From NCBI GenBank assembly GCA_017450645.1, contig JAFSTE010000007.1:1-50086 (forward strand): DNA of 50,086 bases, in the 5' to 3' direction. Of this stretch, positions 1 to 50,086 are shown one piece after another. The DNA comes from Eubacterium sp. (GTDB taxonomy: Bacteria > Bacillota > Clostridia > Oscillospirales > Acutalibacteraceae). The notes under the pieces were generated by a model, which made no database searches, had not been told where the DNA came from, and saw only the letters and a list, made by a program, of their open reading frames with translations. A program made the position numbers and the translations under genes. Numbering within the stretch: the first letter of the stretch is position 1; each line of letters opens with the position of its first letter.

Positions 1-1
1 C

Positions 2-403
2 CATCACCACCATCACGACGAGGGTGAGGCTGAGGAGTACGGCATCTCGACCTTTGTGTATCAGAATGTTAAGCCGTTTTCAAAACAGAAGTTCGAGGAC
101 TTCGTTTTCGGTCACTGGCCAAGCGAGGTTATCCGCGCAAAAGGCTTATTCTGGATAATCGAGGACCCGCAGACTGCATACATTTTTGAGCAGAGCGGCA
201 AGCAAAAAACGGCGACGGACGACGGCTTGTGGATTGCGTGCTTCCCCGAAAAAGACAGAAATCAGGTTCTTAAAATGAACCCCGACATCGCTGCCGCATG
301 GCATCCGCAGTACGGCGACAGAGTAAACAAGCTCGTTTTCATCGGTCGCGGGATGGACAAAGAGGCGATTATAAAAGCCCTCGACAACTGCATAGCAGAA
401 TAG
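2..403 (+). CDS. CobW/COG0523-family metal chaperone GTPase, C-terminal part (5' end outside window)
   Basis: The reading frame is open from the window edge, so the GTPase half is missing. What remains is an acidic/His-rich stretch (five consecutive His, then Asp/Glu residues) followed by about 115 residues that match the CobW C-terminal domain (FEDFVFGHWPSEVIRAKG..., then GLWIACFP...). Proteins of this family use GTP hydrolysis to deliver Zn, Co or related metals to target enzymes. The His run between GTPase and C-terminal domain is the usual metal-binding linker. Which metal is served cannot be told from this fragment. The gene ends at a strong hairpin terminator and is convergent with the LRR gene to its right. 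Confidence 0.85.
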   Translation, partial: HHHHHDEGEAEEYGISTFVYQNVKPFSKQKFEDFVFGHWPSEVIRAKGLFWIIEDPQTAYIFEQSGKQKTATDDGLWIACFPEKDRNQVLKMNPDIAAAWHPQYGDRVNKLVFIGRGMDKEAIIKALDNCIAE

Positions 404-404
404 C

Positions 405-434
405 AAAAAGGACAAGCAAACGCTTGTCCTTTTT
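405..434. terminator. Bidirectional intrinsic terminator
   Basis: A perfect 13-bp inverted repeat (AAAAAGGACAAGC / GCTTGTCCTTTTT) with a 4-base loop. It has T runs in both directions, so it can end the CobW-family gene (+) and the LRR gene (-). Confidence 0.9.
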
Positions 435-466
435 AATTGAGAATTTAGAATTAATGGCGGGTCGCT

Positions 467-2014
467 TTATTTTTTTACCGTTACCGTTCTTACGGGGGAG
501 AAAACAGAGTATGTGGTATGGACCTTATCTGTAGTAAATGTTTTGTACGCTCTGACGCGGACATAGTATTTTTTAGCCTTCTTAACTTTAACAGTTCTTT
601 TAAAGGTTTTGTTGCCTTTTACCTTAATTTTGTGAACGTCCTTTTCAAAATTCCTGTCGGTTGAATACTGAATTTGATAGCCCTTTGCGCTGCCTAGCTT
701 ATTCCATTTAACGGTAAACTTCTTTTTCGCGCCCTTTGCGCTGCTGAATCTGAGACGTTTGCAGTTGAAATAAACATTTGTAGCGCCTCTTGTGCTTTTA
801 ATATTCCGCGCCTTTTTCCACTGCTTATAGTCGCCCTCAAAAAACACTGTAACATGATTATTTCTCGAGGTAACATAGGCGTAATCCTCAATCCTTGTAA
901 CAGTTTCGGGGATTTCAATATACTGTTTACTCAGATAAAAAGCGTGCGCTCCTATAGCTTTTACTGATTTCGGAATTACAGTATTGCTGCATCCTGCGAT
1001 AATCTTGTTTGTTTTTGTTTCAATAATCGCATTACAATTATTTCTGCTGTCGTAGAACTTGTTGTCTTTGTCAACGGTAAACTTTTCAAGTCTTTTGCAG
1101 GAGTTGAAAGCGCCGACACCGATAACCTCTACACCCGCAGGAATATTAATGCTTTCCAAATCCTTACAGCCAAAAAATCCTCTTTCGCTGATTGCCTTTA
1201 AACTTTCGGGAAGTATTATGCTTTCAATCTGTGCACCTGTTACCCAAAATGCATCTTCGGCAATACAAATCGTACCTTTAAGTATTTTGTAATTAATAGC
1301 TCTTCCGTCATAATCGAGAAGGTGGTGGTTAACATAGAGCCCGTTCCATCTCCAATTGTTTTCGTTCTTTGCATACGGAGTGTTCATTACAATGCTCATA
1401 CCGATATTTCGTAGTGTGCTGGGCAGTTTTATGCTGTCAAGATTGTAACAATCCATAAAAGCATATGTGCCAACACTTGTAACACCCTCGGGTACAACGA
1501 CGCTTTTTAAGCCGGAGCCGCTAAACGCTTGGTCATCAATCATTTTTAACGAATCAGGCAGGTTAATCTCCTCAATAGGCACTTTACGAAAAGCATATTC
1601 ATAAATCTTCTCAACCTTATCGGGCAGAGTAATTTCTTTAAGATTCTTACACTCGTAAAATGCGCAGGTATCAATACTGATAATAGAATCGCCCAAAACG
1701 ACCTCGCTTAGTTTTTCGTTTCCGGAAAATGCTGCAGAGCCGACATTGGTAACTCCGTTTTTAATAATAACCTTGGTAAAATCTTTTTGTGACCAAGGGG
1801 CAAGCGAATCGGTCCAATGCTTATCGTCACTTAAGTCCGCCATTTTGCCTTTACCGTAAATTGTGAGGGTGGAGTCCTCAAGCTTCCACTTAACGTTGTC
1901 GCCGTTTTCTCCGCAATTACCGCTGTCTGCGGCGAAAGCGGTGAACGCAGGAAGAATACTAATCACCATTAATACGGATAAAAATACTGAAATCGCTTTT
2001 TTCATAAATTTCAC
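467..2014 (-). CDS. Secreted leucine-rich-repeat (BspA/LRR_5 type) surface protein with C-terminal Fn3-like domain
   Basis: 515 residues. Residues 1-28 form a signal peptide (basic start, hydrophobic core, AFA-A cleavage). From about residue 85 to 400 there are repeated LRR_5 units of the form 'L.sI.lP..v..I...AF..C..L', in two blocks separated by a non-repeat insert near 215-250. The last 100 residues resemble a fibronectin type III domain (YYVRVRAYKTF near the end). No LPXTG motif or dockerin is seen, so anchoring is unknown. An AGGAG site precedes the ATG. Such proteins in gut Clostridia are thought to act in adhesion. A paralogue with the same overall plan lies at 38621-40111. Confidence 0.85.
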   Translation of the reverse strand: MKFMKKAISVFLSVLMVISILPAFTAFAADSGNCGENGDNVKWKLEDSTLTIYGKGKMADLSDDKHWTDSLAPWSQKDFTKVIIKNGVTNVGSAAFSGNEKLSEVVLGDSIISIDTCAFYECKNLKEITLPDKVEKIYEYAFRKVPIEEINLPDSLKMIDDQAFSGSGLKSVVVPEGVTSVGTYAFMDCYNLDSIKLPSTLRNIGMSIVMNTPYAKNENNWRWNGLYVNHHLLDYDGRAINYKILKGTICIAEDAFWVTGAQIESIILPESLKAISERGFFGCKDLESINIPAGVEVIGVGAFNSCKRLEKFTVDKDNKFYDSRNNCNAIIETKTNKIIAGCSNTVIPKSVKAIGAHAFYLSKQYIEIPETVTRIEDYAYVTSRNNHVTVFFEGDYKQWKKARNIKSTRGATNVYFNCKRLRFSSAKGAKKKFTVKWNKLGSAKGYQIQYSTDRNFEKDVHKIKVKGNKTFKRTVKVKKAKKYYVRVRAYKTFTTDKVHTTYSVFSPVRTVTVKK

Positions 2015-2034
2015 TCCTTTCTAAATACATCTAT

Positions 2035-2079
2035 AAAAAAGCAAAATGCAGCTATGGACATAGCTTGCCCACCGCTGCA
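2035..2079 (-). promoter_or_regulatory. Stem-loop leader, possible attenuator of the LRR gene
   Basis: On the transcribed strand the 5' leader contains GCTATG/CATAGC (2050-2065) and an alternative GCAGC/GCTGC pairing (2048-2052 with 2074-2078). A run of six T follows (2035-2040) before the AGGAG site. The layout resembles an intrinsic attenuator, but no known riboswitch was recognised. Function is inference. Confidence 0.35.
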
Positions 2080-2138
2080 ACAACTCAATAATACACGCAA
2101 ATAATAGTCATATATTATTGAATTCGTCCAGCATAATC

Positions 2139-2168
2139 ATTATATACCCCGCTTATATTTGGTGTCAA
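2139..2168 (-). promoter_or_regulatory. Sigma-A promoter of the LRR gene
   Basis: TTGACA and TATAAT on the minus strand with an 18-bp spacer, about 125 bp upstream of the ATG. The rest of the 2015-2288 gap is AT-rich and holds only the leader hairpin and the terminator of the next gene. Confidence 0.75.
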
Positions 2169-2249
2169 TACGCCTGCAAAATTGTTTACAGCTATGAAAC
2201 AGTTTGTTAATCATATTCATTATATATTCATTTTTTAACACAGTTTATT

Positions 2250-2286
2250 TAAAAACAGCACCTCGCCGTCAGGCAAGGTGCTGCTT
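2250..2286 (-). terminator. Intrinsic terminator of the DUF1015 gene
   Basis: GC-rich hairpin (AGCACCT-CGCC / GGC-AAGGTGCT) just after the stop codon of the minus-strand gene, followed on that strand by TGTTTTTAAA. Confidence 0.8.
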
Positions 2287-2288
2287 TG

Positions 2289-3527
2289 TTATGATAAATG
2301 ATGGATAAACAAGCCCGAAAGGAGCTTTGGTTCAAACCAGGTGGATTTAGGCGGCATAATCTTATCCGCGTCTGCTATTGACATAAGGTCGTCAACGGTT
2401 GTCGGGTACATAGCAAAAGCTATTTCCATATCGCTGTTTGCGCGCCTTTCAAGCTCTGCAAGTCCTCGGATACCGCCGATAAACTCAATTCTGCTGTTCG
2501 TTTTAGGATTATCGATACCGAGAACCGGACCGAGCAGATTATTTTGCAGGATTGAAACATCAAGCCTTGCAACGGGGTCGGTCTCGTCAAAGGTGCCGTC
2601 CTTAGCGGTGAGCTTATACCACTTTTTGTGAGAATACATCGAGAAGGTGTGCTTTTCGTCCGGCTTCTTAACGCCGTCAAGCTCCTCAACGATAAACTTA
2701 TCCTTAATTCTCTCTAAAAAGCCCTCGAACGAGTAACCCTGGAGGTCCTTAACAACGCGGTTGTAATCCATAATTTCAAGCTCGCAGTCAGGAAAAGCAA
2801 CTGCAAGGAAGTAGTTAAACTCCTCGTTACCGGTGTAATCGGGGAACTGCTCTCTGCGCTTTTCGCCGACCTTAACCGCCGACGCGCAGCGGTGATGTCC
2901 GTCCGCGATATAGAGCGCCGGAACCTTATTGAACTCGGACTGAAGCTTAGCGCATATATCCTCGTCGTCAACAACCCAGACTGTCTGCACAACGCCGTCG
3001 GATGTGAAGTTGTACACAGGCTCGTGCGACCTTGTCCACGAGTAAACCATATTGTTGATGTCCTTATTTTCCCTGTACGTAAGGAAAATCGGACCCGTAT
3101 TAGCGTCGCAGGTGTCAACATGGTTGATTCTGTCCTGCTCCTTAACGGCAAGGGTATGCTCGTGCTTTTTAATAACATTATTTTTATAGTCGTCAATCGA
3201 AGCGCAACCGACGATACCCGTCTGCGCTCTGCCGTTCATTACCTGACGGTAGATATAAAGGCAGGGCTTTTCGTCCTGCACCATATTGCCGCTGTTTTCG
3301 AGTGCAAGCAGATTGTCCCTCGCTTTTTCGTAAACCTGTTTTGAATACTGGTCAAAGCCCGGCTCAAAGTCAATTTGCGCCTTGTCGACATGGAGAAATG
3401 ATAACGGGTTGCCCTTAACCATTTCGCGCGCTTCCTCGGTGTTCATAACATCATAGGGTAGCGCGGGTATGCTTGCCTGATTTTTAACAGACGGGCGGTA
3501 TGCCCTGAATGCTTTGAATACTGCCAT
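2289..3527 (-). CDS. DUF1015 family protein (SerK/ParB-Srx-like, possible free-serine kinase family)
   Basis: 412 residues, full length for DUF1015 (COG4198). The family marks are visible: a start of the form MAVFKAFRAYRPS..., KHEHT at about 121-125 and the invariant DGHHR at 209-213. The family is related to the ParB/Srx fold, in which some members are free-serine kinases. In many Clostridia it sits near serine biosynthesis genes, but none are adjacent here, so the reaction is not assigned. The gene has its own consensus promoter right after the phage cluster and an AGAGG ribosome site. Family confidence is high; function is uncertain. Confidence 0.8.
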   Translation of the reverse strand: MAVFKAFRAYRPSVKNQASIPALPYDVMNTEEAREMVKGNPLSFLHVDKAQIDFEPGFDQYSKQVYEKARDNLLALENSGNMVQDEKPCLYIYRQVMNGRAQTGIVGCASIDDYKNNVIKKHEHTLAVKEQDRINHVDTCDANTGPIFLTYRENKDINNMVYSWTRSHEPVYNFTSDGVVQTVWVVDDEDICAKLQSEFNKVPALYIADGHHRCASAVKVGEKRREQFPDYTGNEEFNYFLAVAFPDCELEIMDYNRVVKDLQGYSFEGFLERIKDKFIVEELDGVKKPDEKHTFSMYSHKKWYKLTAKDGTFDETDPVARLDVSILQNNLLGPVLGIDNPKTNSRIEFIGGIRGLAELERRANSDMEIAFAMYPTTVDDLMSIADADKIMPPKSTWFEPKLLSGLFIHHLS

Positions 3528-3558
3528 AATCCTAACCTCTTATCATTTTTGATTATTT

Positions 3559-3587
3559 ATTATAGTACATCAAAGCATCAATGTAAA
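3559..3587 (-). promoter_or_regulatory. Sigma-A promoter of the DUF1015 gene
   Basis: TTTACA-17 bp-TATAAT on the minus strand, in the 67-bp gap between the last phage-type gene and the DUF1015 start. Confidence 0.85.
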
Positions 3588-3594
3588 GAATTTT

Positions 3595-4071
3595 TTATCT
3601 GAAAGCGATAATCAGATATGTAGAGCCCGCTTCGTTATAGGTTCTGTACTCCATACCGTGAACGGGAATAGTCGACTGTAAAACGGTAAGATTCTTTCCG
3701 CTTATGGAAAGGCCGTTCATCGAGCCGCTTGTGGAAAAGATACCGAAATAGTGGTAACTCGCCTCGTTATTAATATCCACAACATGGGGCGTGTAGCTCG
3801 TCTTGAACACAATCCCCCACTTCGGCGAAAACGGCGCGCTTATAGAAATTGTTCTGTTCGCGTTGCCGTTACCCGTATAAGTCTGCATATAAAACGGCGT
3901 GCTCCACGCGGTTTTTTCCGAGGCAGTTGTGTGAATATTGCTGTTTGAAGTGTGGTCGGAAATCGCAAGGTCGATAATGCTGTTATCCTCGTTAAAATCC
4001 GCCATTTTAGGTATGTCCGAGCCAACCCAGTTATTGAGGTTAAGGTTTGGCGTTTTGTTTGTGCTACTCAA
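3595..4071 (-). CDS. Phage tail-tip/fibre-like protein (last gene of capsid-baseplate cluster)
   Basis: 158 residues. The N-terminus (PNLNLNNWVGSDIPKMADFN) is typical of short fibre or collar proteins at the end of clostridial prophage tail operons. The rest is a small beta-rich domain of unknown binding target. The start is TTG, chosen because AAGGAG lies 9 bases upstream and the protein begins MSSTNK. It overlaps the upstream DUF2313 gene by 8 bases. It is very short for a receptor-binding fibre. No chaperone, holin or endolysin follows. Confidence 0.6.
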   Translation of the reverse strand: MSSTNKTPNLNLNNWVGSDIPKMADFNEDNSIIDLAISDHTSNSNIHTTASEKTAWSTPFYMQTYTGNGNANRTISISAPFSPKWGIVFKTSYTPHVVDINNEASYHYFGIFSTSGSMNGLSISGKNLTVLQSTIPVHGMEYRTYNEAGSTYLIIAFR

Positions 4072-4627
4072 TCATATCACTCCTTAATGTATTAATTATG
4101 TTGAACTGCAGCGCCATTTTGTCAAGGCTGTAAAAGGTCTGGTTCCATCTGTCCCAGCTGTCAAAATCCATACCGTGTCCGTCAAAGTAGGTAATGGCGG
4201 AAAGCGAGGTGTAGCCCTTAATAAACTTACCAAGCTGAGCCAAATCCTCGGCTTCAACGCCGATAAAGGTTGTAATGATGTCGTCAAAGTCGTCCTTCTC
4301 GATTGTATAGCTGCCCGAGCCGACGAGCGAAAACTCGTCGTCAAACTCGCTTACCGTCGCTTTGCCGAAGTTCATTGAAAGGCGTTTTATAACCTCGTCC
4401 TTAAGCTCCGACTCGGTAAATCTTGACGCGTCGATATCAAGAAGCGCGGCGTACCTGTCGCCCCCGTCCTCGAGCAGCACCGCGCAAAGCGCTGCGGTAC
4501 AGTAATTCTTAACAAGCTCCAGCCCCTTTGAATAGGCGTAAATCTCAGCCTTTGTAATACTCCCCTCTTCAAAGCTCATACCCATATCCTCAAGCAGAGC
4601 TTTCATTCTCAAATACTCGTTATTCAT
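4064..4627 (-). CDS. DUF2313/XkdU-like baseplate protein (gpI-like)
   Basis: 187 residues, in the position after the baseplate J gene where PBSX xkdU (DUF2313, YmfQ-like) or P2 gene I lies. It begins with a helical segment (MNNEYLRMKALLEDMG) and has the mixed composition expected for this family. It overlaps the J gene by 8 bases and the fibre gene by 8 bases, which indicates translational coupling. Assignment rests on position plus general similarity and could be wrong in detail. Its expected role is linking baseplate wedge and fibres. Confidence 0.6.
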   Translation of the reverse strand: MNNEYLRMKALLEDMGMSFEEGSITKAEIYAYSKGLELVKNYCTAALCAVLLEDGGDRYAALLDIDASRFTESELKDEVIKRLSMNFGKATVSEFDDEFSLVGSGSYTIEKDDFDDIITTFIGVEAEDLAQLGKFIKGYTSLSAITYFDGHGMDFDSWDRWNQTFYSLDKMALQFNIINTLRSDMIE

Positions 4628-5684
4628 AGCAGTTTACCGTTAATTCGTCAAGCTGAAGATATGTGCTTTCGCTCGCGGTAATCACGCCGTTAACAGCCTG
4701 AGGTGAAGTAATGCTGCACTGCTTAATCGGGGCATAGTAAAGCATTAGATTAGAAAGGATATTAAGGTCTATGTCCTCGCCGATTTTAACGGAATTTACA
4801 AAGTCGCGTATTCTCTCTTCAATAACGCTTTGCGCTTCCTCGGCGCTGCCTCCGTTTAGAATTACGCTGATATTCAAATCGTATTCGCTGCAGCTTGCAA
4901 GCGCGATTGTAGGAGTGGAGTTTACGAGATATGCCACCAGAACCGCATTTGAAACAGCGTCCTCAAGCTCCTGAGAGAGCGTGTTAGTCTTAGTTTTAAG
5001 GTAGACATAAAACGCGTAGACGGAGTGCTTAACGATATTGCAGTCGAGCACATCGTCGAGCTTTAAAATTGCTTCTTTCATACTCTCCTCGGACAGACCT
5101 GTAGGCGGCACGCTGTAGGACTCGAGAAGCCTTTTTCTCAAGGACTCGTCGCTTTCGGCATCATAACCGCCCGTAAAGGCGAACTCGTTTGTTACAGCGT
5201 CGATGTAGCCCGGCGGATTTACTATAACCGTAACCGTACCCGCCTTGGCGTTATACATAGCGCCGTTTTCAACCGCCAGGGCAGGCACCGTAACGCTGAG
5301 CTCGCCCGCCGAAATTACCGCGCTTTGCGTAGTAGCGAACTGAATATAGGCGCTGTTCTCAACCGAGCAGATTGTGCCCTGAGGTATTTCGACATCGCTT
5401 TCGAGCGCTTCGACAAGCGAAAAAGTAAGCTCGCCGTACGCCTTTGACGCGGTTTTGCGCGTTATGCCGCGAAGCTCGGCGTGGCGGTCGAGATACTCGC
5501 CGCTCGCAGTCTGAATAAAGCTCTGGCGCAGCACAAAATCGCCGTAGCACGCAAGGTTAAACAGCTCGCTTGCAACTGCCTGAAAACGCGCGCCGAGGTC
5601 GCTTAAAAGGTCGGCGTTTTCTCCGGTAAGTTCAAAAAACGAATTCCTCATTTTTTCAAGTATCCGTTCATATGTTATATTCAC
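4620..5684 (-). CDS. Baseplate J family protein
   Basis: 354 residues, the usual length for gpJ/XkdT. It shows the baseplate_J pattern: an N-terminal helical part with the 'LSDLGARFQAVASEL' type segment, a central beta domain (QGTICSVENSAYIQFATTQ), and 'GGYDAESDESLRKRLL', which is the hallmark of the family. This protein forms the wedges of contractile-tail baseplates. The start is GTG, coupled to the upstream gene (GTGA overlap) with AGGTGA upstream. Confidence 0.9.
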   Translation of the reverse strand: MNITYERILEKMRNSFFELTGENADLLSDLGARFQAVASELFNLACYGDFVLRQSFIQTASGEYLDRHAELRGITRKTASKAYGELTFSLVEALESDVEIPQGTICSVENSAYIQFATTQSAVISAGELSVTVPALAVENGAMYNAKAGTVTVIVNPPGYIDAVTNEFAFTGGYDAESDESLRKRLLESYSVPPTGLSEESMKEAILKLDDVLDCNIVKHSVYAFYVYLKTKTNTLSQELEDAVSNAVLVAYLVNSTPTIALASCSEYDLNISVILNGGSAEEAQSVIEERIRDFVNSVKIGEDIDLNILSNLMLYYAPIKQCSITSPQAVNGVITASESTYLQLDELTVNCYE

Positions 5685-6013
5685 TGTTCTATAATCACCT
5701 GTCCTTGTGTATCATTGATTAAAAGATTGATTAGTATTGCACCGCTTTGGCTGTCAACTACTGCGCTTTTTACAAAAACGCCGTCGAGCTTGTCGAGCGC
5801 CTGCTGTGCAAAGGCTTCAATATATTTTTCGGGATTACCTGTATCAAGGCTGTATATCAGCGAGCCGAAATCCTTATTAGGATAAAATCTGCCGCGTTTA
5901 GCCTTAAGCAGTACGAAGGCGTTTTGCAAAAGCTCGTTTATGTAGTCTATCTGCTCAAGCGCCTTTTCTCCGCTGACAATAGTGTAATCGCCGTTCGTAA
6001 GTTTATCAGCCAC
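5681..6013 (-). CDS. gp25/W-like baseplate wedge protein (XkdS/DUF2634 type)
   Basis: 110 residues. The segment 'LLKAKRGRFYPNKDFGSLIY' is typical of the T4 gp25 / P2 gpW family, where the conserved residues nucleate sheath assembly. The start is GTG, behind GGGGTGAT. It overlaps the spike gene by 8 bases and the J gene by 4. In contractile phages gp25 is the point from which the sheath polymerises, yet no sheath gene is present in this cluster. Confidence 0.75.
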   Translation of the reverse strand: MADKLTNGDYTIVSGEKALEQIDYINELLQNAFVLLKAKRGRFYPNKDFGSLIYSLDTGNPEKYIEAFAQQALDKLDGVFVKSAVVDSQSGAILINLLINDTQGQVIIEQ

Positions 6014-6362
6014 TGTGTATCACCCCGTTTTTATCTATTTCAAGCGAATTGATAATAACGCTGCCGTTATTTTTAAGCATAATAATCGCGCCGCCCTTTG
6101 AGGTTATAAGTATCTCGCCGCTCTCAAGGCTCTGCGACTTGCACGCAGTACCAAGCGCAATACTGCCGTCGGAGGACGGAATAACCGCAACCTCCTCGCC
6201 GACAGGCACATTAGCGCAGTAGCCGTAAGGGGTGTAATTAATAAGCTTCTGAGCGCTCGACGACGCCCTCGCTTCGACATCGCCCGTACCCGAAATCGTA
6301 ATGCTTCCCTTTTCGGCAACTGCGGCGGGCGAAGCCTTTGAAATCATTTTACTTAGCCACAT
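6006..6362 (-). CDS. Baseplate spike protein, gpV/XkdR-like
   Basis: 118 residues with an OB-like centre (VPVGEEVAVIPSSDGSIALG) and a C-terminal stretch rich in short beta repeats ending in 'KNGVIHSG'. This layout is seen in gpV or XkdR-type central spikes. A GGAGG site precedes the ATG. It sits between the hub protein and the gp25-like gene, as in PBSX and P2-type clusters. No metal-binding HxH tip is evident. The role as spike is inferred from position and composition. Confidence 0.6.
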   Translation of the reverse strand: MWLSKMISKASPAAVAEKGSITISGTGDVEARASSSAQKLINYTPYGYCANVPVGEEVAVIPSSDGSIALGTACKSQSLESGEILITSKGGAIIMLKNNGSVIINSLEIDKNGVIHSG

Positions 6363-7302
6363 AGTTTACCTCCTTAAGTTCAACCGGCTTTTCAAGAAGC
6401 AACCTTGTAGAAGCGGTGCTGTCCTCCTGAGATACGCACACGCCTTTAATAACATAGCCGTCAAGCTCGCCCTCTGTCGGCGAGTCGTATTCAACCCTGT
6501 CGTAGAGGTTAAAATAGTTAACGCCGCTTAAAACTATCTCGGCGCTGATGTAGCCCGACGACGCTTTTTTCAGTCGGTTTTTAAGCGCGTACTCACGCTG
6601 CCAGGCGGGGAGCGCGGAAATGTTGATTTTTCTGCTTTTTGATATTCCCTTTTTTAGCAGATTCCTGCTTTCAAAATGGCGTGTATAACCCTCGTCACAA
6701 TCGAGCTTGTAGTCGATTTTTGAAATCGGCTGACCTCTGTTGATAATATGCTTTTCGCTGATTACATCGTCTTTGGTAAAGCTCGCGGTGCCGTTTGAAG
6801 CAGGGAGATATATTACATTTTCGGGCGACACCGCAATACTTTTTGAGGTTAAAACGCGAACGAAATCATTAATCGCGCCAAAGCAGCTGCTGCCCTTTGG
6901 CACAGTGTAGCTGTATTTACAGCAAAGCTCGTCAAGTCCGTTTTTAAAGCCGAATTTTTCAGCCTCTTTGATAAAAATCGCCTTTGCGCTCGGCGAATTA
7001 TATGTGGCGGGCTGAGCTTCGTTATCGACGAGAATACACGCCGACGAGCGCGCATAAACAAATACCTCAAATCCGCTATTTGTACGCTCGGTGCGCTGGG
7101 TATCGCAGTAGCCGAAAAACACCTTTTCACCGTCTATAAACGCGGCAACGCTTATAATCTCGTCGGGCTTTTCTTCAGCGATAAACTTAAGCCGAAGCCC
7201 GTCGCAGGCAGCCTCCGCGTCTTTAGTAAGCTCGAAGCCGACTATGTTTTCAACCTTGTATTTTTTGCCCTCGTCGGTGATTTCAAAAGCTATGCAAGCC
7301 AT
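6349..7302 (-). CDS. Baseplate hub protein, XkdQ / late-control gpD-like
   Basis: 317 residues, the usual length of the XkdQ/gpD (gp27-like) hub. Visible features are an N-terminal beta domain, the 'AYARSSACILVDNEAQPATY'-like region (here 'FVYARSSACILVDNEAQPA'), and a C-terminal domain ending near 'SGVNYFNLYDRVEY'. The hub is a trimer that joins the tail tube to the baseplate spike. It overlaps the LysM gene by 13 bases and the spike gene by 14 bases. Domain assignment is by family resemblance and gene order. Confidence 0.75.
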   Translation of the reverse strand: MACIAFEITDEGKKYKVENIVGFELTKDAEAACDGLRLKFIAEEKPDEIISVAAFIDGEKVFFGYCDTQRTERTNSGFEVFVYARSSACILVDNEAQPATYNSPSAKAIFIKEAEKFGFKNGLDELCCKYSYTVPKGSSCFGAINDFVRVLTSKSIAVSPENVIYLPASNGTASFTKDDVISEKHIINRGQPISKIDYKLDCDEGYTRHFESRNLLKKGISKSRKINISALPAWQREYALKNRLKKASSGYISAEIVLSGVNYFNLYDRVEYDSPTEGELDGYVIKGVCVSQEDSTASTRLLLEKPVELKEVNYVAK

Positions 7303-7805
7303 ACCTTATCACCCTCCGATACCGAAAACATATCAATATAATCGTTAAACTCAAAGAGTCTGTCGGTCTGTACATTACATCTGTTTGCTATATCAAACAG
7401 GTTTTCGCCGTTTCTCGCATAGGTGTAGCCAAAGGAGTAGTCGGGCTTTTTGCCCGAGCAGTCCTCGATAAAGGTAAAAGTGTATTCGATATACTCGTTA
7501 TCCGAACTGAGCTTAACCTCAAGGCTGTCAAAAAACGCCTTAACCGGCGGCAGCGCGGGGCTGAAAAGATATGACGAGCCGCTGTATTCAAAAGCCTTCA
7601 TAAGCTCGTTCATTTTTTCGCCCGCGTCAGAAGCGTAATACTTGCCGCTGCCCGTAATTACAGTAGGCATACGGCAAATCTCCTCCGCCCTGCCGAACGA
7701 AAAAGCGTTACTGCGCTTTACCGTCTTTTTTGAAAATTCAGCTTTGAGCGTGCTGGGGTTTGCGTCAAAAACAACCCCGCGAAAGCTCATTTTAATAGTG
7801 TTCAT
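7290..7805 (-). CDS. LysM-containing baseplate/tail-tip protein, XkdP-like
   Basis: 171 residues. The first about 120 residues are a beta domain (FSKKTVKRSNAFSFGRAEEI) like PBSX XkdP and other tube-initiator proteins. The last about 50 residues form a LysM module (NLFDIANRCNVQTDRLFEFN). In contractile phages this protein joins the end of the tube and tape measure to the hub. Here it is the first gene after the head connectors; only a 38-codon ORF separates them. The start is ATG, inside an ATGA overlap with that ORF. Confidence 0.75.
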   Translation of the reverse strand: MNTIKMSFRGVVFDANPSTLKAEFSKKTVKRSNAFSFGRAEEICRMPTVITGSGKYYASDAGEKMNELMKAFEYSGSSYLFSPALPPVKAFFDSLEVKLSSDNEYIEYTFTFIEDCSGKKPDYSFGYTYARNGENLFDIANRCNVQTDRLFEFNDYIDMFSVSEGDKVWLA

Positions 7806-7918
7806 TCCTCGTCCTCCCTTATTGCAGAATCGTATCTCCTTGAATCAAGATAAATATAGTCGCTCAGCGCCTGAGTATCGTCGCGGTTTACGGTGGTGTT
7901 TTCGTTTTCGTTATTCAT
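7802..7918 (-). CDS. 38-residue ORF at the position of the missing tail genes
   Basis: A 39-codon frame with GGTGAGGG just upstream of the ATG. It overlaps the connector gene's stop and shares ATGA with the LysM gene, so it is translationally coupled on both sides. The peptide is acidic and Asn-rich at the start, followed by a helix-like, charged tail (LSDYIYLDSRRYD). I do not recognise it. It occupies exactly the place where sheath, tube, tube chaperone and tape-measure genes lie in PBSX-like clusters. It may be a real small structural protein or a leftover of a deleted gene. Confidence 0.5.
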   Translation of the reverse strand: MNNENENTTVNRDDTQALSDYIYLDSRRYDSAIREDEE

Positions 7919-8318
7919 CGCCCTCACCTGTTCCTATATATGAATTTACGGTTATATCGCAGCTGCAGTTAAAACAGTTAAGCTCGTCAATCGCCTTAAT
8001 TTCGCTTACCTTTAATGCGTTAGGGTGTAAATCAAGCATAACTCCGATAGCTTTTTCGATAATATCGAGCGTTACGGGCGAGCCCTTTTCGTAAGGCACA
8101 AAGGCGTCAATTCTTACGCTCATTTTGCCCGCGAGTACACATTCGCCGAGCGAGATACTGTTTGCGTCAATAGTAAGCGGCGATACGGTAATAACGGTGT
8201 CAGGCAGCTTGGTGGGCTTTTTTACAAGCGGATACGCCGGCAAAACCGCAATATCCTCGAACGCCTCGCTGCCTTGAAGCATATCTACCGTTCTTTCTAC
8301 AAAATTAGTTAAATACAT
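7911..8318 (-). CDS. Head-tail connector / tail-terminator-like protein
   Basis: 135 residues. The start is ATG with GAGGAGG 8 bases upstream; longer starts upstream lack a site. A helical beginning (MYLTNFVERTVDMLQG) is followed by alternating beta strands. Its size and position (third gene after the capsid) match tail-terminator or neck proteins of long-tailed phages. Such a protein normally caps the tail tube, so its presence without a tube gene is notable. The specific role is inference. Confidence 0.5.
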   Translation of the reverse strand: MYLTNFVERTVDMLQGSEAFEDIAVLPAYPLVKKPTKLPDTVITVSPLTIDANSISLGECVLAGKMSVRIDAFVPYEKGSPVTLDIIEKAIGVMLDLHPNALKVSEIKAIDELNCFNCSCDITVNSYIGTGEGDE

Positions 8319-8667
8319 TTTCGTCCGCCTCCTCAAGCTTTTTAACAATTCCGCGGTAAAACTGAACCGTTCCGCCCGCCTTAACGCGCTCGCATCGCTC
8401 CACCTCATAAGGCTGTGAGTCTATGAGGATAACATCGTCTTTGCCGAACTCGCAAAGGTTTATATCGTAAGGGCAAACAATGTAATAGTACTCGTTATAC
8501 GCCCTGCCGATTTTAGTGGCTTTTTCCTCGAACTTGGTTTTGTTCTTTTTCCAGGTCTGTTCTGCTACGGCGAAGAAGGTTACTTCTTCGCCGTTTTCGT
8601 ACACTGCCGTCATTTCTCTGCCGACAGCTTTCAGATACTGTTTAACAGTTTTTTCAAATCTAAGCAT
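8305..8667 (-). CDS. Head closure / connector protein, XkdH-like
   Basis: 120 residues; start at MLRFEKT. The beta-rich sequence with 'VILIDSQPYEVERCERVKAG' followed by 'VQFYRGIVKKL' resembles head-closure proteins (XkdH, SPP1 gp16 type), which seal the portal channel after packaging. It overlaps the following gene by 14 bases. Assignment is from size, order and general fold pattern. Confidence 0.5.
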   Translation of the reverse strand: MLRFEKTVKQYLKAVGREMTAVYENGEEVTFFAVAEQTWKKNKTKFEEKATKIGRAYNEYYYIVCPYDINLCEFGKDDVILIDSQPYEVERCERVKAGGTVQFYRGIVKKLEEADENVFN

Positions 8668-8668
8668 A

Positions 8669-9025
8669 TCAGACACCCCTGAAAGCAAAACCGTTGCCGT
8701 TTACCATACCTTCCGCCGCTTCAAGCGCAAGGGCGAGCAGCTCCTTAACGCTGCTGACGCCGTTAGTGTTAAAGCCGAGCCTTACATCCCCTGCGGAAAA
8801 CGAGGACAGCTCGCCCGAAGCACCTCCGAGCAGCGAGATAGTATAGTAAGCCCTTGCCGCTGCAAGAAATACAATTCTGTCGTCGGCAGAATAAGCCTCG
8901 TCGGTAAGAGACGCTTCGATAGCACCTACGGAATTATTAATAACCGTCGAGTAGTTGTCGAGCTCCTCCGCCGAAAAGCCGCCGAGCTCCTCGAGCACCT
9001 TGGTTACTTCTTCAAGGTTAATCAT
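8669..9025 (-). CDS. Head-tail adaptor, gp6/gp15-like
   Basis: 118 residues from the ATG behind GAGGTGAGG (a GTG three codons earlier is also possible). It is mostly alpha-helical, with 'RIVFLAAARAYYTISLLGG' typical of gp6-like connectors that dock under the portal ring. It lies directly after the major capsid gene, as in HK97-type phages. Confidence 0.6.
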   Translation of the reverse strand: MINLEEVTKVLEELGGFSAEELDNYSTVINNSVGAIEASLTDEAYSADDRIVFLAAARAYYTISLLGGASGELSSFSAGDVRLGFNTNGVSSVKELLALALEAAEGMVNGNGFAFRGV

Positions 9026-9042
9026 ATGCCTCACCTCATTTA

Positions 9043-10029
9043 TTAATAGGTTGCAATCTGTGAAGCACCGTCAAAAATAGGTGAAAAGCCTGCGATACAG
9101 CTTACGCTTGCGCGCTCGAGCTGGCGGTCAATAAGCTTATCAAAGTCTGTAATGACGTCGCCCGCCTGAACCTTTTCAAGCGCGTAATTCTTATCAATAC
9201 CGATAATCCTTGAGTTGCCTTCAAGGCACTTCGCCTTAACGATTGTTGCGCCGAAAGGCGTAACCATTGAGCCTGTGCCGTGGAAGTTAAGACCTGCCAT
9301 AGCGTCCTTAAACTCGTCGATATTAAGAATTTCCGCAACAGTCTGGCTGTCCGTTACGATAGTGGTAAGTCTGTACGGGTCAAAGCTGTTCCAAAAGTCA
9401 ACAAGGTCAGCATATGTAATTCCGTTATCAAACTCGATTATATCGTCGCCCTTTGCTTCATTAATGGTAACGAGCGCGTCCAAAGTCTGGCATCTTGCAA
9501 TATAGTCGCCGATTTGCTTAAGGATAACGGTAAAGATGTCAAGCTTCTGGAACTTAACAGCCTCGTAGGATGCAACGAGCATTCTGCCCCTCTTTTTAAG
9601 CGGAGTGAGCGTGTCCTTAAGTCTTACATTAATCTCGGGGATGTGCGTACCCTCCATAATGTGTTCGTTGTCCTCGGTTTCGTCAATTATGCTCTCGATT
9701 GCTCTGTAGTCAAGAGAGTCGATATTAGTTGTGCTTGCCACAATCTGGCTTACAACATCTGATTCGGTGAGTCCCTGTCTTACGGCTCTTGCAACATACT
9801 CGGGGAAAAGTGCAGACGAGTCTGCGTTCTGGAAGAACTTAGATACGGTGTCGCTGTCCTTGCCCGATACCTTGATGTCAAATCTCTTGAGCTGGCGCTG
9901 ATATGCGTCGAGTCCCTCAAGCGCAGTGCCGTAGTAGTTTTCCGACGGGTCAATGCTTTCGAGTGCCTGTGTAAAGCTTTTTCCTGTAGTGTAGAGCTCT
10001 TTTTCGAGCTTTATGTTATCAAATGACAT
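9043..10029 (-). CDS. Major capsid protein (HK97-like fold, PBSX XkdG-type)
   Basis: 328 residues, about the usual size. N-terminal coil (ELYTTGKSFTQALESID) is followed by segments typical of clostridial major capsid proteins: 'FPEYVARAVRQGL', 'VVSQIVASTTNIDSLDYR', and the late 'GLNFHGTGSMVTPFGATIVK'. GGAGG precedes the ATG. It follows the small decoration gene and the protease-scaffold gene, the standard order. The frame is intact with no internal decay. Confidence 0.85.
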   Translation of the reverse strand: MSFDNIKLEKELYTTGKSFTQALESIDPSENYYGTALEGLDAYQRQLKRFDIKVSGKDSDTVSKFFQNADSSALFPEYVARAVRQGLTESDVVSQIVASTTNIDSLDYRAIESIIDETEDNEHIMEGTHIPEINVRLKDTLTPLKKRGRMLVASYEAVKFQKLDIFTVILKQIGDYIARCQTLDALVTINEAKGDDIIEFDNGITYADLVDFWNSFDPYRLTTIVTDSQTVAEILNIDEFKDAMAGLNFHGTGSMVTPFGATIVKAKCLEGNSRIIGIDKNYALEKVQAGDVITDFDKLIDRQLERASVSCIAGFSPIFDGASQIATY

Positions 10030-10048
10030 AAATAATTACCTCCTGTTT

Positions 10049-10396
10049 TTAGAGAATAAAGCCGACGATTTTGTTTGTGGTGTCGCGCTTTAAAACCTTG
10101 TAATATACGACATCGTTTTCGCCGCCCGCCTTAATGTTTGCGTTAGAGTCGCTGACAAGCGTTGCAAGTCCGACGCTCGGCGCAGAGCCCGAATACGGTA
10201 ACTCTACATAGCCTTCAACCTGAACGCTTGCATAGCCGTTTCTTACCGCGATACATACGCCGACAAAGTTGCCGCCGTTAGACGTCTTAACAGCCTGACC
10301 TAACGAGTTAACCGTTACGAGCTCGCCCGCTGTAATTGTTTCGCCTGTTTCAAATGTTAAACATTTTGTTTCATAACCCTTATGTGAAATACTCAT
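10049..10396 (-). CDS. Capsid decoration/stabilisation protein-like
   Basis: 115 residues, start at MSISHKG with AGGAGG upstream. It is a small all-beta protein (ETITAGELVTVNSLGQAVK) between the scaffold and major capsid genes, as for capsid decoration proteins. No membrane segment or enzymatic motif is seen. Confidence 0.6.
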   Translation of the reverse strand: MSISHKGYETKCLTFETGETITAGELVTVNSLGQAVKTSNGGNFVGVCIAVRNGYASVQVEGYVELPYSGSAPSVGLATLVSDSNANIKAGGENDVVYYKVLKRDTTNKIVGFIL

Positions 10397-10406
10397 TTTA
10401 TTCCTC

Positions 10407-11345
10407 CTAAATTCTGAATTGTGAATAATCGTTAGTTTTGATTTCCTTTTCTGCCTGCGCAAGCTGCGGGGTTAAGCCCTCGGGCTTCATGCCCTTTTTA
10501 AGACCGTCCTTAAACCCGATAAGCTCCTTTACCGTCATTACGGAAACAATCGAATTAAAAAGCTCGCTGTCAACATCGGGCAGCTTAATCGCAAGGAGCT
10601 TTGCTACCTCTTTTGAAAGCTCTTTTTTGTACCTCTCGCCAAGCTCCGCCTCCTCTGTAAGCTTGTCGATAAGCGCAGTGATTTGCTCGCTCTGCGACTT
10701 TGATAAAGTTACCTCGCCGTCGCAGGCTTTAATCGTTTTAATAATTTCCTGCATATCAGGCTCCTTTTCTTTTTTAAATGACTTTGTAACGCCTGCCTCG
10801 CGCTGCGCGGGCACCGCGACAAAGCTGAATTCGTAGGCGTCAAACGGCTCCTCAAGCACCGAAAATGCAAGCTCGCCGTCGTACATCTTGCCGCTTTTAT
10901 GCGGGCAGCTTTGCTTGCGCTTGTCCTTTTTGCAAACCGAGCATACGCTCTTGCCCATAGAACACGAAACCGAAACCTCTTTTTTAATTCCCGCCTCAAT
11001 CTCGTCAATAAGCGCCTTGTTTTCTTTGCTTTTAAGCATATATGCTCTTGCTTTAAGAACATAGAAATCCTCGCCGTCGGCAGTCTTTTTACCCTCCTCT
11101 TTTACAATATAGGTATCAAAAATTCTTGCCTTCTGGTCGGCGCTTTTCATCGAATGGTCGAAGATGCCCGTTTTGCCGATAAACATCGGCGCCAGCGCCT
11201 TTAAAGAGGCTACGGAAAACTTTTCGTAATCCCTGTCAATATCGTTATTGCAAAGGCTTACGGTAAAGATATACACCTCGTCCTCGCTTAGCTTTTTGCG
11301 TGAATAAGCGTTAATCTTTTCGATATCAGTCGTTTTGAGTTGCAT
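10407..11345 (-). CDS. Prohead protease with C-terminal scaffold (XkdF-like)
   Basis: 312 residues. Candidate catalytic His lies in 'GIFDHS' near residue 60 and Ser in 'KKEVSVSCS' near 125, the pattern of HK97-type prohead proteases. After the Ser comes a Cys/His cluster (C-x6-C-x2-C-x8-C-x-H), a probable zinc knuckle, then 'YEFSFVAVPAQREAGV'. Residues 200-300 are charged and helical (ELGERYKKELSKEVAKLL), as expected for a scaffold. It overlaps the portal gene by 20 bases and has a good AGGAGG site. Confidence 0.75.
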   Translation of the reverse strand: MQLKTTDIEKINAYSRKKLSEDEVYIFTVSLCNNDIDRDYEKFSVASLKALAPMFIGKTGIFDHSMKSADQKARIFDTYIVKEEGKKTADGEDFYVLKARAYMLKSKENKALIDEIEAGIKKEVSVSCSMGKSVCSVCKKDKRKQSCPHKSGKMYDGELAFSVLEEPFDAYEFSFVAVPAQREAGVTKSFKKEKEPDMQEIIKTIKACDGEVTLSKSQSEQITALIDKLTEEAELGERYKKELSKEVAKLLAIKLPDVDSELFNSIVSVMTVKELIGFKDGLKKGMKPEGLTPQLAQAEKEIKTNDYSQFRI

Positions 11346-12492
11346 CTTGTGCCTCCTTTAAATACTTGTCCGCCTCGGCATTGTACAGCCTTGCCTGAGC
11401 AAGCTGGGTTTCGTCCTGCAGCGTGATATCATCCCACACAACCTCTGCCTGAGAGGTGATACCGTTAATCAAAAGATACACCTCGCCGATTTTTTTAATA
11501 ACCGGCGTTACAATCCTTCGGTACGCTTCAAGCTCGGTCGTGAGAATATCCGCCTGCTGCTGGCTCATATGCTCTGTGGTGGACCAGCTGAGTCCGAACA
11601 TATACGGCATAAGTCCCGTCTTGGCGATAATCTGTTCGAGCATCTGCCTTGCGGGCACCTCGCTGTCAAGCACCTGATTGTCGGCGCCGATAACGCTGAT
11701 TTTTACATCGCCTACCGCAACGAAGTCCTTAACATTTTCCTTCGAGCTCATAGCGTCCTTCCACGCCTGTGCCATCTGGTTAGCGCGCTCCTTGGCGTAT
11801 GCCTTGTCGGTGGAGTCGTTTTGCGGCTTGTAGGTCACCGCGTAACGGAGATTACCTACGCGCTCCCAGTTAGTGCCTATGGTGTTATAAATTTTCAGCA
11901 GGATGTCGCTGACAAACGGCAAGCCGCGCAGCAAACTCGTTCCCACAAGGCTTCCCGGCTCGGGATTAAGCACGGAAAACAGCAGCTTTTCGGGCGAGGC
12001 GATTGCCACTTCCCTGCCGCTTGATACATTAAAGAATTCGGGCTCAATGCCGTCCTTTTTGCGTTTAACCTGCAACACATCAAGCTCGCCGTTATACAGC
12101 GCATAAAATCCGTTTTCGTCGTAGAGCATTTCGCCCACAGCGCTGCCGTAGGTAAGAAGCTGCTCCATATAGTTATCAACGAACGCCTGTATTCCCTGCT
12201 GATTTCCGCCAACGCTTACGGTGCTGAAAAACTCGTTAATCTCGTTATCAAGCGCCTCGTTTCCGGTCTTAAACTCAAAGCCGCCCATAAGGCGTACGAT
12301 TTTATAAATCGCGGAGTCGATAAGCGGAACAGCCTCGCGAAGCTCCCTGTAAACCCTGCCGTTTTTGCCCGACAGCGGCTCATAGCTGTTAAGCCCCCTG
12401 AACGGGTGAGTGCTGCTGCCGCCCGTCATAACGGCGGTGCCTGTATCCGTATTGTGTTCAGGCTCTGTTTTGTCCTTCTTGAATATGCCCAA
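11326..12492 (-). CDS. Portal protein
   Basis: 388 residues from a TTG start. The TTG is preferred because AAAGGAAG lies 7 bases upstream and the terminase stop is 4 bases before; upstream codons have no site. Portal-like features are 'YRELREAVPLIDSAIYKIV', 'GFYALYNGELDVLQVKRK', 'EKLLFSVLNPEPGSLVGTS', and the late 'YMFGLSWSTTEHMSQQQAD' with a C-terminal helix. Portal dodecamers form the DNA channel of the capsid. Confidence 0.85.
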   Translation of the reverse strand: MGIFKKDKTEPEHNTDTGTAVMTGGSSTHPFRGLNSYEPLSGKNGRVYRELREAVPLIDSAIYKIVRLMGGFEFKTGNEALDNEINEFFSTVSVGGNQQGIQAFVDNYMEQLLTYGSAVGEMLYDENGFYALYNGELDVLQVKRKKDGIEPEFFNVSSGREVAIASPEKLLFSVLNPEPGSLVGTSLLRGLPFVSDILLKIYNTIGTNWERVGNLRYAVTYKPQNDSTDKAYAKERANQMAQAWKDAMSSKENVKDFVAVGDVKISVIGADNQVLDSEVPARQMLEQIIAKTGLMPYMFGLSWSTTEHMSQQQADILTTELEAYRRIVTPVIKKIGEVYLLINGITSQAEVVWDDITLQDETQLAQARLYNAEADKYLKEAQDATQND

Positions 12493-12496
12493 GGCT

Positions 12497-13750
12497 TCAC
12501 TTCCTTTCAACCGCAATGGAGAAGGAACAGTCATCGCGCGTTTTGTTCAGAACCGTCTGTACAAAATAGCGAATGTCGTCCATTGCGTGGTCGTTTTCTT
12601 TTTTCGGCGCGTCCTTTTTTATCCCGTCGTCCCAGCGGTAAAGCGAAAATTCCTTAAGCGTGTCGACGCACAGCGGAGAAAAGAAAATCTCGCCGTTTTT
12701 AAGCGCGCTGCACACGCGGTTAATTCCGCTTATAACATCGTTGTCCGCCCTGATAACGCGGTATATGCCGTGGCGCTTAACCACCTCGATAAACGAGGCA
12801 GCGGACGGGTCGATAATAAGGGCGTTAATATCTCTGTCGCCCGCAAGCGCTTCGAGCTCGGCATAGTATTCCTCGTCGGTAAGCTGTACGCCCTTGTCGC
12901 GCGAGGAGTGGTAGTATTCGTTAATGCGGTACCAGCACTCGCCGCTTCTGCCCCACAGCCCGAGCGAAAAGGGATTGACCGTTCCGTAGTCGCACGAAAG
13001 GTAGTAGCTGTCGTAGCTTTCTGCCGTTTTAATGTGCTTTTCTGATGAGAACATCGGATAAACAAGTCCGTCCGCGCTCACCCATTTACCGAGGATAAAG
13101 CGTTCGTAAAACGCGCCTGAGTAAAGATTTTTGTAGCGGTTTTTTACCTCGTCTGAAAGAGAGGGATTGTCGTCCATCGTAAAATGGAGGTAGAGTATAT
13201 TCTTTTCGTCTGATTTTTTTATCCACTCATTATAAAACCAGTGAAAAGGATGCTCGGGGTTGCAGTTAAACCAGTACTTAGCGCCCTCAAGCGAGCACCT
13301 GGCAAGCGCCTGCTCAACAAACGAGCGCGGCATAAGCGCAACCTCGTCAAGAAGAACGCCGCCCAGGGTAATGCCCTGGATTAATGAAGCTGAGCTTTCA
13401 TCTCTGCCGCCGAACAGATAAAATCGGTTTTTCACGCCGCTCTTCTCGATAATCATAAGATTCCGGCTGATTTTTTCCTCAACCGTAAAGCCGAGGGACA
13501 GCAGTGTAGGCACAAGCGTAGTAATTACATTTCGCCTAAGCGAAGTAATCGTTTTGCCGCAGATGGCAAACGAGGTGTCGTTAAAACGGTAAAACGACCA
13601 GCATATAAAGGAAAGTGACATACAAAGCGTTTTGCCCGACCTGACCGCACCGTCGCAAATAATTCCGTTTTTGTTTTCGTAATTGCTGCCCTTGCACCAC
13701 CAGTTAAGGGTGAGTAGCTGTTTTTTTGAAAATGCTTTGAACTTAATCAT
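12497..13750 (-). CDS. Terminase large subunit (PBSX family)
   Basis: 417 residues, start at MIKFKAFSKK. The ATPase half has Walker A GAVRSGKT (34-41) and Walker B VLLDE (132-136). The nuclease half has acidic residues in SCDYG (Asp254), IIDPSAASF (Asp314) and HAMDDIRYF near the end. All expected catalytic residues seem present, so DNA packaging should be possible. It overlaps the small-subunit gene by 8 bases. AAGGAG lies a rather long 14 bases before the ATG; a TTG 42 bases upstream is the alternative. Confidence 0.9.
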   Translation of the reverse strand: MIKFKAFSKKQLLTLNWWCKGSNYENKNGIICDGAVRSGKTLCMSLSFICWSFYRFNDTSFAICGKTITSLRRNVITTLVPTLLSLGFTVEEKISRNLMIIEKSGVKNRFYLFGGRDESSASLIQGITLGGVLLDEVALMPRSFVEQALARCSLEGAKYWFNCNPEHPFHWFYNEWIKKSDEKNILYLHFTMDDNPSLSDEVKNRYKNLYSGAFYERFILGKWVSADGLVYPMFSSEKHIKTAESYDSYYLSCDYGTVNPFSLGLWGRSGECWYRINEYYHSSRDKGVQLTDEEYYAELEALAGDRDINALIIDPSAASFIEVVKRHGIYRVIRADNDVISGINRVCSALKNGEIFFSPLCVDTLKEFSLYRWDDGIKKDAPKKENDHAMDDIRYFVQTVLNKTRDDCSFSIAVERK

Positions 13751-14069
13751 TATTAGGAATATCGCTCCTTGCGTTTTCAATGCTCTTTTCAAGTGCCTGA
13801 TAAAAACTGAGCCCCTCGTCGCCCTTAGCGCTCTCGTTATCCCTTAGCCTTTCAAAAGCCTTAATCCTGTCGAAGAATTTAATCTCGAGCCCGCCGCCCT
13901 TAGGACGCTTTATCTCACTTATGTTAAACAGGTTTAGCTTTTTCAGCTTATCCATAGCTTCCTCGTCGCTCAGATAAAGCAGCGACACCGCGTCGCTGAT
14001 ATCGCCCGTTGCGAGCTTAAGTAAACCCTCCTCAACAAGTTCGGCTGTGGTCTTTTTTCTTCTTCCCAT
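13743..14069 (-). CDS. Terminase small-subunit-like protein
   Basis: 108 residues. Basic start (MGRRKKTTAELVEEGLLKLA), mainly helical, first gene of the cluster and overlapping the terminase large gene. Small terminase subunits recognise the packaging site. GAGGGG precedes the ATG. The usual N-terminal helix-turn-helix is not obvious, so a different DNA-recognition role is possible. Confidence 0.6.
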   Translation of the reverse strand: MGRRKKTTAELVEEGLLKLATGDISDAVSLLYLSDEEAMDKLKKLNLFNISEIKRPKGGGLEIKFFDRIKAFERLRDNESAKGDEGLSFYQALEKSIENARSDIPNND

Positions 14070-14159
14070 TTTTACCCCTCTTTCAAAATTTTTAACCGCT
14101 TTTTGAAGGAGCTTAACTCGCTCTTTTGAAAAACCCCTTCACTATTAGGGTGAAAACGG

Positions 14160-14183
14160 GCAATTTTATTCAGGTTTTATGCA
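14160..14183 (-). repeat. Operator-like repeat, copy near the terminase genes
   Basis: 24-bp sequence beginning TGCATAAAAC on the minus strand. It matches the second copy at 14221-14244 at 22 of 24 positions, in the same orientation, 61 bp apart. It lies 90 bp upstream of the first capsid-cluster gene. Each copy holds TGCATAAA and TGAATAAA half-sites 11 bp apart. Confidence 0.6.
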
Positions 14184-14220
14184 TAATTGGACCATATTTT
14201 TTGTAAAAAAATATTTTTTC

Positions 14221-14244
14221 GCCATTTTATTCACGTTTTATGCA
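14221..14244 (-). repeat. Operator-like repeat, upstream copy
   Basis: Second copy of the 24-bp repeat. Two more GTGAATA motifs follow between it and the recG terminator. The 14070-14326 gap otherwise has AT-rich sequence and a weak TTTACA promoter box but no gene. Confidence 0.6.
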
Positions 14245-14265
14245 TATTCACAAAATTATTCACGC

Positions 14266-14305
14266 ACAAAAAAACAGGTCGTTTCACACAAGGTGAAACA
14301 ACCTG
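14266..14305 (-). terminator. Intrinsic terminator of the recG operon
   Basis: Hairpin CAGGT-GTTTCAC / GTGAAAC-ACCTG followed on the minus strand by seven T. It isolates the recG operon from the capsid cluster downstream. Confidence 0.9.
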
Positions 14306-14326
14306 ATTAGGTATAATATAATGTAA

Positions 14327-16363
14327 TTAATAATTTGTTTTACGAAACATATTGTTTATGTTTTTACAAAGCGCGGGATAGCTGTCAAGACGCGGGTCGG
14401 CGCTGAGCATTTCCTGAGCGCACTGCTGACAAGCCTTAAGCGTGTCCATATCCTCGAGCATATCCGCGATTATAAGATTAGGCAGACCGTGCTGGCGCTT
14501 ACCGAAAAAGTCGCCGGGGCCTCTCGTTTTAAGGTCGTAGTCCGCAATCTTAAAGCCGTTATTAGTGCTTTTCATAACCTGCAGTCGCTCGGCGGAGGAA
14601 TCGCTCTTGCTGTCGGATACAAGTATGCAGTACGATTTATCCTTGCCGCGTCCAACCCTGCCGCGCAGCTGATGCAGCGCAGATAGCCCGAAGCGCTCCG
14701 CGTTTTCGATAAGCATTATAGTGGCGTTAGGAACATCCACACCGACCTCGATAACGGTAGTGGAAACAAGTATCTGAACATCGCCCCTTGCAAAGGCGGA
14801 CATAACCGCGTCCTTTTCCTTAGCCTTCATTTTTCCGTGCAGAAGCCCTAAGTTGTAGTCCTTAAAGACCTCGGTCTGCAGCTTTTCGGCGTACTCCTTG
14901 GCGCTGATAAGCTCGCTTTCGCCCTCGTCAACAAGGGGGCATACTATATAAGCCTGCTTGCCGTCGTCAACCGCCTTTTTAATAAAGTTATAAATCCTCG
15001 TGTGGAAGGTGCTGTCAACAACATCCGTCCTTATTTCCTGCCGTCCGGGCGGCAGCTCGTCGAGAATACTTATATCAAGGTCGCCGTAAATTATAAGCCC
15101 GAGCGTTCTCGGTATCGGCGTTGCGCTCATTACAAGCAGGTGCGGGCTAGTCCCCTTCATAGCAAGGCTCGCCCTCTGCTCAACGCCGAAGCGGTGCTGC
15201 TCGTCGGTTACAACAAGCGCCAAATCTTTAAACTCAACATCATTTTGTATAAGCGCGTGTGTGCCGATAATAAAGTCAATTTCGCCGTCCATAAGCGCAG
15301 CTTTTATCCTGCGCTTTTCCGCCGCTTTTGTAGAGCCCGTAAGCAGCTCAAGGCGTATATCGCAATCCTTAAAGAGCTTTTTAAACGACTCATAATGCTG
15401 AGTTGCAAGTATTTCGGTGGGCGCCATCATAGCCGCCTGATACCCGCATTTTACGGTCGAGAACACCACCGCGCCCGCAACCGCGGTTTTGCCCGAGCCT
15501 ACATCACCCTGAACAAGTCTGTTCATAGTAGTGCTGCCCTTCATATCATCCAGGCACTCGTTAATCGCGCGTTTTTGCGCGCGCGTAAGCTCGAACGAAA
15601 GCAGCCCCTCAAACTCTGAAAAATAGTCGCCCGTAAGCCTCGTTTCGTTTTTCGTTTCTTTTTTATCGCGCAGCTTTAAAAGCCCGATTTGAAGCATTAA
15701 AAGCTCCTCGAAAATCAGTCTTTTTCTTGCAATTTCAATATTTTTAACATCGCTCGGAAAATGCACCTGCCGCGTCGCAAAATCAAGCGAGCAGAGATTA
15801 TACTTTTGTTTTACCTCTTCGGGCAGTGTTTCGCCGAGCTCGCCGAGGTTATCAAGAACGGATTTTACAACCTTTGCAATCGCCTTTGAATTAAGGCTTT
15901 CGGTTGCGCCGTAAATCGGGTGAATCGAGTCGGCGATATCGAATTTTTCAATCTGCGGCGAGCTCATACTCGCGGAGGTAAAGCTCTTGTCAACCTTGCC
16001 GAAAAGTATGTACTCCTCGTAGGTCCTCAGCGCCTGCGCGAGATATTTGTTATTAAAAATCGTAACATGTATAACCGTTTCGCCGTCCGAAAAATTACAC
16101 TTATACAGCGTCATACCCTTGCGTATTTTTGCTTCCTGGACAGGGGTAATCATAGTCGCTCTTATGGCAACCACTTCGCCTTCGGGCGCTTCAAGGGCAG
16201 ATACGCTTTTGCTCCAGTCCTGATACTTTCGCGGATAGTAACATAGCAAATCGCCCACTGAATAAATGCCCAGCTTATTAAAAAGCCGGGCTCTTTTTTC
16301 GCCAACACCCTTGATATATTGAATGTTAACCTCGTTTAAATCTTGTGTGTTTAAATCAATCAT
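14327..16363 (-). CDS. recG: ATP-dependent DNA helicase RecG
   Basis: 678 residues, full length. It has the N-terminal wedge domain, Walker A GDVGSGKT (286-293), the DEQH box (387-390) and 'SATPIPRTLGL' motif III. These are followed by helicase C motifs ('QLRGRVGRGKDKSYCIL') and the RecG end 'LKTRGPGDFFGKRQHG'. RecG remodels stalled replication forks and Holliday junctions. It is the last gene of the operon; its ATG overlaps the fakA stop (TAATG). Confidence 0.97.
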   Translation of the reverse strand: MIDLNTQDLNEVNIQYIKGVGEKRARLFNKLGIYSVGDLLCYYPRKYQDWSKSVSALEAPEGEVVAIRATMITPVQEAKIRKGMTLYKCNFSDGETVIHVTIFNNKYLAQALRTYEEYILFGKVDKSFTSASMSSPQIEKFDIADSIHPIYGATESLNSKAIAKVVKSVLDNLGELGETLPEEVKQKYNLCSLDFATRQVHFPSDVKNIEIARKRLIFEELLMLQIGLLKLRDKKETKNETRLTGDYFSEFEGLLSFELTRAQKRAINECLDDMKGSTTMNRLVQGDVGSGKTAVAGAVVFSTVKCGYQAAMMAPTEILATQHYESFKKLFKDCDIRLELLTGSTKAAEKRRIKAALMDGEIDFIIGTHALIQNDVEFKDLALVVTDEQHRFGVEQRASLAMKGTSPHLLVMSATPIPRTLGLIIYGDLDISILDELPPGRQEIRTDVVDSTFHTRIYNFIKKAVDDGKQAYIVCPLVDEGESELISAKEYAEKLQTEVFKDYNLGLLHGKMKAKEKDAVMSAFARGDVQILVSTTVIEVGVDVPNATIMLIENAERFGLSALHQLRGRVGRGKDKSYCILVSDSKSDSSAERLQVMKSTNNGFKIADYDLKTRGPGDFFGKRQHGLPNLIIADMLEDMDTLKACQQCAQEMLSADPRLDSYPALCKNINNMFRKTNY

Positions 16364-18024
16364 TATTCCACAGAAATTATGTAATAGTAAATAGGTTGTT
16401 TACCGTTTACAACGCTTATTTCCATATCGTTTTTGTACTTCTTTTTAAGGCGCTCTTCAAGGCTTGCGGCAGCGTCCTCGCTGACATCCTCGCCGTAAAT
16501 AATCGTTACAAGCGAATGCTGAGAGCGCTTAAAGAGCTTATTTACCGTCTTAAACGCAATGTCCTCGCGCTCGGTGCCTACAAACGAGATTTTGCCGTTA
16601 CAAAGTCCCATAATCTCGCCCTTTTTAATCGGCTTACCGTCAATGTCGCTGTCGCGGGCTGCAAAGGTTACCTGAGCGGTTTCAACAGCCTGAGCCATCT
16701 CCATCATAGTCATCTGGTTTTCCTGAGCGTCAACGGTTTCGTCAAACGAAAGCATAGCCGAAATGCCCTGCGGGATAGTCTTAGTCGGCAGAACAACAAC
16801 CTCTCTGTCGTTTACGAGCGGGATAACCTGCTCGGCAGCCATAATAATATTTTTATTGTTAGGAAGAACGAATACAGTCTTTGCAGGCGTTTTCATAACC
16901 GCGTTCATAATGTCGTCGGTCGACGGGTTCATAGTCTGTCCGCCGCTTACGATTACATCACATCCGAGGTCGCAAAACAGCTCCTCGAGTCCCTCGCCCG
17001 CGCAAACCGCTACAAAGCCGTAATCGTTTTCGGGCTCGATAACCGTCGGCTCAACAGGCGTTTCGCCCTCTTTAACGCCAACCTCGGCGTTGCGGTGCTG
17101 ATAGCGCATATTGTCGATTTTAATGTTAATAAGCTGTCCGTATTTGAGCGCGGACTGAATAACATTACCGGGGCAGTTAGAGTGAACATGCACCTTGATA
17201 ATATTGTCGTCGTCAACCACTACGACGCAGTCGCCGATTGATTCAAGATACGCCCTGAGCTTAAGCGGGTCGGTGTGCTCGGCATCCTTTGCCTTTTCGA
17301 TAAGGAACTCCGAGCAATAGCCGAATTCGATATCGCCGCTTGCCTCAGCTACAACTGTTTTGTCCGGCGTTTCAACCGGCGTAACAGCCGAGCCCTCGAG
17401 CGGCTGGACAATAGCGTCGTGACCGAATACGCTGTTAAAGCCTTCAAAAATCAGAACAAGTCCCTGACCGCCGGCGTCAACAACGCCTGCCTTTTTAAGA
17501 ACGGGGAGCTGTTCGGGAGTTTTCTGCAGCGCCTCCCTTGCAGCCTGAAGCGCCGCAAAGCAGACCTCAATCGGGTCGTCGTTAAGCTCCGCCATCTTTT
17601 CGGCAGCCTCGGCAGCCTTACGGATAACGGTGAGGATTGTACCCTCGGTCGGCTTCATAACAGCCTTATACGCGGACTCCGTACCCATACGAAAAGCCCT
17701 TGCAACATCGTGGCCGTCAGCTGCTTCCAAATCTTTGAAAGCCTTAGAAAAGCCGCGGAAAATAAGCGAGAGAATAACGCCCGAGTTACCTCTTGCGCCC
17801 CTTAAAAGCGCGGAGGCACAGCGCCTTGAAACCTCGTCAATAGTAGCGTCGTCGGGAATATTTTTAACCTCTTTAGACGCTGCCGAAATAGTCATCGACA
17901 TATTAGTTCCCGTATCGCCGTCGGGCACCGGGAAGATATTTAAAGCGTCAACCGCCTGTCTTGAATTCGAGATATTATTCGCGGCGGAAATAATTCCGTC
18001 GCGGAACATTATTCCAGTAATCAT
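16363..18024 (-). CDS. fakA: Fatty acid kinase FakA / DAK2-domain protein (YloV)
   Basis: 553 residues. The N-terminal DhaL (DAK2) nucleotide-binding domain begins 'NIFPVPDGDTGTNMSM' (about residues 29-44) with further Asp-rich and 'RGARGNSGVILS' loops. The C-terminal half resembles the FakB-associated domain of YloV. With a FakB partner such proteins phosphorylate exogenous fatty acids. The asp23-fakA-recG order is conserved in Firmicutes (yloU-yloV-recG). No FakB is in this window. GGAGG lies 10 bases before the ATG. Confidence 0.9.
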   Translation of the reverse strand: MITGIMFRDGIISAANNISNSRQAVDALNIFPVPDGDTGTNMSMTISAASKEVKNIPDDATIDEVSRRCASALLRGARGNSGVILSLIFRGFSKAFKDLEAADGHDVARAFRMGTESAYKAVMKPTEGTILTVIRKAAEAAEKMAELNDDPIEVCFAALQAAREALQKTPEQLPVLKKAGVVDAGGQGLVLIFEGFNSVFGHDAIVQPLEGSAVTPVETPDKTVVAEASGDIEFGYCSEFLIEKAKDAEHTDPLKLRAYLESIGDCVVVVDDDNIIKVHVHSNCPGNVIQSALKYGQLINIKIDNMRYQHRNAEVGVKEGETPVEPTVIEPENDYGFVAVCAGEGLEELFCDLGCDVIVSGGQTMNPSTDDIMNAVMKTPAKTVFVLPNNKNIIMAAEQVIPLVNDREVVVLPTKTIPQGISAMLSFDETVDAQENQMTMMEMAQAVETAQVTFAARDSDIDGKPIKKGEIMGLCNGKISFVGTEREDIAFKTVNKLFKRSQHSLVTIIYGEDVSEDAAASLEERLKKKYKNDMEISVVNGKQPIYYYIISVE

Positions 18025-18051
18025 ATATTAAATTCCTCCGAAGGATATTGC

Positions 18052-18408
18052 TTAGTTAAGCGCGTCTACATGAACATTAACCTGCGAAACCTTAAGGTCC
18101 GTTGCGCTTTCGACAGTGTATCTTACCTTATTTACAATACTGTCGGTAATGGTGTTGATATTTACGCCGTAGCTTACCGCAATATGAAGGTCTATTACGA
18201 GCGCACCGTTAACGCTTTTAACAATTACGCCCTGGTTTGAATTATCAACATCCACCTTGTTTTTAATAACTGTCTTAAGCGCATGGAACGGGTTTGGGTT
18301 TACCATTCTTGTAACGCCGAAGCAGCTTTGCGCAGCGTTGCCGACAAGATGCGCAAAATAGTTGTTAGTAATCTCGATGTAACCGTTAGGATTTTCAAAC
18401 TTAATCAT
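18052..18408 (-). CDS. Asp23/Gls24 family envelope-stress protein (YloU-like)
   Basis: 118 residues matching the Asp23 domain (GYIEITNNYFAHLVGNAA..., 'LHIAVSYGVNINTI', 'VNVHVDAL' at the end). The family is often membrane associated through partners and linked to envelope homeostasis. Its placement right before fakA is the conserved yloU-yloV pair. AAGGAGG precedes the ATG. Confidence 0.9.
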   Translation of the reverse strand: MIKFENPNGYIEITNNYFAHLVGNAAQSCFGVTRMVNPNPFHALKTVIKNKVDVDNSNQGVIVKSVNGALVIDLHIAVSYGVNINTITDSIVNKVRYTVESATDLKVSQVNVHVDALN

Positions 18409-18435
18409 AGTGTCCTCCTTATAGTAAAAAGTAGG

Positions 18436-19932
18436 TTAGTTAAAATACCAGTCTTCAATATTAGAAAAATAATTATCGGCGTAGCCCTGCATATCGCCCT
18501 GCATAGACTTAGTGTAGCAAATCATACCCTGTCTGTAAACAAGCGGTATAAAAGGCATTTCCTGAGTAAACGACAGTACGAAGCTGCCTATTTCGCCCTC
18601 TCTGAAAAGGAAGTTGCGATACGCCCTTGCGGTTTTCGACTTAGAAGTGTTAATACCGTAACGCGTAGCGCCGCTACCTGAGAAAAAGCTCAGCATATTC
18701 ATGTCGTTAGGGATTTTCGTTTCGCCGATATATAAGTCAAACATTTTATGCTTAACCATATAGCGATAGGTTTTATCCTTTTCGTAATTAACCGTTACCT
18801 TAAAGCCCGCCGCTTCGAGCTGCTGCTTAATCAGCTTTGCGGCTGCGCGGCGCTTGCCGTTTTTATTAACAAGGATGTCGAGCTTTAAGTCGTCCTCGCT
18901 GTATTCGCTCTGGCTTAGCACCTGCTTTGAGGCAGCTATATCGGCAGAGGTCTGAATAATAACGGACTCCTTTCCCATATCGGAATTAGGATGAAACGGC
19001 GAGGTCGCGCTCTTAGCGTAACCGCGGTATGCGCTTTTAACAATCGTATCCCTGTCAAGCGCAAGCGAAATTGCGCGGCGCACATTTTCGTCGCTCGTAA
19101 TACCGCTGTAGTTGTTAACGCCGAGATATACGAAATTAGTAAGATTTACGGGTTTTTGAGAGCAAAGCATTTTTTCGGTGCTGTTGCTGCTCATATCGCG
19201 AAACGCATAACTTATATTGCCTATATTAATCGCGTTTTCGATAGATTCCTCGGAAGTTATATTAACAAGAACTATCTTAGTAAAATGCGGCTTGAAATCG
19301 GTACGCTTTTTGTTAACCTTAAGGTAAACCATACCGTTGCCCTTGCCGTATCTGTAGCGGCCGCTGCCTACGGGGAAGCCTTTTTTGTCAGGCTCTTTAG
19401 CGGTTATCGCAAAGGTAAGGAGCTTGTGCGCGCTTGTGTTTTTATACGCGAGCTTAAACTTAATCGCGGTAGAGCTTACGCGCTCGGCGCTGCTGATACT
19501 CTTAAGCATATTGCCCCAGTGCGGCGAGGACTTAGCCTCGTTAAACGAGCGTACAACGCTGCCTGCAGTGAGTTTAGTACCGTTTGAAAAAACAAGTCCG
19601 CTCGGGATAGTAACAACAAGCGAGGTTGAATTAGTATATTTATAACTTGTGGCGATTGACGGTTGCGCCTCAAAGCTTTCGTCGGGCGCAAAGAGCGAGT
19701 CAAACACCAGATTTTCCACAACCTGATTGTTGAGCGTTTTTGACTCAAAAGGATTGAGCGAGTCGGACTGAGAATAGCTCAGCTTAAAGCTCATTGTGTC
19801 GGTCGTACGCTCGGTGGTAGCCTCGGTAACGAGCTTATGGGCGTTATTTACGGGCGCCTTTTGTGCGCAGGCGCTCAGCACGCTCATAATTACTACCGCA
19901 AACAGTAAAACAGACAAACATTTTTTTGTCAT
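18436..19932 (-). CDS. Oligopeptide-type substrate-binding lipoprotein (SBP_bac_5)
   Basis: 498 residues with a lipoprotein signal (lipobox VLSAC, Cys22). The body is SBP family 5: 'FKLSYSQSDSLNPFESKTL' near the start, 'NVRRAISLALDRDTIVKSAY' in the middle, and a C-terminal lobe. Such proteins bind peptides or nickel for ABC import, but no permease or ATPase gene is next to it. It shares an ATGA overlap with ymdB and is followed by asp23. It may serve a transporter elsewhere or work as a sensor. Confidence 0.85.
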   Translation of the reverse strand: MTKKCLSVLLFAVVIMSVLSACAQKAPVNNAHKLVTEATTERTTDTMSFKLSYSQSDSLNPFESKTLNNQVVENLVFDSLFAPDESFEAQPSIATSYKYTNSTSLVVTIPSGLVFSNGTKLTAGSVVRSFNEAKSSPHWGNMLKSISSAERVSSTAIKFKLAYKNTSAHKLLTFAITAKEPDKKGFPVGSGRYRYGKGNGMVYLKVNKKRTDFKPHFTKIVLVNITSEESIENAINIGNISYAFRDMSSNSTEKMLCSQKPVNLTNFVYLGVNNYSGITSDENVRRAISLALDRDTIVKSAYRGYAKSATSPFHPNSDMGKESVIIQTSADIAASKQVLSQSEYSEDDLKLDILVNKNGKRRAAAKLIKQQLEAAGFKVTVNYEKDKTYRYMVKHKMFDLYIGETKIPNDMNMLSFFSGSGATRYGINTSKSKTARAYRNFLFREGEIGSFVLSFTQEMPFIPLVYRQGMICYTKSMQGDMQGYADNYFSNIEDWYFN

Positions 19933-20702
19933 CGTCTGAACCTTTCTATTTTTGAAGCCTTGCCCGTCACCTCGTCGAACTCGATAACGCAGCCCTCGAT
20001 AGTGCAGGGCCCTTCGGGATTAGTAAACCTTACGGGCAAAGCGGTTTTGAATTTTTTAATAGTAACCTCGGGGTCTACGCCGAGTACCGAATAGTACGGC
20101 CCCGTCATACCCAAATCGGTAATATACGCCGTGCCGCAAGGCAAAAGCTGTTCGTCGGATGTCTGCACATGGGTGTGCGTGCCGACAAGCGCAGTGATTT
20201 TACCGTCGAGATAAAAGCCCATCGCGCGCTTTTCGCTGCTCGCTTCGGCGTGAAAGTCAATAAACACGCTGTTGATACCGTTATCGCTTGCGTACTCTAT
20301 AATTCTGTCAGCGGCGTAAAACGGGTTCTCGATATTATCAAGATAAACCGTACCCTGCAGATTAGCAACAAGAACTCTGTACCTGCCCTTATCAATCACC
20401 GCCATACCCCTGCCGGGTGCGGTTTCGTGATAATTTTCGGGTCTGATAATAAACTCGCACTCGTCAAGATAGTCGCAGATTTCGGGGCGTCTGAGCGTAT
20501 GATTTCCGAGCGTGATTAAATCCACTCCGCTTGAGAGCAGATATTTTGCGCTTTGCGGAGTCACGCCGTTACCCTTTGCCGAGTTTTCGCCGTTTGCAAC
20601 TACTATGTCAGCGCCGTATTCGCGTTTAAGCTTAGGCAGCTCCTGCCTTAGGTATTCGCAGCCCTGGGTGGATACAACATCACCGATAAATAAAAGCTTC
20701 AT
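19929..20702 (-). CDS. ymdB: YmdB-family metallophosphoesterase
   Basis: 257 residues, the normal YmdB length. Metal-site motifs are MKLLFIGDVV (Asp8), 'VANGENSAKG', 'LGNHTLRR', 'DFHAEASSE' and 'GTHTHVQTSDE'. YmdB hydrolyses 2',3'-cyclic nucleotides and affects motility and biofilm choice in Bacillus. In that family the NHT stretch is usually NHTWD-like; here it is NHTLRR. It is the first gene of the ymdB-SBP-asp23-fakA-recG operon. Confidence 0.92.
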   Translation of the reverse strand: MKLLFIGDVVSTQGCEYLRQELPKLKREYGADIVVANGENSAKGNGVTPQSAKYLLSSGVDLITLGNHTLRRPEICDYLDECEFIIRPENYHETAPGRGMAVIDKGRYRVLVANLQGTVYLDNIENPFYAADRIIEYASDNGINSVFIDFHAEASSEKRAMGFYLDGKITALVGTHTHVQTSDEQLLPCGTAYITDLGMTGPYYSVLGVDPEVTIKKFKTALPVRFTNPEGPCTIEGCVIEFDEVTGKASKIERFRR

Positions 20703-20746
20703 TAATTACCTTTTCTATGGGCATAGCCCGGTTAATTCAAATATTT

Positions 20747-20775
20747 ATTATATAATATTACTTTTATAAAAACAA
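20747..20775 (-). promoter_or_regulatory. Promoter of the ymdB-recG operon
   Basis: TTGTTT-17 bp-TATAAT on the minus strand, about 45 bp upstream of ymdB. A small GGGC/GCCC hairpin lies in the leader. Confidence 0.7.
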
Positions 20776-20837
20776 TAGCGCAGCCTAAAGTTTATATTAT
20801 TTTAACACATTCTAAACAAAACTGTGCTAATTTTATG

Positions 20838-20866
20838 TTGAAATACGCAGTATAATGTGATAATAT
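20838..20866 (+). promoter_or_regulatory. Promoter of ilvE
   Basis: TTGAAA-17 bp-TAATAT on the plus strand, followed by AAAGGAG (20895-20901) 10 bases before the ATG. An alternative TATAAT lies inside the spacer. Confidence 0.6.
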
Positions 20867-20911
20867 AAACTATGTTAATTATGTATAACATTCTAAAGGA
20901 GATGTATTTAT

Positions 20912-21937
20912 ATGCAGAAAAAAGACATTGACTGGGGCTCGCTCGGCTTCGCTTATATGCCGACTGACTTCAGATTTGTTGCAAACTTTAAGGACGGCAA
21001 GTGGGACGACGGCGCTCTTACCGAGGACGCTACAATCACCATGACCGAGTGCGCAGGCGTTTTGCAGTATGCTCAGACCTGTTTCGAGGGACTTAAGGCT
21101 TACACCACAGAGGACGGCAAAATTGTTTGCTTCCGTCCTGACCTCAACGCTTCAAGAATGGCGGATTCCTGTCGCAGACTTGAAATGCCCGTATTCCCCG
21201 AGGATAAGTTTATCGAGGCTGTTAAAGAGGTTGTTAAGGCTAACGCAGCGTGGGTACCGCCTTACGGCAGCGGCGCTACACTTTATATCCGTCCGTTTAT
21301 GTTCGGCTCAAACGCAGTTATCGGCGTAAAGCCTGCTGACGAGTATCAGTTCAGGATTTTCGCAACACCCGTAGGTCCGTACTTCAAGGGCGGCGCTAAA
21401 CCGATTACAATCCGCGTATCCGACCTCGACAGAGCAGCGCCTCACGGCACAGGTCACATTAAGGCAGGTCTTAACTACGCTATGTCGCTTTACAATATCG
21501 TTGACGCGCACAATAACGGCTTTGACGAGAATATGTACCTTGACCCCGCTACAAGAACTAAGGTTGAGGAAACGGGCGGCGCTAACTTCCTCTTTGTAAC
21601 AAAAGACGGTAAAATCGTTACTCCTAAGAGCGATTCCATCCTTCCTTCAATCACAAGGCGTTCGCTTATGATTGTTGCAGAAAAGTACCTCGGCTTAACA
21701 GTTGAGCACAGAGAGGTTACTCTTGAAGAGGTTAAGGATATGGCTGAATGCGGACTTTGCGGAACCGCAGCCGTTATCTCACCGGTAGGCAAGATTGTAA
21801 ACCACGGCGAAGAGATTTGCTTCCCGTCGGGTATGGACGAAATGGGTCCGATTACAAAGAAGCTCTACGACACTCTTACAGGTATCCAGATGGGAACTAT
21901 CGAAGCTCCCGAGGGCTGGATTGTTGAAATCGGCTAA
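20912..21937 (+). CDS. ilvE: Branched-chain amino acid aminotransferase
   Basis: 341 residues, fold-type IV PLP enzyme. The catalytic Lys is K184 in GHIKAGLNYA. Also visible are 'YAQTCFEGLKAY', 'FRPDLNASRMADSCRRL' and 'EETGGANFLFV'. It transfers amino groups between Leu/Ile/Val and 2-oxoglutarate. It is monocistronic, between its own promoter and a strong terminator. Confidence 0.95.
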   Translation: MQKKDIDWGSLGFAYMPTDFRFVANFKDGKWDDGALTEDATITMTECAGVLQYAQTCFEGLKAYTTEDGKIVCFRPDLNASRMADSCRRLEMPVFPEDKFIEAVKEVVKANAAWVPPYGSGATLYIRPFMFGSNAVIGVKPADEYQFRIFATPVGPYFKGGAKPITIRVSDLDRAAPHGTGHIKAGLNYAMSLYNIVDAHNNGFDENMYLDPATRTKVEETGGANFLFVTKDGKIVTPKSDSILPSITRRSLMIVAEKYLGLTVEHREVTLEEVKDMAECGLCGTAAVISPVGKIVNHGEEICFPSGMDEMGPITKKLYDTLTGIQMGTIEAPEGWIVEIG

Positions 21938-21950
21938 TACAGATAAGATT

Positions 21951-21983
21951 AAAAGCTTCCGACTGCCTGGTCGGAAGCTTTTT
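21951..21983. terminator. Bidirectional terminator between ilvE and the MATE gene
   Basis: AAAAGCTTCCGAC / GTCGGAAGCTTTT inverted repeat with a 6-base loop. It is followed by short TTCAG direct repeats (21984-22010) that appear to be intergenic filler. Confidence 0.9.
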
Positions 21984-22002
21984 AGTTTTCAGTGTTCAGT
22001 TT

Positions 22003-23373
22003 TCAGTTATCGGTTTCGGCGAGGTCGGGGTTTTGTGCAAGCTTTTTGAACTTGCGGTGCTTAGACAGATAAATCAACGCAAGCGGTATGTCCGCAAGCA
22101 ACCACGCTGCCGGTGCGGCGTAACAAACCGCGTCAAATCCTATAACAGGCGTCAACACAAACGCGATGAGCAGTCTGCCGAAAAGCTCACCCGCGCCGGC
22201 TATCATATTGGCATAAGTAAAGCCGAGTCCCTGAAGCGTGTTACGCAGCACAAACAGCACAGCAACAAGGCTGTAGCACTGACAAATCGCAAGGATATAA
22301 TGATGCGCGGCGTCCATAATTTCGGGGTTTTTCTCCGTCATAAACAGCGACACCATCGGCGTGCTGATAAAGTACAGCGTAATGCTCATAATTACCGACA
22401 CAAGCAGGTCGAGCAAAAAGATTTTTCGTACCGATTTTATGATTCGTTCGTAGTTTTTAGCGCCGTAATTCTGGCCTACAAAGGTCTGCGTGGCAACGCC
22501 GAGTCCCGACATAGGAAGATTAGTAAGATTTTCTACCCTGCCCGCCGCGGTGAAGCCCGCGATTACATTAGGTCCGAAGGAGTTGACCGCGCTTTGAAGG
22601 CACATCGAGCCGACCGAGGTAATAGTAAACTGTAACGATACGGGAATTCCGAGCCTGATTTGTTCAAACGCGATTTTGGGATTAAGCTTAAAGTCGCTCT
22701 TTTTAAGCTGAACATATCCGTTAAACTTAATGATATATATGCCCGTAAGCGTTGCGGCAGTAAAGTGAGAGATAAGGGTCGCAACCGCGGCGCCCTCAAC
22801 GCCCCAGCCGAACTGCTTAACAAAAAGCAGGTCAAGACAGAAGTTTACAAACACGCTTACGGTAAAGAAATACAGCGGTTTTTTACTTTCGCCGAGCGCT
22901 CTTGAAATCGCGGTAAAGTTATTAGAAAGCATCTGAAACGGGACGCCGAAATACAAAATATTTACATACTTCGCCGACAGGTCGATAATCTCACTCGGCG
23001 TTCCGATAAGCTTAAGCAGCGGAGTCGAAAGCAAATGCGCCGTAACTACGATAACAAGACCGATTAAAAACGCTACGGTAACGCTGCTTCCCGCGTACTT
23101 AGCCACCTTGTTTTTATCCTGCGCGCCGAAGGCGTGAGCGACGGGGATTGTAAAGCCGCTCGTAAGTCCGAGCGCCGCGCCGATAATAAACGAGTTAATA
23201 GCACCCACATTGCCTACAGCTGCAAGCGCGTCGGTGCTGACATAACGACCTACTATTATATTGTCAACAAGTGTGTAATTGTACTGCAAAAGCGATGAAA
23301 GCATTATCGGCAGCGCAAATAATATTATGCTTTTTATCGGGCTGCCCTGCAGCATATCGGTGCGTTTTTTCAT
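22003..23373 (-). CDS. MATE family multidrug/cation exporter
   Basis: 456 residues with about twelve hydrophobic helices in two related halves. Typical MATE features are 'FALPIMLSSLLQYNYTLVDN' near the start and 'GFTIPVAHAFGAQDK' in the first half. It is an H+ or Na+-coupled exporter of the MepA/DinF type; the substrate cannot be told. It is monocistronic, with its own promoter. Confidence 0.92.
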   Translation of the reverse strand: MKKRTDMLQGSPIKSIILFALPIMLSSLLQYNYTLVDNIIVGRYVSTDALAAVGNVGAINSFIIGAALGLTSGFTIPVAHAFGAQDKNKVAKYAGSSVTVAFLIGLVIVVTAHLLSTPLLKLIGTPSEIIDLSAKYVNILYFGVPFQMLSNNFTAISRALGESKKPLYFFTVSVFVNFCLDLLFVKQFGWGVEGAAVATLISHFTAATLTGIYIIKFNGYVQLKKSDFKLNPKIAFEQIRLGIPVSLQFTITSVGSMCLQSAVNSFGPNVIAGFTAAGRVENLTNLPMSGLGVATQTFVGQNYGAKNYERIIKSVRKIFLLDLLVSVIMSITLYFISTPMVSLFMTEKNPEIMDAAHHYILAICQCYSLVAVLFVLRNTLQGLGFTYANMIAGAGELFGRLLIAFVLTPVIGFDAVCYAAPAAWLLADIPLALIYLSKHRKFKKLAQNPDLAETDN

Positions 23374-23407
23374 TAAACAATGTTCCCCGATTGTATAAAT
23401 TATAAGT

Positions 23408-23435
23408 ATTATACACCAAATAGTATATATTTCAA
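23408..23435 (-). promoter_or_regulatory. Promoter of the MATE gene
   Basis: TTGAAA-16 bp-TATAAT on the minus strand, about 35 bp before the ATG. Confidence 0.7.
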
Positions 23436-23444
23436 GCCCTAAAA

Positions 23445-23477
23445 TAAAAAATCCGCAACTCGAAAGAGCTGCGGATT
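23445..23477 (-). terminator. Terminator of the DUF3048 lipoprotein gene
   Basis: AATCCGCA/TGCGGATT hairpin followed on the minus strand by TTTTTTATTTT. Confidence 0.85.
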
Positions 23478-23481
23478 AGTT

Positions 23482-24534
23482 TTATTCAAATCTTACCTTG
23501 CCTTCGTGGTTAGACGAAGCGAGCGCGATATACGACTTACCGGGGTTGAGGTTAAGCGTTTTGCCCTCGGTATCGGTAAATACGAACTTGCCGTCCTTAA
23601 CTTCCCATCTGAATTCCTTAATCTTGCCGCAGGATGCGTAATAGCCCTTGCCGCCCTTATACTGGTAGTTAAGATAAGTGGTTGTAGCGCCCTTGTACGG
23701 AACGGTGATGTACTTTGTTTCGTCCATAAGAACTATAATGTTCTTAAACTTAACATCCGTTCTCCAGTCCTGGGTGTGATACTTTTTATCCTTTTTGCTG
23801 TAGGTGAACTTTCTTGTGTCGGTTCTGTTAGAGAAAGTAACCTTAACAGTGTTGGCCTCGGTCTTGCTCGGCCACTTCGCGGAGTCGTTAAACGAAAGAG
23901 TCGAAGCGATATTTTCGTCAATCTTTCTTCTGTAGCCCTTCTTCTTAATAGCGCTGAAGACCTTGTCGCCGTTAACAATACCTCTGTGCTCGAGCGATAC
24001 GCTCCTCGTGTAATCTCTGCCGAAAAGCTCGCCGCCCTTCATACCGTCAAGGTCGTCAACATTGTACTTTTTAATAGTAGCATAGCCGCCGGTGTAGCCC
24101 GGTCTGTCGTGGCTTCCGCCCCAGTGGATGTAGATTGCGTCGAACATCTTTGCAAATCTTACATACGACGGACGCGCCGAACGAGTAGGACCAACCTTGT
24201 CGGGTACCTTTTTGTAGTCGGCATAGAGCCAGAGCATACGGCTGATACCGCCTTCAACCTCGCCCTCCATAATAATATCGGAGCTGCCGATTGCCCACTG
24301 AGGACGCGCAGGTGAAAGGTTTTCTACAACAATTGCAACAGGTCTTTTGCCAACCGCGCCTTCCCTGAAATTAGTCTTACCGGTAAGCGGATTTTTAGGC
24401 TCCGGCTTTTCGGTAGTGGTTTCGGTAGTTGTAGTAGCTGTTGTGGTTTCTGTAGTCGGCTCCTCAGCCTTGGAGCAGCCAAAAAGCGTAAACACAATTA
24501 CAAGTGTTAAAATTAAAGCAAATAATTTTTTCAT
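23482..24534 (-). CDS. DUF3048 (YerB-like) lipoprotein
   Basis: 350 residues from the ATG behind AAAGGAG. Lipoprotein signal with lipobox LFGC (Cys20), then a Thr-rich linker (about 25-45). The DUF3048 body follows: 'RPVAIVVENLSPARPQWAI', 'EGEVEGGISRMLWLYAD', 'VGPTRSARPSYVRFA' and 'HWGGSHDRPG'. The family is widespread in Gram-positive bacteria, lies at the outer face of the membrane and has no settled enzymatic role. Confidence 0.9.
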   Translation of the reverse strand: MKKLFALILTLVIVFTLFGCSKAEEPTTETTTATTTTETTTEKPEPKNPLTGKTNFREGAVGKRPVAIVVENLSPARPQWAIGSSDIIMEGEVEGGISRMLWLYADYKKVPDKVGPTRSARPSYVRFAKMFDAIYIHWGGSHDRPGYTGGYATIKKYNVDDLDGMKGGELFGRDYTRSVSLEHRGIVNGDKVFSAIKKKGYRRKIDENIASTLSFNDSAKWPSKTEANTVKVTFSNRTDTRKFTYSKKDKKYHTQDWRTDVKFKNIIVLMDETKYITVPYKGATTTYLNYQYKGGKGYYASCGKIKEFRWEVKDGKFVFTDTEGKTLNLNPGKSYIALASSNHEGKVRFE

Positions 24535-24562
24535 CACTAAGTCTCCTTTACAATACTTAAAT

Positions 24563-24591
24563 AATATACCATATATCGTTATTCTTTTCAA
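24563..24591 (-). promoter_or_regulatory. Promoter of the DUF3048 gene
   Basis: TTGAAA-17 bp-TATATT on the minus strand. Confidence 0.75.
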
Positions 24592-24613
24592 GCGTTACAC
24601 AAAATAAAGTTTA

Positions 24614-24850
24614 ATATAATTCTTTAGGCAAATAAAAAATGTGCAGAATTTCGCATTTTTCGAGTGGGAGCTGTACGCGGTACCGCCCCCGAGAAAAAGG
24701 CGAAAAACGCAAAATCGATGTAGGCTCAATGCCTGCAGTGATTTTAGAACAGCCAAAAGTGGTGCAAATCAAAAAAATCTTTAGCTTTTTAGCAAAAGCA
24801 CTTCTCATTTGCAAAAAAATATTGTTTTTGCGTGTTTATGCCTTTTTTTA
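24614..24850 (+). ncRNA. Candidate structured non-coding RNA
   Basis: No gene fits 24535-25029. The stretch holds a TATAAT box (24614-24619) and three hairpins. The first is TTTTTC/GAAAAA around the palindrome CGGTACCG (24656-24698). The second is AAAATC-TGTAGGC/GCCTGCA-GATTTT (24711-24745). The third is GCAAAAA/TTTTTGC (24811-24831), followed by a run of seven T (24843-24849). This order is what a small RNA with its own terminator would show. Strand and function are uncertain. Confidence 0.3.
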
Positions 24851-24859
24851 TTGCCTAAA

Positions 24860-24881
24860 TTTAATGTTCGTTTAATGTTCG
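24860..24881 (+). promoter_or_regulatory. Tandem 11-bp operator upstream of the response regulator
   Basis: Two perfect copies of TTTAATGTTCG in direct tandem. The arrangement is typical of OmpR/PhoB-family dimer sites. A TATCTT box lies 10 bases after the second TTTAAT. A near-identical site precedes the gene at 27084. Confidence 0.6.
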
Positions 24882-24942
24882 CGGATTATCTTTTAGACAA
24901 GGAAGATATTTGCCTTCCCCCAAACACTCTCCTTTCATACGG

Positions 24943-24969
24943 TAAGCCTGCGGATTTCCCGCAGGCTTA
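24943..24969 (+). other. Leader hairpin before the response regulator
   Basis: Ten-base stem AAGCCTGCGG / CCGCAGGCTT without a following T tract, in the presumed leader between the operator and a second promoter. Possible RNA-processing or attenuation element. Confidence 0.4.
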
Positions 24970-24985
24970 TTCCGTAAAAAGGGTA

Positions 24986-25014
24986 TTTACTGAAAAATAA
25001 AACTATGATATTAT
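24986..25014 (+). promoter_or_regulatory. Proximal promoter of the two-component operon
   Basis: TTTACT-17 bp-TATTAT, 15 bases before the response-regulator start. Confidence 0.6.
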
Positions 25015-25029
25015 AATTAAGGTGATTTT

Positions 25030-25716
25030 ATGCGTATATTAGTAGTCGAGGACGAATACAAGCTTGCAGATGTTGTAGCGGCAAGATTAAAAAAAGAAAA
25101 TTACGAGGTAGATGTTTCTCTTGACGGCGAGGACGGTCTTTATAACGCCGAAAGCGGAATATACGACCTTATTATCCTTGATGTTATGCTGCCGAAAATG
25201 AACGGATTTGAAATACTTAAAGAAATCCGCGAGGAGGGCATAACCTCAAAGGTGATTATGCTCACCGCAAAAAGTATGCTCGAGGACAAGCTGGAGGGTC
25301 TTACGGGCGGCGCTAACGATTACATCACAAAGCCGTTTCATATGGACGAGCTTCTCGCAAGGGTTAACCTGCAATTAAGGCAGGATGTAGTTGATGTAAA
25401 AAAGGATTATATCGAATTCGGCGACATAAGACTAAGCTCTTCGAGCTCGTCGCTGAGCTGCACCGCAACGGGCGAAAGCATTAATGTAATTAATAAGGAA
25501 TATCAGCTCCTTGAATACTTTATTACAAATCACGACAGAATTTTATCTAAGGAGCAGATTTACGACAAGGTATGGGGCTACGACAACGAAAGCGAGTCGA
25601 ACAACCTTGAAGCATACATTTCGTTTGTAAGAAAAAAGCTTAAATCAATCGGCGCTTCGGTTAACATTAAAGCCGTACGCGGTATGGGATATAAAATGGA
25701 GACTATTAATGAATAA
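25030..25716 (+). CDS. OmpR/PhoB-family response regulator
   Basis: 228 residues. Receiver domain with acidic pair at the start (VVEDE), phospho-acceptor Asp51 (LILDVMLP), Thr79 and Lys101 (ITKPF). The C-terminal winged helix (about 130-226) has 'YQLLEYFITNHDRILSKEQI' and ends 'AVRGMGYKME'. It is co-transcribed with the kinase gene (8-base overlap). Tandem TTTAAT repeats upstream of itself and of the gene at 27084 are its likely binding sites. Confidence 0.95.
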   Translation: MRILVVEDEYKLADVVAARLKKENYEVDVSLDGEDGLYNAESGIYDLIILDVMLPKMNGFEILKEIREEGITSKVIMLTAKSMLEDKLEGLTGGANDYITKPFHMDELLARVNLQLRQDVVDVKKDYIEFGDIRLSSSSSSLSCTATGESINVINKEYQLLEYFITNHDRILSKEQIYDKVWGYDNESESNNLEAYISFVRKKLKSIGASVNIKAVRGMGYKMETINE

Positions 25717-26932
25717 ACTGAAAAATCAGGTCTTTGTTGTAATATTTTTGATTTTAACACTATTTACAACTATAGTATTCTGCACTTTTAATACTATTAT
25801 ATACAAACAGCAGTTTTCTATGATTGAGCGTACGCTGAACCAGGCGTCAAAAATGCATTTTCGTATGGATATGCCGCCCGGCGGCTTTAATCGCGACAAC
25901 ACCGAGAACGACGACATCGAGGATATCCGTTTTATGGAAACGACCGTGTATACGGTTTTGCTCGACAGCGACGACCGGATTGTTAAGATTATAAACCATT
26001 CCGATAACGGAGTGAGCGACGAAGAGATTGAGGACCTTGCGGTTACAATGATTTCGCAAAGCTATCAGAAATCTATAGGCAATCTGTATTTTTCGACCTA
26101 CTCATACTCGTACAACGAGGGCTCGTCGATAGTCATTGTAGATAACTCCGAGCAGAGCAGTATGCTTCGCCTTACGCTGATGTTCTCGCTTTTGATGTAC
26201 TTTTTAATCGAAGCGATTATAATCGTAATCACTAAGATGCTCACCCTTTGGATTACAAAGCCGGTGGCGGAGAGCTTCGACAAGCAAAAGCAGTTTATAG
26301 CCGACGCGTCACACGAGCTTAAAACGCCGCTTTCGGTAATAATCGCAAGCGCCGACGCGCTCGAAAGCAACCCGACCGAAAAGAAGTGGCTGTCGAATAT
26401 CAAGAGCGAAAGCGACAGAATGAACCGCCTTATCGCCGACCTGCTCGAGCTTGCAAAAAGCGAGGAAGTTAAGGACACAAGCGACTTTGCGATAGGTAAT
26501 CTTTCTAAGCTTGTCGAAAAATCAACGCTCACCTTCGAGGGCATTCTTTTTGAAAAGGGCGTAATGCTAAACGACGATATTCAGGAGAATATTGAGCTCA
26601 ATATGAACGAGTTTAAAATACAGCAGCTTATGTCGATTTTGCTCGATAACGCGGTAAAACACAGCGAAAACGGCTCTTCGGTCGAGGTTACGCTAAAGAA
26701 AGATAAAGACATTATTTTAACCGTAACCAACGAGGGCGAGGGTATCCCCAAGGGCGAGGAGGAGAAAATTTTTGAGCGCTTCTACCGCGCCGACGAGTCG
26801 AGAAACCGTAACGAAAACCGCTACGGCTTAGGGCTTGCGATAGCAAAAAATATTTGTCAAACGCACAAGGCAACAATTTCGGCAAAAAGCGAAAACGGTA
26901 AAACAACATTTAAGGTTGTATTTAAAAACTAA
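25709..26932 (+). CDS. Membrane sensor histidine kinase
   Basis: 407 residues. Two membrane helices (about 8-28 and 153-178) frame an extracellular domain of about 120 residues; the cytoplasmic part lacks a clear HAMP. The HisKA site is ADASHELKTPLS (His202). The ATPase has the N box LLDNAVKHSE (Asn314), 'NEGEGIPKGEEEKIFERFYR', and 'YGLGLAIAKNI'. The acidic outer domain gives no hint of the signal. Partner of the regulator just upstream. Confidence 0.95.
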   Translation: MNKLKNQVFVVIFLILTLFTTIVFCTFNTIIYKQQFSMIERTLNQASKMHFRMDMPPGGFNRDNTENDDIEDIRFMETTVYTVLLDSDDRIVKIINHSDNGVSDEEIEDLAVTMISQSYQKSIGNLYFSTYSYSYNEGSSIVIVDNSEQSSMLRLTLMFSLLMYFLIEAIIIVITKMLTLWITKPVAESFDKQKQFIADASHELKTPLSVIIASADALESNPTEKKWLSNIKSESDRMNRLIADLLELAKSEEVKDTSDFAIGNLSKLVEKSTLTFEGILFEKGVMLNDDIQENIELNMNEFKIQQLMSILLDNAVKHSENGSSVEVTLKKDKDIILTVTNEGEGIPKGEEEKIFERFYRADESRNRNENRYGLGLAIAKNICQTHKATISAKSENGKTTFKVVFKN

Positions 26933-26949
26933 TACCTATTATATAAGCG

Positions 26950-26986
26950 TTTCGGGGCTGTCTTTTGACGGCCCTGAAATTATTTT
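26950..26986 (+). terminator. Terminator of the two-component operon
   Basis: A 13-bp stem with two G-T pairs (TTTCGGGGCTGTC / GACGGCCCTGAAA) followed by TTATTTT. Confidence 0.75.
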
Positions 26987-27000
26987 GAAAAAGTTTTGTG

Positions 27001-27034
27001 GTTTAATTTTCGTTTAACAAAAACGATATATGAT
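27001..27034 (+). promoter_or_regulatory. Operator-promoter of the beta-helix surface gene
   Basis: TTTAATTTTCGTTTAAC (27002-27018) matches the operator before the response regulator at 15 of 17 bases, with TTTAA units 11 bp apart. A TATGAT -10 box starts 10 bases after the second half-site, the same geometry as upstream of the regulator gene. Confidence 0.6.
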
Positions 27035-27083
27035 GTACACAACAAAGCAATAACACTTTGAAAATTATTAAGGAGTAAATATC

Positions 27084-29078
27084 ATGAACAAAAAGAAACG
27101 AACCTTCAGAACAGTGATAATGATTGTGATGATAATGGCGCTCGCAGGCGCAACCTTCCTCACATACAATTCGGCACAAGAGAGCGTAAGTTCCTCGATA
27201 TCAACCCAAATGCCTTCCCCACCGCAAGGACAAAGCGGACAACCGCCGCAAATGCCCGACAGCGACAGTCAAAGCAGCAACTCGTCAAACAGTGATTCGT
27301 CCAACCAGCCGTCGCAAGCACCGAGCGGCGACTCCTCAAGTGACAGCTCACAAGGTCAACCGCCCGAAATGCCGAGCGGAGATAATCAGAGCGGTGACTC
27401 GACAAATCAGACACCCGAAATGCCGAGCGGCGACAGTCAAAACAGCGACTCGTCAGGCGAAAGCTCATCAGACAATTCGTCAAGCGGTGACTCGTCAAGC
27501 GATTCATCAGAGAACAGTGACTCATCAAATCAGCCACCGCAGATGCCGGGCAGCGATTCGTCAGACGGCAGTTCGTCTAACCAGCCGCCGCAAATGCCAA
27601 GCGATATGAAGGGCGGCAAATCAAGTCTTTCGACAAAATACTATGTACTTTTTGCAATCGAAGGCTTATTGATGGGATTGATTTCGGTATATCTGATTAT
27701 GTCACGCTTTAATAAAAAAGATGTGGGCGAAGCACTTAAGGGCGGCAAAAGAATACTTATCTTTGCACTCGCTTCAATTATAATCGCTTCAGGTATTACC
27801 TTTACGGATGTAGCTGCGTGCTGCAGTACAGCACAATCTTCTCCGACATCTATGGGCGCACCGCAAGGCGGCGGAATGGGCGGCTCGTCAGGCTCCGAGA
27901 GCGTTGACGCTTCGGGCGCAGAAACTGTTGACGGTAAGGAAGAAACCCTTGATTCCACTTACACCTCCACCACAAGCGACGAAAGCGCGGTACTTGTTAC
28001 AAACGGCGGTAACGCTACGATTACCGGAACGGTTAACAAAAAATCGGGCGATATCTCAAACACCGAAAGCGGCGAATTTTACGGAATAAACGCGGGCGTA
28101 CTCGTTCAGGCAGATTCCACCGCCACTATCGAGGGCGCTACAATTTCAACAAGCGCAAAGGGCTCTAACGCCGTATTCTCAACCGGCGAAAACAGCAAAA
28201 TTTACATTAAGGACACCACCATTACCACAACAGGCGAAAGCTCGTCGCGCGGACTTGACGCGACCTACGGCGGCTATATCGAAGCCGACAATGTAACTAT
28301 CACGACTCAGGGCGGCTCGTGCGCTACGCTCGCAACCGACAGAGGCGAAGGCACCGTTATTGCAAAGAATTCAAAGCTCGAAACTAACGGCGCAGGCTCA
28401 CCGGTTATTTATTCAACGGGCGACATCAGTATTGAGAACACAACGGGTACTGCAAACGGCGCGCAAAACGTTGTAATCGAGGGCAAAAACTCGGCTACAA
28501 TCACTAACTCAACCCTTACCGCAAGCGGTGCAGGCAACCGCGGCGATGTGGATATAGCAGGCGTTATGATTTACCAGTCGATGAGCGGCGACGCAAGCGA
28601 AGGAACGGGCACATTTACCGCAACCGACTCCTCCCTTTCAATCGACAAGAACAGCGATTATTATAAATCCGCACCGATGTTCTTTATCACAAACACCGAC
28701 GCGGTAATAAACCTTGAAAATACTAAGCTCAGCTTCGGAAGCGGCGTGCTTATCAGCGCAAAGGGTACTGACCAATGGGGCAATTCGGGCTCAACCGGCG
28801 GTAATGTTACCCTTAACGCAACAAGCCAGACGCTCAGCGGAAACATCGAGGCTGACAAGATTTCAAAGGTAGAAATTAATCTTACGAAATCCACCTACAG
28901 CGGTACTATTAACGGCGACAACAGCGCAAGCGAGGTTAAGCTCACGCTCGACAAGAACAGCAAAATCACCCTTACGGGCGATTCGTATGTAACCTCTCTC
29001 GACAACGCCGACACAACAAACAGCAATATCGACTTTAACGGCCACACCCTTTATGTAAACGGTGAAGCGGTTAACTAA
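27084..29078 (+). CDS. Membrane-anchored surface protein: Ser/Pro-rich stalk, two TM helices, beta-helix-like domain
   Basis: 664 residues. One membrane helix (about 10-28) is followed by a 150-residue low-complexity stalk built of degenerate PPQMPSGDSQ-like units. Two further helices follow (about 186-208 and 222-246). The last 370 residues consist of short Thr/Ser/Asn-rich beta rungs (ATITGTVNKKSGDIS, 'TATIEGATIS') typical of right-handed beta-helices, as in pectate-lyase-like or carbohydrate-binding proteins. Topology predicts stalk and beta-helix outside. No sortase signal is seen. It is likely controlled by the adjacent two-component system. AAGGAG precedes the ATG. Confidence 0.7.
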   Translation: MNKKKRTFRTVIMIVMIMALAGATFLTYNSAQESVSSSISTQMPSPPQGQSGQPPQMPDSDSQSSNSSNSDSSNQPSQAPSGDSSSDSSQGQPPEMPSGDNQSGDSTNQTPEMPSGDSQNSDSSGESSSDNSSSGDSSSDSSENSDSSNQPPQMPGSDSSDGSSSNQPPQMPSDMKGGKSSLSTKYYVLFAIEGLLMGLISVYLIMSRFNKKDVGEALKGGKRILIFALASIIIASGITFTDVAACCSTAQSSPTSMGAPQGGGMGGSSGSESVDASGAETVDGKEETLDSTYTSTTSDESAVLVTNGGNATITGTVNKKSGDISNTESGEFYGINAGVLVQADSTATIEGATISTSAKGSNAVFSTGENSKIYIKDTTITTTGESSSRGLDATYGGYIEADNVTITTQGGSCATLATDRGEGTVIAKNSKLETNGAGSPVIYSTGDISIENTTGTANGAQNVVIEGKNSATITNSTLTASGAGNRGDVDIAGVMIYQSMSGDASEGTGTFTATDSSLSIDKNSDYYKSAPMFFITNTDAVINLENTKLSFGSGVLISAKGTDQWGNSGSTGGNVTLNATSQTLSGNIEADKISKVEINLTKSTYSGTINGDNSASEVKLTLDKNSKITLTGDSYVTSLDNADTTNSNIDFNGHTLYVNGEAVN

Positions 29079-29082
29079 AAAT

Positions 29083-29105
29083 AAAAACGGCTTTTAGCCG
29101 TTTTT
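29083..29105. terminator. Bidirectional terminator, overlapping the GH36 stop codon
   Basis: AAAAACGGCT / AGCCGTTTTT hairpin between convergent genes; its edge reaches the GH36 stop codon. Confidence 0.85.
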
Positions 29106-31182
29106 ATTTTACTTCTTCTATTGTCCAGATTACCGATTCAAGCGGATTGTAAAGTCTTATTTTAAGCGGTATATTCATTAGATAAGCGCCGCTTTTTACT
29201 ATCTCGCCGTCGTGCATTTTAACGCGGTAGGTCTTATTTTCGTCAAGCCCTTTCAGGTTAAAGGTCTTAAACTGACGGTTAAAAAATGAGGTCGCAGCCG
29301 AGCAGATAAACAGCACGCTCCTGCTCTTATCGTCGCTTACATACTGATTAGCGTACATACCGTGCGACTGATAATTTTTAAGCCGATAGAGCTTACCGAA
29401 CTGCACAAGCGGTCTTATTTTTTTGTAAAAATCAATATAGTGTTTACACTTATCTATATCCTCGTCGCTGTATTTCAGAAGGTTTGAGCCTACAGAGAGC
29501 GAGCCCTGCATCGACACATTAAACCTGAAGTCGAGCGATACGGGACGCGAGGAGCTGTTCCAGTCCGTCACCCACGCGCGCATACTCTTACGCGGGTACA
29601 GCATCGAAAAGCCGCGCTGAATTTCAAGTCGGTCAACGGGGTCGGTATTGTCCGAGGTCCACGCCATATCAAAATGCTCGAGCGCGCCGTATTCCGCGCG
29701 TCCGCCGCCCGACGAGCAGGCTTCAATCTGCAGATACGGGTACTTTTCCTTAAGTCTGTCGGCGATATCGTAAACCGCCTTTGTGTGAAGGTACCAGATG
29801 TCGTGCTGATTTTCGAGATTAGGCGCGCCGATTTCCGAAAACGGGCGGTTCATATCCCATTTAATATATCTGATATTGTGCTTTGAGAGCATACCGTCCA
29901 TCACGCCGAAAACATACTCTTGCACCTCGGGCATAGTGAGGTTAAGCACGAGCTGATTTCTCAGTAAATTCGGCTTACGCGTGTCGTAATGGTACACCCA
30001 CTCGGGGTGGTTACGGTAAAGGTCGGAGTCCTCGTTTACCATCTCAGGCTCGAACCACAGGCCGAAGTCCATACCGAGCGCGTTTACGCCGTCGATAAGC
30101 TCGTCAAGACCGCCCGGGAACTTATCTTCGTTAACATACCAGTCGCCGAGTCCCGCGTGGTCGTCCTTACGCTGACCGAACCAGCCATCGTCCATAACGA
30201 ACAGCTCGCAGCCGATATCCGCCGCGATTTTCGCAAGCTCGAGCTGACCCTTAGTGTTAACATCAAAGCCCGTTGCCTCCCAAGAATTATAGAGTACGGG
30301 AAGCGGCTCTTTTGCAAAAGATTTAGGCAGAATATTATTAACGGCAAAGTCGTTCATCTGGTTGCTCATCTCGGCAAAGCCCTCGGTGTAGCCTATATAC
30401 GCCTTAGGCGTCGTAAACTCCCCGCCCGCTTTAAGCACAAGCGAAAAATCAAAATCGTTAAGCCCGAGCGTAACCCTTGTGATACCTATAAAATCGCGCT
30501 GAGCCTCCATTTTAAAGTTACCGCCCCAGCCGAGAGTCGCAAAGTACACATCGCCGAAATCCTCCGTCGCATTTTTCGACAGAATAACAAACGGCGAGTT
30601 AACATGACCTACGGTGCCCCTATGGGTTTCAAAGCGGATTGAGCCTGCTTTGAACGGCGAGGTTTCGAGTTGAAATTCACCCGCCCACGAGCCGTTAACA
30701 TTAGTAATATCGTAAATATCCTCACTCGGCAGCGTCAGCTCCGCGGTCATAAGCTTATCTATAACAATCGCGTTTTCGCTCCCGTTTTTAAGCGTTACGA
30801 AGCGCGTGATAATATCGTGCTCTTTAGAATATCTGTAATTAAGAACTACGGTAAGATTATACGCCTTATCCTCAAGCGTTACATCAAGCGCGCCCTCGCG
30901 CTCGTCAGCCGATTTAAAGGTAAAGACGGTGTCGCGGCATTTATCAAAGTATTCGCATTTAAAGGCGCAGGCTCTGTACCTTGTAGAACCGAAGGGCGAA
31001 TATTCCTCCGAAATATAATCAAGCTCGGAGTGGTTGGAATTACGCTCCCACTCGGCGGATACGCTGTAGTCGCAAACGGGTGCTTTTTTGCCCCAGTGGA
31101 TATGACAAAGCACGCCCTTGTCGTTTACGCCCATAGCATAATGCGTGTTTTTGGTTTCTATAACAAAAATATTGTTTTTCAT
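29104..31182 (-). CDS. Alpha-galactosidase, GH36
   Basis: 692 residues. N-terminal beta-sandwich, then the catalytic barrel with 'LFVMDDGWFGQRKDDHAGLG', nucleophile Asp443 in YIKWDMNR, 'EACSSGGGRAEYGALEHFD' and acid/base Asp511 in WTSDNTDP. It removes terminal alpha-1,6-galactose from raffinose-type sugars and galactomannan. There is no signal peptide, so it is cytoplasmic. GGAGG precedes the ATG. No sugar transporter is adjacent. Confidence 0.95.
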   Translation of the reverse strand: MKNNIFVIETKNTHYAMGVNDKGVLCHIHWGKKAPVCDYSVSAEWERNSNHSELDYISEEYSPFGSTRYRACAFKCEYFDKCRDTVFTFKSADEREGALDVTLEDKAYNLTVVLNYRYSKEHDIITRFVTLKNGSENAIVIDKLMTAELTLPSEDIYDITNVNGSWAGEFQLETSPFKAGSIRFETHRGTVGHVNSPFVILSKNATEDFGDVYFATLGWGGNFKMEAQRDFIGITRVTLGLNDFDFSLVLKAGGEFTTPKAYIGYTEGFAEMSNQMNDFAVNNILPKSFAKEPLPVLYNSWEATGFDVNTKGQLELAKIAADIGCELFVMDDGWFGQRKDDHAGLGDWYVNEDKFPGGLDELIDGVNALGMDFGLWFEPEMVNEDSDLYRNHPEWVYHYDTRKPNLLRNQLVLNLTMPEVQEYVFGVMDGMLSKHNIRYIKWDMNRPFSEIGAPNLENQHDIWYLHTKAVYDIADRLKEKYPYLQIEACSSGGGRAEYGALEHFDMAWTSDNTDPVDRLEIQRGFSMLYPRKSMRAWVTDWNSSSRPVSLDFRFNVSMQGSLSVGSNLLKYSDEDIDKCKHYIDFYKKIRPLVQFGKLYRLKNYQSHGMYANQYVSDDKSRSVLFICSAATSFFNRQFKTFNLKGLDENKTYRVKMHDGEIVKSGAYLMNIPLKIRLYNPLESVIWTIEEVK

Positions 31183-31212
31183 AATATCCTCCGCAGATGA
31201 ACTTTCAAGTTT

Positions 31213-31241
31213 ATAATATATTATTTCGGTGAAAATAACAA
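31213..31241 (-). promoter_or_regulatory. Promoter of the GH36 gene
   Basis: TTGTTA-17 bp-TATTAT on the minus strand, about 30 bp before the ATG. Confidence 0.6.
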
Positions 31242-31261
31242 GTAGAAATATTAAAAGCTAA

Positions 31262-31290
31262 TTGACAATATACTTTAAAATTGTTATAAT
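31262..31290 (+). promoter_or_regulatory. Consensus sigma-A promoter of zapA
   Basis: TTGACA-17 bp-TATAAT, a perfect match to consensus. Confidence 0.9.
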
Positions 31291-31324
31291 TTATATGTAC
31301 TTTTTTATCAGAAAAGGTGAGATT

Positions 31325-31675
31325 ATGGAAAAAAACAAAGTTAGCATTAAGATTTGCGGTTCAAGTTATACTATCGTTACCGAGGACGACCCCGCTTATG
31401 TTGAGGAGCTTGCAGAGCTTATCGACGAGGAAATGAAGGCTACGGCTCAGAGCTCGCCGACTCTCTCCACAACTCAGTGCGCCGTTCTTGTTGCGCTTGA
31501 CCAGGCGGATGCTTGTAAAAAAGCAACGGCTTCCGCAGATAATCTGAGGGCTCAGATTAAGGACTACCTCGAGGACAGCGCGAGAGCGCGTATGGAGGTC
31601 GATGTCGCAAGGCGCGAGATTGAAAGACTCAGCAAAGAAAACAGCAACCTCAGAAGCAGGCTTGCTAACAGATAA
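31325..31675 (+). CDS. zapA: Cell division protein ZapA
   Basis: 116 residues from the ATG behind AAAAGGTGAG; an earlier in-frame start lies within the promoter and is not credible. The N-terminal ZapA globular domain (VSIKICGSSYTIVTEDDPAY) is followed by a long C-terminal coiled coil. ZapA bundles FtsZ filaments at midcell. Placement before a U32 protein gene is common in Clostridia. Confidence 0.9.
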   Translation: MEKNKVSIKICGSSYTIVTEDDPAYVEELAELIDEEMKATAQSSPTLSTTQCAVLVALDQADACKKATASADNLRAQIKDYLEDSARARMEVDVARREIERLSKENSNLRSRLANR

Positions 31676-31686
31676 CAGCTTTTTAG

Positions 31687-31716
31687 TACGGGCGTAAGAA
31701 CTATGCCCGTATTTTT
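31687..31716 (+). terminator. Terminator between zapA and the U32 gene
   Basis: TACGGGC/GCCCGTA stem with a TATTTTTA tail, 15 bases before the U32 start. It may act as a partial terminator, since no separate promoter was found for the U32 gene. Confidence 0.65.
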
Positions 31717-31730
31717 ATATGGTGAAAAAT

Positions 31731-33731
31731 ATGAACTTGGAAATACTTGCACCCTGCTCGGATATGCCCAGCCTTATAAGCGCGGTGCGCTGCGGCGCAA
31801 ACGCGGTGTATCTCGGCACTAAGGAGCTTAACGCCCGCAGGGGTGCTAAAAACTTCGATTTTGACGAGCTTAAAGAGGCTGTCGCCTATGCCCACGCACG
31901 AGGAGTTAAGGTGTATGTTACGCTTAACACGCTTGTGTCGGACGGCGAGCTTGAAGCGGCGTACGGCATAGTTAAAACCGCGCTTAAATGCGGCGCGGAC
32001 GCGTTTATTGTACAGGATTTGGGGCTTGCAAAAATGATAAGGGAGTGCTTCCCAAAAGCTAAGCTGCACGCTTCAACACAGTGCAGCGTGAACACGCCCG
32101 ACGGATTTGCGGCGCTTCAAAAAATGGGCTTTTCGCGTGCGGTGCTGCCGCGTGAAATGAGCCTTGACGAAATAAAAGAAATAAGGCGCTCCACCGATAT
32201 GGAGCTTGAAATATTCGTTCACGGCGCGCTTTGTATGTGCGTGTCGGGACAGTGCTATCTGTCGGCGATGCTCGGCTCGCGAAGCGGAAACCGCGGACTT
32301 TGCGCGCAGCCCTGCAGACTTAATTTCAGCGCAGACGGCAGCAATTCGTGCGACCTGTCGCTAAAGGATTTAAGCCTTATTTCGCACATTAAAGAGATTG
32401 AAAACGCGGGCGTAATAAGCCTTAAAATCGAGGGCAGAATGAAGCGCCCCGAATATGTTGCGGCTGCGGTTACCGCGTGCAAAAAAGCTATTGAGGGCGC
32501 GTACTCCCCCGCTGACGAGAGCGTGCTTAAAGATGTGTTCTCGCGCAGCGGCTTTACCGACGGCTACTTTACCGCAAAGCGCACTAATATGTTCGGCACG
32601 CGTCAGAAAGAGGACGTTATCTCTGCTCAAGGCGTACTTAAAGACCTCACAAAACTGTACGAGAGCGAAACGCCGCTCGTGCCGATATGCTTTGATTTTA
32701 CCTGCAAAGCGGGAGAAAAAATGGCGCTCACCGCCACCGCAAGGGGCAGAAGCGTTACCGTAACTGCCGACGAGCCCGAAAAGGCGCTTAACAAGCCTAT
32801 GACTAAGGAGTCTGTTGCAGCGCGGCTGTCAAAGCTCGGCTCGACGCAGTATTATATTGATAAAATAAATATCACGCTCGACGACGGGCTTATTTCGCCC
32901 GCGAGCGTTATTAACGGTATGCGCAGAAGCGCCGTTGAACAGCTTGACAAAGAGGGCGAAGGCGAGATTGAGTGCAGCGCGTTTGTACCTGTTACGCCGC
33001 GAAATTCAGCCGCTTCGCCGTATTTTACAGCACGTTTTGAAAACGCGGAGCAAATCCCCGAGGAGCACGAATTCAGGCGTATTTTTTTGCCGATTTGGTG
33101 CGATACCGCCGACTTTGTAAAAACCGGCGCAGGGGTGGAAATCCCGCGCGGTCTGTTCGGGATGGAGGAAAAGCTGAAAACCCGCCTTACCGAGCTTAAA
33201 GAAAGCGGCGTTACTATGGCGCTTTGCTCAAACCTCGGCGCATATAAAACGGCTGAGGACCTCGGATTTGAGGTCTGCGGCGACTACGGGCTTAACATAT
33301 TTAACAGCCTTACCGCCGCTCAGTTTAACTCGCCTATACTCTCGTTCGAGCTGACTCTCGCGCAGGCTAATAAAATCAACGCCAGAGACTGCGGCATTAT
33401 CGCTTACGGCAAACTGCCGCTTATGCTCACGCGCAACTGTCCCGTCAAAAATCATATGAGCTGCGCCGAATGCGGCAAAAGCGGAACCCTTACCGACAGA
33501 AAGGGGTATAAATTTAAAGTAAAGTGTTCATCCTATCCCTGTGTGGAGATTTTAAACCCCGTCCCGCTTTACCTCGGCGACAAGATGAACGACATATATT
33601 GCGATTTTGTCCATTTTTATTTTACAGATGAGCCAAAGTGTGAAATAAGCCATTTGGTGAATATGTACAAAGAAAGGCGAAATATTTCTACTAACCATAC
33701 GAATGGCTTATATCTCAGAGGAGTTAAATAA
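31731..33731 (+). CDS. Peptidase U32 family protein (RlhA/YhbU/YrrO group)
   Basis: 666 residues from the second ATG, which has GGTGA upstream. N-terminal barrel 'LEILAPCSDMPSLISAVRCG', then 'LHASTQCSVNTPDGFAALQ' and the U32 signature EIFVHGALCMCVSGQCYLS near 155-175, with more Cys after (GNRGLCAQPCR). C-terminal collagenase-like extension with a Cys cluster (NCPVKNHMSCAECGK). Several U32 members modify tRNA or rRNA (ho5C/ho5U) rather than cleave peptides, and these Cys may hold a metal cluster. The exact subgroup is not settled. The stop overlaps the maf start (TAATG). Confidence 0.88.
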   Translation: MNLEILAPCSDMPSLISAVRCGANAVYLGTKELNARRGAKNFDFDELKEAVAYAHARGVKVYVTLNTLVSDGELEAAYGIVKTALKCGADAFIVQDLGLAKMIRECFPKAKLHASTQCSVNTPDGFAALQKMGFSRAVLPREMSLDEIKEIRRSTDMELEIFVHGALCMCVSGQCYLSAMLGSRSGNRGLCAQPCRLNFSADGSNSCDLSLKDLSLISHIKEIENAGVISLKIEGRMKRPEYVAAAVTACKKAIEGAYSPADESVLKDVFSRSGFTDGYFTAKRTNMFGTRQKEDVISAQGVLKDLTKLYESETPLVPICFDFTCKAGEKMALTATARGRSVTVTADEPEKALNKPMTKESVAARLSKLGSTQYYIDKINITLDDGLISPASVINGMRRSAVEQLDKEGEGEIECSAFVPVTPRNSAASPYFTARFENAEQIPEEHEFRRIFLPIWCDTADFVKTGAGVEIPRGLFGMEEKLKTRLTELKESGVTMALCSNLGAYKTAEDLGFEVCGDYGLNIFNSLTAAQFNSPILSFELTLAQANKINARDCGIIAYGKLPLMLTRNCPVKNHMSCAECGKSGTLTDRKGYKFKVKCSSYPCVEILNPVPLYLGDKMNDIYCDFVHFYFTDEPKCEISHLVNMYKERRNISTNHTNGLYLRGVK

Positions 33732-34279
33732 TGATTATTCTTGCATCAAAAAGTCCGAGGCGGCGCGAGCTGCTGAAATACATAACGGACGACTTTAAAA
33801 TCGAAACCTGCGACGCTGACGAAAGCCTAAATGACGGAATTTCGCCGTACGACGCAGTTTTATATCTGTCGCGCATAAAGGCGCAGCCTATTGCAAAAAT
33901 ACATAAAAACGATATCGTTATCGGCGCGGACACGGTAGTGGCGATAGACGGCAAAATCCTCGGAAAACCCCTTGACACAACAGATGCGGCGCATATGCTA
34001 AAACTTTTAAGCGGAAAAACTCACTCCGTTTTTACCGGCGTTACGATTATTCAGGGCGAAAAAGCTGACTCGTTTTACTGCGAAACAAAAGTAAAATTCT
34101 TTGATTTAACGGATAAAGAAATCGAAAACTACATAAAAACCGGCGAGCCGCTCGACAACGCAGGAGCTTACGGAATTCAGGGTTTCGGCTCGCTTTTGGT
34201 CGAAAAAATCGACGGCGATTACTTTAATGTTGTAGGTCTCCCCGTCAGTTCTCTAAATAGACATTTATCCAACTTTTGA
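33731..34279 (+). CDS. maf: Maf family nucleoside triphosphate pyrophosphatase
   Basis: 182 residues with the Maf signature SKSPRRRELLKY at the start, 'GADTVVAIDGKILGKP' and 'GEPLDNAGAYGIQG'. Maf proteins hydrolyse dTTP/UTP or modified nucleotides, removing them from the pool. Translationally coupled to the U32 gene. Confidence 0.93.
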   Translation: MIILASKSPRRRELLKYITDDFKIETCDADESLNDGISPYDAVLYLSRIKAQPIAKIHKNDIVIGADTVVAIDGKILGKPLDTTDAAHMLKLLSGKTHSVFTGVTIIQGEKADSFYCETKVKFFDLTDKEIENYIKTGEPLDNAGAYGIQGFGSLLVEKIDGDYFNVVGLPVSSLNRHLSNF

Positions 34280-34304
34280 CTATCTTTTGTCTAAATTGCC
34301 GATT

Positions 34305-34380
34305 TGTTAAAATCTTTATTGAATTTTTATTTTTTATATGTTAAAATCTTATTTAAGCTAAGATGGCAAAATCTCTATTT
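34305..34380 (+). repeat. Three AAAATCTT-type repeats before the PHP gene
   Basis: TGTTAAAATCTTTATT (34305-34320), TGTTAAAATCTTATTT (34339-34354) and a weaker TGGCAAAATCTCTATT copy (34364-34379). The middle copy covers the -10 box, so they could be a regulator site or simply AT-rich drift. Confidence 0.35.
34319..34347 (+). promoter_or_regulatory. Promoter of the PHP gene
   Basis: TTGAAT-17 bp-TAAAAT, followed by AAAGGAG before the ATG. Confidence 0.6.
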
Positions 34381-34400
34381 TTACCAGAAAGGAGTTTGTT

Positions 34401-35285
34401 ATGGCAGCAGATTTACATTGTCACACAAAATTGAGCGACGGTTCCGTCGGAATTGAAGATTTAATCGTTATAGCACACAAAAGCGGAATTGATACTATTG
34501 CCATAACGGACCACGACTGCATTGCAGGCACCGTAAGAGGTCAGGTTATCGGCAAGCGCTACGGGGTTACGGTTATTCCGGGCGTTGAGCTTTCGGCATT
34601 TGACAGCGAGTCGGGCAAGAATGTACACATTCTGTCGTATCTTGCAGACTCACCGGACAGGCTTGAGAGCATTTGCAAGCGCACTTCTGTTGCTCGTAAA
34701 AGAGCGGGTCAGATAATGATGCTTAAGGTGGCTGCGCGTTTTCCGATTACAAGCGATTTTATCATTTCGCACGCAAGCGGTTCAACCAACCTTTACCGCC
34801 AGCACATTATGCACGCGCTTATGGACGCGGGCTATACCGATAAAATCTTCGGCGATTTGTTCTACACCCTGTTTTCCGAGGACAGCGAGTCAAATGTACT
34901 CGCGCCCACAAAATATCCTACCGTTCAGGAGGTTATTGACGAGGTGCACGGCGCAGGCGGAATTGCTGTGCTTGCATATCCTGCAAAGTTTAACAATTTT
35001 GACGAGATTGAAAAATACCGCGAAATGGGTCTCGACGGTGTAGAGGTTTGGTCACCGTATAATTCCGAGGAGCAGGTAGAGATGCTTACCGCTCTTTGCA
35101 AAAAGAAAAAGCTGCTTATGACAGGCGGCTCGGACTACCACGGAATTTACGGCGAGCATACCGTAACGGTAGGCTCTTACTCAACACCTCAGGAACAACT
35201 CGATAAGCTTCTCAGCTACAAAGCGAGGAAAAAAAGAGCTCAGCGCAGAGCTGAAAAAGAAGCTGCGAAAGCCGAAACCACATAA
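34401..35285 (+). CDS. PHP-domain phosphoesterase (RNase AM / nucleoside bisphosphatase-like)
   Basis: 294 residues. PHP metal motifs: DLHCHTKLSDG at the start, ITDHDC, 'VIPGVELSAF', later 'PAKF' and 'GGSDYHG' near 250. Members act as 3',5'-nucleoside bisphosphate phosphatases or 5'-exoribonucleases on RNA. The C-terminus is a basic tail. Monocistronic, with AAAGGAG before the ATG. Confidence 0.85.
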   Translation: MAADLHCHTKLSDGSVGIEDLIVIAHKSGIDTIAITDHDCIAGTVRGQVIGKRYGVTVIPGVELSAFDSESGKNVHILSYLADSPDRLESICKRTSVARKRAGQIMMLKVAARFPITSDFIISHASGSTNLYRQHIMHALMDAGYTDKIFGDLFYTLFSEDSESNVLAPTKYPTVQEVIDEVHGAGGIAVLAYPAKFNNFDEIEKYREMGLDGVEVWSPYNSEEQVEMLTALCKKKKLLMTGGSDYHGIYGEHTVTVGSYSTPQEQLDKLLSYKARKKRAQRRAEKEAAKAETT

Positions 35286-35295
35286 GTTTAACAAC

Positions 35296-35327
35296 AAAAA
35301 CGGACGACATTAAGTCGTCCGTTTTTT
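35296..35327. terminator. Bidirectional terminator
   Basis: ACGGACGAC / GTCGTCCGT hairpin with A and T tracts on either side, between convergent PHP and transketolase genes. Confidence 0.9.
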
Positions 35328-35344
35328 ATATGTCTTAGCGCTTA

Positions 35345-36280
35345 CTAAAACTCCTTTGCAGTGTTATAAATGTTTTCTGCAGAAAGTCCGAACTGCTTTA
35401 ACAAATCCTTAGCGGGACCCGAGTGACCGAACTCGTCGTTAACGCCGATACGCTTAACGGGCGTCGGACACTTTTCGCTGAGTGCCGAGCAAACAGCCTC
35501 GCCGAGACCGCCGATAATGTTATGTTCTTCAACTGTGATAACCTTGCCTGTCTTTTTAGCCGAAGCGATAACGGTTTCTTCGTCGAGCGGCTTAATCGTT
35601 GCGATATTAATTACCTCGGCGCTGATGCCGTCGGCTTTAAGCATTTTCGCTGCCTCGATAGCCTCTGCAACCATAAGACCGTTTGCGATAATCGTAATGT
35701 CGTCGCCCTTGGTTATAACCTCACCCTTGCCGATTTCAAACTTATAGCTTTCGTCGTGGAATACCGGCACTGCAAGTCTGCCGAAACGCAGATACACCGG
35801 TCCGTCGTGGTAGTACGCAGCCTTAACCGCCTGGCGCGCTTCAACATCGTCCGCTGGGCAGATTACAACCATACCCGGAATTGAACGCATAAGCGCAAAA
35901 TCCTCGCAGCACTGATGGCTTGCGCCGTCCTCGCCGACGCTTATACCCGCGTGGGTAGCGCCGATTTTAACATTAAGGTGCGGATAGCCGATAGAGTTCC
36001 TTACCTGCTCGAACGCTCTGCCTGCCGCAAACATAGCAAAGCTCGACGCAAACGGTACGAAGCCCATAGAAGCGAAGCCCGCAGCCACGCACATCATATC
36101 CGCCTCTGCTATACCGCAGTTGATATGTCTGTCGGGGTACGCCTTTTTAAATATTCCCGTCTTTGTAGCAGCGGAAAGGTCAGCGTCAAGTACAACAAGC
36201 TTGTCTGCGCCCTCGCTGTAAAGCTCCTTAAGCGCGTTGCCGTAGCTGTCGCGCGTTGCAACATTCTTAATCTCAGCCAT
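35345..36280 (-). CDS. Transketolase, C-terminal subunit
   Basis: 311 residues. Pyrimidine-binding domain with 'GIAEADMMCVAAGFASMG' (conserved Glu) and 'THAGISVGEDGASHQ', and the transketolase C-terminal domain with 'VITVEEHNIIGGLGEAV'. It forms a two-part enzyme with the upstream gene, moving two-carbon units in the non-oxidative pentose phosphate pathway. Two bases separate the genes. Confidence 0.95.
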   Translation of the reverse strand: MAEIKNVATRDSYGNALKELYSEGADKLVVLDADLSAATKTGIFKKAYPDRHINCGIAEADMMCVAAGFASMGFVPFASSFAMFAAGRAFEQVRNSIGYPHLNVKIGATHAGISVGEDGASHQCCEDFALMRSIPGMVVICPADDVEARQAVKAAYYHDGPVYLRFGRLAVPVFHDESYKFEIGKGEVITKGDDITIIANGLMVAEAIEAAKMLKADGISAEVINIATIKPLDEETVIASAKKTGKVITVEEHNIIGGLGEAVCSALSEKCPTPVKRIGVNDEFGHSGPAKDLLKQFGLSAENIYNTAKEF

Positions 36281-36282
36281 AC

Positions 36283-37125
36283 TTACGCCTCCAGTTCCTG
36301 CATTTTGGCATTAAGCTCTGCCATAGCAATTTCATATTCTTCGTCGTTCGGCGCTTTGCCGTGCCAGCCGACCTCATTTTCCATATAAGAAACGCCGAGA
36401 CCCTTAATTGTTTTCATAACAATGGCAAACGGCTTGCCGCTTGTTGCGTGGAACGCGTCAAACGCCTTTTCAAGCTCGTCAAAATCGTTGCCGTTTACCA
36501 CAACGACCTCAAGACCGAACGCCTTTAACTTTTCGTCGATAGGCTCGGCGCTCATAACCTCCTCGCACGAGCCGTCAATCTGAAGCCCGTTAGAGTCGAT
36601 AATAACGCAAAGGTTGTCAAGCTTATACTGAGCGGCAAACATCATAGCCTCCCATACCTGACCTTCCTCAATCTCGCCGTCGCCGAGAAGGGTATAAACA
36701 TTTATATCCTTACCCATAAACTTTGCAGCCTTAGCCATACCTGCCGCAACGCTTACGCCCTGACCGAGCGAGCCCGTGCTCATATCAACGCCGGGTACGG
36801 TGTTCATATTAGGATGTCCCTGAAGGTACGAGCCGATATGACGCAGGGTTTTTAAATCCTCGACCGGGAAAAAGCCCTTATACGCAAGCGCACTGTAAAG
36901 ACCGGGCGCGCAGTGACCCTTTGACAGCACAAAACGGTCGCGCTCGTCCCACTTAGGCTCAGCGGGATTATACTTCATCTCTTTGCCGTAAAGGTAGGCA
37001 AACACATCGGCGCTCGACAGCGAGCCGCCCGGATGCCCCGCCTTAGCAGAGTATGTACTTTGAATAATTCCGATACGGATTTGAGTTGCAAAAATCTGCA
37101 GCTCTCTTTTAGTTTTACTGTCCAT
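36283..37125 (-). CDS. Transketolase, N-terminal subunit
   Basis: 280 residues from the ATG behind AAGGAG. Thiamine diphosphate motif GDGEIEEGQVWEA...IIDSN, 'AKAGHPGGSLSSADVFA' and 'LSKGHCAPGLYSALA'. Split transketolases of this kind are usual in Clostridia and Archaea. Promoter found just upstream. Confidence 0.95.
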   Translation of the reverse strand: MDSKTKRELQIFATQIRIGIIQSTYSAKAGHPGGSLSSADVFAYLYGKEMKYNPAEPKWDERDRFVLSKGHCAPGLYSALAYKGFFPVEDLKTLRHIGSYLQGHPNMNTVPGVDMSTGSLGQGVSVAAGMAKAAKFMGKDINVYTLLGDGEIEEGQVWEAMMFAAQYKLDNLCVIIDSNGLQIDGSCEEVMSAEPIDEKLKAFGLEVVVVNGNDFDELEKAFDAFHATSGKPFAIVMKTIKGLGVSYMENEVGWHGKAPNDEEYEIAMAELNAKMQELEA

Positions 37126-37156
37126 AGGAATACACTCCTTATTCATTATCAGGTAT

Positions 37157-37185
37157 ATTGTAACAAAATTTGAAAAAAAGTTCAA
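37157..37185 (-). promoter_or_regulatory. Promoter of the transketolase operon
   Basis: TTGAAC-17 bp-TACAAT on the minus strand. Confidence 0.75.
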
Positions 37186-37201
37186 CAATAATAAGTTTAT
37201 A

Positions 37202-37230
37202 TTGAAATACTTTTACAAATATGGTAAAAT
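37202..37230 (+). promoter_or_regulatory. Promoter of the M28 peptidase gene
   Basis: TTGAAA-17 bp-TAAAAT on the plus strand, divergent from the transketolase promoter; TTAGGAG precedes the ATG. Confidence 0.75.
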
Positions 37231-37265
37231 AAGCTATATTATTTTTTGTTAGGAGATGGATTTTT

Positions 37266-38525
37266 ATGAAAATTGCTAATGAATATGCTCCGAGCTATGA
37301 TTTACAGGGCAATACCGATTTTTCCATTGAGCAAATTACAGATATTTGTCACAACATCGGTCCGCGTAAGCCCGGCTCACCCGAGGAGCTGAAAGCGCAG
37401 AAGTTTATGCAAAAAACGCTTGACACCCTGTGCGAAAAGACTGAGATTGAGGACTTTACGCTTCACCGTCAGGGCTTTATGGGATTTATTCCGTTTACGG
37501 TATGTATGGGCGTAGCTTCTGTTTTCGTTAACTGGTTCGGCAAGCCGCTTATCGCGTTTATTATGTGTATTCTTGCATTCGTTCCGCTTGTGCTTGAATT
37601 CGTAATGTATAAGGAATTCGACGATTTTCTTTTCCCGAAACAGACCTCTCATAACCTTATCGGCACAAAGGCTCCTAAGGGCGAAGTTAAGCAGAGAATC
37701 TTACTTGTAGGTCACTCCGACAGCCAGTTTGAATGGCCGATTAACCTCCTCCTCGGCGGACTTAAGGCTAAGCTTTTTGTCGAGGTTCCCGCAGTTGTAG
37801 GACTTGTTATTCAGACTATTTTCGCACTCGTTTGTGCAATCGTAGGCAAGGGCGGCGCTGCTCACGATATCGAAAAGCTGCACTGGTTCTTTGTTACATT
37901 CTTTATTGTAAGTATCGTATTTATCCCGTTTGAAATTTCTTTCATCTTCTTCCAAAGCTGGACTAAGTCTGTTCCCGGCGCTTCAGACAACCTTTCGGGC
38001 TGCTATGTAGGTATCGGCACACTTAAGGCGCTTCGCGAAGCAGGCGTTGACCTTGAGCAGACAGAGGTCAGAGTTATTTGCTCCGGTTCAGAGGAAGCAG
38101 GTCTTCGCGGCGCTAAGGCGTACGCAAAGGCTCACGAAAAAGAGCTTAAGGACATTCCTACCGTTGCAATCGGTCTTGACACTTTCAGAGATTTAGAGTA
38201 CATCGCAGTTTATGACCGCGACCTTTCGGGCACACTTCAGCACGACTGGGGCGCAAAATATCTTATTAAAAACGCTGCTTCAAACTGCGGCTTTGACCTT
38301 AAGTTTGAGTCCATTTATATCGGCGCTTGCGACGCTGCTGCATTTGAGCAAAAGGGTATCGCTTCAACAGGCTTCGCCGCTATGGACCCCGCACCTGCAG
38401 ACTACTACCACACCAGACTCGACACACCCGAAAACCTTCGTCCCGATGCTATCGAGGCTGCAATCGAGATTATGGTCGAGGCAGTTTGTATGTACGACAA
38501 AGAAGGACTTCCGAAGAAAGACTGA
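37266..38525 (+). CDS. M28-type zinc peptidase with embedded membrane helices
   Basis: 419 residues. Metal-site residues are in order: His150 (LVGHSDS), Asp241 (PGASDNLSG), Glu276/Glu277 (SGSEEAGLRG), Asp305 (GLDTF) and His382 (DYYHTRLD). Four hydrophobic helices (about 72-90, 95-113, 172-193, 207-229) are interleaved with the catalytic motifs; two lie between His150 and Asp241. The protein should therefore sit in the membrane with its active site near it. There is no signal peptide. The substrate is unknown; an aminopeptidase role is likely. Confidence 0.85.
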   Translation: MKIANEYAPSYDLQGNTDFSIEQITDICHNIGPRKPGSPEELKAQKFMQKTLDTLCEKTEIEDFTLHRQGFMGFIPFTVCMGVASVFVNWFGKPLIAFIMCILAFVPLVLEFVMYKEFDDFLFPKQTSHNLIGTKAPKGEVKQRILLVGHSDSQFEWPINLLLGGLKAKLFVEVPAVVGLVIQTIFALVCAIVGKGGAAHDIEKLHWFFVTFFIVSIVFIPFEISFIFFQSWTKSVPGASDNLSGCYVGIGTLKALREAGVDLEQTEVRVICSGSEEAGLRGAKAYAKAHEKELKDIPTVAIGLDTFRDLEYIAVYDRDLSGTLQHDWGAKYLIKNAASNCGFDLKFESIYIGACDAAAFEQKGIASTGFAAMDPAPADYYHTRLDTPENLRPDAIEAAIEIMVEAVCMYDKEGLPKKD

Positions 38526-38533
38526 TACACAAC

Positions 38534-38561
38534 AAAAAGGCTGCTTTTGCAGCCTTTTTTT
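38534..38561 (+). terminator. Terminator of the M28 gene
   Basis: AAAGGCTGC/GCAGCCTTT hairpin followed by seven T. Confidence 0.9.
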
Positions 38562-38563
38562 AA

Positions 38564-38618
38564 TGGAGAATTGAGAGTTGAGAATGGAGAATTGTAGGGG
38601 CGGATATTGTCCGCCCGC
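38564..38618. repeat. Intergenic repeat cluster: TGGAGAATTG pair and REP-like hairpin
   Basis: TGGAGAATTG occurs twice (38564, 38585) around a GAGAGTTGAGAA filler. It runs into TTGTAGGGGCG (38592-38602) and a GGGCGGA/TCCGCCC hairpin ending CGCCCGC. The matching inverted partner is at 40301-40328. A GAGAATT stretch also follows the first LRR gene (437-453). Confidence 0.6.
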
Positions 38619-38620
38619 TT

Positions 38621-40111
38621 TTATTTCGTTGTAACGGTCTTTGATTCAGACCATTTACTATAATATTTCTTACCGTCAACCACTTTGTACGCTCTTACTC
38701 GTACAAAGTATTTTTTGTTTGCCTTCAAATCTTTGACTGTTCTTGCGCCGGTTTTGTAGCCTTTGACGGTTACTTTCTTGGCGTTTTTAAAGCTTTTGTA
38801 GGTGCTGTACTGAATCTGATAACCCGAGGTCTGAGTTGTTCTCTTTTTCCAATACGCTTTGAAGCTCTTTGACTTCGGCGTGAGTTTGGTGAGTTCGGTG
38901 GGTTTCGGGTTAATCTTAAAGGTTTTAGTGAGCGTGCCCTTGTACTTACCCTTACCCGTAATCGTAACCTTTGCAGTGCCGACCTTCGTGTTGTTTGAAT
39001 ACTTTACTGTATAGTCCGTACCCTTTTTAAGCTCTGTGCCGACAAGCTTAACCGTTAAATCAGGCTTTATTGCTTTGCCCGTATATCTCTTTGAGCCCAA
39101 ACCTTTAACAGTTGCATTTTTTACGTCGTACATATCAACGAACTTAAATCCCTCATCCTTGCAGTAATCGGTCAGCGCCTTGCACTTTTTACCGTAGATT
39201 TTGAAGTTTTTTATTGGCTCATCTTTGCTTCCGTTTCGAACATATCCAAGCGGCCGTTGCGGCTTCGGTTTCTGAAATGAATCAACACCGTACGGAAACT
39301 TCGGAACATAGTTAGGGCAATTAAAAAATGCCTCAGCACCAATGTATTCAAGTCTGCTCTGAACAATTACGGCTTTCAGATTTGTACAATAAGAAAAAGC
39401 ACATGATTCAATTGTTTTTGCACTTTTTGGCAGTGTTATAGTTTTGAGTGATGTGCACATAGGAAAGCCGCCGCCAATTGTTTCAACGCCTTCACCAATT
39501 GTAACCTTAGATAATGATTTGCAATTTACAAAGCCTGTTGCAGTTGGGCAGCTACCGGGAAAATATACGCTTTTTACACCGCTGCAATACTTAAATGAAT
39601 CGTTTCCTATTCTGCCTGAAAAGCCGTCTTCAAACTCAACGGATGTTAAACCGTCGCATCCGGCAAACACAAATGTACCGAGCCATGAAACATTTTTGGG
39701 AATAAAAAGTTTGCCTGTTAACGAATCGCAGTTTGAAAATGCAGCAGCGCGGATACTTGTAACGCCGCTCGGGATTTCAAGTTTTTTTAGAGATATGCAA
39801 TCCTTAAATGCGCTCTTGTCTATCAGTTTCAAACTATTTGGTAGCTCAATCTCTTCAAGGTTTTTACATTCATAAAATGCATATTCAAAAATTTCAGTAA
39901 CTCCTTCATTAAGTATTAATTTTTTTATTTCGTTTTTCATACCAAATTCGGGACACACACCTGTTCCTGAAACAGTTAAAACACCGTCAGAAAGCTCCCA
40001 TGTTCCATCGGTTCCCCAAGTGCCTGAACGGGTTTCGGCATAGGCACTGAAAGGCGCAGTTGCACTTAGTAGCATTAAGATTGACAGAATGATTGATAGT
40101 GATTTTTTCAT
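38621..40111 (-). CDS. Secreted LRR (LRR_5) protein with Ig-like and Fn3-like C-terminal domains
   Basis: 496 residues. Signal peptide 1-25 (FSAYA-E cleavage). 'SDGVLTVSGTGVCPEFG' opens the domain, then LRR_5 units occupy about 65-285 (ECKNLEEIELPNSLKLIDKS). A bacterial Ig-like module follows near 330-400 (YTGKAIKPDLTVKLVG, 'VTITGKGKYKGT'), then a Fn3-like end (YFVRVRAYKV). It shares its signal, LRR type and Fn3 end with the protein at 467-2014 but adds the Ig-like domain. Likely a surface adhesin; the ligand is unknown. Confidence 0.85.
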   Translation of the reverse strand: MKKSLSIILSILMLLSATAPFSAYAETRSGTWGTDGTWELSDGVLTVSGTGVCPEFGMKNEIKKLILNEGVTEIFEYAFYECKNLEEIELPNSLKLIDKSAFKDCISLKKLEIPSGVTSIRAAAFSNCDSLTGKLFIPKNVSWLGTFVFAGCDGLTSVEFEDGFSGRIGNDSFKYCSGVKSVYFPGSCPTATGFVNCKSLSKVTIGEGVETIGGGFPMCTSLKTITLPKSAKTIESCAFSYCTNLKAVIVQSRLEYIGAEAFFNCPNYVPKFPYGVDSFQKPKPQRPLGYVRNGSKDEPIKNFKIYGKKCKALTDYCKDEGFKFVDMYDVKNATVKGLGSKRYTGKAIKPDLTVKLVGTELKKGTDYTVKYSNNTKVGTAKVTITGKGKYKGTLTKTFKINPKPTELTKLTPKSKSFKAYWKKRTTQTSGYQIQYSTYKSFKNAKKVTVKGYKTGARTVKDLKANKKYFVRVRAYKVVDGKKYYSKWSESKTVTTK

Positions 40112-40132
40112 AACTAACTCCTTTTAAACATA

Positions 40133-40166
40133 ATACGGCTATGCGCCGACAAAGCCATAGCCGTAT
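40133..40166 (-). promoter_or_regulatory. Leader hairpin of the second LRR gene
   Basis: Perfect 11-bp stem ATACGGCTATG / CATAGCCGTAT with a 12-base loop, in the 5' leader just before AAAGGAG. It shares the GCTATG/CATAGC core with the leader hairpin of the first LRR gene. Confidence 0.55.
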
Positions 40167-40196
40167 AGTTTGATAATTTGTTTGTCCAACAAGGTC

Positions 40197-40226
40197 ATTG
40201 TACACCTTGCGAATGCTTATTGTCAA
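40197..40226 (-). promoter_or_regulatory. Promoter of the second LRR gene
   Basis: TTGACA-18 bp-TACAAT on the minus strand; same spacer length as the first LRR promoter. Confidence 0.75.
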
Positions 40227-40300
40227 TGGAGTTAAGGGATTGTTTACAATTTAGCCTCAAGACTCAAGGGAATGGTGGCCGCTTTCCACGCCTGATTATA

Positions 40301-40328
40301 GCGGGCGATTCGTGAATCGCCCCTACAA
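40301..40328. repeat. REP-like hairpin, inverted partner of the 38592 copy
   Basis: GGGCGATTC/GAATCGCCC hairpin. In reverse complement it starts TTGTAGGGGCG and ends CGCCCGC, like the copy on the other side of the LRR gene. The rest of the 40112-40414 gap holds only the promoter and leader of that gene. Confidence 0.6.
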
Positions 40329-40414
40329 AGCAAAAAGCAGGCGAATCCGATTTTTGATTTGATAAGGAGAAACATTAGTTTTGCCTTAATCAAGAAATAT
40401 GTTTGGACGCAGCT

Positions 40415-41695
40415 CTAATCTTTTAGCTTAAATAGTCTTGCTCCATGGGGAGCTACGGTAGCAGTGAGGTCGGTCGTGAAGGTGCCGACTTCTTTTTTTG
40501 CCCAGATGTCGTAGGCGGTGCAGGCGGTATCGAGGTTAAGCGTAATTTCGCGCTCGTCGTCGCCGGTGTTAAACAGGGCTGCATACCTGCAACCGCTGCC
40601 CTCAGCCGTCCAGATTACGGTGTCGCCGTCACGCAGAAGCTCCCTTGCGTCAGAGGAGTGCTGATTCATTTTAATATACTCCTCGTTCGTAAGCAGAGAG
40701 AGGGTAAAATCGTCGTTTTCGGGCAGGTTGCCGCCGAGCATAAGCGGGCTTTTAAATATGCCCCAGAGGGTCATAAGCGTGTAATGCTCGGGCTTGGTAA
40801 ACTGACTCATACGGTTGTTTGCGCCGTAATAGGTGCTGTTTTTTGCGACCCTGCCTATCGGCAGCATATCGCAGTCGGGGTACGCGCCGATTTCGGTTAC
40901 GCCCTCCCATTCTTTGCACCTGTCAAACATATCGTAAAGCTTATCCCAAACATCCCAGAAGTCGCCCGTAAGACGCCACATATTAGCGTTCTTTTTCAGG
41001 TGCTCCGCCTTGTCGCGAAGTGCGGGACCGGGCGAGAGCGAAAGCACAATTTCTCTGCCGCAGCGGTCAATAGCGCGCCTTAGCATTTCTATCTCGTATT
41101 CGGCGGAATAGGGGTTATCCCACTTGCGAAATTCGGTAACGCAAATGTCGTCGCACTTAATAAAGTCAACGCCCCAAGAAGCGTACATATCAATTATGGA
41201 ATTATAGTACTGCTGCGCCGCTTCGCAATCCTTTACGCCGTACATATCGGTATTCCACGAGCATACGGAAAAGTGGTGCGCAATATCCCTGCAGGTTTTG
41301 TCCGACCCAAAAATCGGGCAATTCTGCGCCACCGCCTGACGCGGCACGCCGCGCATAATGTGGATGCCGAACTTCAGACCAAGCGAATGCACATAGTCGG
41401 CAATCGGCTTAAAGCCCGCGCCGTCCTTTGCGCTCGGGAAGCGGTTAACTGCGGGGATAAGCCTGCCGTGTTCGTCCATATCAAGCTCGGCAAAATTGTT
41501 GTAGTCGTTGCTGTAAGCCCTCGGTTCGTACCACTGAATATCGCACACAATGTACTCCCAGCCGTACTGCTTAAGATATTTTGCCATATAGTCAGCATTT
41601 TCGCGAAGTTGCTGTTCGTTTACCGCCGCGCCGAAGCAGTCCCAGCTGTTCCAGCCAAGCGGCGGGGTTTTAGCCCAGGTTCTGAAGTTTTCCAT
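40415..41695 (-). CDS. GH27 glycosidase, probable alpha-galactosidase
   Basis: 426 residues from the second ATG (AAGGACGGTGAG upstream). GH27 marks: TPPLGWNSWDCFG at the start, 'YIVCDIQWYEPRAY', nucleophile Asp182 in DFIKCDD, and acid/base candidate Asp245 in RLTGDFWD, then a C-terminal beta domain. No signal peptide, so it acts in the cytoplasm. Related GH27 enzymes include alpha-N-acetylgalactosaminidases and beta-L-arabinopyranosidases, so substrate choice is open. It is not in an operon with the GH36 gene. Confidence 0.9.
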   Translation of the reverse strand: MENFRTWAKTPPLGWNSWDCFGAAVNEQQLRENADYMAKYLKQYGWEYIVCDIQWYEPRAYSNDYNNFAELDMDEHGRLIPAVNRFPSAKDGAGFKPIADYVHSLGLKFGIHIMRGVPRQAVAQNCPIFGSDKTCRDIAHHFSVCSWNTDMYGVKDCEAAQQYYNSIIDMYASWGVDFIKCDDICVTEFRKWDNPYSAEYEIEMLRRAIDRCGREIVLSLSPGPALRDKAEHLKKNANMWRLTGDFWDVWDKLYDMFDRCKEWEGVTEIGAYPDCDMLPIGRVAKNSTYYGANNRMSQFTKPEHYTLMTLWGIFKSPLMLGGNLPENDDFTLSLLTNEEYIKMNQHSSDARELLRDGDTVIWTAEGSGCRYAALFNTGDDEREITLNLDTACTAYDIWAKKEVGTFTTDLTATVAPHGARLFKLKD

Positions 41696-41716
41696 ACGCT
41701 CACCGTCCTTTAGCAT

Positions 41717-41745
41717 ATTTTAACATATAACAAGAGCGTTGTCTA
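41717..41745 (-). promoter_or_regulatory. Promoter of the GH27 gene
   Basis: TAGACA-17 bp-TAAAAT on the minus strand. Confidence 0.7.
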
Positions 41746-41752
41746 CAAATAT

Positions 41753-43513
41753 CTATGCGGTAAGGGTGCTTTCAACCTCCTCGCTTTCTTCGGCGGCAAT
41801 CACCGCCGCCTTGTACGCGCCCGCAACGCAGGGTAAAAAGTTGAACAGTGGCAGCGTATCGCCGCTTACAACCGCAGAATCGAACTCGCCAAGCTCCTCC
41901 CCCACGCTCTCCGTAGTGAATAAAAACACCTTTGCGCCGAGGGTTTTAAGCCTGCAAAACGCCGGCTCAACAGCGGGTATCCTGTCGCGCGAGGTAATAA
42001 ACGCAAGAATAACCGAATTCTTTATGATATCGCGGCTGTAATTCATTAGTTCAAACGGGTCTGCCGCGGTACAGTTAACGCCCGCAATACTACGCATTTT
42101 ATCAGCCGCTTCGCGCGCTGCGGAGAAGTCGGCAAGAATACCCGTTGCAAACACATTTTCGCGGCTCTTAATATATCCCGACAGAAGGTCAATGCCGTTA
42201 GTTTCTTTAGTAGCGGAGGATATTTTACCGCTCAGCAGCTCCGCCATTTTAATACAAACGCTAAGGTATAGGTCGGTTATAATCCCCGTTTTATGTCCGA
42301 CCTCGAGCGCAAAAAGAGTAAGAGTAAGCGCCGAAGTAATATACCACCGCAGCGACACGCCGCTCGAAAAATCGCTGTTTGTATCAATCGAAGCGTCGCA
42401 CATACGGTAAAGCGCCGAGGAGTCGCTGCCCGTTACGGCAAGCGTTTTTGCCCCCGCCGTCTTAGCACGGCAAACGCAGGCGAGCGTGTTATCGGTTTCT
42501 CCCCTTTCGGACACCGCTATCATAAGCGTGTTTTTATCAACAAAAGCGTTCGAGTACCTGAACTCGCAGGAGGTGTACACCTCGCAGTCAATGGCGGTCA
42601 TAAGGTCGAGCTGCTGCTTACACAGAAGCGCCGAATTGTACGACGCGCCCTCGCCCACAAGGATAATCCGCGAGGTCTTTTCCGCGGCGCGGCGGGTAAT
42701 TTTAACGGCTTCAAAATACGGCTTACCGTCCTTGATAAAGCGCGAAATCACCTCTTTGGCGCACAGCGCGCAATAAAAGACTTCGTCGGACAGCTTATAG
42801 TCGTTTTCAAAATACACCCTGTCGGGCATCTGCAAAAATGACTTTTTTACTCGCCTGCCCTTAGAGTCATATATCAGCACCTTGTCGGACCTCAGCTGCG
42901 CGGCTTCGCCCGTTTCGAGCAGGATATATCTGTCGCACATATTAAACAGCGGCGCAAGCTCGCTCGACAGACAATAGCCGTTTTCCGCAACACCTATTAC
43001 AAGAGGCGTCCTGCCCGAAGCTGCGTATATCGACTCCTCCCCCGAGCTGACAAACGCAAAGGACATCGAGTGCAAAAAGCTTTCTGCAAGACTTAAAGTC
43101 AGCTTAATTTTATCGCTCTGCTTGGAAGTACACAAAAACGCAAGCAGTAAATCCTCACTCGAATAAATCTTAAACGGCGAGCGTATCCCCCTTCTAAGCG
43201 GAAGGAAATTATACGCCTGAGTGTCGCAGACGGCGGAGTACATATTATTAGTTGACGGCGGCGCAAACTGCGAGGAGCCCGTACGTACATACTCCGATGT
43301 TTCGCCTATGGCGCAAAACGAGTTAGAGTCCGCAAATTTAGATGTGCTTAAAACATCTGCTATGTTTTCCTCCGTTTTAACCTCGTTAAATCCGTCAGGC
43401 GTTTTAAAGGCAATTCCGTACGCCTCGCCGCCTCTGTGTCTAAGCGCAAAAAGCCCGTTTGCCACGATTGAAGAGGGCTCGTTTTTACCGATATATGCAA
43501 ATATTCCGCTCAT
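41753..43513 (-). CDS. GlmS/PurF-like protein with Cys2-to-Ser change; degenerate amidotransferase plus double SIS
   Basis: 586 residues. The N-terminus has the class II glutamine amidotransferase layout (start MSGIFAYIG, then GLFALRHRGGEAYGIA), but the nucleophile Cys at position 2 is Ser. The His/Arg glutamine loop is also altered ('AIGETSEYVRTGSS'). Two SIS domains follow: 'ILVGEGASYNSALL' (285-298) and 'VSERGETDNT' (334-343), then a second near 450-560. It lacks the GlmS C-terminal tail with conserved Lys and Glu. It probably binds a sugar phosphate without making glucosamine from glutamine. Eight bases after spoIIE, in one operon. Confidence 0.75.
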   Translation of the reverse strand: MSGIFAYIGKNEPSSIVANGLFALRHRGGEAYGIAFKTPDGFNEVKTEENIADVLSTSKFADSNSFCAIGETSEYVRTGSSQFAPPSTNNMYSAVCDTQAYNFLPLRRGIRSPFKIYSSEDLLLAFLCTSKQSDKIKLTLSLAESFLHSMSFAFVSSGEESIYAASGRTPLVIGVAENGYCLSSELAPLFNMCDRYILLETGEAAQLRSDKVLIYDSKGRRVKKSFLQMPDRVYFENDYKLSDEVFYCALCAKEVISRFIKDGKPYFEAVKITRRAAEKTSRIILVGEGASYNSALLCKQQLDLMTAIDCEVYTSCEFRYSNAFVDKNTLMIAVSERGETDNTLACVCRAKTAGAKTLAVTGSDSSALYRMCDASIDTNSDFSSGVSLRWYITSALTLTLFALEVGHKTGIITDLYLSVCIKMAELLSGKISSATKETNGIDLLSGYIKSRENVFATGILADFSAAREAADKMRSIAGVNCTAADPFELMNYSRDIIKNSVILAFITSRDRIPAVEPAFCRLKTLGAKVFLFTTESVGEELGEFDSAVVSGDTLPLFNFLPCVAGAYKAAVIAAEESEEVESTLTA

Positions 43514-43521
43514 AATGTCAC

Positions 43522-45639
43522 CTAATTCCTTTCAAGTTTTGCATAAACAATGCTCATATCGTCAATCTTTTTCCCCTTCATGGCACACAGCGCGCGCGTA
43601 AGAATTGCGTCCGCCGCTTCCTGCACGCCCATTTCATCACTGACAGAAGTTAAAGTGTCGCTGACCCAGCCGTCGCCGAGGTCGCATATACCGTCGCTCA
43701 TAAGCGCAACCGCGTCGCCCTCCGACAAAACGGCGGTGCGTTTTGCAAACTCGACCGCGCGCAGAATACCCGCGGGCATAGAGGTAAGCTCACACTTTGT
43801 AACGCCTTTATTTTTAAGAATATAGCTCGCGGGCGCGCCCGCCTTGAACATCTCGCACTTACCGGTAAAAAGGTCAACGCTCGCTATGTCGATAGTGGCA
43901 AGGCTCTCGTCCGAGCTTTTCACAAGCAGAGCGGAATTCACGACCTTAAGCGCGCTGTCAAAGCCGAAGCCCGCGCAAATCAGCTTAGCAATCAGCCCTG
44001 CGCCCATCGCGCCGTCAAGCGCCGCACGCGAGCCCTTGCCCATACCGTCGCTGATAATAAGAATACTGCGCCCCTTGCCGTCGTTTACGACCTTAACCGT
44101 ATCGCCGCAAAGCTTACCCTCGGCGCTGTGCTGAGCGTAGCCGACATTAAGAATATAGTTAGGCTTTTCAAAATATGACAGCATACTCTCATTCTTAAAA
44201 TTAGTAATCTGCGGCTCGTCAAAATAGCGCGAACAGATTTTGCCGATTTCCTCGGTAAGACGCTTGTCCGATACGGCGGAGATATCGCTGTCGGTAAGTA
44301 TTTCAACGCGCACGCGCTTAAATTTATCCTCTATAACGCAGATGTTGCCGGGGTATATCTCTCTTGATGCAAGCGCCCGCCGTATCTGCATAGCGCTTTG
44401 GGTGTCAAAGGTCTCCGCCTCGTCAAACTCGAACGCCAAATCGCTGAGCATATCCGCTATAGAGAAAAACTGGTCGCTCGCAGCGGAGCGTATCTGGTTA
44501 GTTTTTTCGAGCACAATCTCGCGCCTTATGTACTCTTCGTCGCTTAGAGTTTCGCGCTCGAGCTCATTTTTTCGTCGGACGATGTCGTTAATTCGTTCGC
44601 GCACCTCGTCAACACTTTCGCTGATTGCCGCCATAGCGTGCGAAGCAAAGCGCAGCTTAAGCACTAAATTTTGTCTCAGCGACCCGTCGGGCACAGTTTC
44701 GAGGTCGTCAAAAAACAGCTTTTCGATTTTAGCGCTGAGGCGCGGCGGCGTAAGTACAAAAATCAGCGTAGCCGCAAGCGCTTCGATAAACAGCGCAAAG
44801 GTTATCTCGCTCTTTGACGCGATAGCAAAAAACGCCATGCTGCAAAAAAAGCTTGTCCCCGCCGCGAAGTACGAAAACGGCTTAAACAAAAACGCCACAA
44901 GCGCCGCAAACGCAAACGCGCCGACGAGAAACAGCGTACCTTTATTATATATCCCGAGCGAAAATCCGAGGCTCAGCGCAAAAATCAGCGCCCTGCGTTC
45001 GGGCGCAAAGCGCACCGCATACAGCACAAAAAGCATTGCGCCTATCCTCGCGGGGCAAATTCCGCCAAGCGTGAAAAACGACAGGTTCATTAACAGAATT
45101 GAAAGCGAAATCATAATGCAGCTTAAATCCGATACGGGAAGCGCACGCGGGCGTATTCGCTTTTTACACGCGTTAATACTGCGATAAAAGAAAAACGCTC
45201 CCCCGCTGCAAAGCACCGACTCGCTGAAAAGCAATATGTACCCCTGATAGTCAGCGCCGAGGCTGAGATTAAGCACAAAGCCGCTTATAAAATCCGCAAA
45301 AAACGCCACGCTGAGCACATACGACGGTCTTGAGTGCAGCTCAAACGCAGCCGCCGCGAGCGAGCCGAGCGCCGCTAAGGCAATCCCCGCGAGGTAGCGC
45401 GCCGCATTTTCGTTAAATCCCGTTATCACGCACCCCAAAGCCGCACCGACAGCGGCAAGGGCAAAGTATTTTTTGCGTGATGCGGCGACAAGCGAAATGC
45501 CAAAAGGCGCGACGTCGCCGACAACGCGCCCGAAGCTCAGCACAAAGCCCGCTGCAAAGTACAAAAGCATTAAAATCACTGTATTCTTTTTGCGCTTCTC
45601 CTCTTCTTCCACCTTATAAAGCCTATCAGTTACAGTCAT
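43522..45639 (-). CDS. spoIIE: Stage II sporulation protein E (SpoIIE-like PP2C phosphatase)
   Basis: 705 residues. About ten hydrophobic helices (25-300) precede a linker, then a PP2C-type phosphatase domain with DGMGKG (from about residue 531) and MSDGICD (about 648). The tail ends 'DDMSIVYAKLERN'. SpoIIE dephosphorylates SpoIIAA to release sigma-F in the forespore. No other sporulation genes are in the window, so it may instead be a SpoIIE paralogue; the membrane part plus length fits true SpoIIE. Confidence 0.88.
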   Translation of the reverse strand: MTVTDRLYKVEEEEKRKKNTVILMLLYFAAGFVLSFGRVVGDVAPFGISLVAASRKKYFALAAVGAALGCVITGFNENAARYLAGIALAALGSLAAAAFELHSRPSYVLSVAFFADFISGFVLNLSLGADYQGYILLFSESVLCSGGAFFFYRSINACKKRIRPRALPVSDLSCIMISLSILLMNLSFFTLGGICPARIGAMLFVLYAVRFAPERRALIFALSLGFSLGIYNKGTLFLVGAFAFAALVAFLFKPFSYFAAGTSFFCSMAFFAIASKSEITFALFIEALAATLIFVLTPPRLSAKIEKLFFDDLETVPDGSLRQNLVLKLRFASHAMAAISESVDEVRERINDIVRRKNELERETLSDEEYIRREIVLEKTNQIRSAASDQFFSIADMLSDLAFEFDEAETFDTQSAMQIRRALASREIYPGNICVIEDKFKRVRVEILTDSDISAVSDKRLTEEIGKICSRYFDEPQITNFKNESMLSYFEKPNYILNVGYAQHSAEGKLCGDTVKVVNDGKGRSILIISDGMGKGSRAALDGAMGAGLIAKLICAGFGFDSALKVVNSALLVKSSDESLATIDIASVDLFTGKCEMFKAGAPASYILKNKGVTKCELTSMPAGILRAVEFAKRTAVLSEGDAVALMSDGICDLGDGWVSDTLTSVSDEMGVQEAADAILTRALCAMKGKKIDDMSIVYAKLERN

Positions 45640-45669
45640 TTTGATTCCTCTTTTTTATTGATATGCCTC

Positions 45670-45702
45670 ATTATATATAATCAAAGGCAAAAAATATGTC
45701 TT
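45670..45702 (-). promoter_or_regulatory. Possible Spo0A-type promoter of spoIIE
   Basis: TATAAT with an AAGACA box 21 bp upstream on the minus strand. Bacillus spoIIE and spoIIG promoters use this unusual long spacing with Spo0A. The box resembles a 0A site at 5 of 7 bases. Inference only. Confidence 0.3.
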
Positions 45703-45732
45703 ATTCTGTAGGCTGTTTTTATTATGTAGGTC

Positions 45733-45762
45733 TTGATATGAGGTATTAATATATGATATAAT
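45733..45762 (+). promoter_or_regulatory. Promoter of the interrupted GH3 gene
   Basis: TTGATA-18 bp-TATAAT on the plus strand; GAGGTG precedes the ATG. Confidence 0.6.
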
Positions 45763-45793
45763 AATTAAACAATTTTACTATTGAGGTGTAGTT

Positions 45794-45988
45794 ATGAGCA
45801 TTATCGATAAGTTAAAAACCAAAGCTAACGAAACTGCGGACGAGATTGGCTTTCTTTCGCAGGATGAAAATAATTTAGGAAACGCTGTAAAAACACAGAT
45901 TATGCAGCGCACCGTAGAGCTTGCGCGCCAGGCTGCGGCAGACGGCGCAGTGCTTCTAAAAAACGACGGCACGGGGTACCCTACGTAA
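45794..45988 (+). pseudogene. N-terminal fragment of a GH3 glycosidase, cut by the mobile element
   Basis: 64 codons. Residues 1-60 match the N-terminal start of GH3 beta-glucosidase-type enzymes (RTVELARQAAADGAVLLKND, where the family continues Gly-x-LPL). After 'NDGT' the sequence changes and stops within four codons. It keeps a promoter and ribosome site. The missing part may lie beyond the other end of the element, outside the window. Confidence 0.7.
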
Positions 45989-46011
45989 ATAGGGAGTAAT
46001 CCCGTGCCGTC
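45965..46011. other. Left junction of the mobile element with nested inverted repeats (attL candidate)
   Basis: GACGGCACGGG (45965-45975) and its exact complement (46001-46011) flank an inner CCCTA/TAGGG pair (45979-45983, 45990-45994). The left arm is still in the GH3-like coding frame. Tn4451-type recombinases insert at GA dinucleotides; one lies at 45965-45966. Exact crossover position is unknown. Confidence 0.4.
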
Positions 46012-46029
46012 CTAATAGTTAAAAATTAA

Positions 46030-46060
46030 TGGCATAACAACGGTTGTGCCGTTTTTCTTT

Positions 46061-46062
<2 letters not shown>
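46030..46062 (+). terminator. Terminator at the element end
   Basis: GGCATAAC/GGTTGTGCC-type stem followed by TTTTTCTTTTT on the plus strand. It faces transcripts entering from the GH3 promoter; on the minus strand it ends next to the recombinase stop. Confidence 0.6.
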
Positions 46063-47809
<1,747 letters not shown>

Positions 47810-47828
47810 TTAACGCGTGAAACTTAAA

Positions 47829-48095
47829 TTATTTTCCCATCTGTTCAATTAATCGGTCTATCCTGTCGGATACAGAAGTTTTTGCTTGACAATTAAAATG
47901 AGTGTTTACGCAGTAAACTGTACTGTCAATTTTCTTTTCAAAGTAAATCGGCTTTTTGAAAAACAGTTTGGCAAACCAACGCTTGCGTTCCTCCTCTGTC
48001 ATTCTGTCAAGCATCTCTAAAAACTCTTCTTTGACTTTTGAGAATTTTTCATATTCTTCCTTTGTGATAAGAATTTTTATCTTGTGTTTTCCCAT
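47829..48095 (-). CDS. Small mobile-element protein of unknown function
   Basis: 88 residues. Starts MGKHKIKILITKEEYEKF and contains a helical, charged middle (LDRMTEEERKRWFAKLFFKK). It overlaps the end of the relaxase gene by 19 bases, so it is translated with it. The N-terminal beta-helix-type start could be a ribbon-helix-helix remnant. I do not recognise the family. Confidence 0.55.
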   Translation of the reverse strand: MGKHKIKILITKEEYEKFSKVKEEFLEMLDRMTEEERKRWFAKLFFKKPIYFEKKIDSTVYCVNTHFNCQAKTSVSDRIDRLIEQMGK

Positions 48096-49483
48096 TCGTA
48101 ATTCCTCCTTCTGTTTCTTTCGTTTTGTCTTTGCTGAACGGTAAAGCGTTGCTGTTTTGCCTGTTCTTCTTTAGCAATATCCTCTTTTATTTTCGGGCTG
48201 TCATCAATGATGTGCTTGGCGGTACGGTTATCCTTTCGCATTGAGGTAAGCACGGTTGTAATGTCATCGCGTTTGGATTTGTATTCCTCTTTTTCAACAG
48301 GGTTATCCGTGCGGTTCATCCTTGCACGGATACGGTTGCGTTCTTTCTCAAGCATTTTGATTTGCTCTGTATTCGTTTCAATGAACTGCTGCACATCATC
48401 AGCGGTTTTGAAATCGTGTTTGCATATCAGTCGGATGTTTTCAGAGTAGCGGTCAATCCTTCGCCACGCTTCACGTATTTCAGGGGATAACGGTTTGTGC
48501 TGATTCTTTTTAGGTAAGTAACCTAAAAGATAGCAGTAGTATAGGTACAACGCTTTAAGTCCTGTTGTTTTTCGCGTATGCTGAAAGCTGCCTTTGAAAA
48601 TCATTGGTTTAGGGCGAATATATTTTTGTTCTGCTGCTCCCATATACTTTTTGTAACTCTCGTTTGCTACATAAACGTTTTGTTGTCTTACACGTTCTTT
48701 AATACGATAATAATCATATTCATCGCCAAGACGGAATAACCTTGTTGCCCTCTTGCCTCTGATTGGTTTTATTGTTGAGTATTCGCGGTTTGGGTCATAA
48801 TATATCGCATATCCCTGTTCTCTCATAACCTGCTTGAAGTTTTTCATAGTAACGCTGTGCTCAATAGCAAAATCAATTGCTTCTCTCATCAGGTTATACC
48901 TTGTCGGCTCGCCTCGTTTTTCCGCTTCATAGATTGCTCGCGGTGTTCTGCCAGAGGGATTTTTAATTACGGATAGATTGTGCTCCTTGCATATTCTGTC
49001 TGAGGTATCTCGGAACCGCTGAATTTCTTTCTTGTCGTAGTTGTATTTCTTGCCGTCAAGATATGAAACGGAGTTAATGCAGAAATGATTGTGCAAATGT
49101 TCTCGGTCAAGGTGAGTGGAAACGATTACCTGAAATCTATCTCCCCACATTTCCTTTGCAAGCTGCACACCGATTTTGTGACATTGTTCAGGCGTAACTT
49201 CATTTGGCTTAAAGCTTTGGTATCCGTGCCAAGCGATATATCCGTCTGTCTTGCGAAATTGCTTTTTAGTCATTATCATTTGCTTCAAGGCAATTTCCTT
49301 TACGCAGTTAATGGCGGTAACATATTGCTTGTCCGAAGTCTTATCATCTCTGGTAACATACCAAAAGAGATTTGAAAGGTCTTTCGGATCATCTTTCACT
49401 TCAATCGTTTTATCGGGATTTTCAACGTATTTGATTAAATCGTTCAGACTTCCTTCAATATGCCATAGTGAAGTGGTTGCCAT
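48077..49483 (-). CDS. MobA/VirD2-type relaxase
   Basis: 468 residues from the ATG behind GGGAGG. The metal-binding His motif is STHLDREHLHNHFCIN (His124, 129, 131, 133). An N-terminal nicking Tyr candidate is Y42 (FWYVTRDD) or Y54. A C-terminal coiled region is rich in Lys/Glu/Arg. Relaxases nick oriT and pilot DNA in conjugation. No transfer apparatus is visible, so the element is mobilizable rather than self-transmissible. Confidence 0.9.
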   Translation of the reverse strand: MATTSLWHIEGSLNDLIKYVENPDKTIEVKDDPKDLSNLFWYVTRDDKTSDKQYVTAINCVKEIALKQMIMTKKQFRKTDGYIAWHGYQSFKPNEVTPEQCHKIGVQLAKEMWGDRFQVIVSTHLDREHLHNHFCINSVSYLDGKKYNYDKKEIQRFRDTSDRICKEHNLSVIKNPSGRTPRAIYEAEKRGEPTRYNLMREAIDFAIEHSVTMKNFKQVMREQGYAIYYDPNREYSTIKPIRGKRATRLFRLGDEYDYYRIKERVRQQNVYVANESYKKYMGAAEQKYIRPKPMIFKGSFQHTRKTTGLKALYLYYCYLLGYLPKKNQHKPLSPEIREAWRRIDRYSENIRLICKHDFKTADDVQQFIETNTEQIKMLEKERNRIRARMNRTDNPVEKEEYKSKRDDITTVLTSMRKDNRTAKHIIDDSPKIKEDIAKEEQAKQQRFTVQQRQNERNRRRNYEWENTR

Positions 49484-49794
49484 TATGCCACCTCCCAAGG
49501 TTGAGTACTCTCAGACTGAAACTTCATTATCCAATCTTCTAACTGCTCGCAAGCCATCAGAATATTTGTATTATCCTCGGCATTATCCTTTATGACGTTA
49601 TGGATAGCATATAGCTCGTTCATCAATTCCCAAAATCTTTTTTCAGGCATACTGTGCGGAACAATGAAATGAATAAGCATACGCACATATTCAGACTTGT
49701 TACCGCCGGTAAGCCTTGCGCCTGCTTCAAGCTCCGCAATGTCTTTATCGTAAAGCGAAATGGTTACCTTTTTTCTTTTATCTTTTTCTTCCAT
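49483..49794 (-). CDS. MobC-like relaxosome accessory protein
   Basis: 103 residues from the ATG behind GGAGTG. Ribbon-helix-helix start (KVTISLYDKDIAELEAGARL), then 'NKSEYVRMLIHFIV' and a helical tail, typical of MobC proteins that bind near oriT. The stop overlaps the relaxase start (TAATG). Confidence 0.75.
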   Translation of the reverse strand: MEEKDKRKKVTISLYDKDIAELEAGARLTGGNKSEYVRMLIHFIVPHSMPEKRFWELMNELYAIHNVIKDNAEDNTNILMACEQLEDWIMKFQSESTQPWEVA

Positions 49795-49815
49795 AGTTTT
49801 CACTCCATTCTTCAA

Positions 49816-50086
49816 AGGGTTTTAGGGAGTTTTCCCTAACTTGTGGATTTGTCCGTACAAATCCGATGCTCGCTACAGTCTGCTACATACTTTTCAGCCT
49901 GTAGGTAAGGGGTACTTCTAATTAAAATCTTACTTGCTAAAAATTGCATTATCAAGCGACGAGTGGTGGTTTTACTTAACCGCTTAGGGGTTGACAAATG
50001 ATTGATTTTGTGGTATGGGAACGCTATTTCTCTTTCGGTAAGTGATTATCTTGGGTAGCGTTTCGGGATAGCATTTGCTTTCGTTC
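49816..50086. other. Probable oriT region of the mobile element
   Basis: Non-coding region upstream of mobC. It begins with two hairpins, TTAGGGA/TCCCTAA (49822-49839) and GGATTTGT/ACAAATCC (49845-49864). Direct repeats follow further on. Inverted repeats beside the mob genes are the usual oriT layout, but the nick site was not recognised. The window ends here. Confidence 0.45.

Follow-up and report, generated by a model that had tools for sequence, protein, structure and literature searches.

The window, the whole 50,086-nucleotide stretch of a Eubacterium sp. contig (JAFSTE010000007.1) analysed here, carries on its minus strand an element that is probably a domesticated, mainly vertically inherited, gene-transfer-agent-like viriform, packaging host DNA and with its baseplate docked on the neck; it is known from its genes alone. 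The initial annotation of this DNA had proposed a domesticated DNA-carrying capsid with a neck-mounted baseplate or a reduced gene-transfer agent (GTA). This reading is supported since it fits the anatomy of the element, the selection on its genes and its co-diversification with the hosts.

A gene chain for a head, a neck and a Mu/PBSX-type baseplate

By ORF reading, a chain of 17 overlapping ORFs, open throughout, runs from 14069 to 3595 on the minus strand (10.5 kb) and comprises terminase, head, neck and Mu/PBSX-type baseplate genes. The gene order and the open, overlapping frames first described were borne out by this chain and its family matches. At the sequence level the terminase, portal, capsid and baseplate proteins are significantly similar to phage proteins, as befits a caudoviricete-derived particle, and the terminase, portal, capsid, neck and baseplate genes have been kept open and conserved. 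The features are as follows (E-values follow the matches).

14275..14305 (-): terminator-like hairpin between recG and the element; 13-pair stem and T run, consensus match only
13743..14069 (-): TerS, 108 aa; PF03592 1.5e-4, below the curated cut-off; conserved in the genus
12497..13792 (-): TerL; PF03237 2.5e-15, phrog_2 1.1e-47
11326..12534 (-): portal; phrog_30703 3e-126
10407..11345 (-): protease/scaffold-like protein; phrog_16951 4.4e-89 (no function named), phrog_3244 head maturation protease 0.037 (weak)
10049..10462 (-): capsid cement protein; phrog_4588 7.7e-17, PF09956 5.1e-4 (below cut-off)
9043..10029 (-): major capsid protein; phrog_3922 2.1e-74, PF25209 9.3e-9
8669..9034 (-): connector 1, head-tail adaptor-like, by position; phrog_541 0.13 (weak); conserved in relatives
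8305..8688 (-): connector 2, stopper-like, by position; phrog_793 0.081 and phrog_161 0.23 (weak); conserved in relatives
7911..8318 (-): connector 3, predicted tail terminator, by predicted fold
7802..7918 (-): 38-aa peptide, apparent stub of a protein in the tape-measure position; motif and peptide profile
7290..7805 (-): XkdP-like baseplate tube initiator with LysM; predicted fold of the N-terminus
6349..7302 (-): baseplate hub, Mu gp44/XkdQ-like; profile against Mu gp44 (1wru) 3.6e-6, phrog_177 9.7e-5
6006..6362 (-): spike, Mu gp45-like; phrog_25991 3.1e-8, profile against Mu gp45 (9ki1_V) 0.021
5681..6013 (-): gp25-like wedge; profile against the phage 812 wedge (9euf_L) 0.0017
4620..5684 (-): gpJ-like wedge; PF04865 6.4e-38, phrog_6 9e-64
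4064..4627 (-): DUF2313/gpI-like wedge, by position; no library match, collinear in relatives
3595..4071 (-): fibre/receptor-binding protein; phrog_33092 3.7e-6 over residues 1-42

The TerS match to PF03592 (Terminase_2) is confined to positions 58-126 of the 141-position profile. The missing positions 1-57 are inferred to be the DNA-binding region, and such a truncation is suggestive, and only that, of packaging of mostly random host DNA. In TerL, the Walker A/B and nuclease Asp positions are conserved across 92 aligned rows. The true start of the portal is probably about 14 codons downstream of 12534. A PDB profile search with the capsid returned nothing useful, as did those with connectors 2 and 3. 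PHROG matches of connectors 1 and 2 are weak (E 0.039 or worse), and connector 3, which by alignment probably starts at 8318, has no Pfam or PHROG match. The gp25-like and DUF2313-like genes likewise match neither library; the structural assignments of xkdQ, spike and gp25 come from profiles built from relatives.

ORF reading of the cluster turned up neither an integrase nor a repressor, replication or lysis gene, as the initial annotation had stated. A scan for regulatory sites gave counts near chance for promoter-like (19 against 13.1 expected) and terminator-like sites (22 against 14.9), and no match to a LexA-type box (0.75 expected). The flanks first noted, recG and a DUF1015 gene, recur unequally in the genus: DUF1015 lies downstream in 20 of the 27 loci that extend beyond the fibre (once inverted, in some with intervening genes), and recG lies upstream in only 2/33. 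One dN/dS value of 0.45 for recG is the product of a 50-aa misalignment. The chromosomal setting with DUF1015 downstream, together with one strong copy per genome, shows the element to be endogenized.

The tubeless junction is shared across the genus

Profiles for sheath, tube and tube chaperone matched no window ORF of at least 25 aa. Thus, of the four tail functions described as missing, these three are indeed lacking, and the fourth, the tape measure, may have left a trace. The interval 7805-7911, taken to be empty, is filled by a conserved 38-codon ORF (7918-7802). Of 29 distinct same-genus loci, 26 have its DxRRYD-type motif upstream of xkdP, and in other genera and families a profile of the 38-aa peptides matches the C-terminal ends of longer proteins that occupy this position. 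The ORF looks like the stub of a protein in the tape-measure position.

A tube protein might have been hidden among the connectors, as the initial annotation had cautioned. Connector 3, the only connector folded, is predicted to be a tail terminator, and we rejected it as a tube candidate; a tube-like fold is predicted one gene further on, for the N-terminus of 7290-7805, the putative tube initiator.

Neither sheath nor tube was found in any of the 28 same-genus loci that span the gap. A plain explanation of the gap in this Mu/PBSX-like gene order would be a defective prophage that has recently lost its tail genes, the alternative named at the outset. It is contradicted because the same tubeless junction recurs in 28/28 of these loci, and the low dN/dS and the co-diversification with hosts described below also argue against it; we regard it as scarcely credible. 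Relatives that carry sheath and tube genes at this locus, combined with decayed frames here, had been named as a sign of an ordinary damaged prophage: such relatives do occur, only outside the genus, and no decayed frames were seen.

The missing sheath, tube and tape measure could instead be supplied in trans by a second locus or a helper prophage, since GTAs are often scattered over several loci (PMC9662315) and the GTA of Faecalibacterium, FpGTA, has two operons according to PMC12946183. However, the families in question are rare in the genus: sheath was found in 2/60 genomes, DUF2001 tube in 3/60 and PhageMin_Tail in 11/80, with the window's genome among none of them. The element's own tube family was found in 0/80, the window's genome included, in a search run without a positive control. 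The window's assembly, 87% complete, has no match to Phage_sheath_1, DUF2001 tube or PhageMin_Tail. Supply in trans was rejected on these grounds as highly improbable.

Purifying selection, occasional loss and co-diversification with hosts

Of the 80 same-genus genomes, 71 encode the portal. Across the order, strong portals occur in 70/394 genomes, including 35/43 of the element's own family, always as a single strong copy, and relatives of the element are spread over at least six families. The dN/dS ratios were 0.05-0.37 wherever computable, in 16/17 genes (the cement gene and ratios with saturated dS were left out), indicating purifying selection.

The element has been lost in places. Nine of the 80 same-genus genomes have no portal match, and 3 of the 71 portals seem to be disrupted, those of G841 and G827 by stops and that of G081 by a split. 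In the order sample, two strong portals contain a stop (G446, G262). In G020 (locus L058), the spike gene comes immediately after a portal fragment, through deletion or misassembly.

A host tree was built from five secY-operon proteins, for which 27 of 30 genomes were used (two had no match and one was cut). The element tree follows it closely: the Mantel r is 0.849, with 0/2000 shuffles as high; 18/24 splits are shared, against a shuffle maximum of 4; and 14/17 supported host splits are recovered, with two contradicted. In an element tree from which loci L100 and L118 were left out for missing genes, the element's own genus, its own family and family f15 are clades; family f26 is not. Agreement with an RpoB host tree, which itself splits up the genus, is much weaker (Mantel r 0.41 over 28 of the 30 genomes and 0.75 inside the genus, with 23 supported pairs in conflict). 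Taken together, these trees point to mostly vertical inheritance and co-diversification with the hosts, less strongly so by RpoB.

A search of 50,697 phage records returned capsid relatives on five faecal 'Bacteriophage sp.' contigs and nowhere else; portal relatives were confined to the same five and one distant phage (29%). One of the five is, judging by its genes, a piece of bacterial chromosome. SecY, looked for as a possible sign of packaged chromosomal DNA, occurs in 14 phage records, 3 of them faecal 'Bacteriophage sp.'. TerL differs from portal and capsid in that 440 phage records contain a relative, and a portal relative is encoded on 269 IMG/VR 'viral' contigs (80 of which were retained). 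Therefore, the element may have free relatives.

Graded tail loss in other lineages

Outside the genus, related loci form a graded set: sheath, tube and mini tape measure; tube only; a tube-terminator fusion; a fibre-terminator fusion; and head and neck only. Because tail loss is graded and ORFs fuse the terminator with tube or fibre, we suggest that the shortened tails are selected states, not decay.

In some relatives, the baseplate genes are gone from the locus while terminase and head are kept. This bears on a PBSX-like killing particle, which would package some host DNA and act through its baseplate as a bacteriocin on kin, with no gene transfer. The retention of baseplate and fibre in the window agrees with such a particle, and, according to PMC12946183, PBSX works as a tailocin and does not inject the DNA it packages. 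We nevertheless consider it unlikely: a particle without a sheath has no contractile puncture, and where terminase and head outlast the baseplate genes, DNA packaging, not puncture, is the conserved part.

The loss of baseplate genes might rather favour a capsid kept for another job, namely as a store or export vehicle for DNA or protein cargo, or in host-encoded anti-phage interference that reuses the head. The gpJ family is absent genome-wide from 18 of 20 genomes of genera with gpJ-less loci (the other two, G449 and G331, have a gpJ match on another contig). However, in five relatives the terminator is fused with a fibre homologue, and two such fusions (L121, L122) come from one gpJ-less genus, which points to cell binding even there. 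Since the TerL nuclease and ATPase positions are conserved as well, another job for the capsid is very unlikely.

Proposed mechanism

Under the GTA-like reading, TerS, without its presumed DNA-binding region, would feed TerL non-specific host DNA until the small head is filled. The neck would end in a tail-terminator ring which, without a tube, would dock directly onto the XkdP-like tube-initiator ring of the baseplate; the 38-aa peptide, the putative last remnant of the tape measure, would perhaps hold the docked rings. Hub, spike, wedges and fibre would form a very short nozzle that binds a kindred cell and passes DNA, presumably without contraction because there is no sheath. Lysis of the producer cell would depend on genes encoded elsewhere.

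A broader reading, for and against which we stand about evenly, is that of an order-wide GTA at least as old as the host family, whose contractile tail was dismantled stepwise and whose forms all still deliver DNA. The series would begin with a tail that has sheath, tube and mini tape measure, pass through forms that keep the tube alone and then just one tube ring, joined to the terminator, and end in this genus, where the tube would be absent and the terminator would dock on the baseplate through a 38-residue remnant of the tape measure. A separate branch would have its fibre fused to the neck and would have lost the baseplate.

Relation to known systems and significance

PBSX of Bacillus subtilis has an XkdP/XkdQ/gp25/gpJ-type baseplate order and possesses sheath, tube and tape measure; RcGTA of Rhodobacter capsulatus has a siphovirus-like tail. 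The window element shares the PBSX-like baseplate order. Unlike PBSX, it is inherited across its family and lacks the PBSX-type sheath, tube and tape measure at its locus, with no match to these families in its 87%-complete genome. It differs from RcGTA in its Mu-type baseplate and in having no tube. With phage Mu/P2-type contractile tails it shares a gpN-like initiator, a gp44-like hub and a gp45-like spike, but not the contractile sheath, the tube or the replication module.

The initial annotation knew of no described system with this make-up. FpGTA of Faecalibacterium prausnitzii, published in January 2026 (Borodovich et al. 2026, PMC12946183), is close in gene content and, on that measure, the closest known system. 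By gene list, both have a clostridial gut host, a TerS in which no DNA-binding domain is obvious, and genes for TerL, portal, scaffold, capsid, baseplate and fibre; neither has replication genes. FpGTA has been linked to 40 nm particles with about 9 kb of DNA and no visible tails (PMC12946183). FpGTA comprises two operons, which in one strain are separated by about 125 kb, and includes a holin and an endolysin (PMC12946183); the window element, in contrast, is a single chain of ORFs with no lysis genes in the cluster. FpGTA is reported in Faecalibacterium and, in that account, not in Gemmiger or Subdoligranulum (PMC12946183), whereas the window element's relatives span the order's families as given above. 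The same paper counts PBSX as a GTA-like element. Six features are listed for GTAs in PMC9662315: caudoviricete-derived particles, mostly random host DNA, full endogenization, a locus not fully packaged because of head size, mostly vertical inheritance, and delivery.

This apparently long-kept, phage-derived gene set suggests an overlooked route of gene swapping among related gut bacteria. It would give GTAs outside Alphaproteobacteria a second and far wider base, one ancient family in many genera of a clostridial order, and offers a natural series of contractile-tail dismantling that retains the head and the packaging motor and, in many cases, receptor binding as well. It becomes possible to ask directly by experiment whether domesticated particles serve these Clostridia for gene exchange, and what minimal tail suffices for DNA delivery. 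If the order-wide reading is true and all tail-reduced forms deliver DNA, delivery through a contractile-type baseplate would need no tail tube.

Gene content of the cluster

The phage-derived cluster is a compact run of open frames in our reading of the ORFs. The features of the window needed here are as follows.

14069-3595, minus strand: phage-derived cluster, terminase to fibre
8318-7911, minus strand: connector 3, predicted tail terminator
7918-7802, minus strand: small ORF with a 38-aa product
7805-7290, minus strand: XkdP-like gene, baseplate tube initiator plus LysM

Matches to a family library name TerS, TerL, the portal, a cement protein, the major capsid protein, the hub, the spike, the gpJ wedge and the fibre; by the same means, the place of the protease/scaffold is taken by a conserved protein. 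Profiles built from relatives matched the hub to Mu gp44 (3.6e-6), the spike to Mu gp45 (0.021) and a further product to a gp25 wedge (0.0017). Connectors 1 and 2 and the DUF2313-like gene, whose matches are weak or absent, are tentatively identified by position. At 14224-14305, a 13-pair terminator-like hairpin follows recG and a weak promoter-like site precedes TerS, in a scan that was overall near chance; hairpin and site suggest that the element may have its own transcript.

Two other regions of the window were noted by reading. The protein at 27084-29078 has 664 aa, Ser/Pro-rich at its N-terminal end and elsewhere rich in repeats that look beta-helix-like. G+C is lower (about 0.39-0.40) at 46061-49498, where the minus strand holds two ORFs, one large serine recombinase-like (579 aa) and one relaxase/mobilisation-like (473 aa), which suggests a possible mobilisable element at the window's edge.

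Conservation within the genus

The portal gene was present in 35 of 60 genomes in a first sample and in 71 of 80 genomes of the genus in a later, larger set. Three of these copies seem broken, by stops in genomes G841 and G827 and by a split in G081, and contig ends truncate some others. Among loci taken from 33 other same-genus genomes, 28 span the junction of connector 3 with the XkdP-like gene. Gene order is identical in all 28, with the cement gene undetected in eight, and profile searches found sheath, tube or chaperone in none of them. Four of the other five loci stop short of the junction; in the fifth (L058, from genome G020) the spike gene directly follows a portal fragment, through either a deletion of the element's middle or a misassembly. 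Values of dN/dS, rough since synonymous sites are near saturation, were 0.05-0.37 wherever computable (16 of 17 genes). The Walker and nuclease positions of TerL are kept across an alignment of 92 rows, in which two positions show Thr/Ser and Asp/Glu swaps and a single gap occurs.

The initial annotation had named a recent deletion in a defective prophage as the plain alternative to domestication. The same junction in every spanning locus contradicts such a deletion, and the portal's frequency, the low dN/dS and the kept TerL sites likewise argue against a recent wreck.

A small ORF at the junction

The interval that separates connector 3 from the XkdP-like gene has space for one small ORF only. 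It had gone unlisted when the gap at 7805-7911 was described as lacking sheath, tube and chaperone, an absence that stands. A peptide that carries the motif (D/E)x(K/R)R(Y/F)D directly precedes the XkdP-like gene in 26 of 29 distinct same-genus loci; over all loci compared, the count is 44 of 82. A profile of the 26 same-genus peptides and the window's own, searched against 12,376 ORFs of other genera and families, gave 15 matches at E < 1. All but one (14/15) finish in RRY or RRF, which are related motifs. Where the spacing to the XkdP-like gene was known (nine matches), it never exceeded 26 bases. Among the matches are short ORFs (25 to 100 aa) as well as the C-termini of larger proteins (159 to 229 aa) that hold the tape-measure position where a locus has both sheath and tube. 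We take the 38-aa product of the window to be the conserved anchor of an otherwise vanished tape measure, with homology at the level of motif and position; the tape-measure role itself is inferred from gene order.

Tail reduction in other lineages

Profiles detected a sheath between neck and baseplate in 16 of 19 fetched loci of family f14, in 3 of 11 of family f26 and in 1 of 27 from other genera of the window's own family (where two of the 27 loci break off short of that place). Two of the 16 f14 sheaths were checked and are Phage_sheath_1/1C. A ~129-aa protein at the tube position accompanies the sheath in 15 of these 16 loci, and a chaperone-like gene in twelve. The ~129-aa protein is predicted to be the tube from where it lies, its size and its conservation; the PHROG family it matches carries no annotation, and a weak second match is to a virion protein family. 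Four own-family loci (L120, L129, L238, L253) have a separate tube-position gene without a sheath. Connector 3 and the tube-position protein form a single ORF in seven loci (two perhaps from one genome, some E-values only near 1e-3), a fusion that would imply one tube ring per terminator ring.

A fibre domain shares one ORF with connector 3 in five loci (L121:8155-9084, L122:7956-8780, L145, L146 and L183). No baseplate genes were found after this fusion in L121, L122 or L146; L145 and L183 are short contigs. The cluster stops after the neck or hub in some genera, and the gpJ family is absent genome-wide from 18 of 20 genomes of these genera, the exceptions (G449 and G331) having a member on another contig. 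Head order is altered in two loci, with cement and capsid ahead of portal and protease in L113 and capsid ahead of protease in L234.

Spread and inheritance

The portal profile, run on 394 genomes of the order, gave 70 strong matches and one weak. The strong ones fall in the own family (35 of 43 genomes), f14 (20), f26 (11) and three other families (4), and two of the 70 carry a stop. In 391 genomes of the class, only three marginal matches lie outside the order (E 2.8e-4 to 9.3e-4). A midpoint-rooted element tree, built on 57 rows of TerL, portal and capsid, recovers as clades the own genus (17/17), f15 and the own family (36 rows, joined by the faecal contig MT835508); f14 is a clade except for one f2 row, and f26 forms none. 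Against a host tree of five secY-operon proteins from 27 genomes, Mantel r was 0.849 (0 of 2000 shuffles as high) and 18 of 24 splits were common (shuffle maximum 4); 14 of 17 supported host splits were recovered and two contradicted. Agreement with an RpoB tree, which itself splits the genus, was lower (r 0.41, 0.75 within the genus; 11 of 25 splits). RpoB of same-genus genomes G009, G030 and G033 groups with other genera and f14, whereas the secY-operon tree holds the genus together; rpoB transfer is possible in these three. From the portal distribution, the element tree and the host-tree comparison, we read the element as older than the diversification of the family, inherited mainly vertically from then on and lost in places.

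Relation to phages and gene-transfer agents

Capsid relatives among 50,697 phage records were confined to five faecal 'Bacteriophage sp.' contigs, and portal relatives to the same five and one distant phage. TerL relatives occur in 440 phage records, the best named phages at ~50% identity. Portal relatives are encoded on 269 IMG/VR contigs, and the 80 examined hold the same kinds of cluster. In MT835508, filed as 'Bacteriophage sp.', ribosomal-protein and other housekeeping genes flank a head-only copy of the element, so the record is either contamination or packaged chromosome.

One paper (PMC12946183) describes FpGTA, the gene-transfer agent of Faecalibacterium prausnitzii, as a 10.5 kb head operon, whose TerS lacks an obvious DNA-binding domain, and a second operon of 5.5 kb with baseplate, fibre and lysis genes. 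Its particles are 40 nm, have no identifiable tails and hold ~9 kb of DNA; faecal particles carry random chromosomal fragments of 8.4-8.9 kb (PMC12946183). FpGTA is a close known system by its reported gene content. The claim that no described system has this make-up is narrowed accordingly: FpGTA comes close, and it is the one close description among the papers that our literature searches listed. Of six gene-transfer agent features in PMC9662315, three are seen here in sequence and the other three are experimental in kind.

Open frames, family matches and the order kept in all 28 spanning same-genus loci bear out the cluster as real and phage-derived; the constant junction, low dN/dS, kept TerL sites and co-diversification with hosts uphold domestication. 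A domesticated phage-derived element is strongly supported, and a putative gene-transfer role is likely. The element would be a much more widespread form of a kind already known, the gene-transfer agents.
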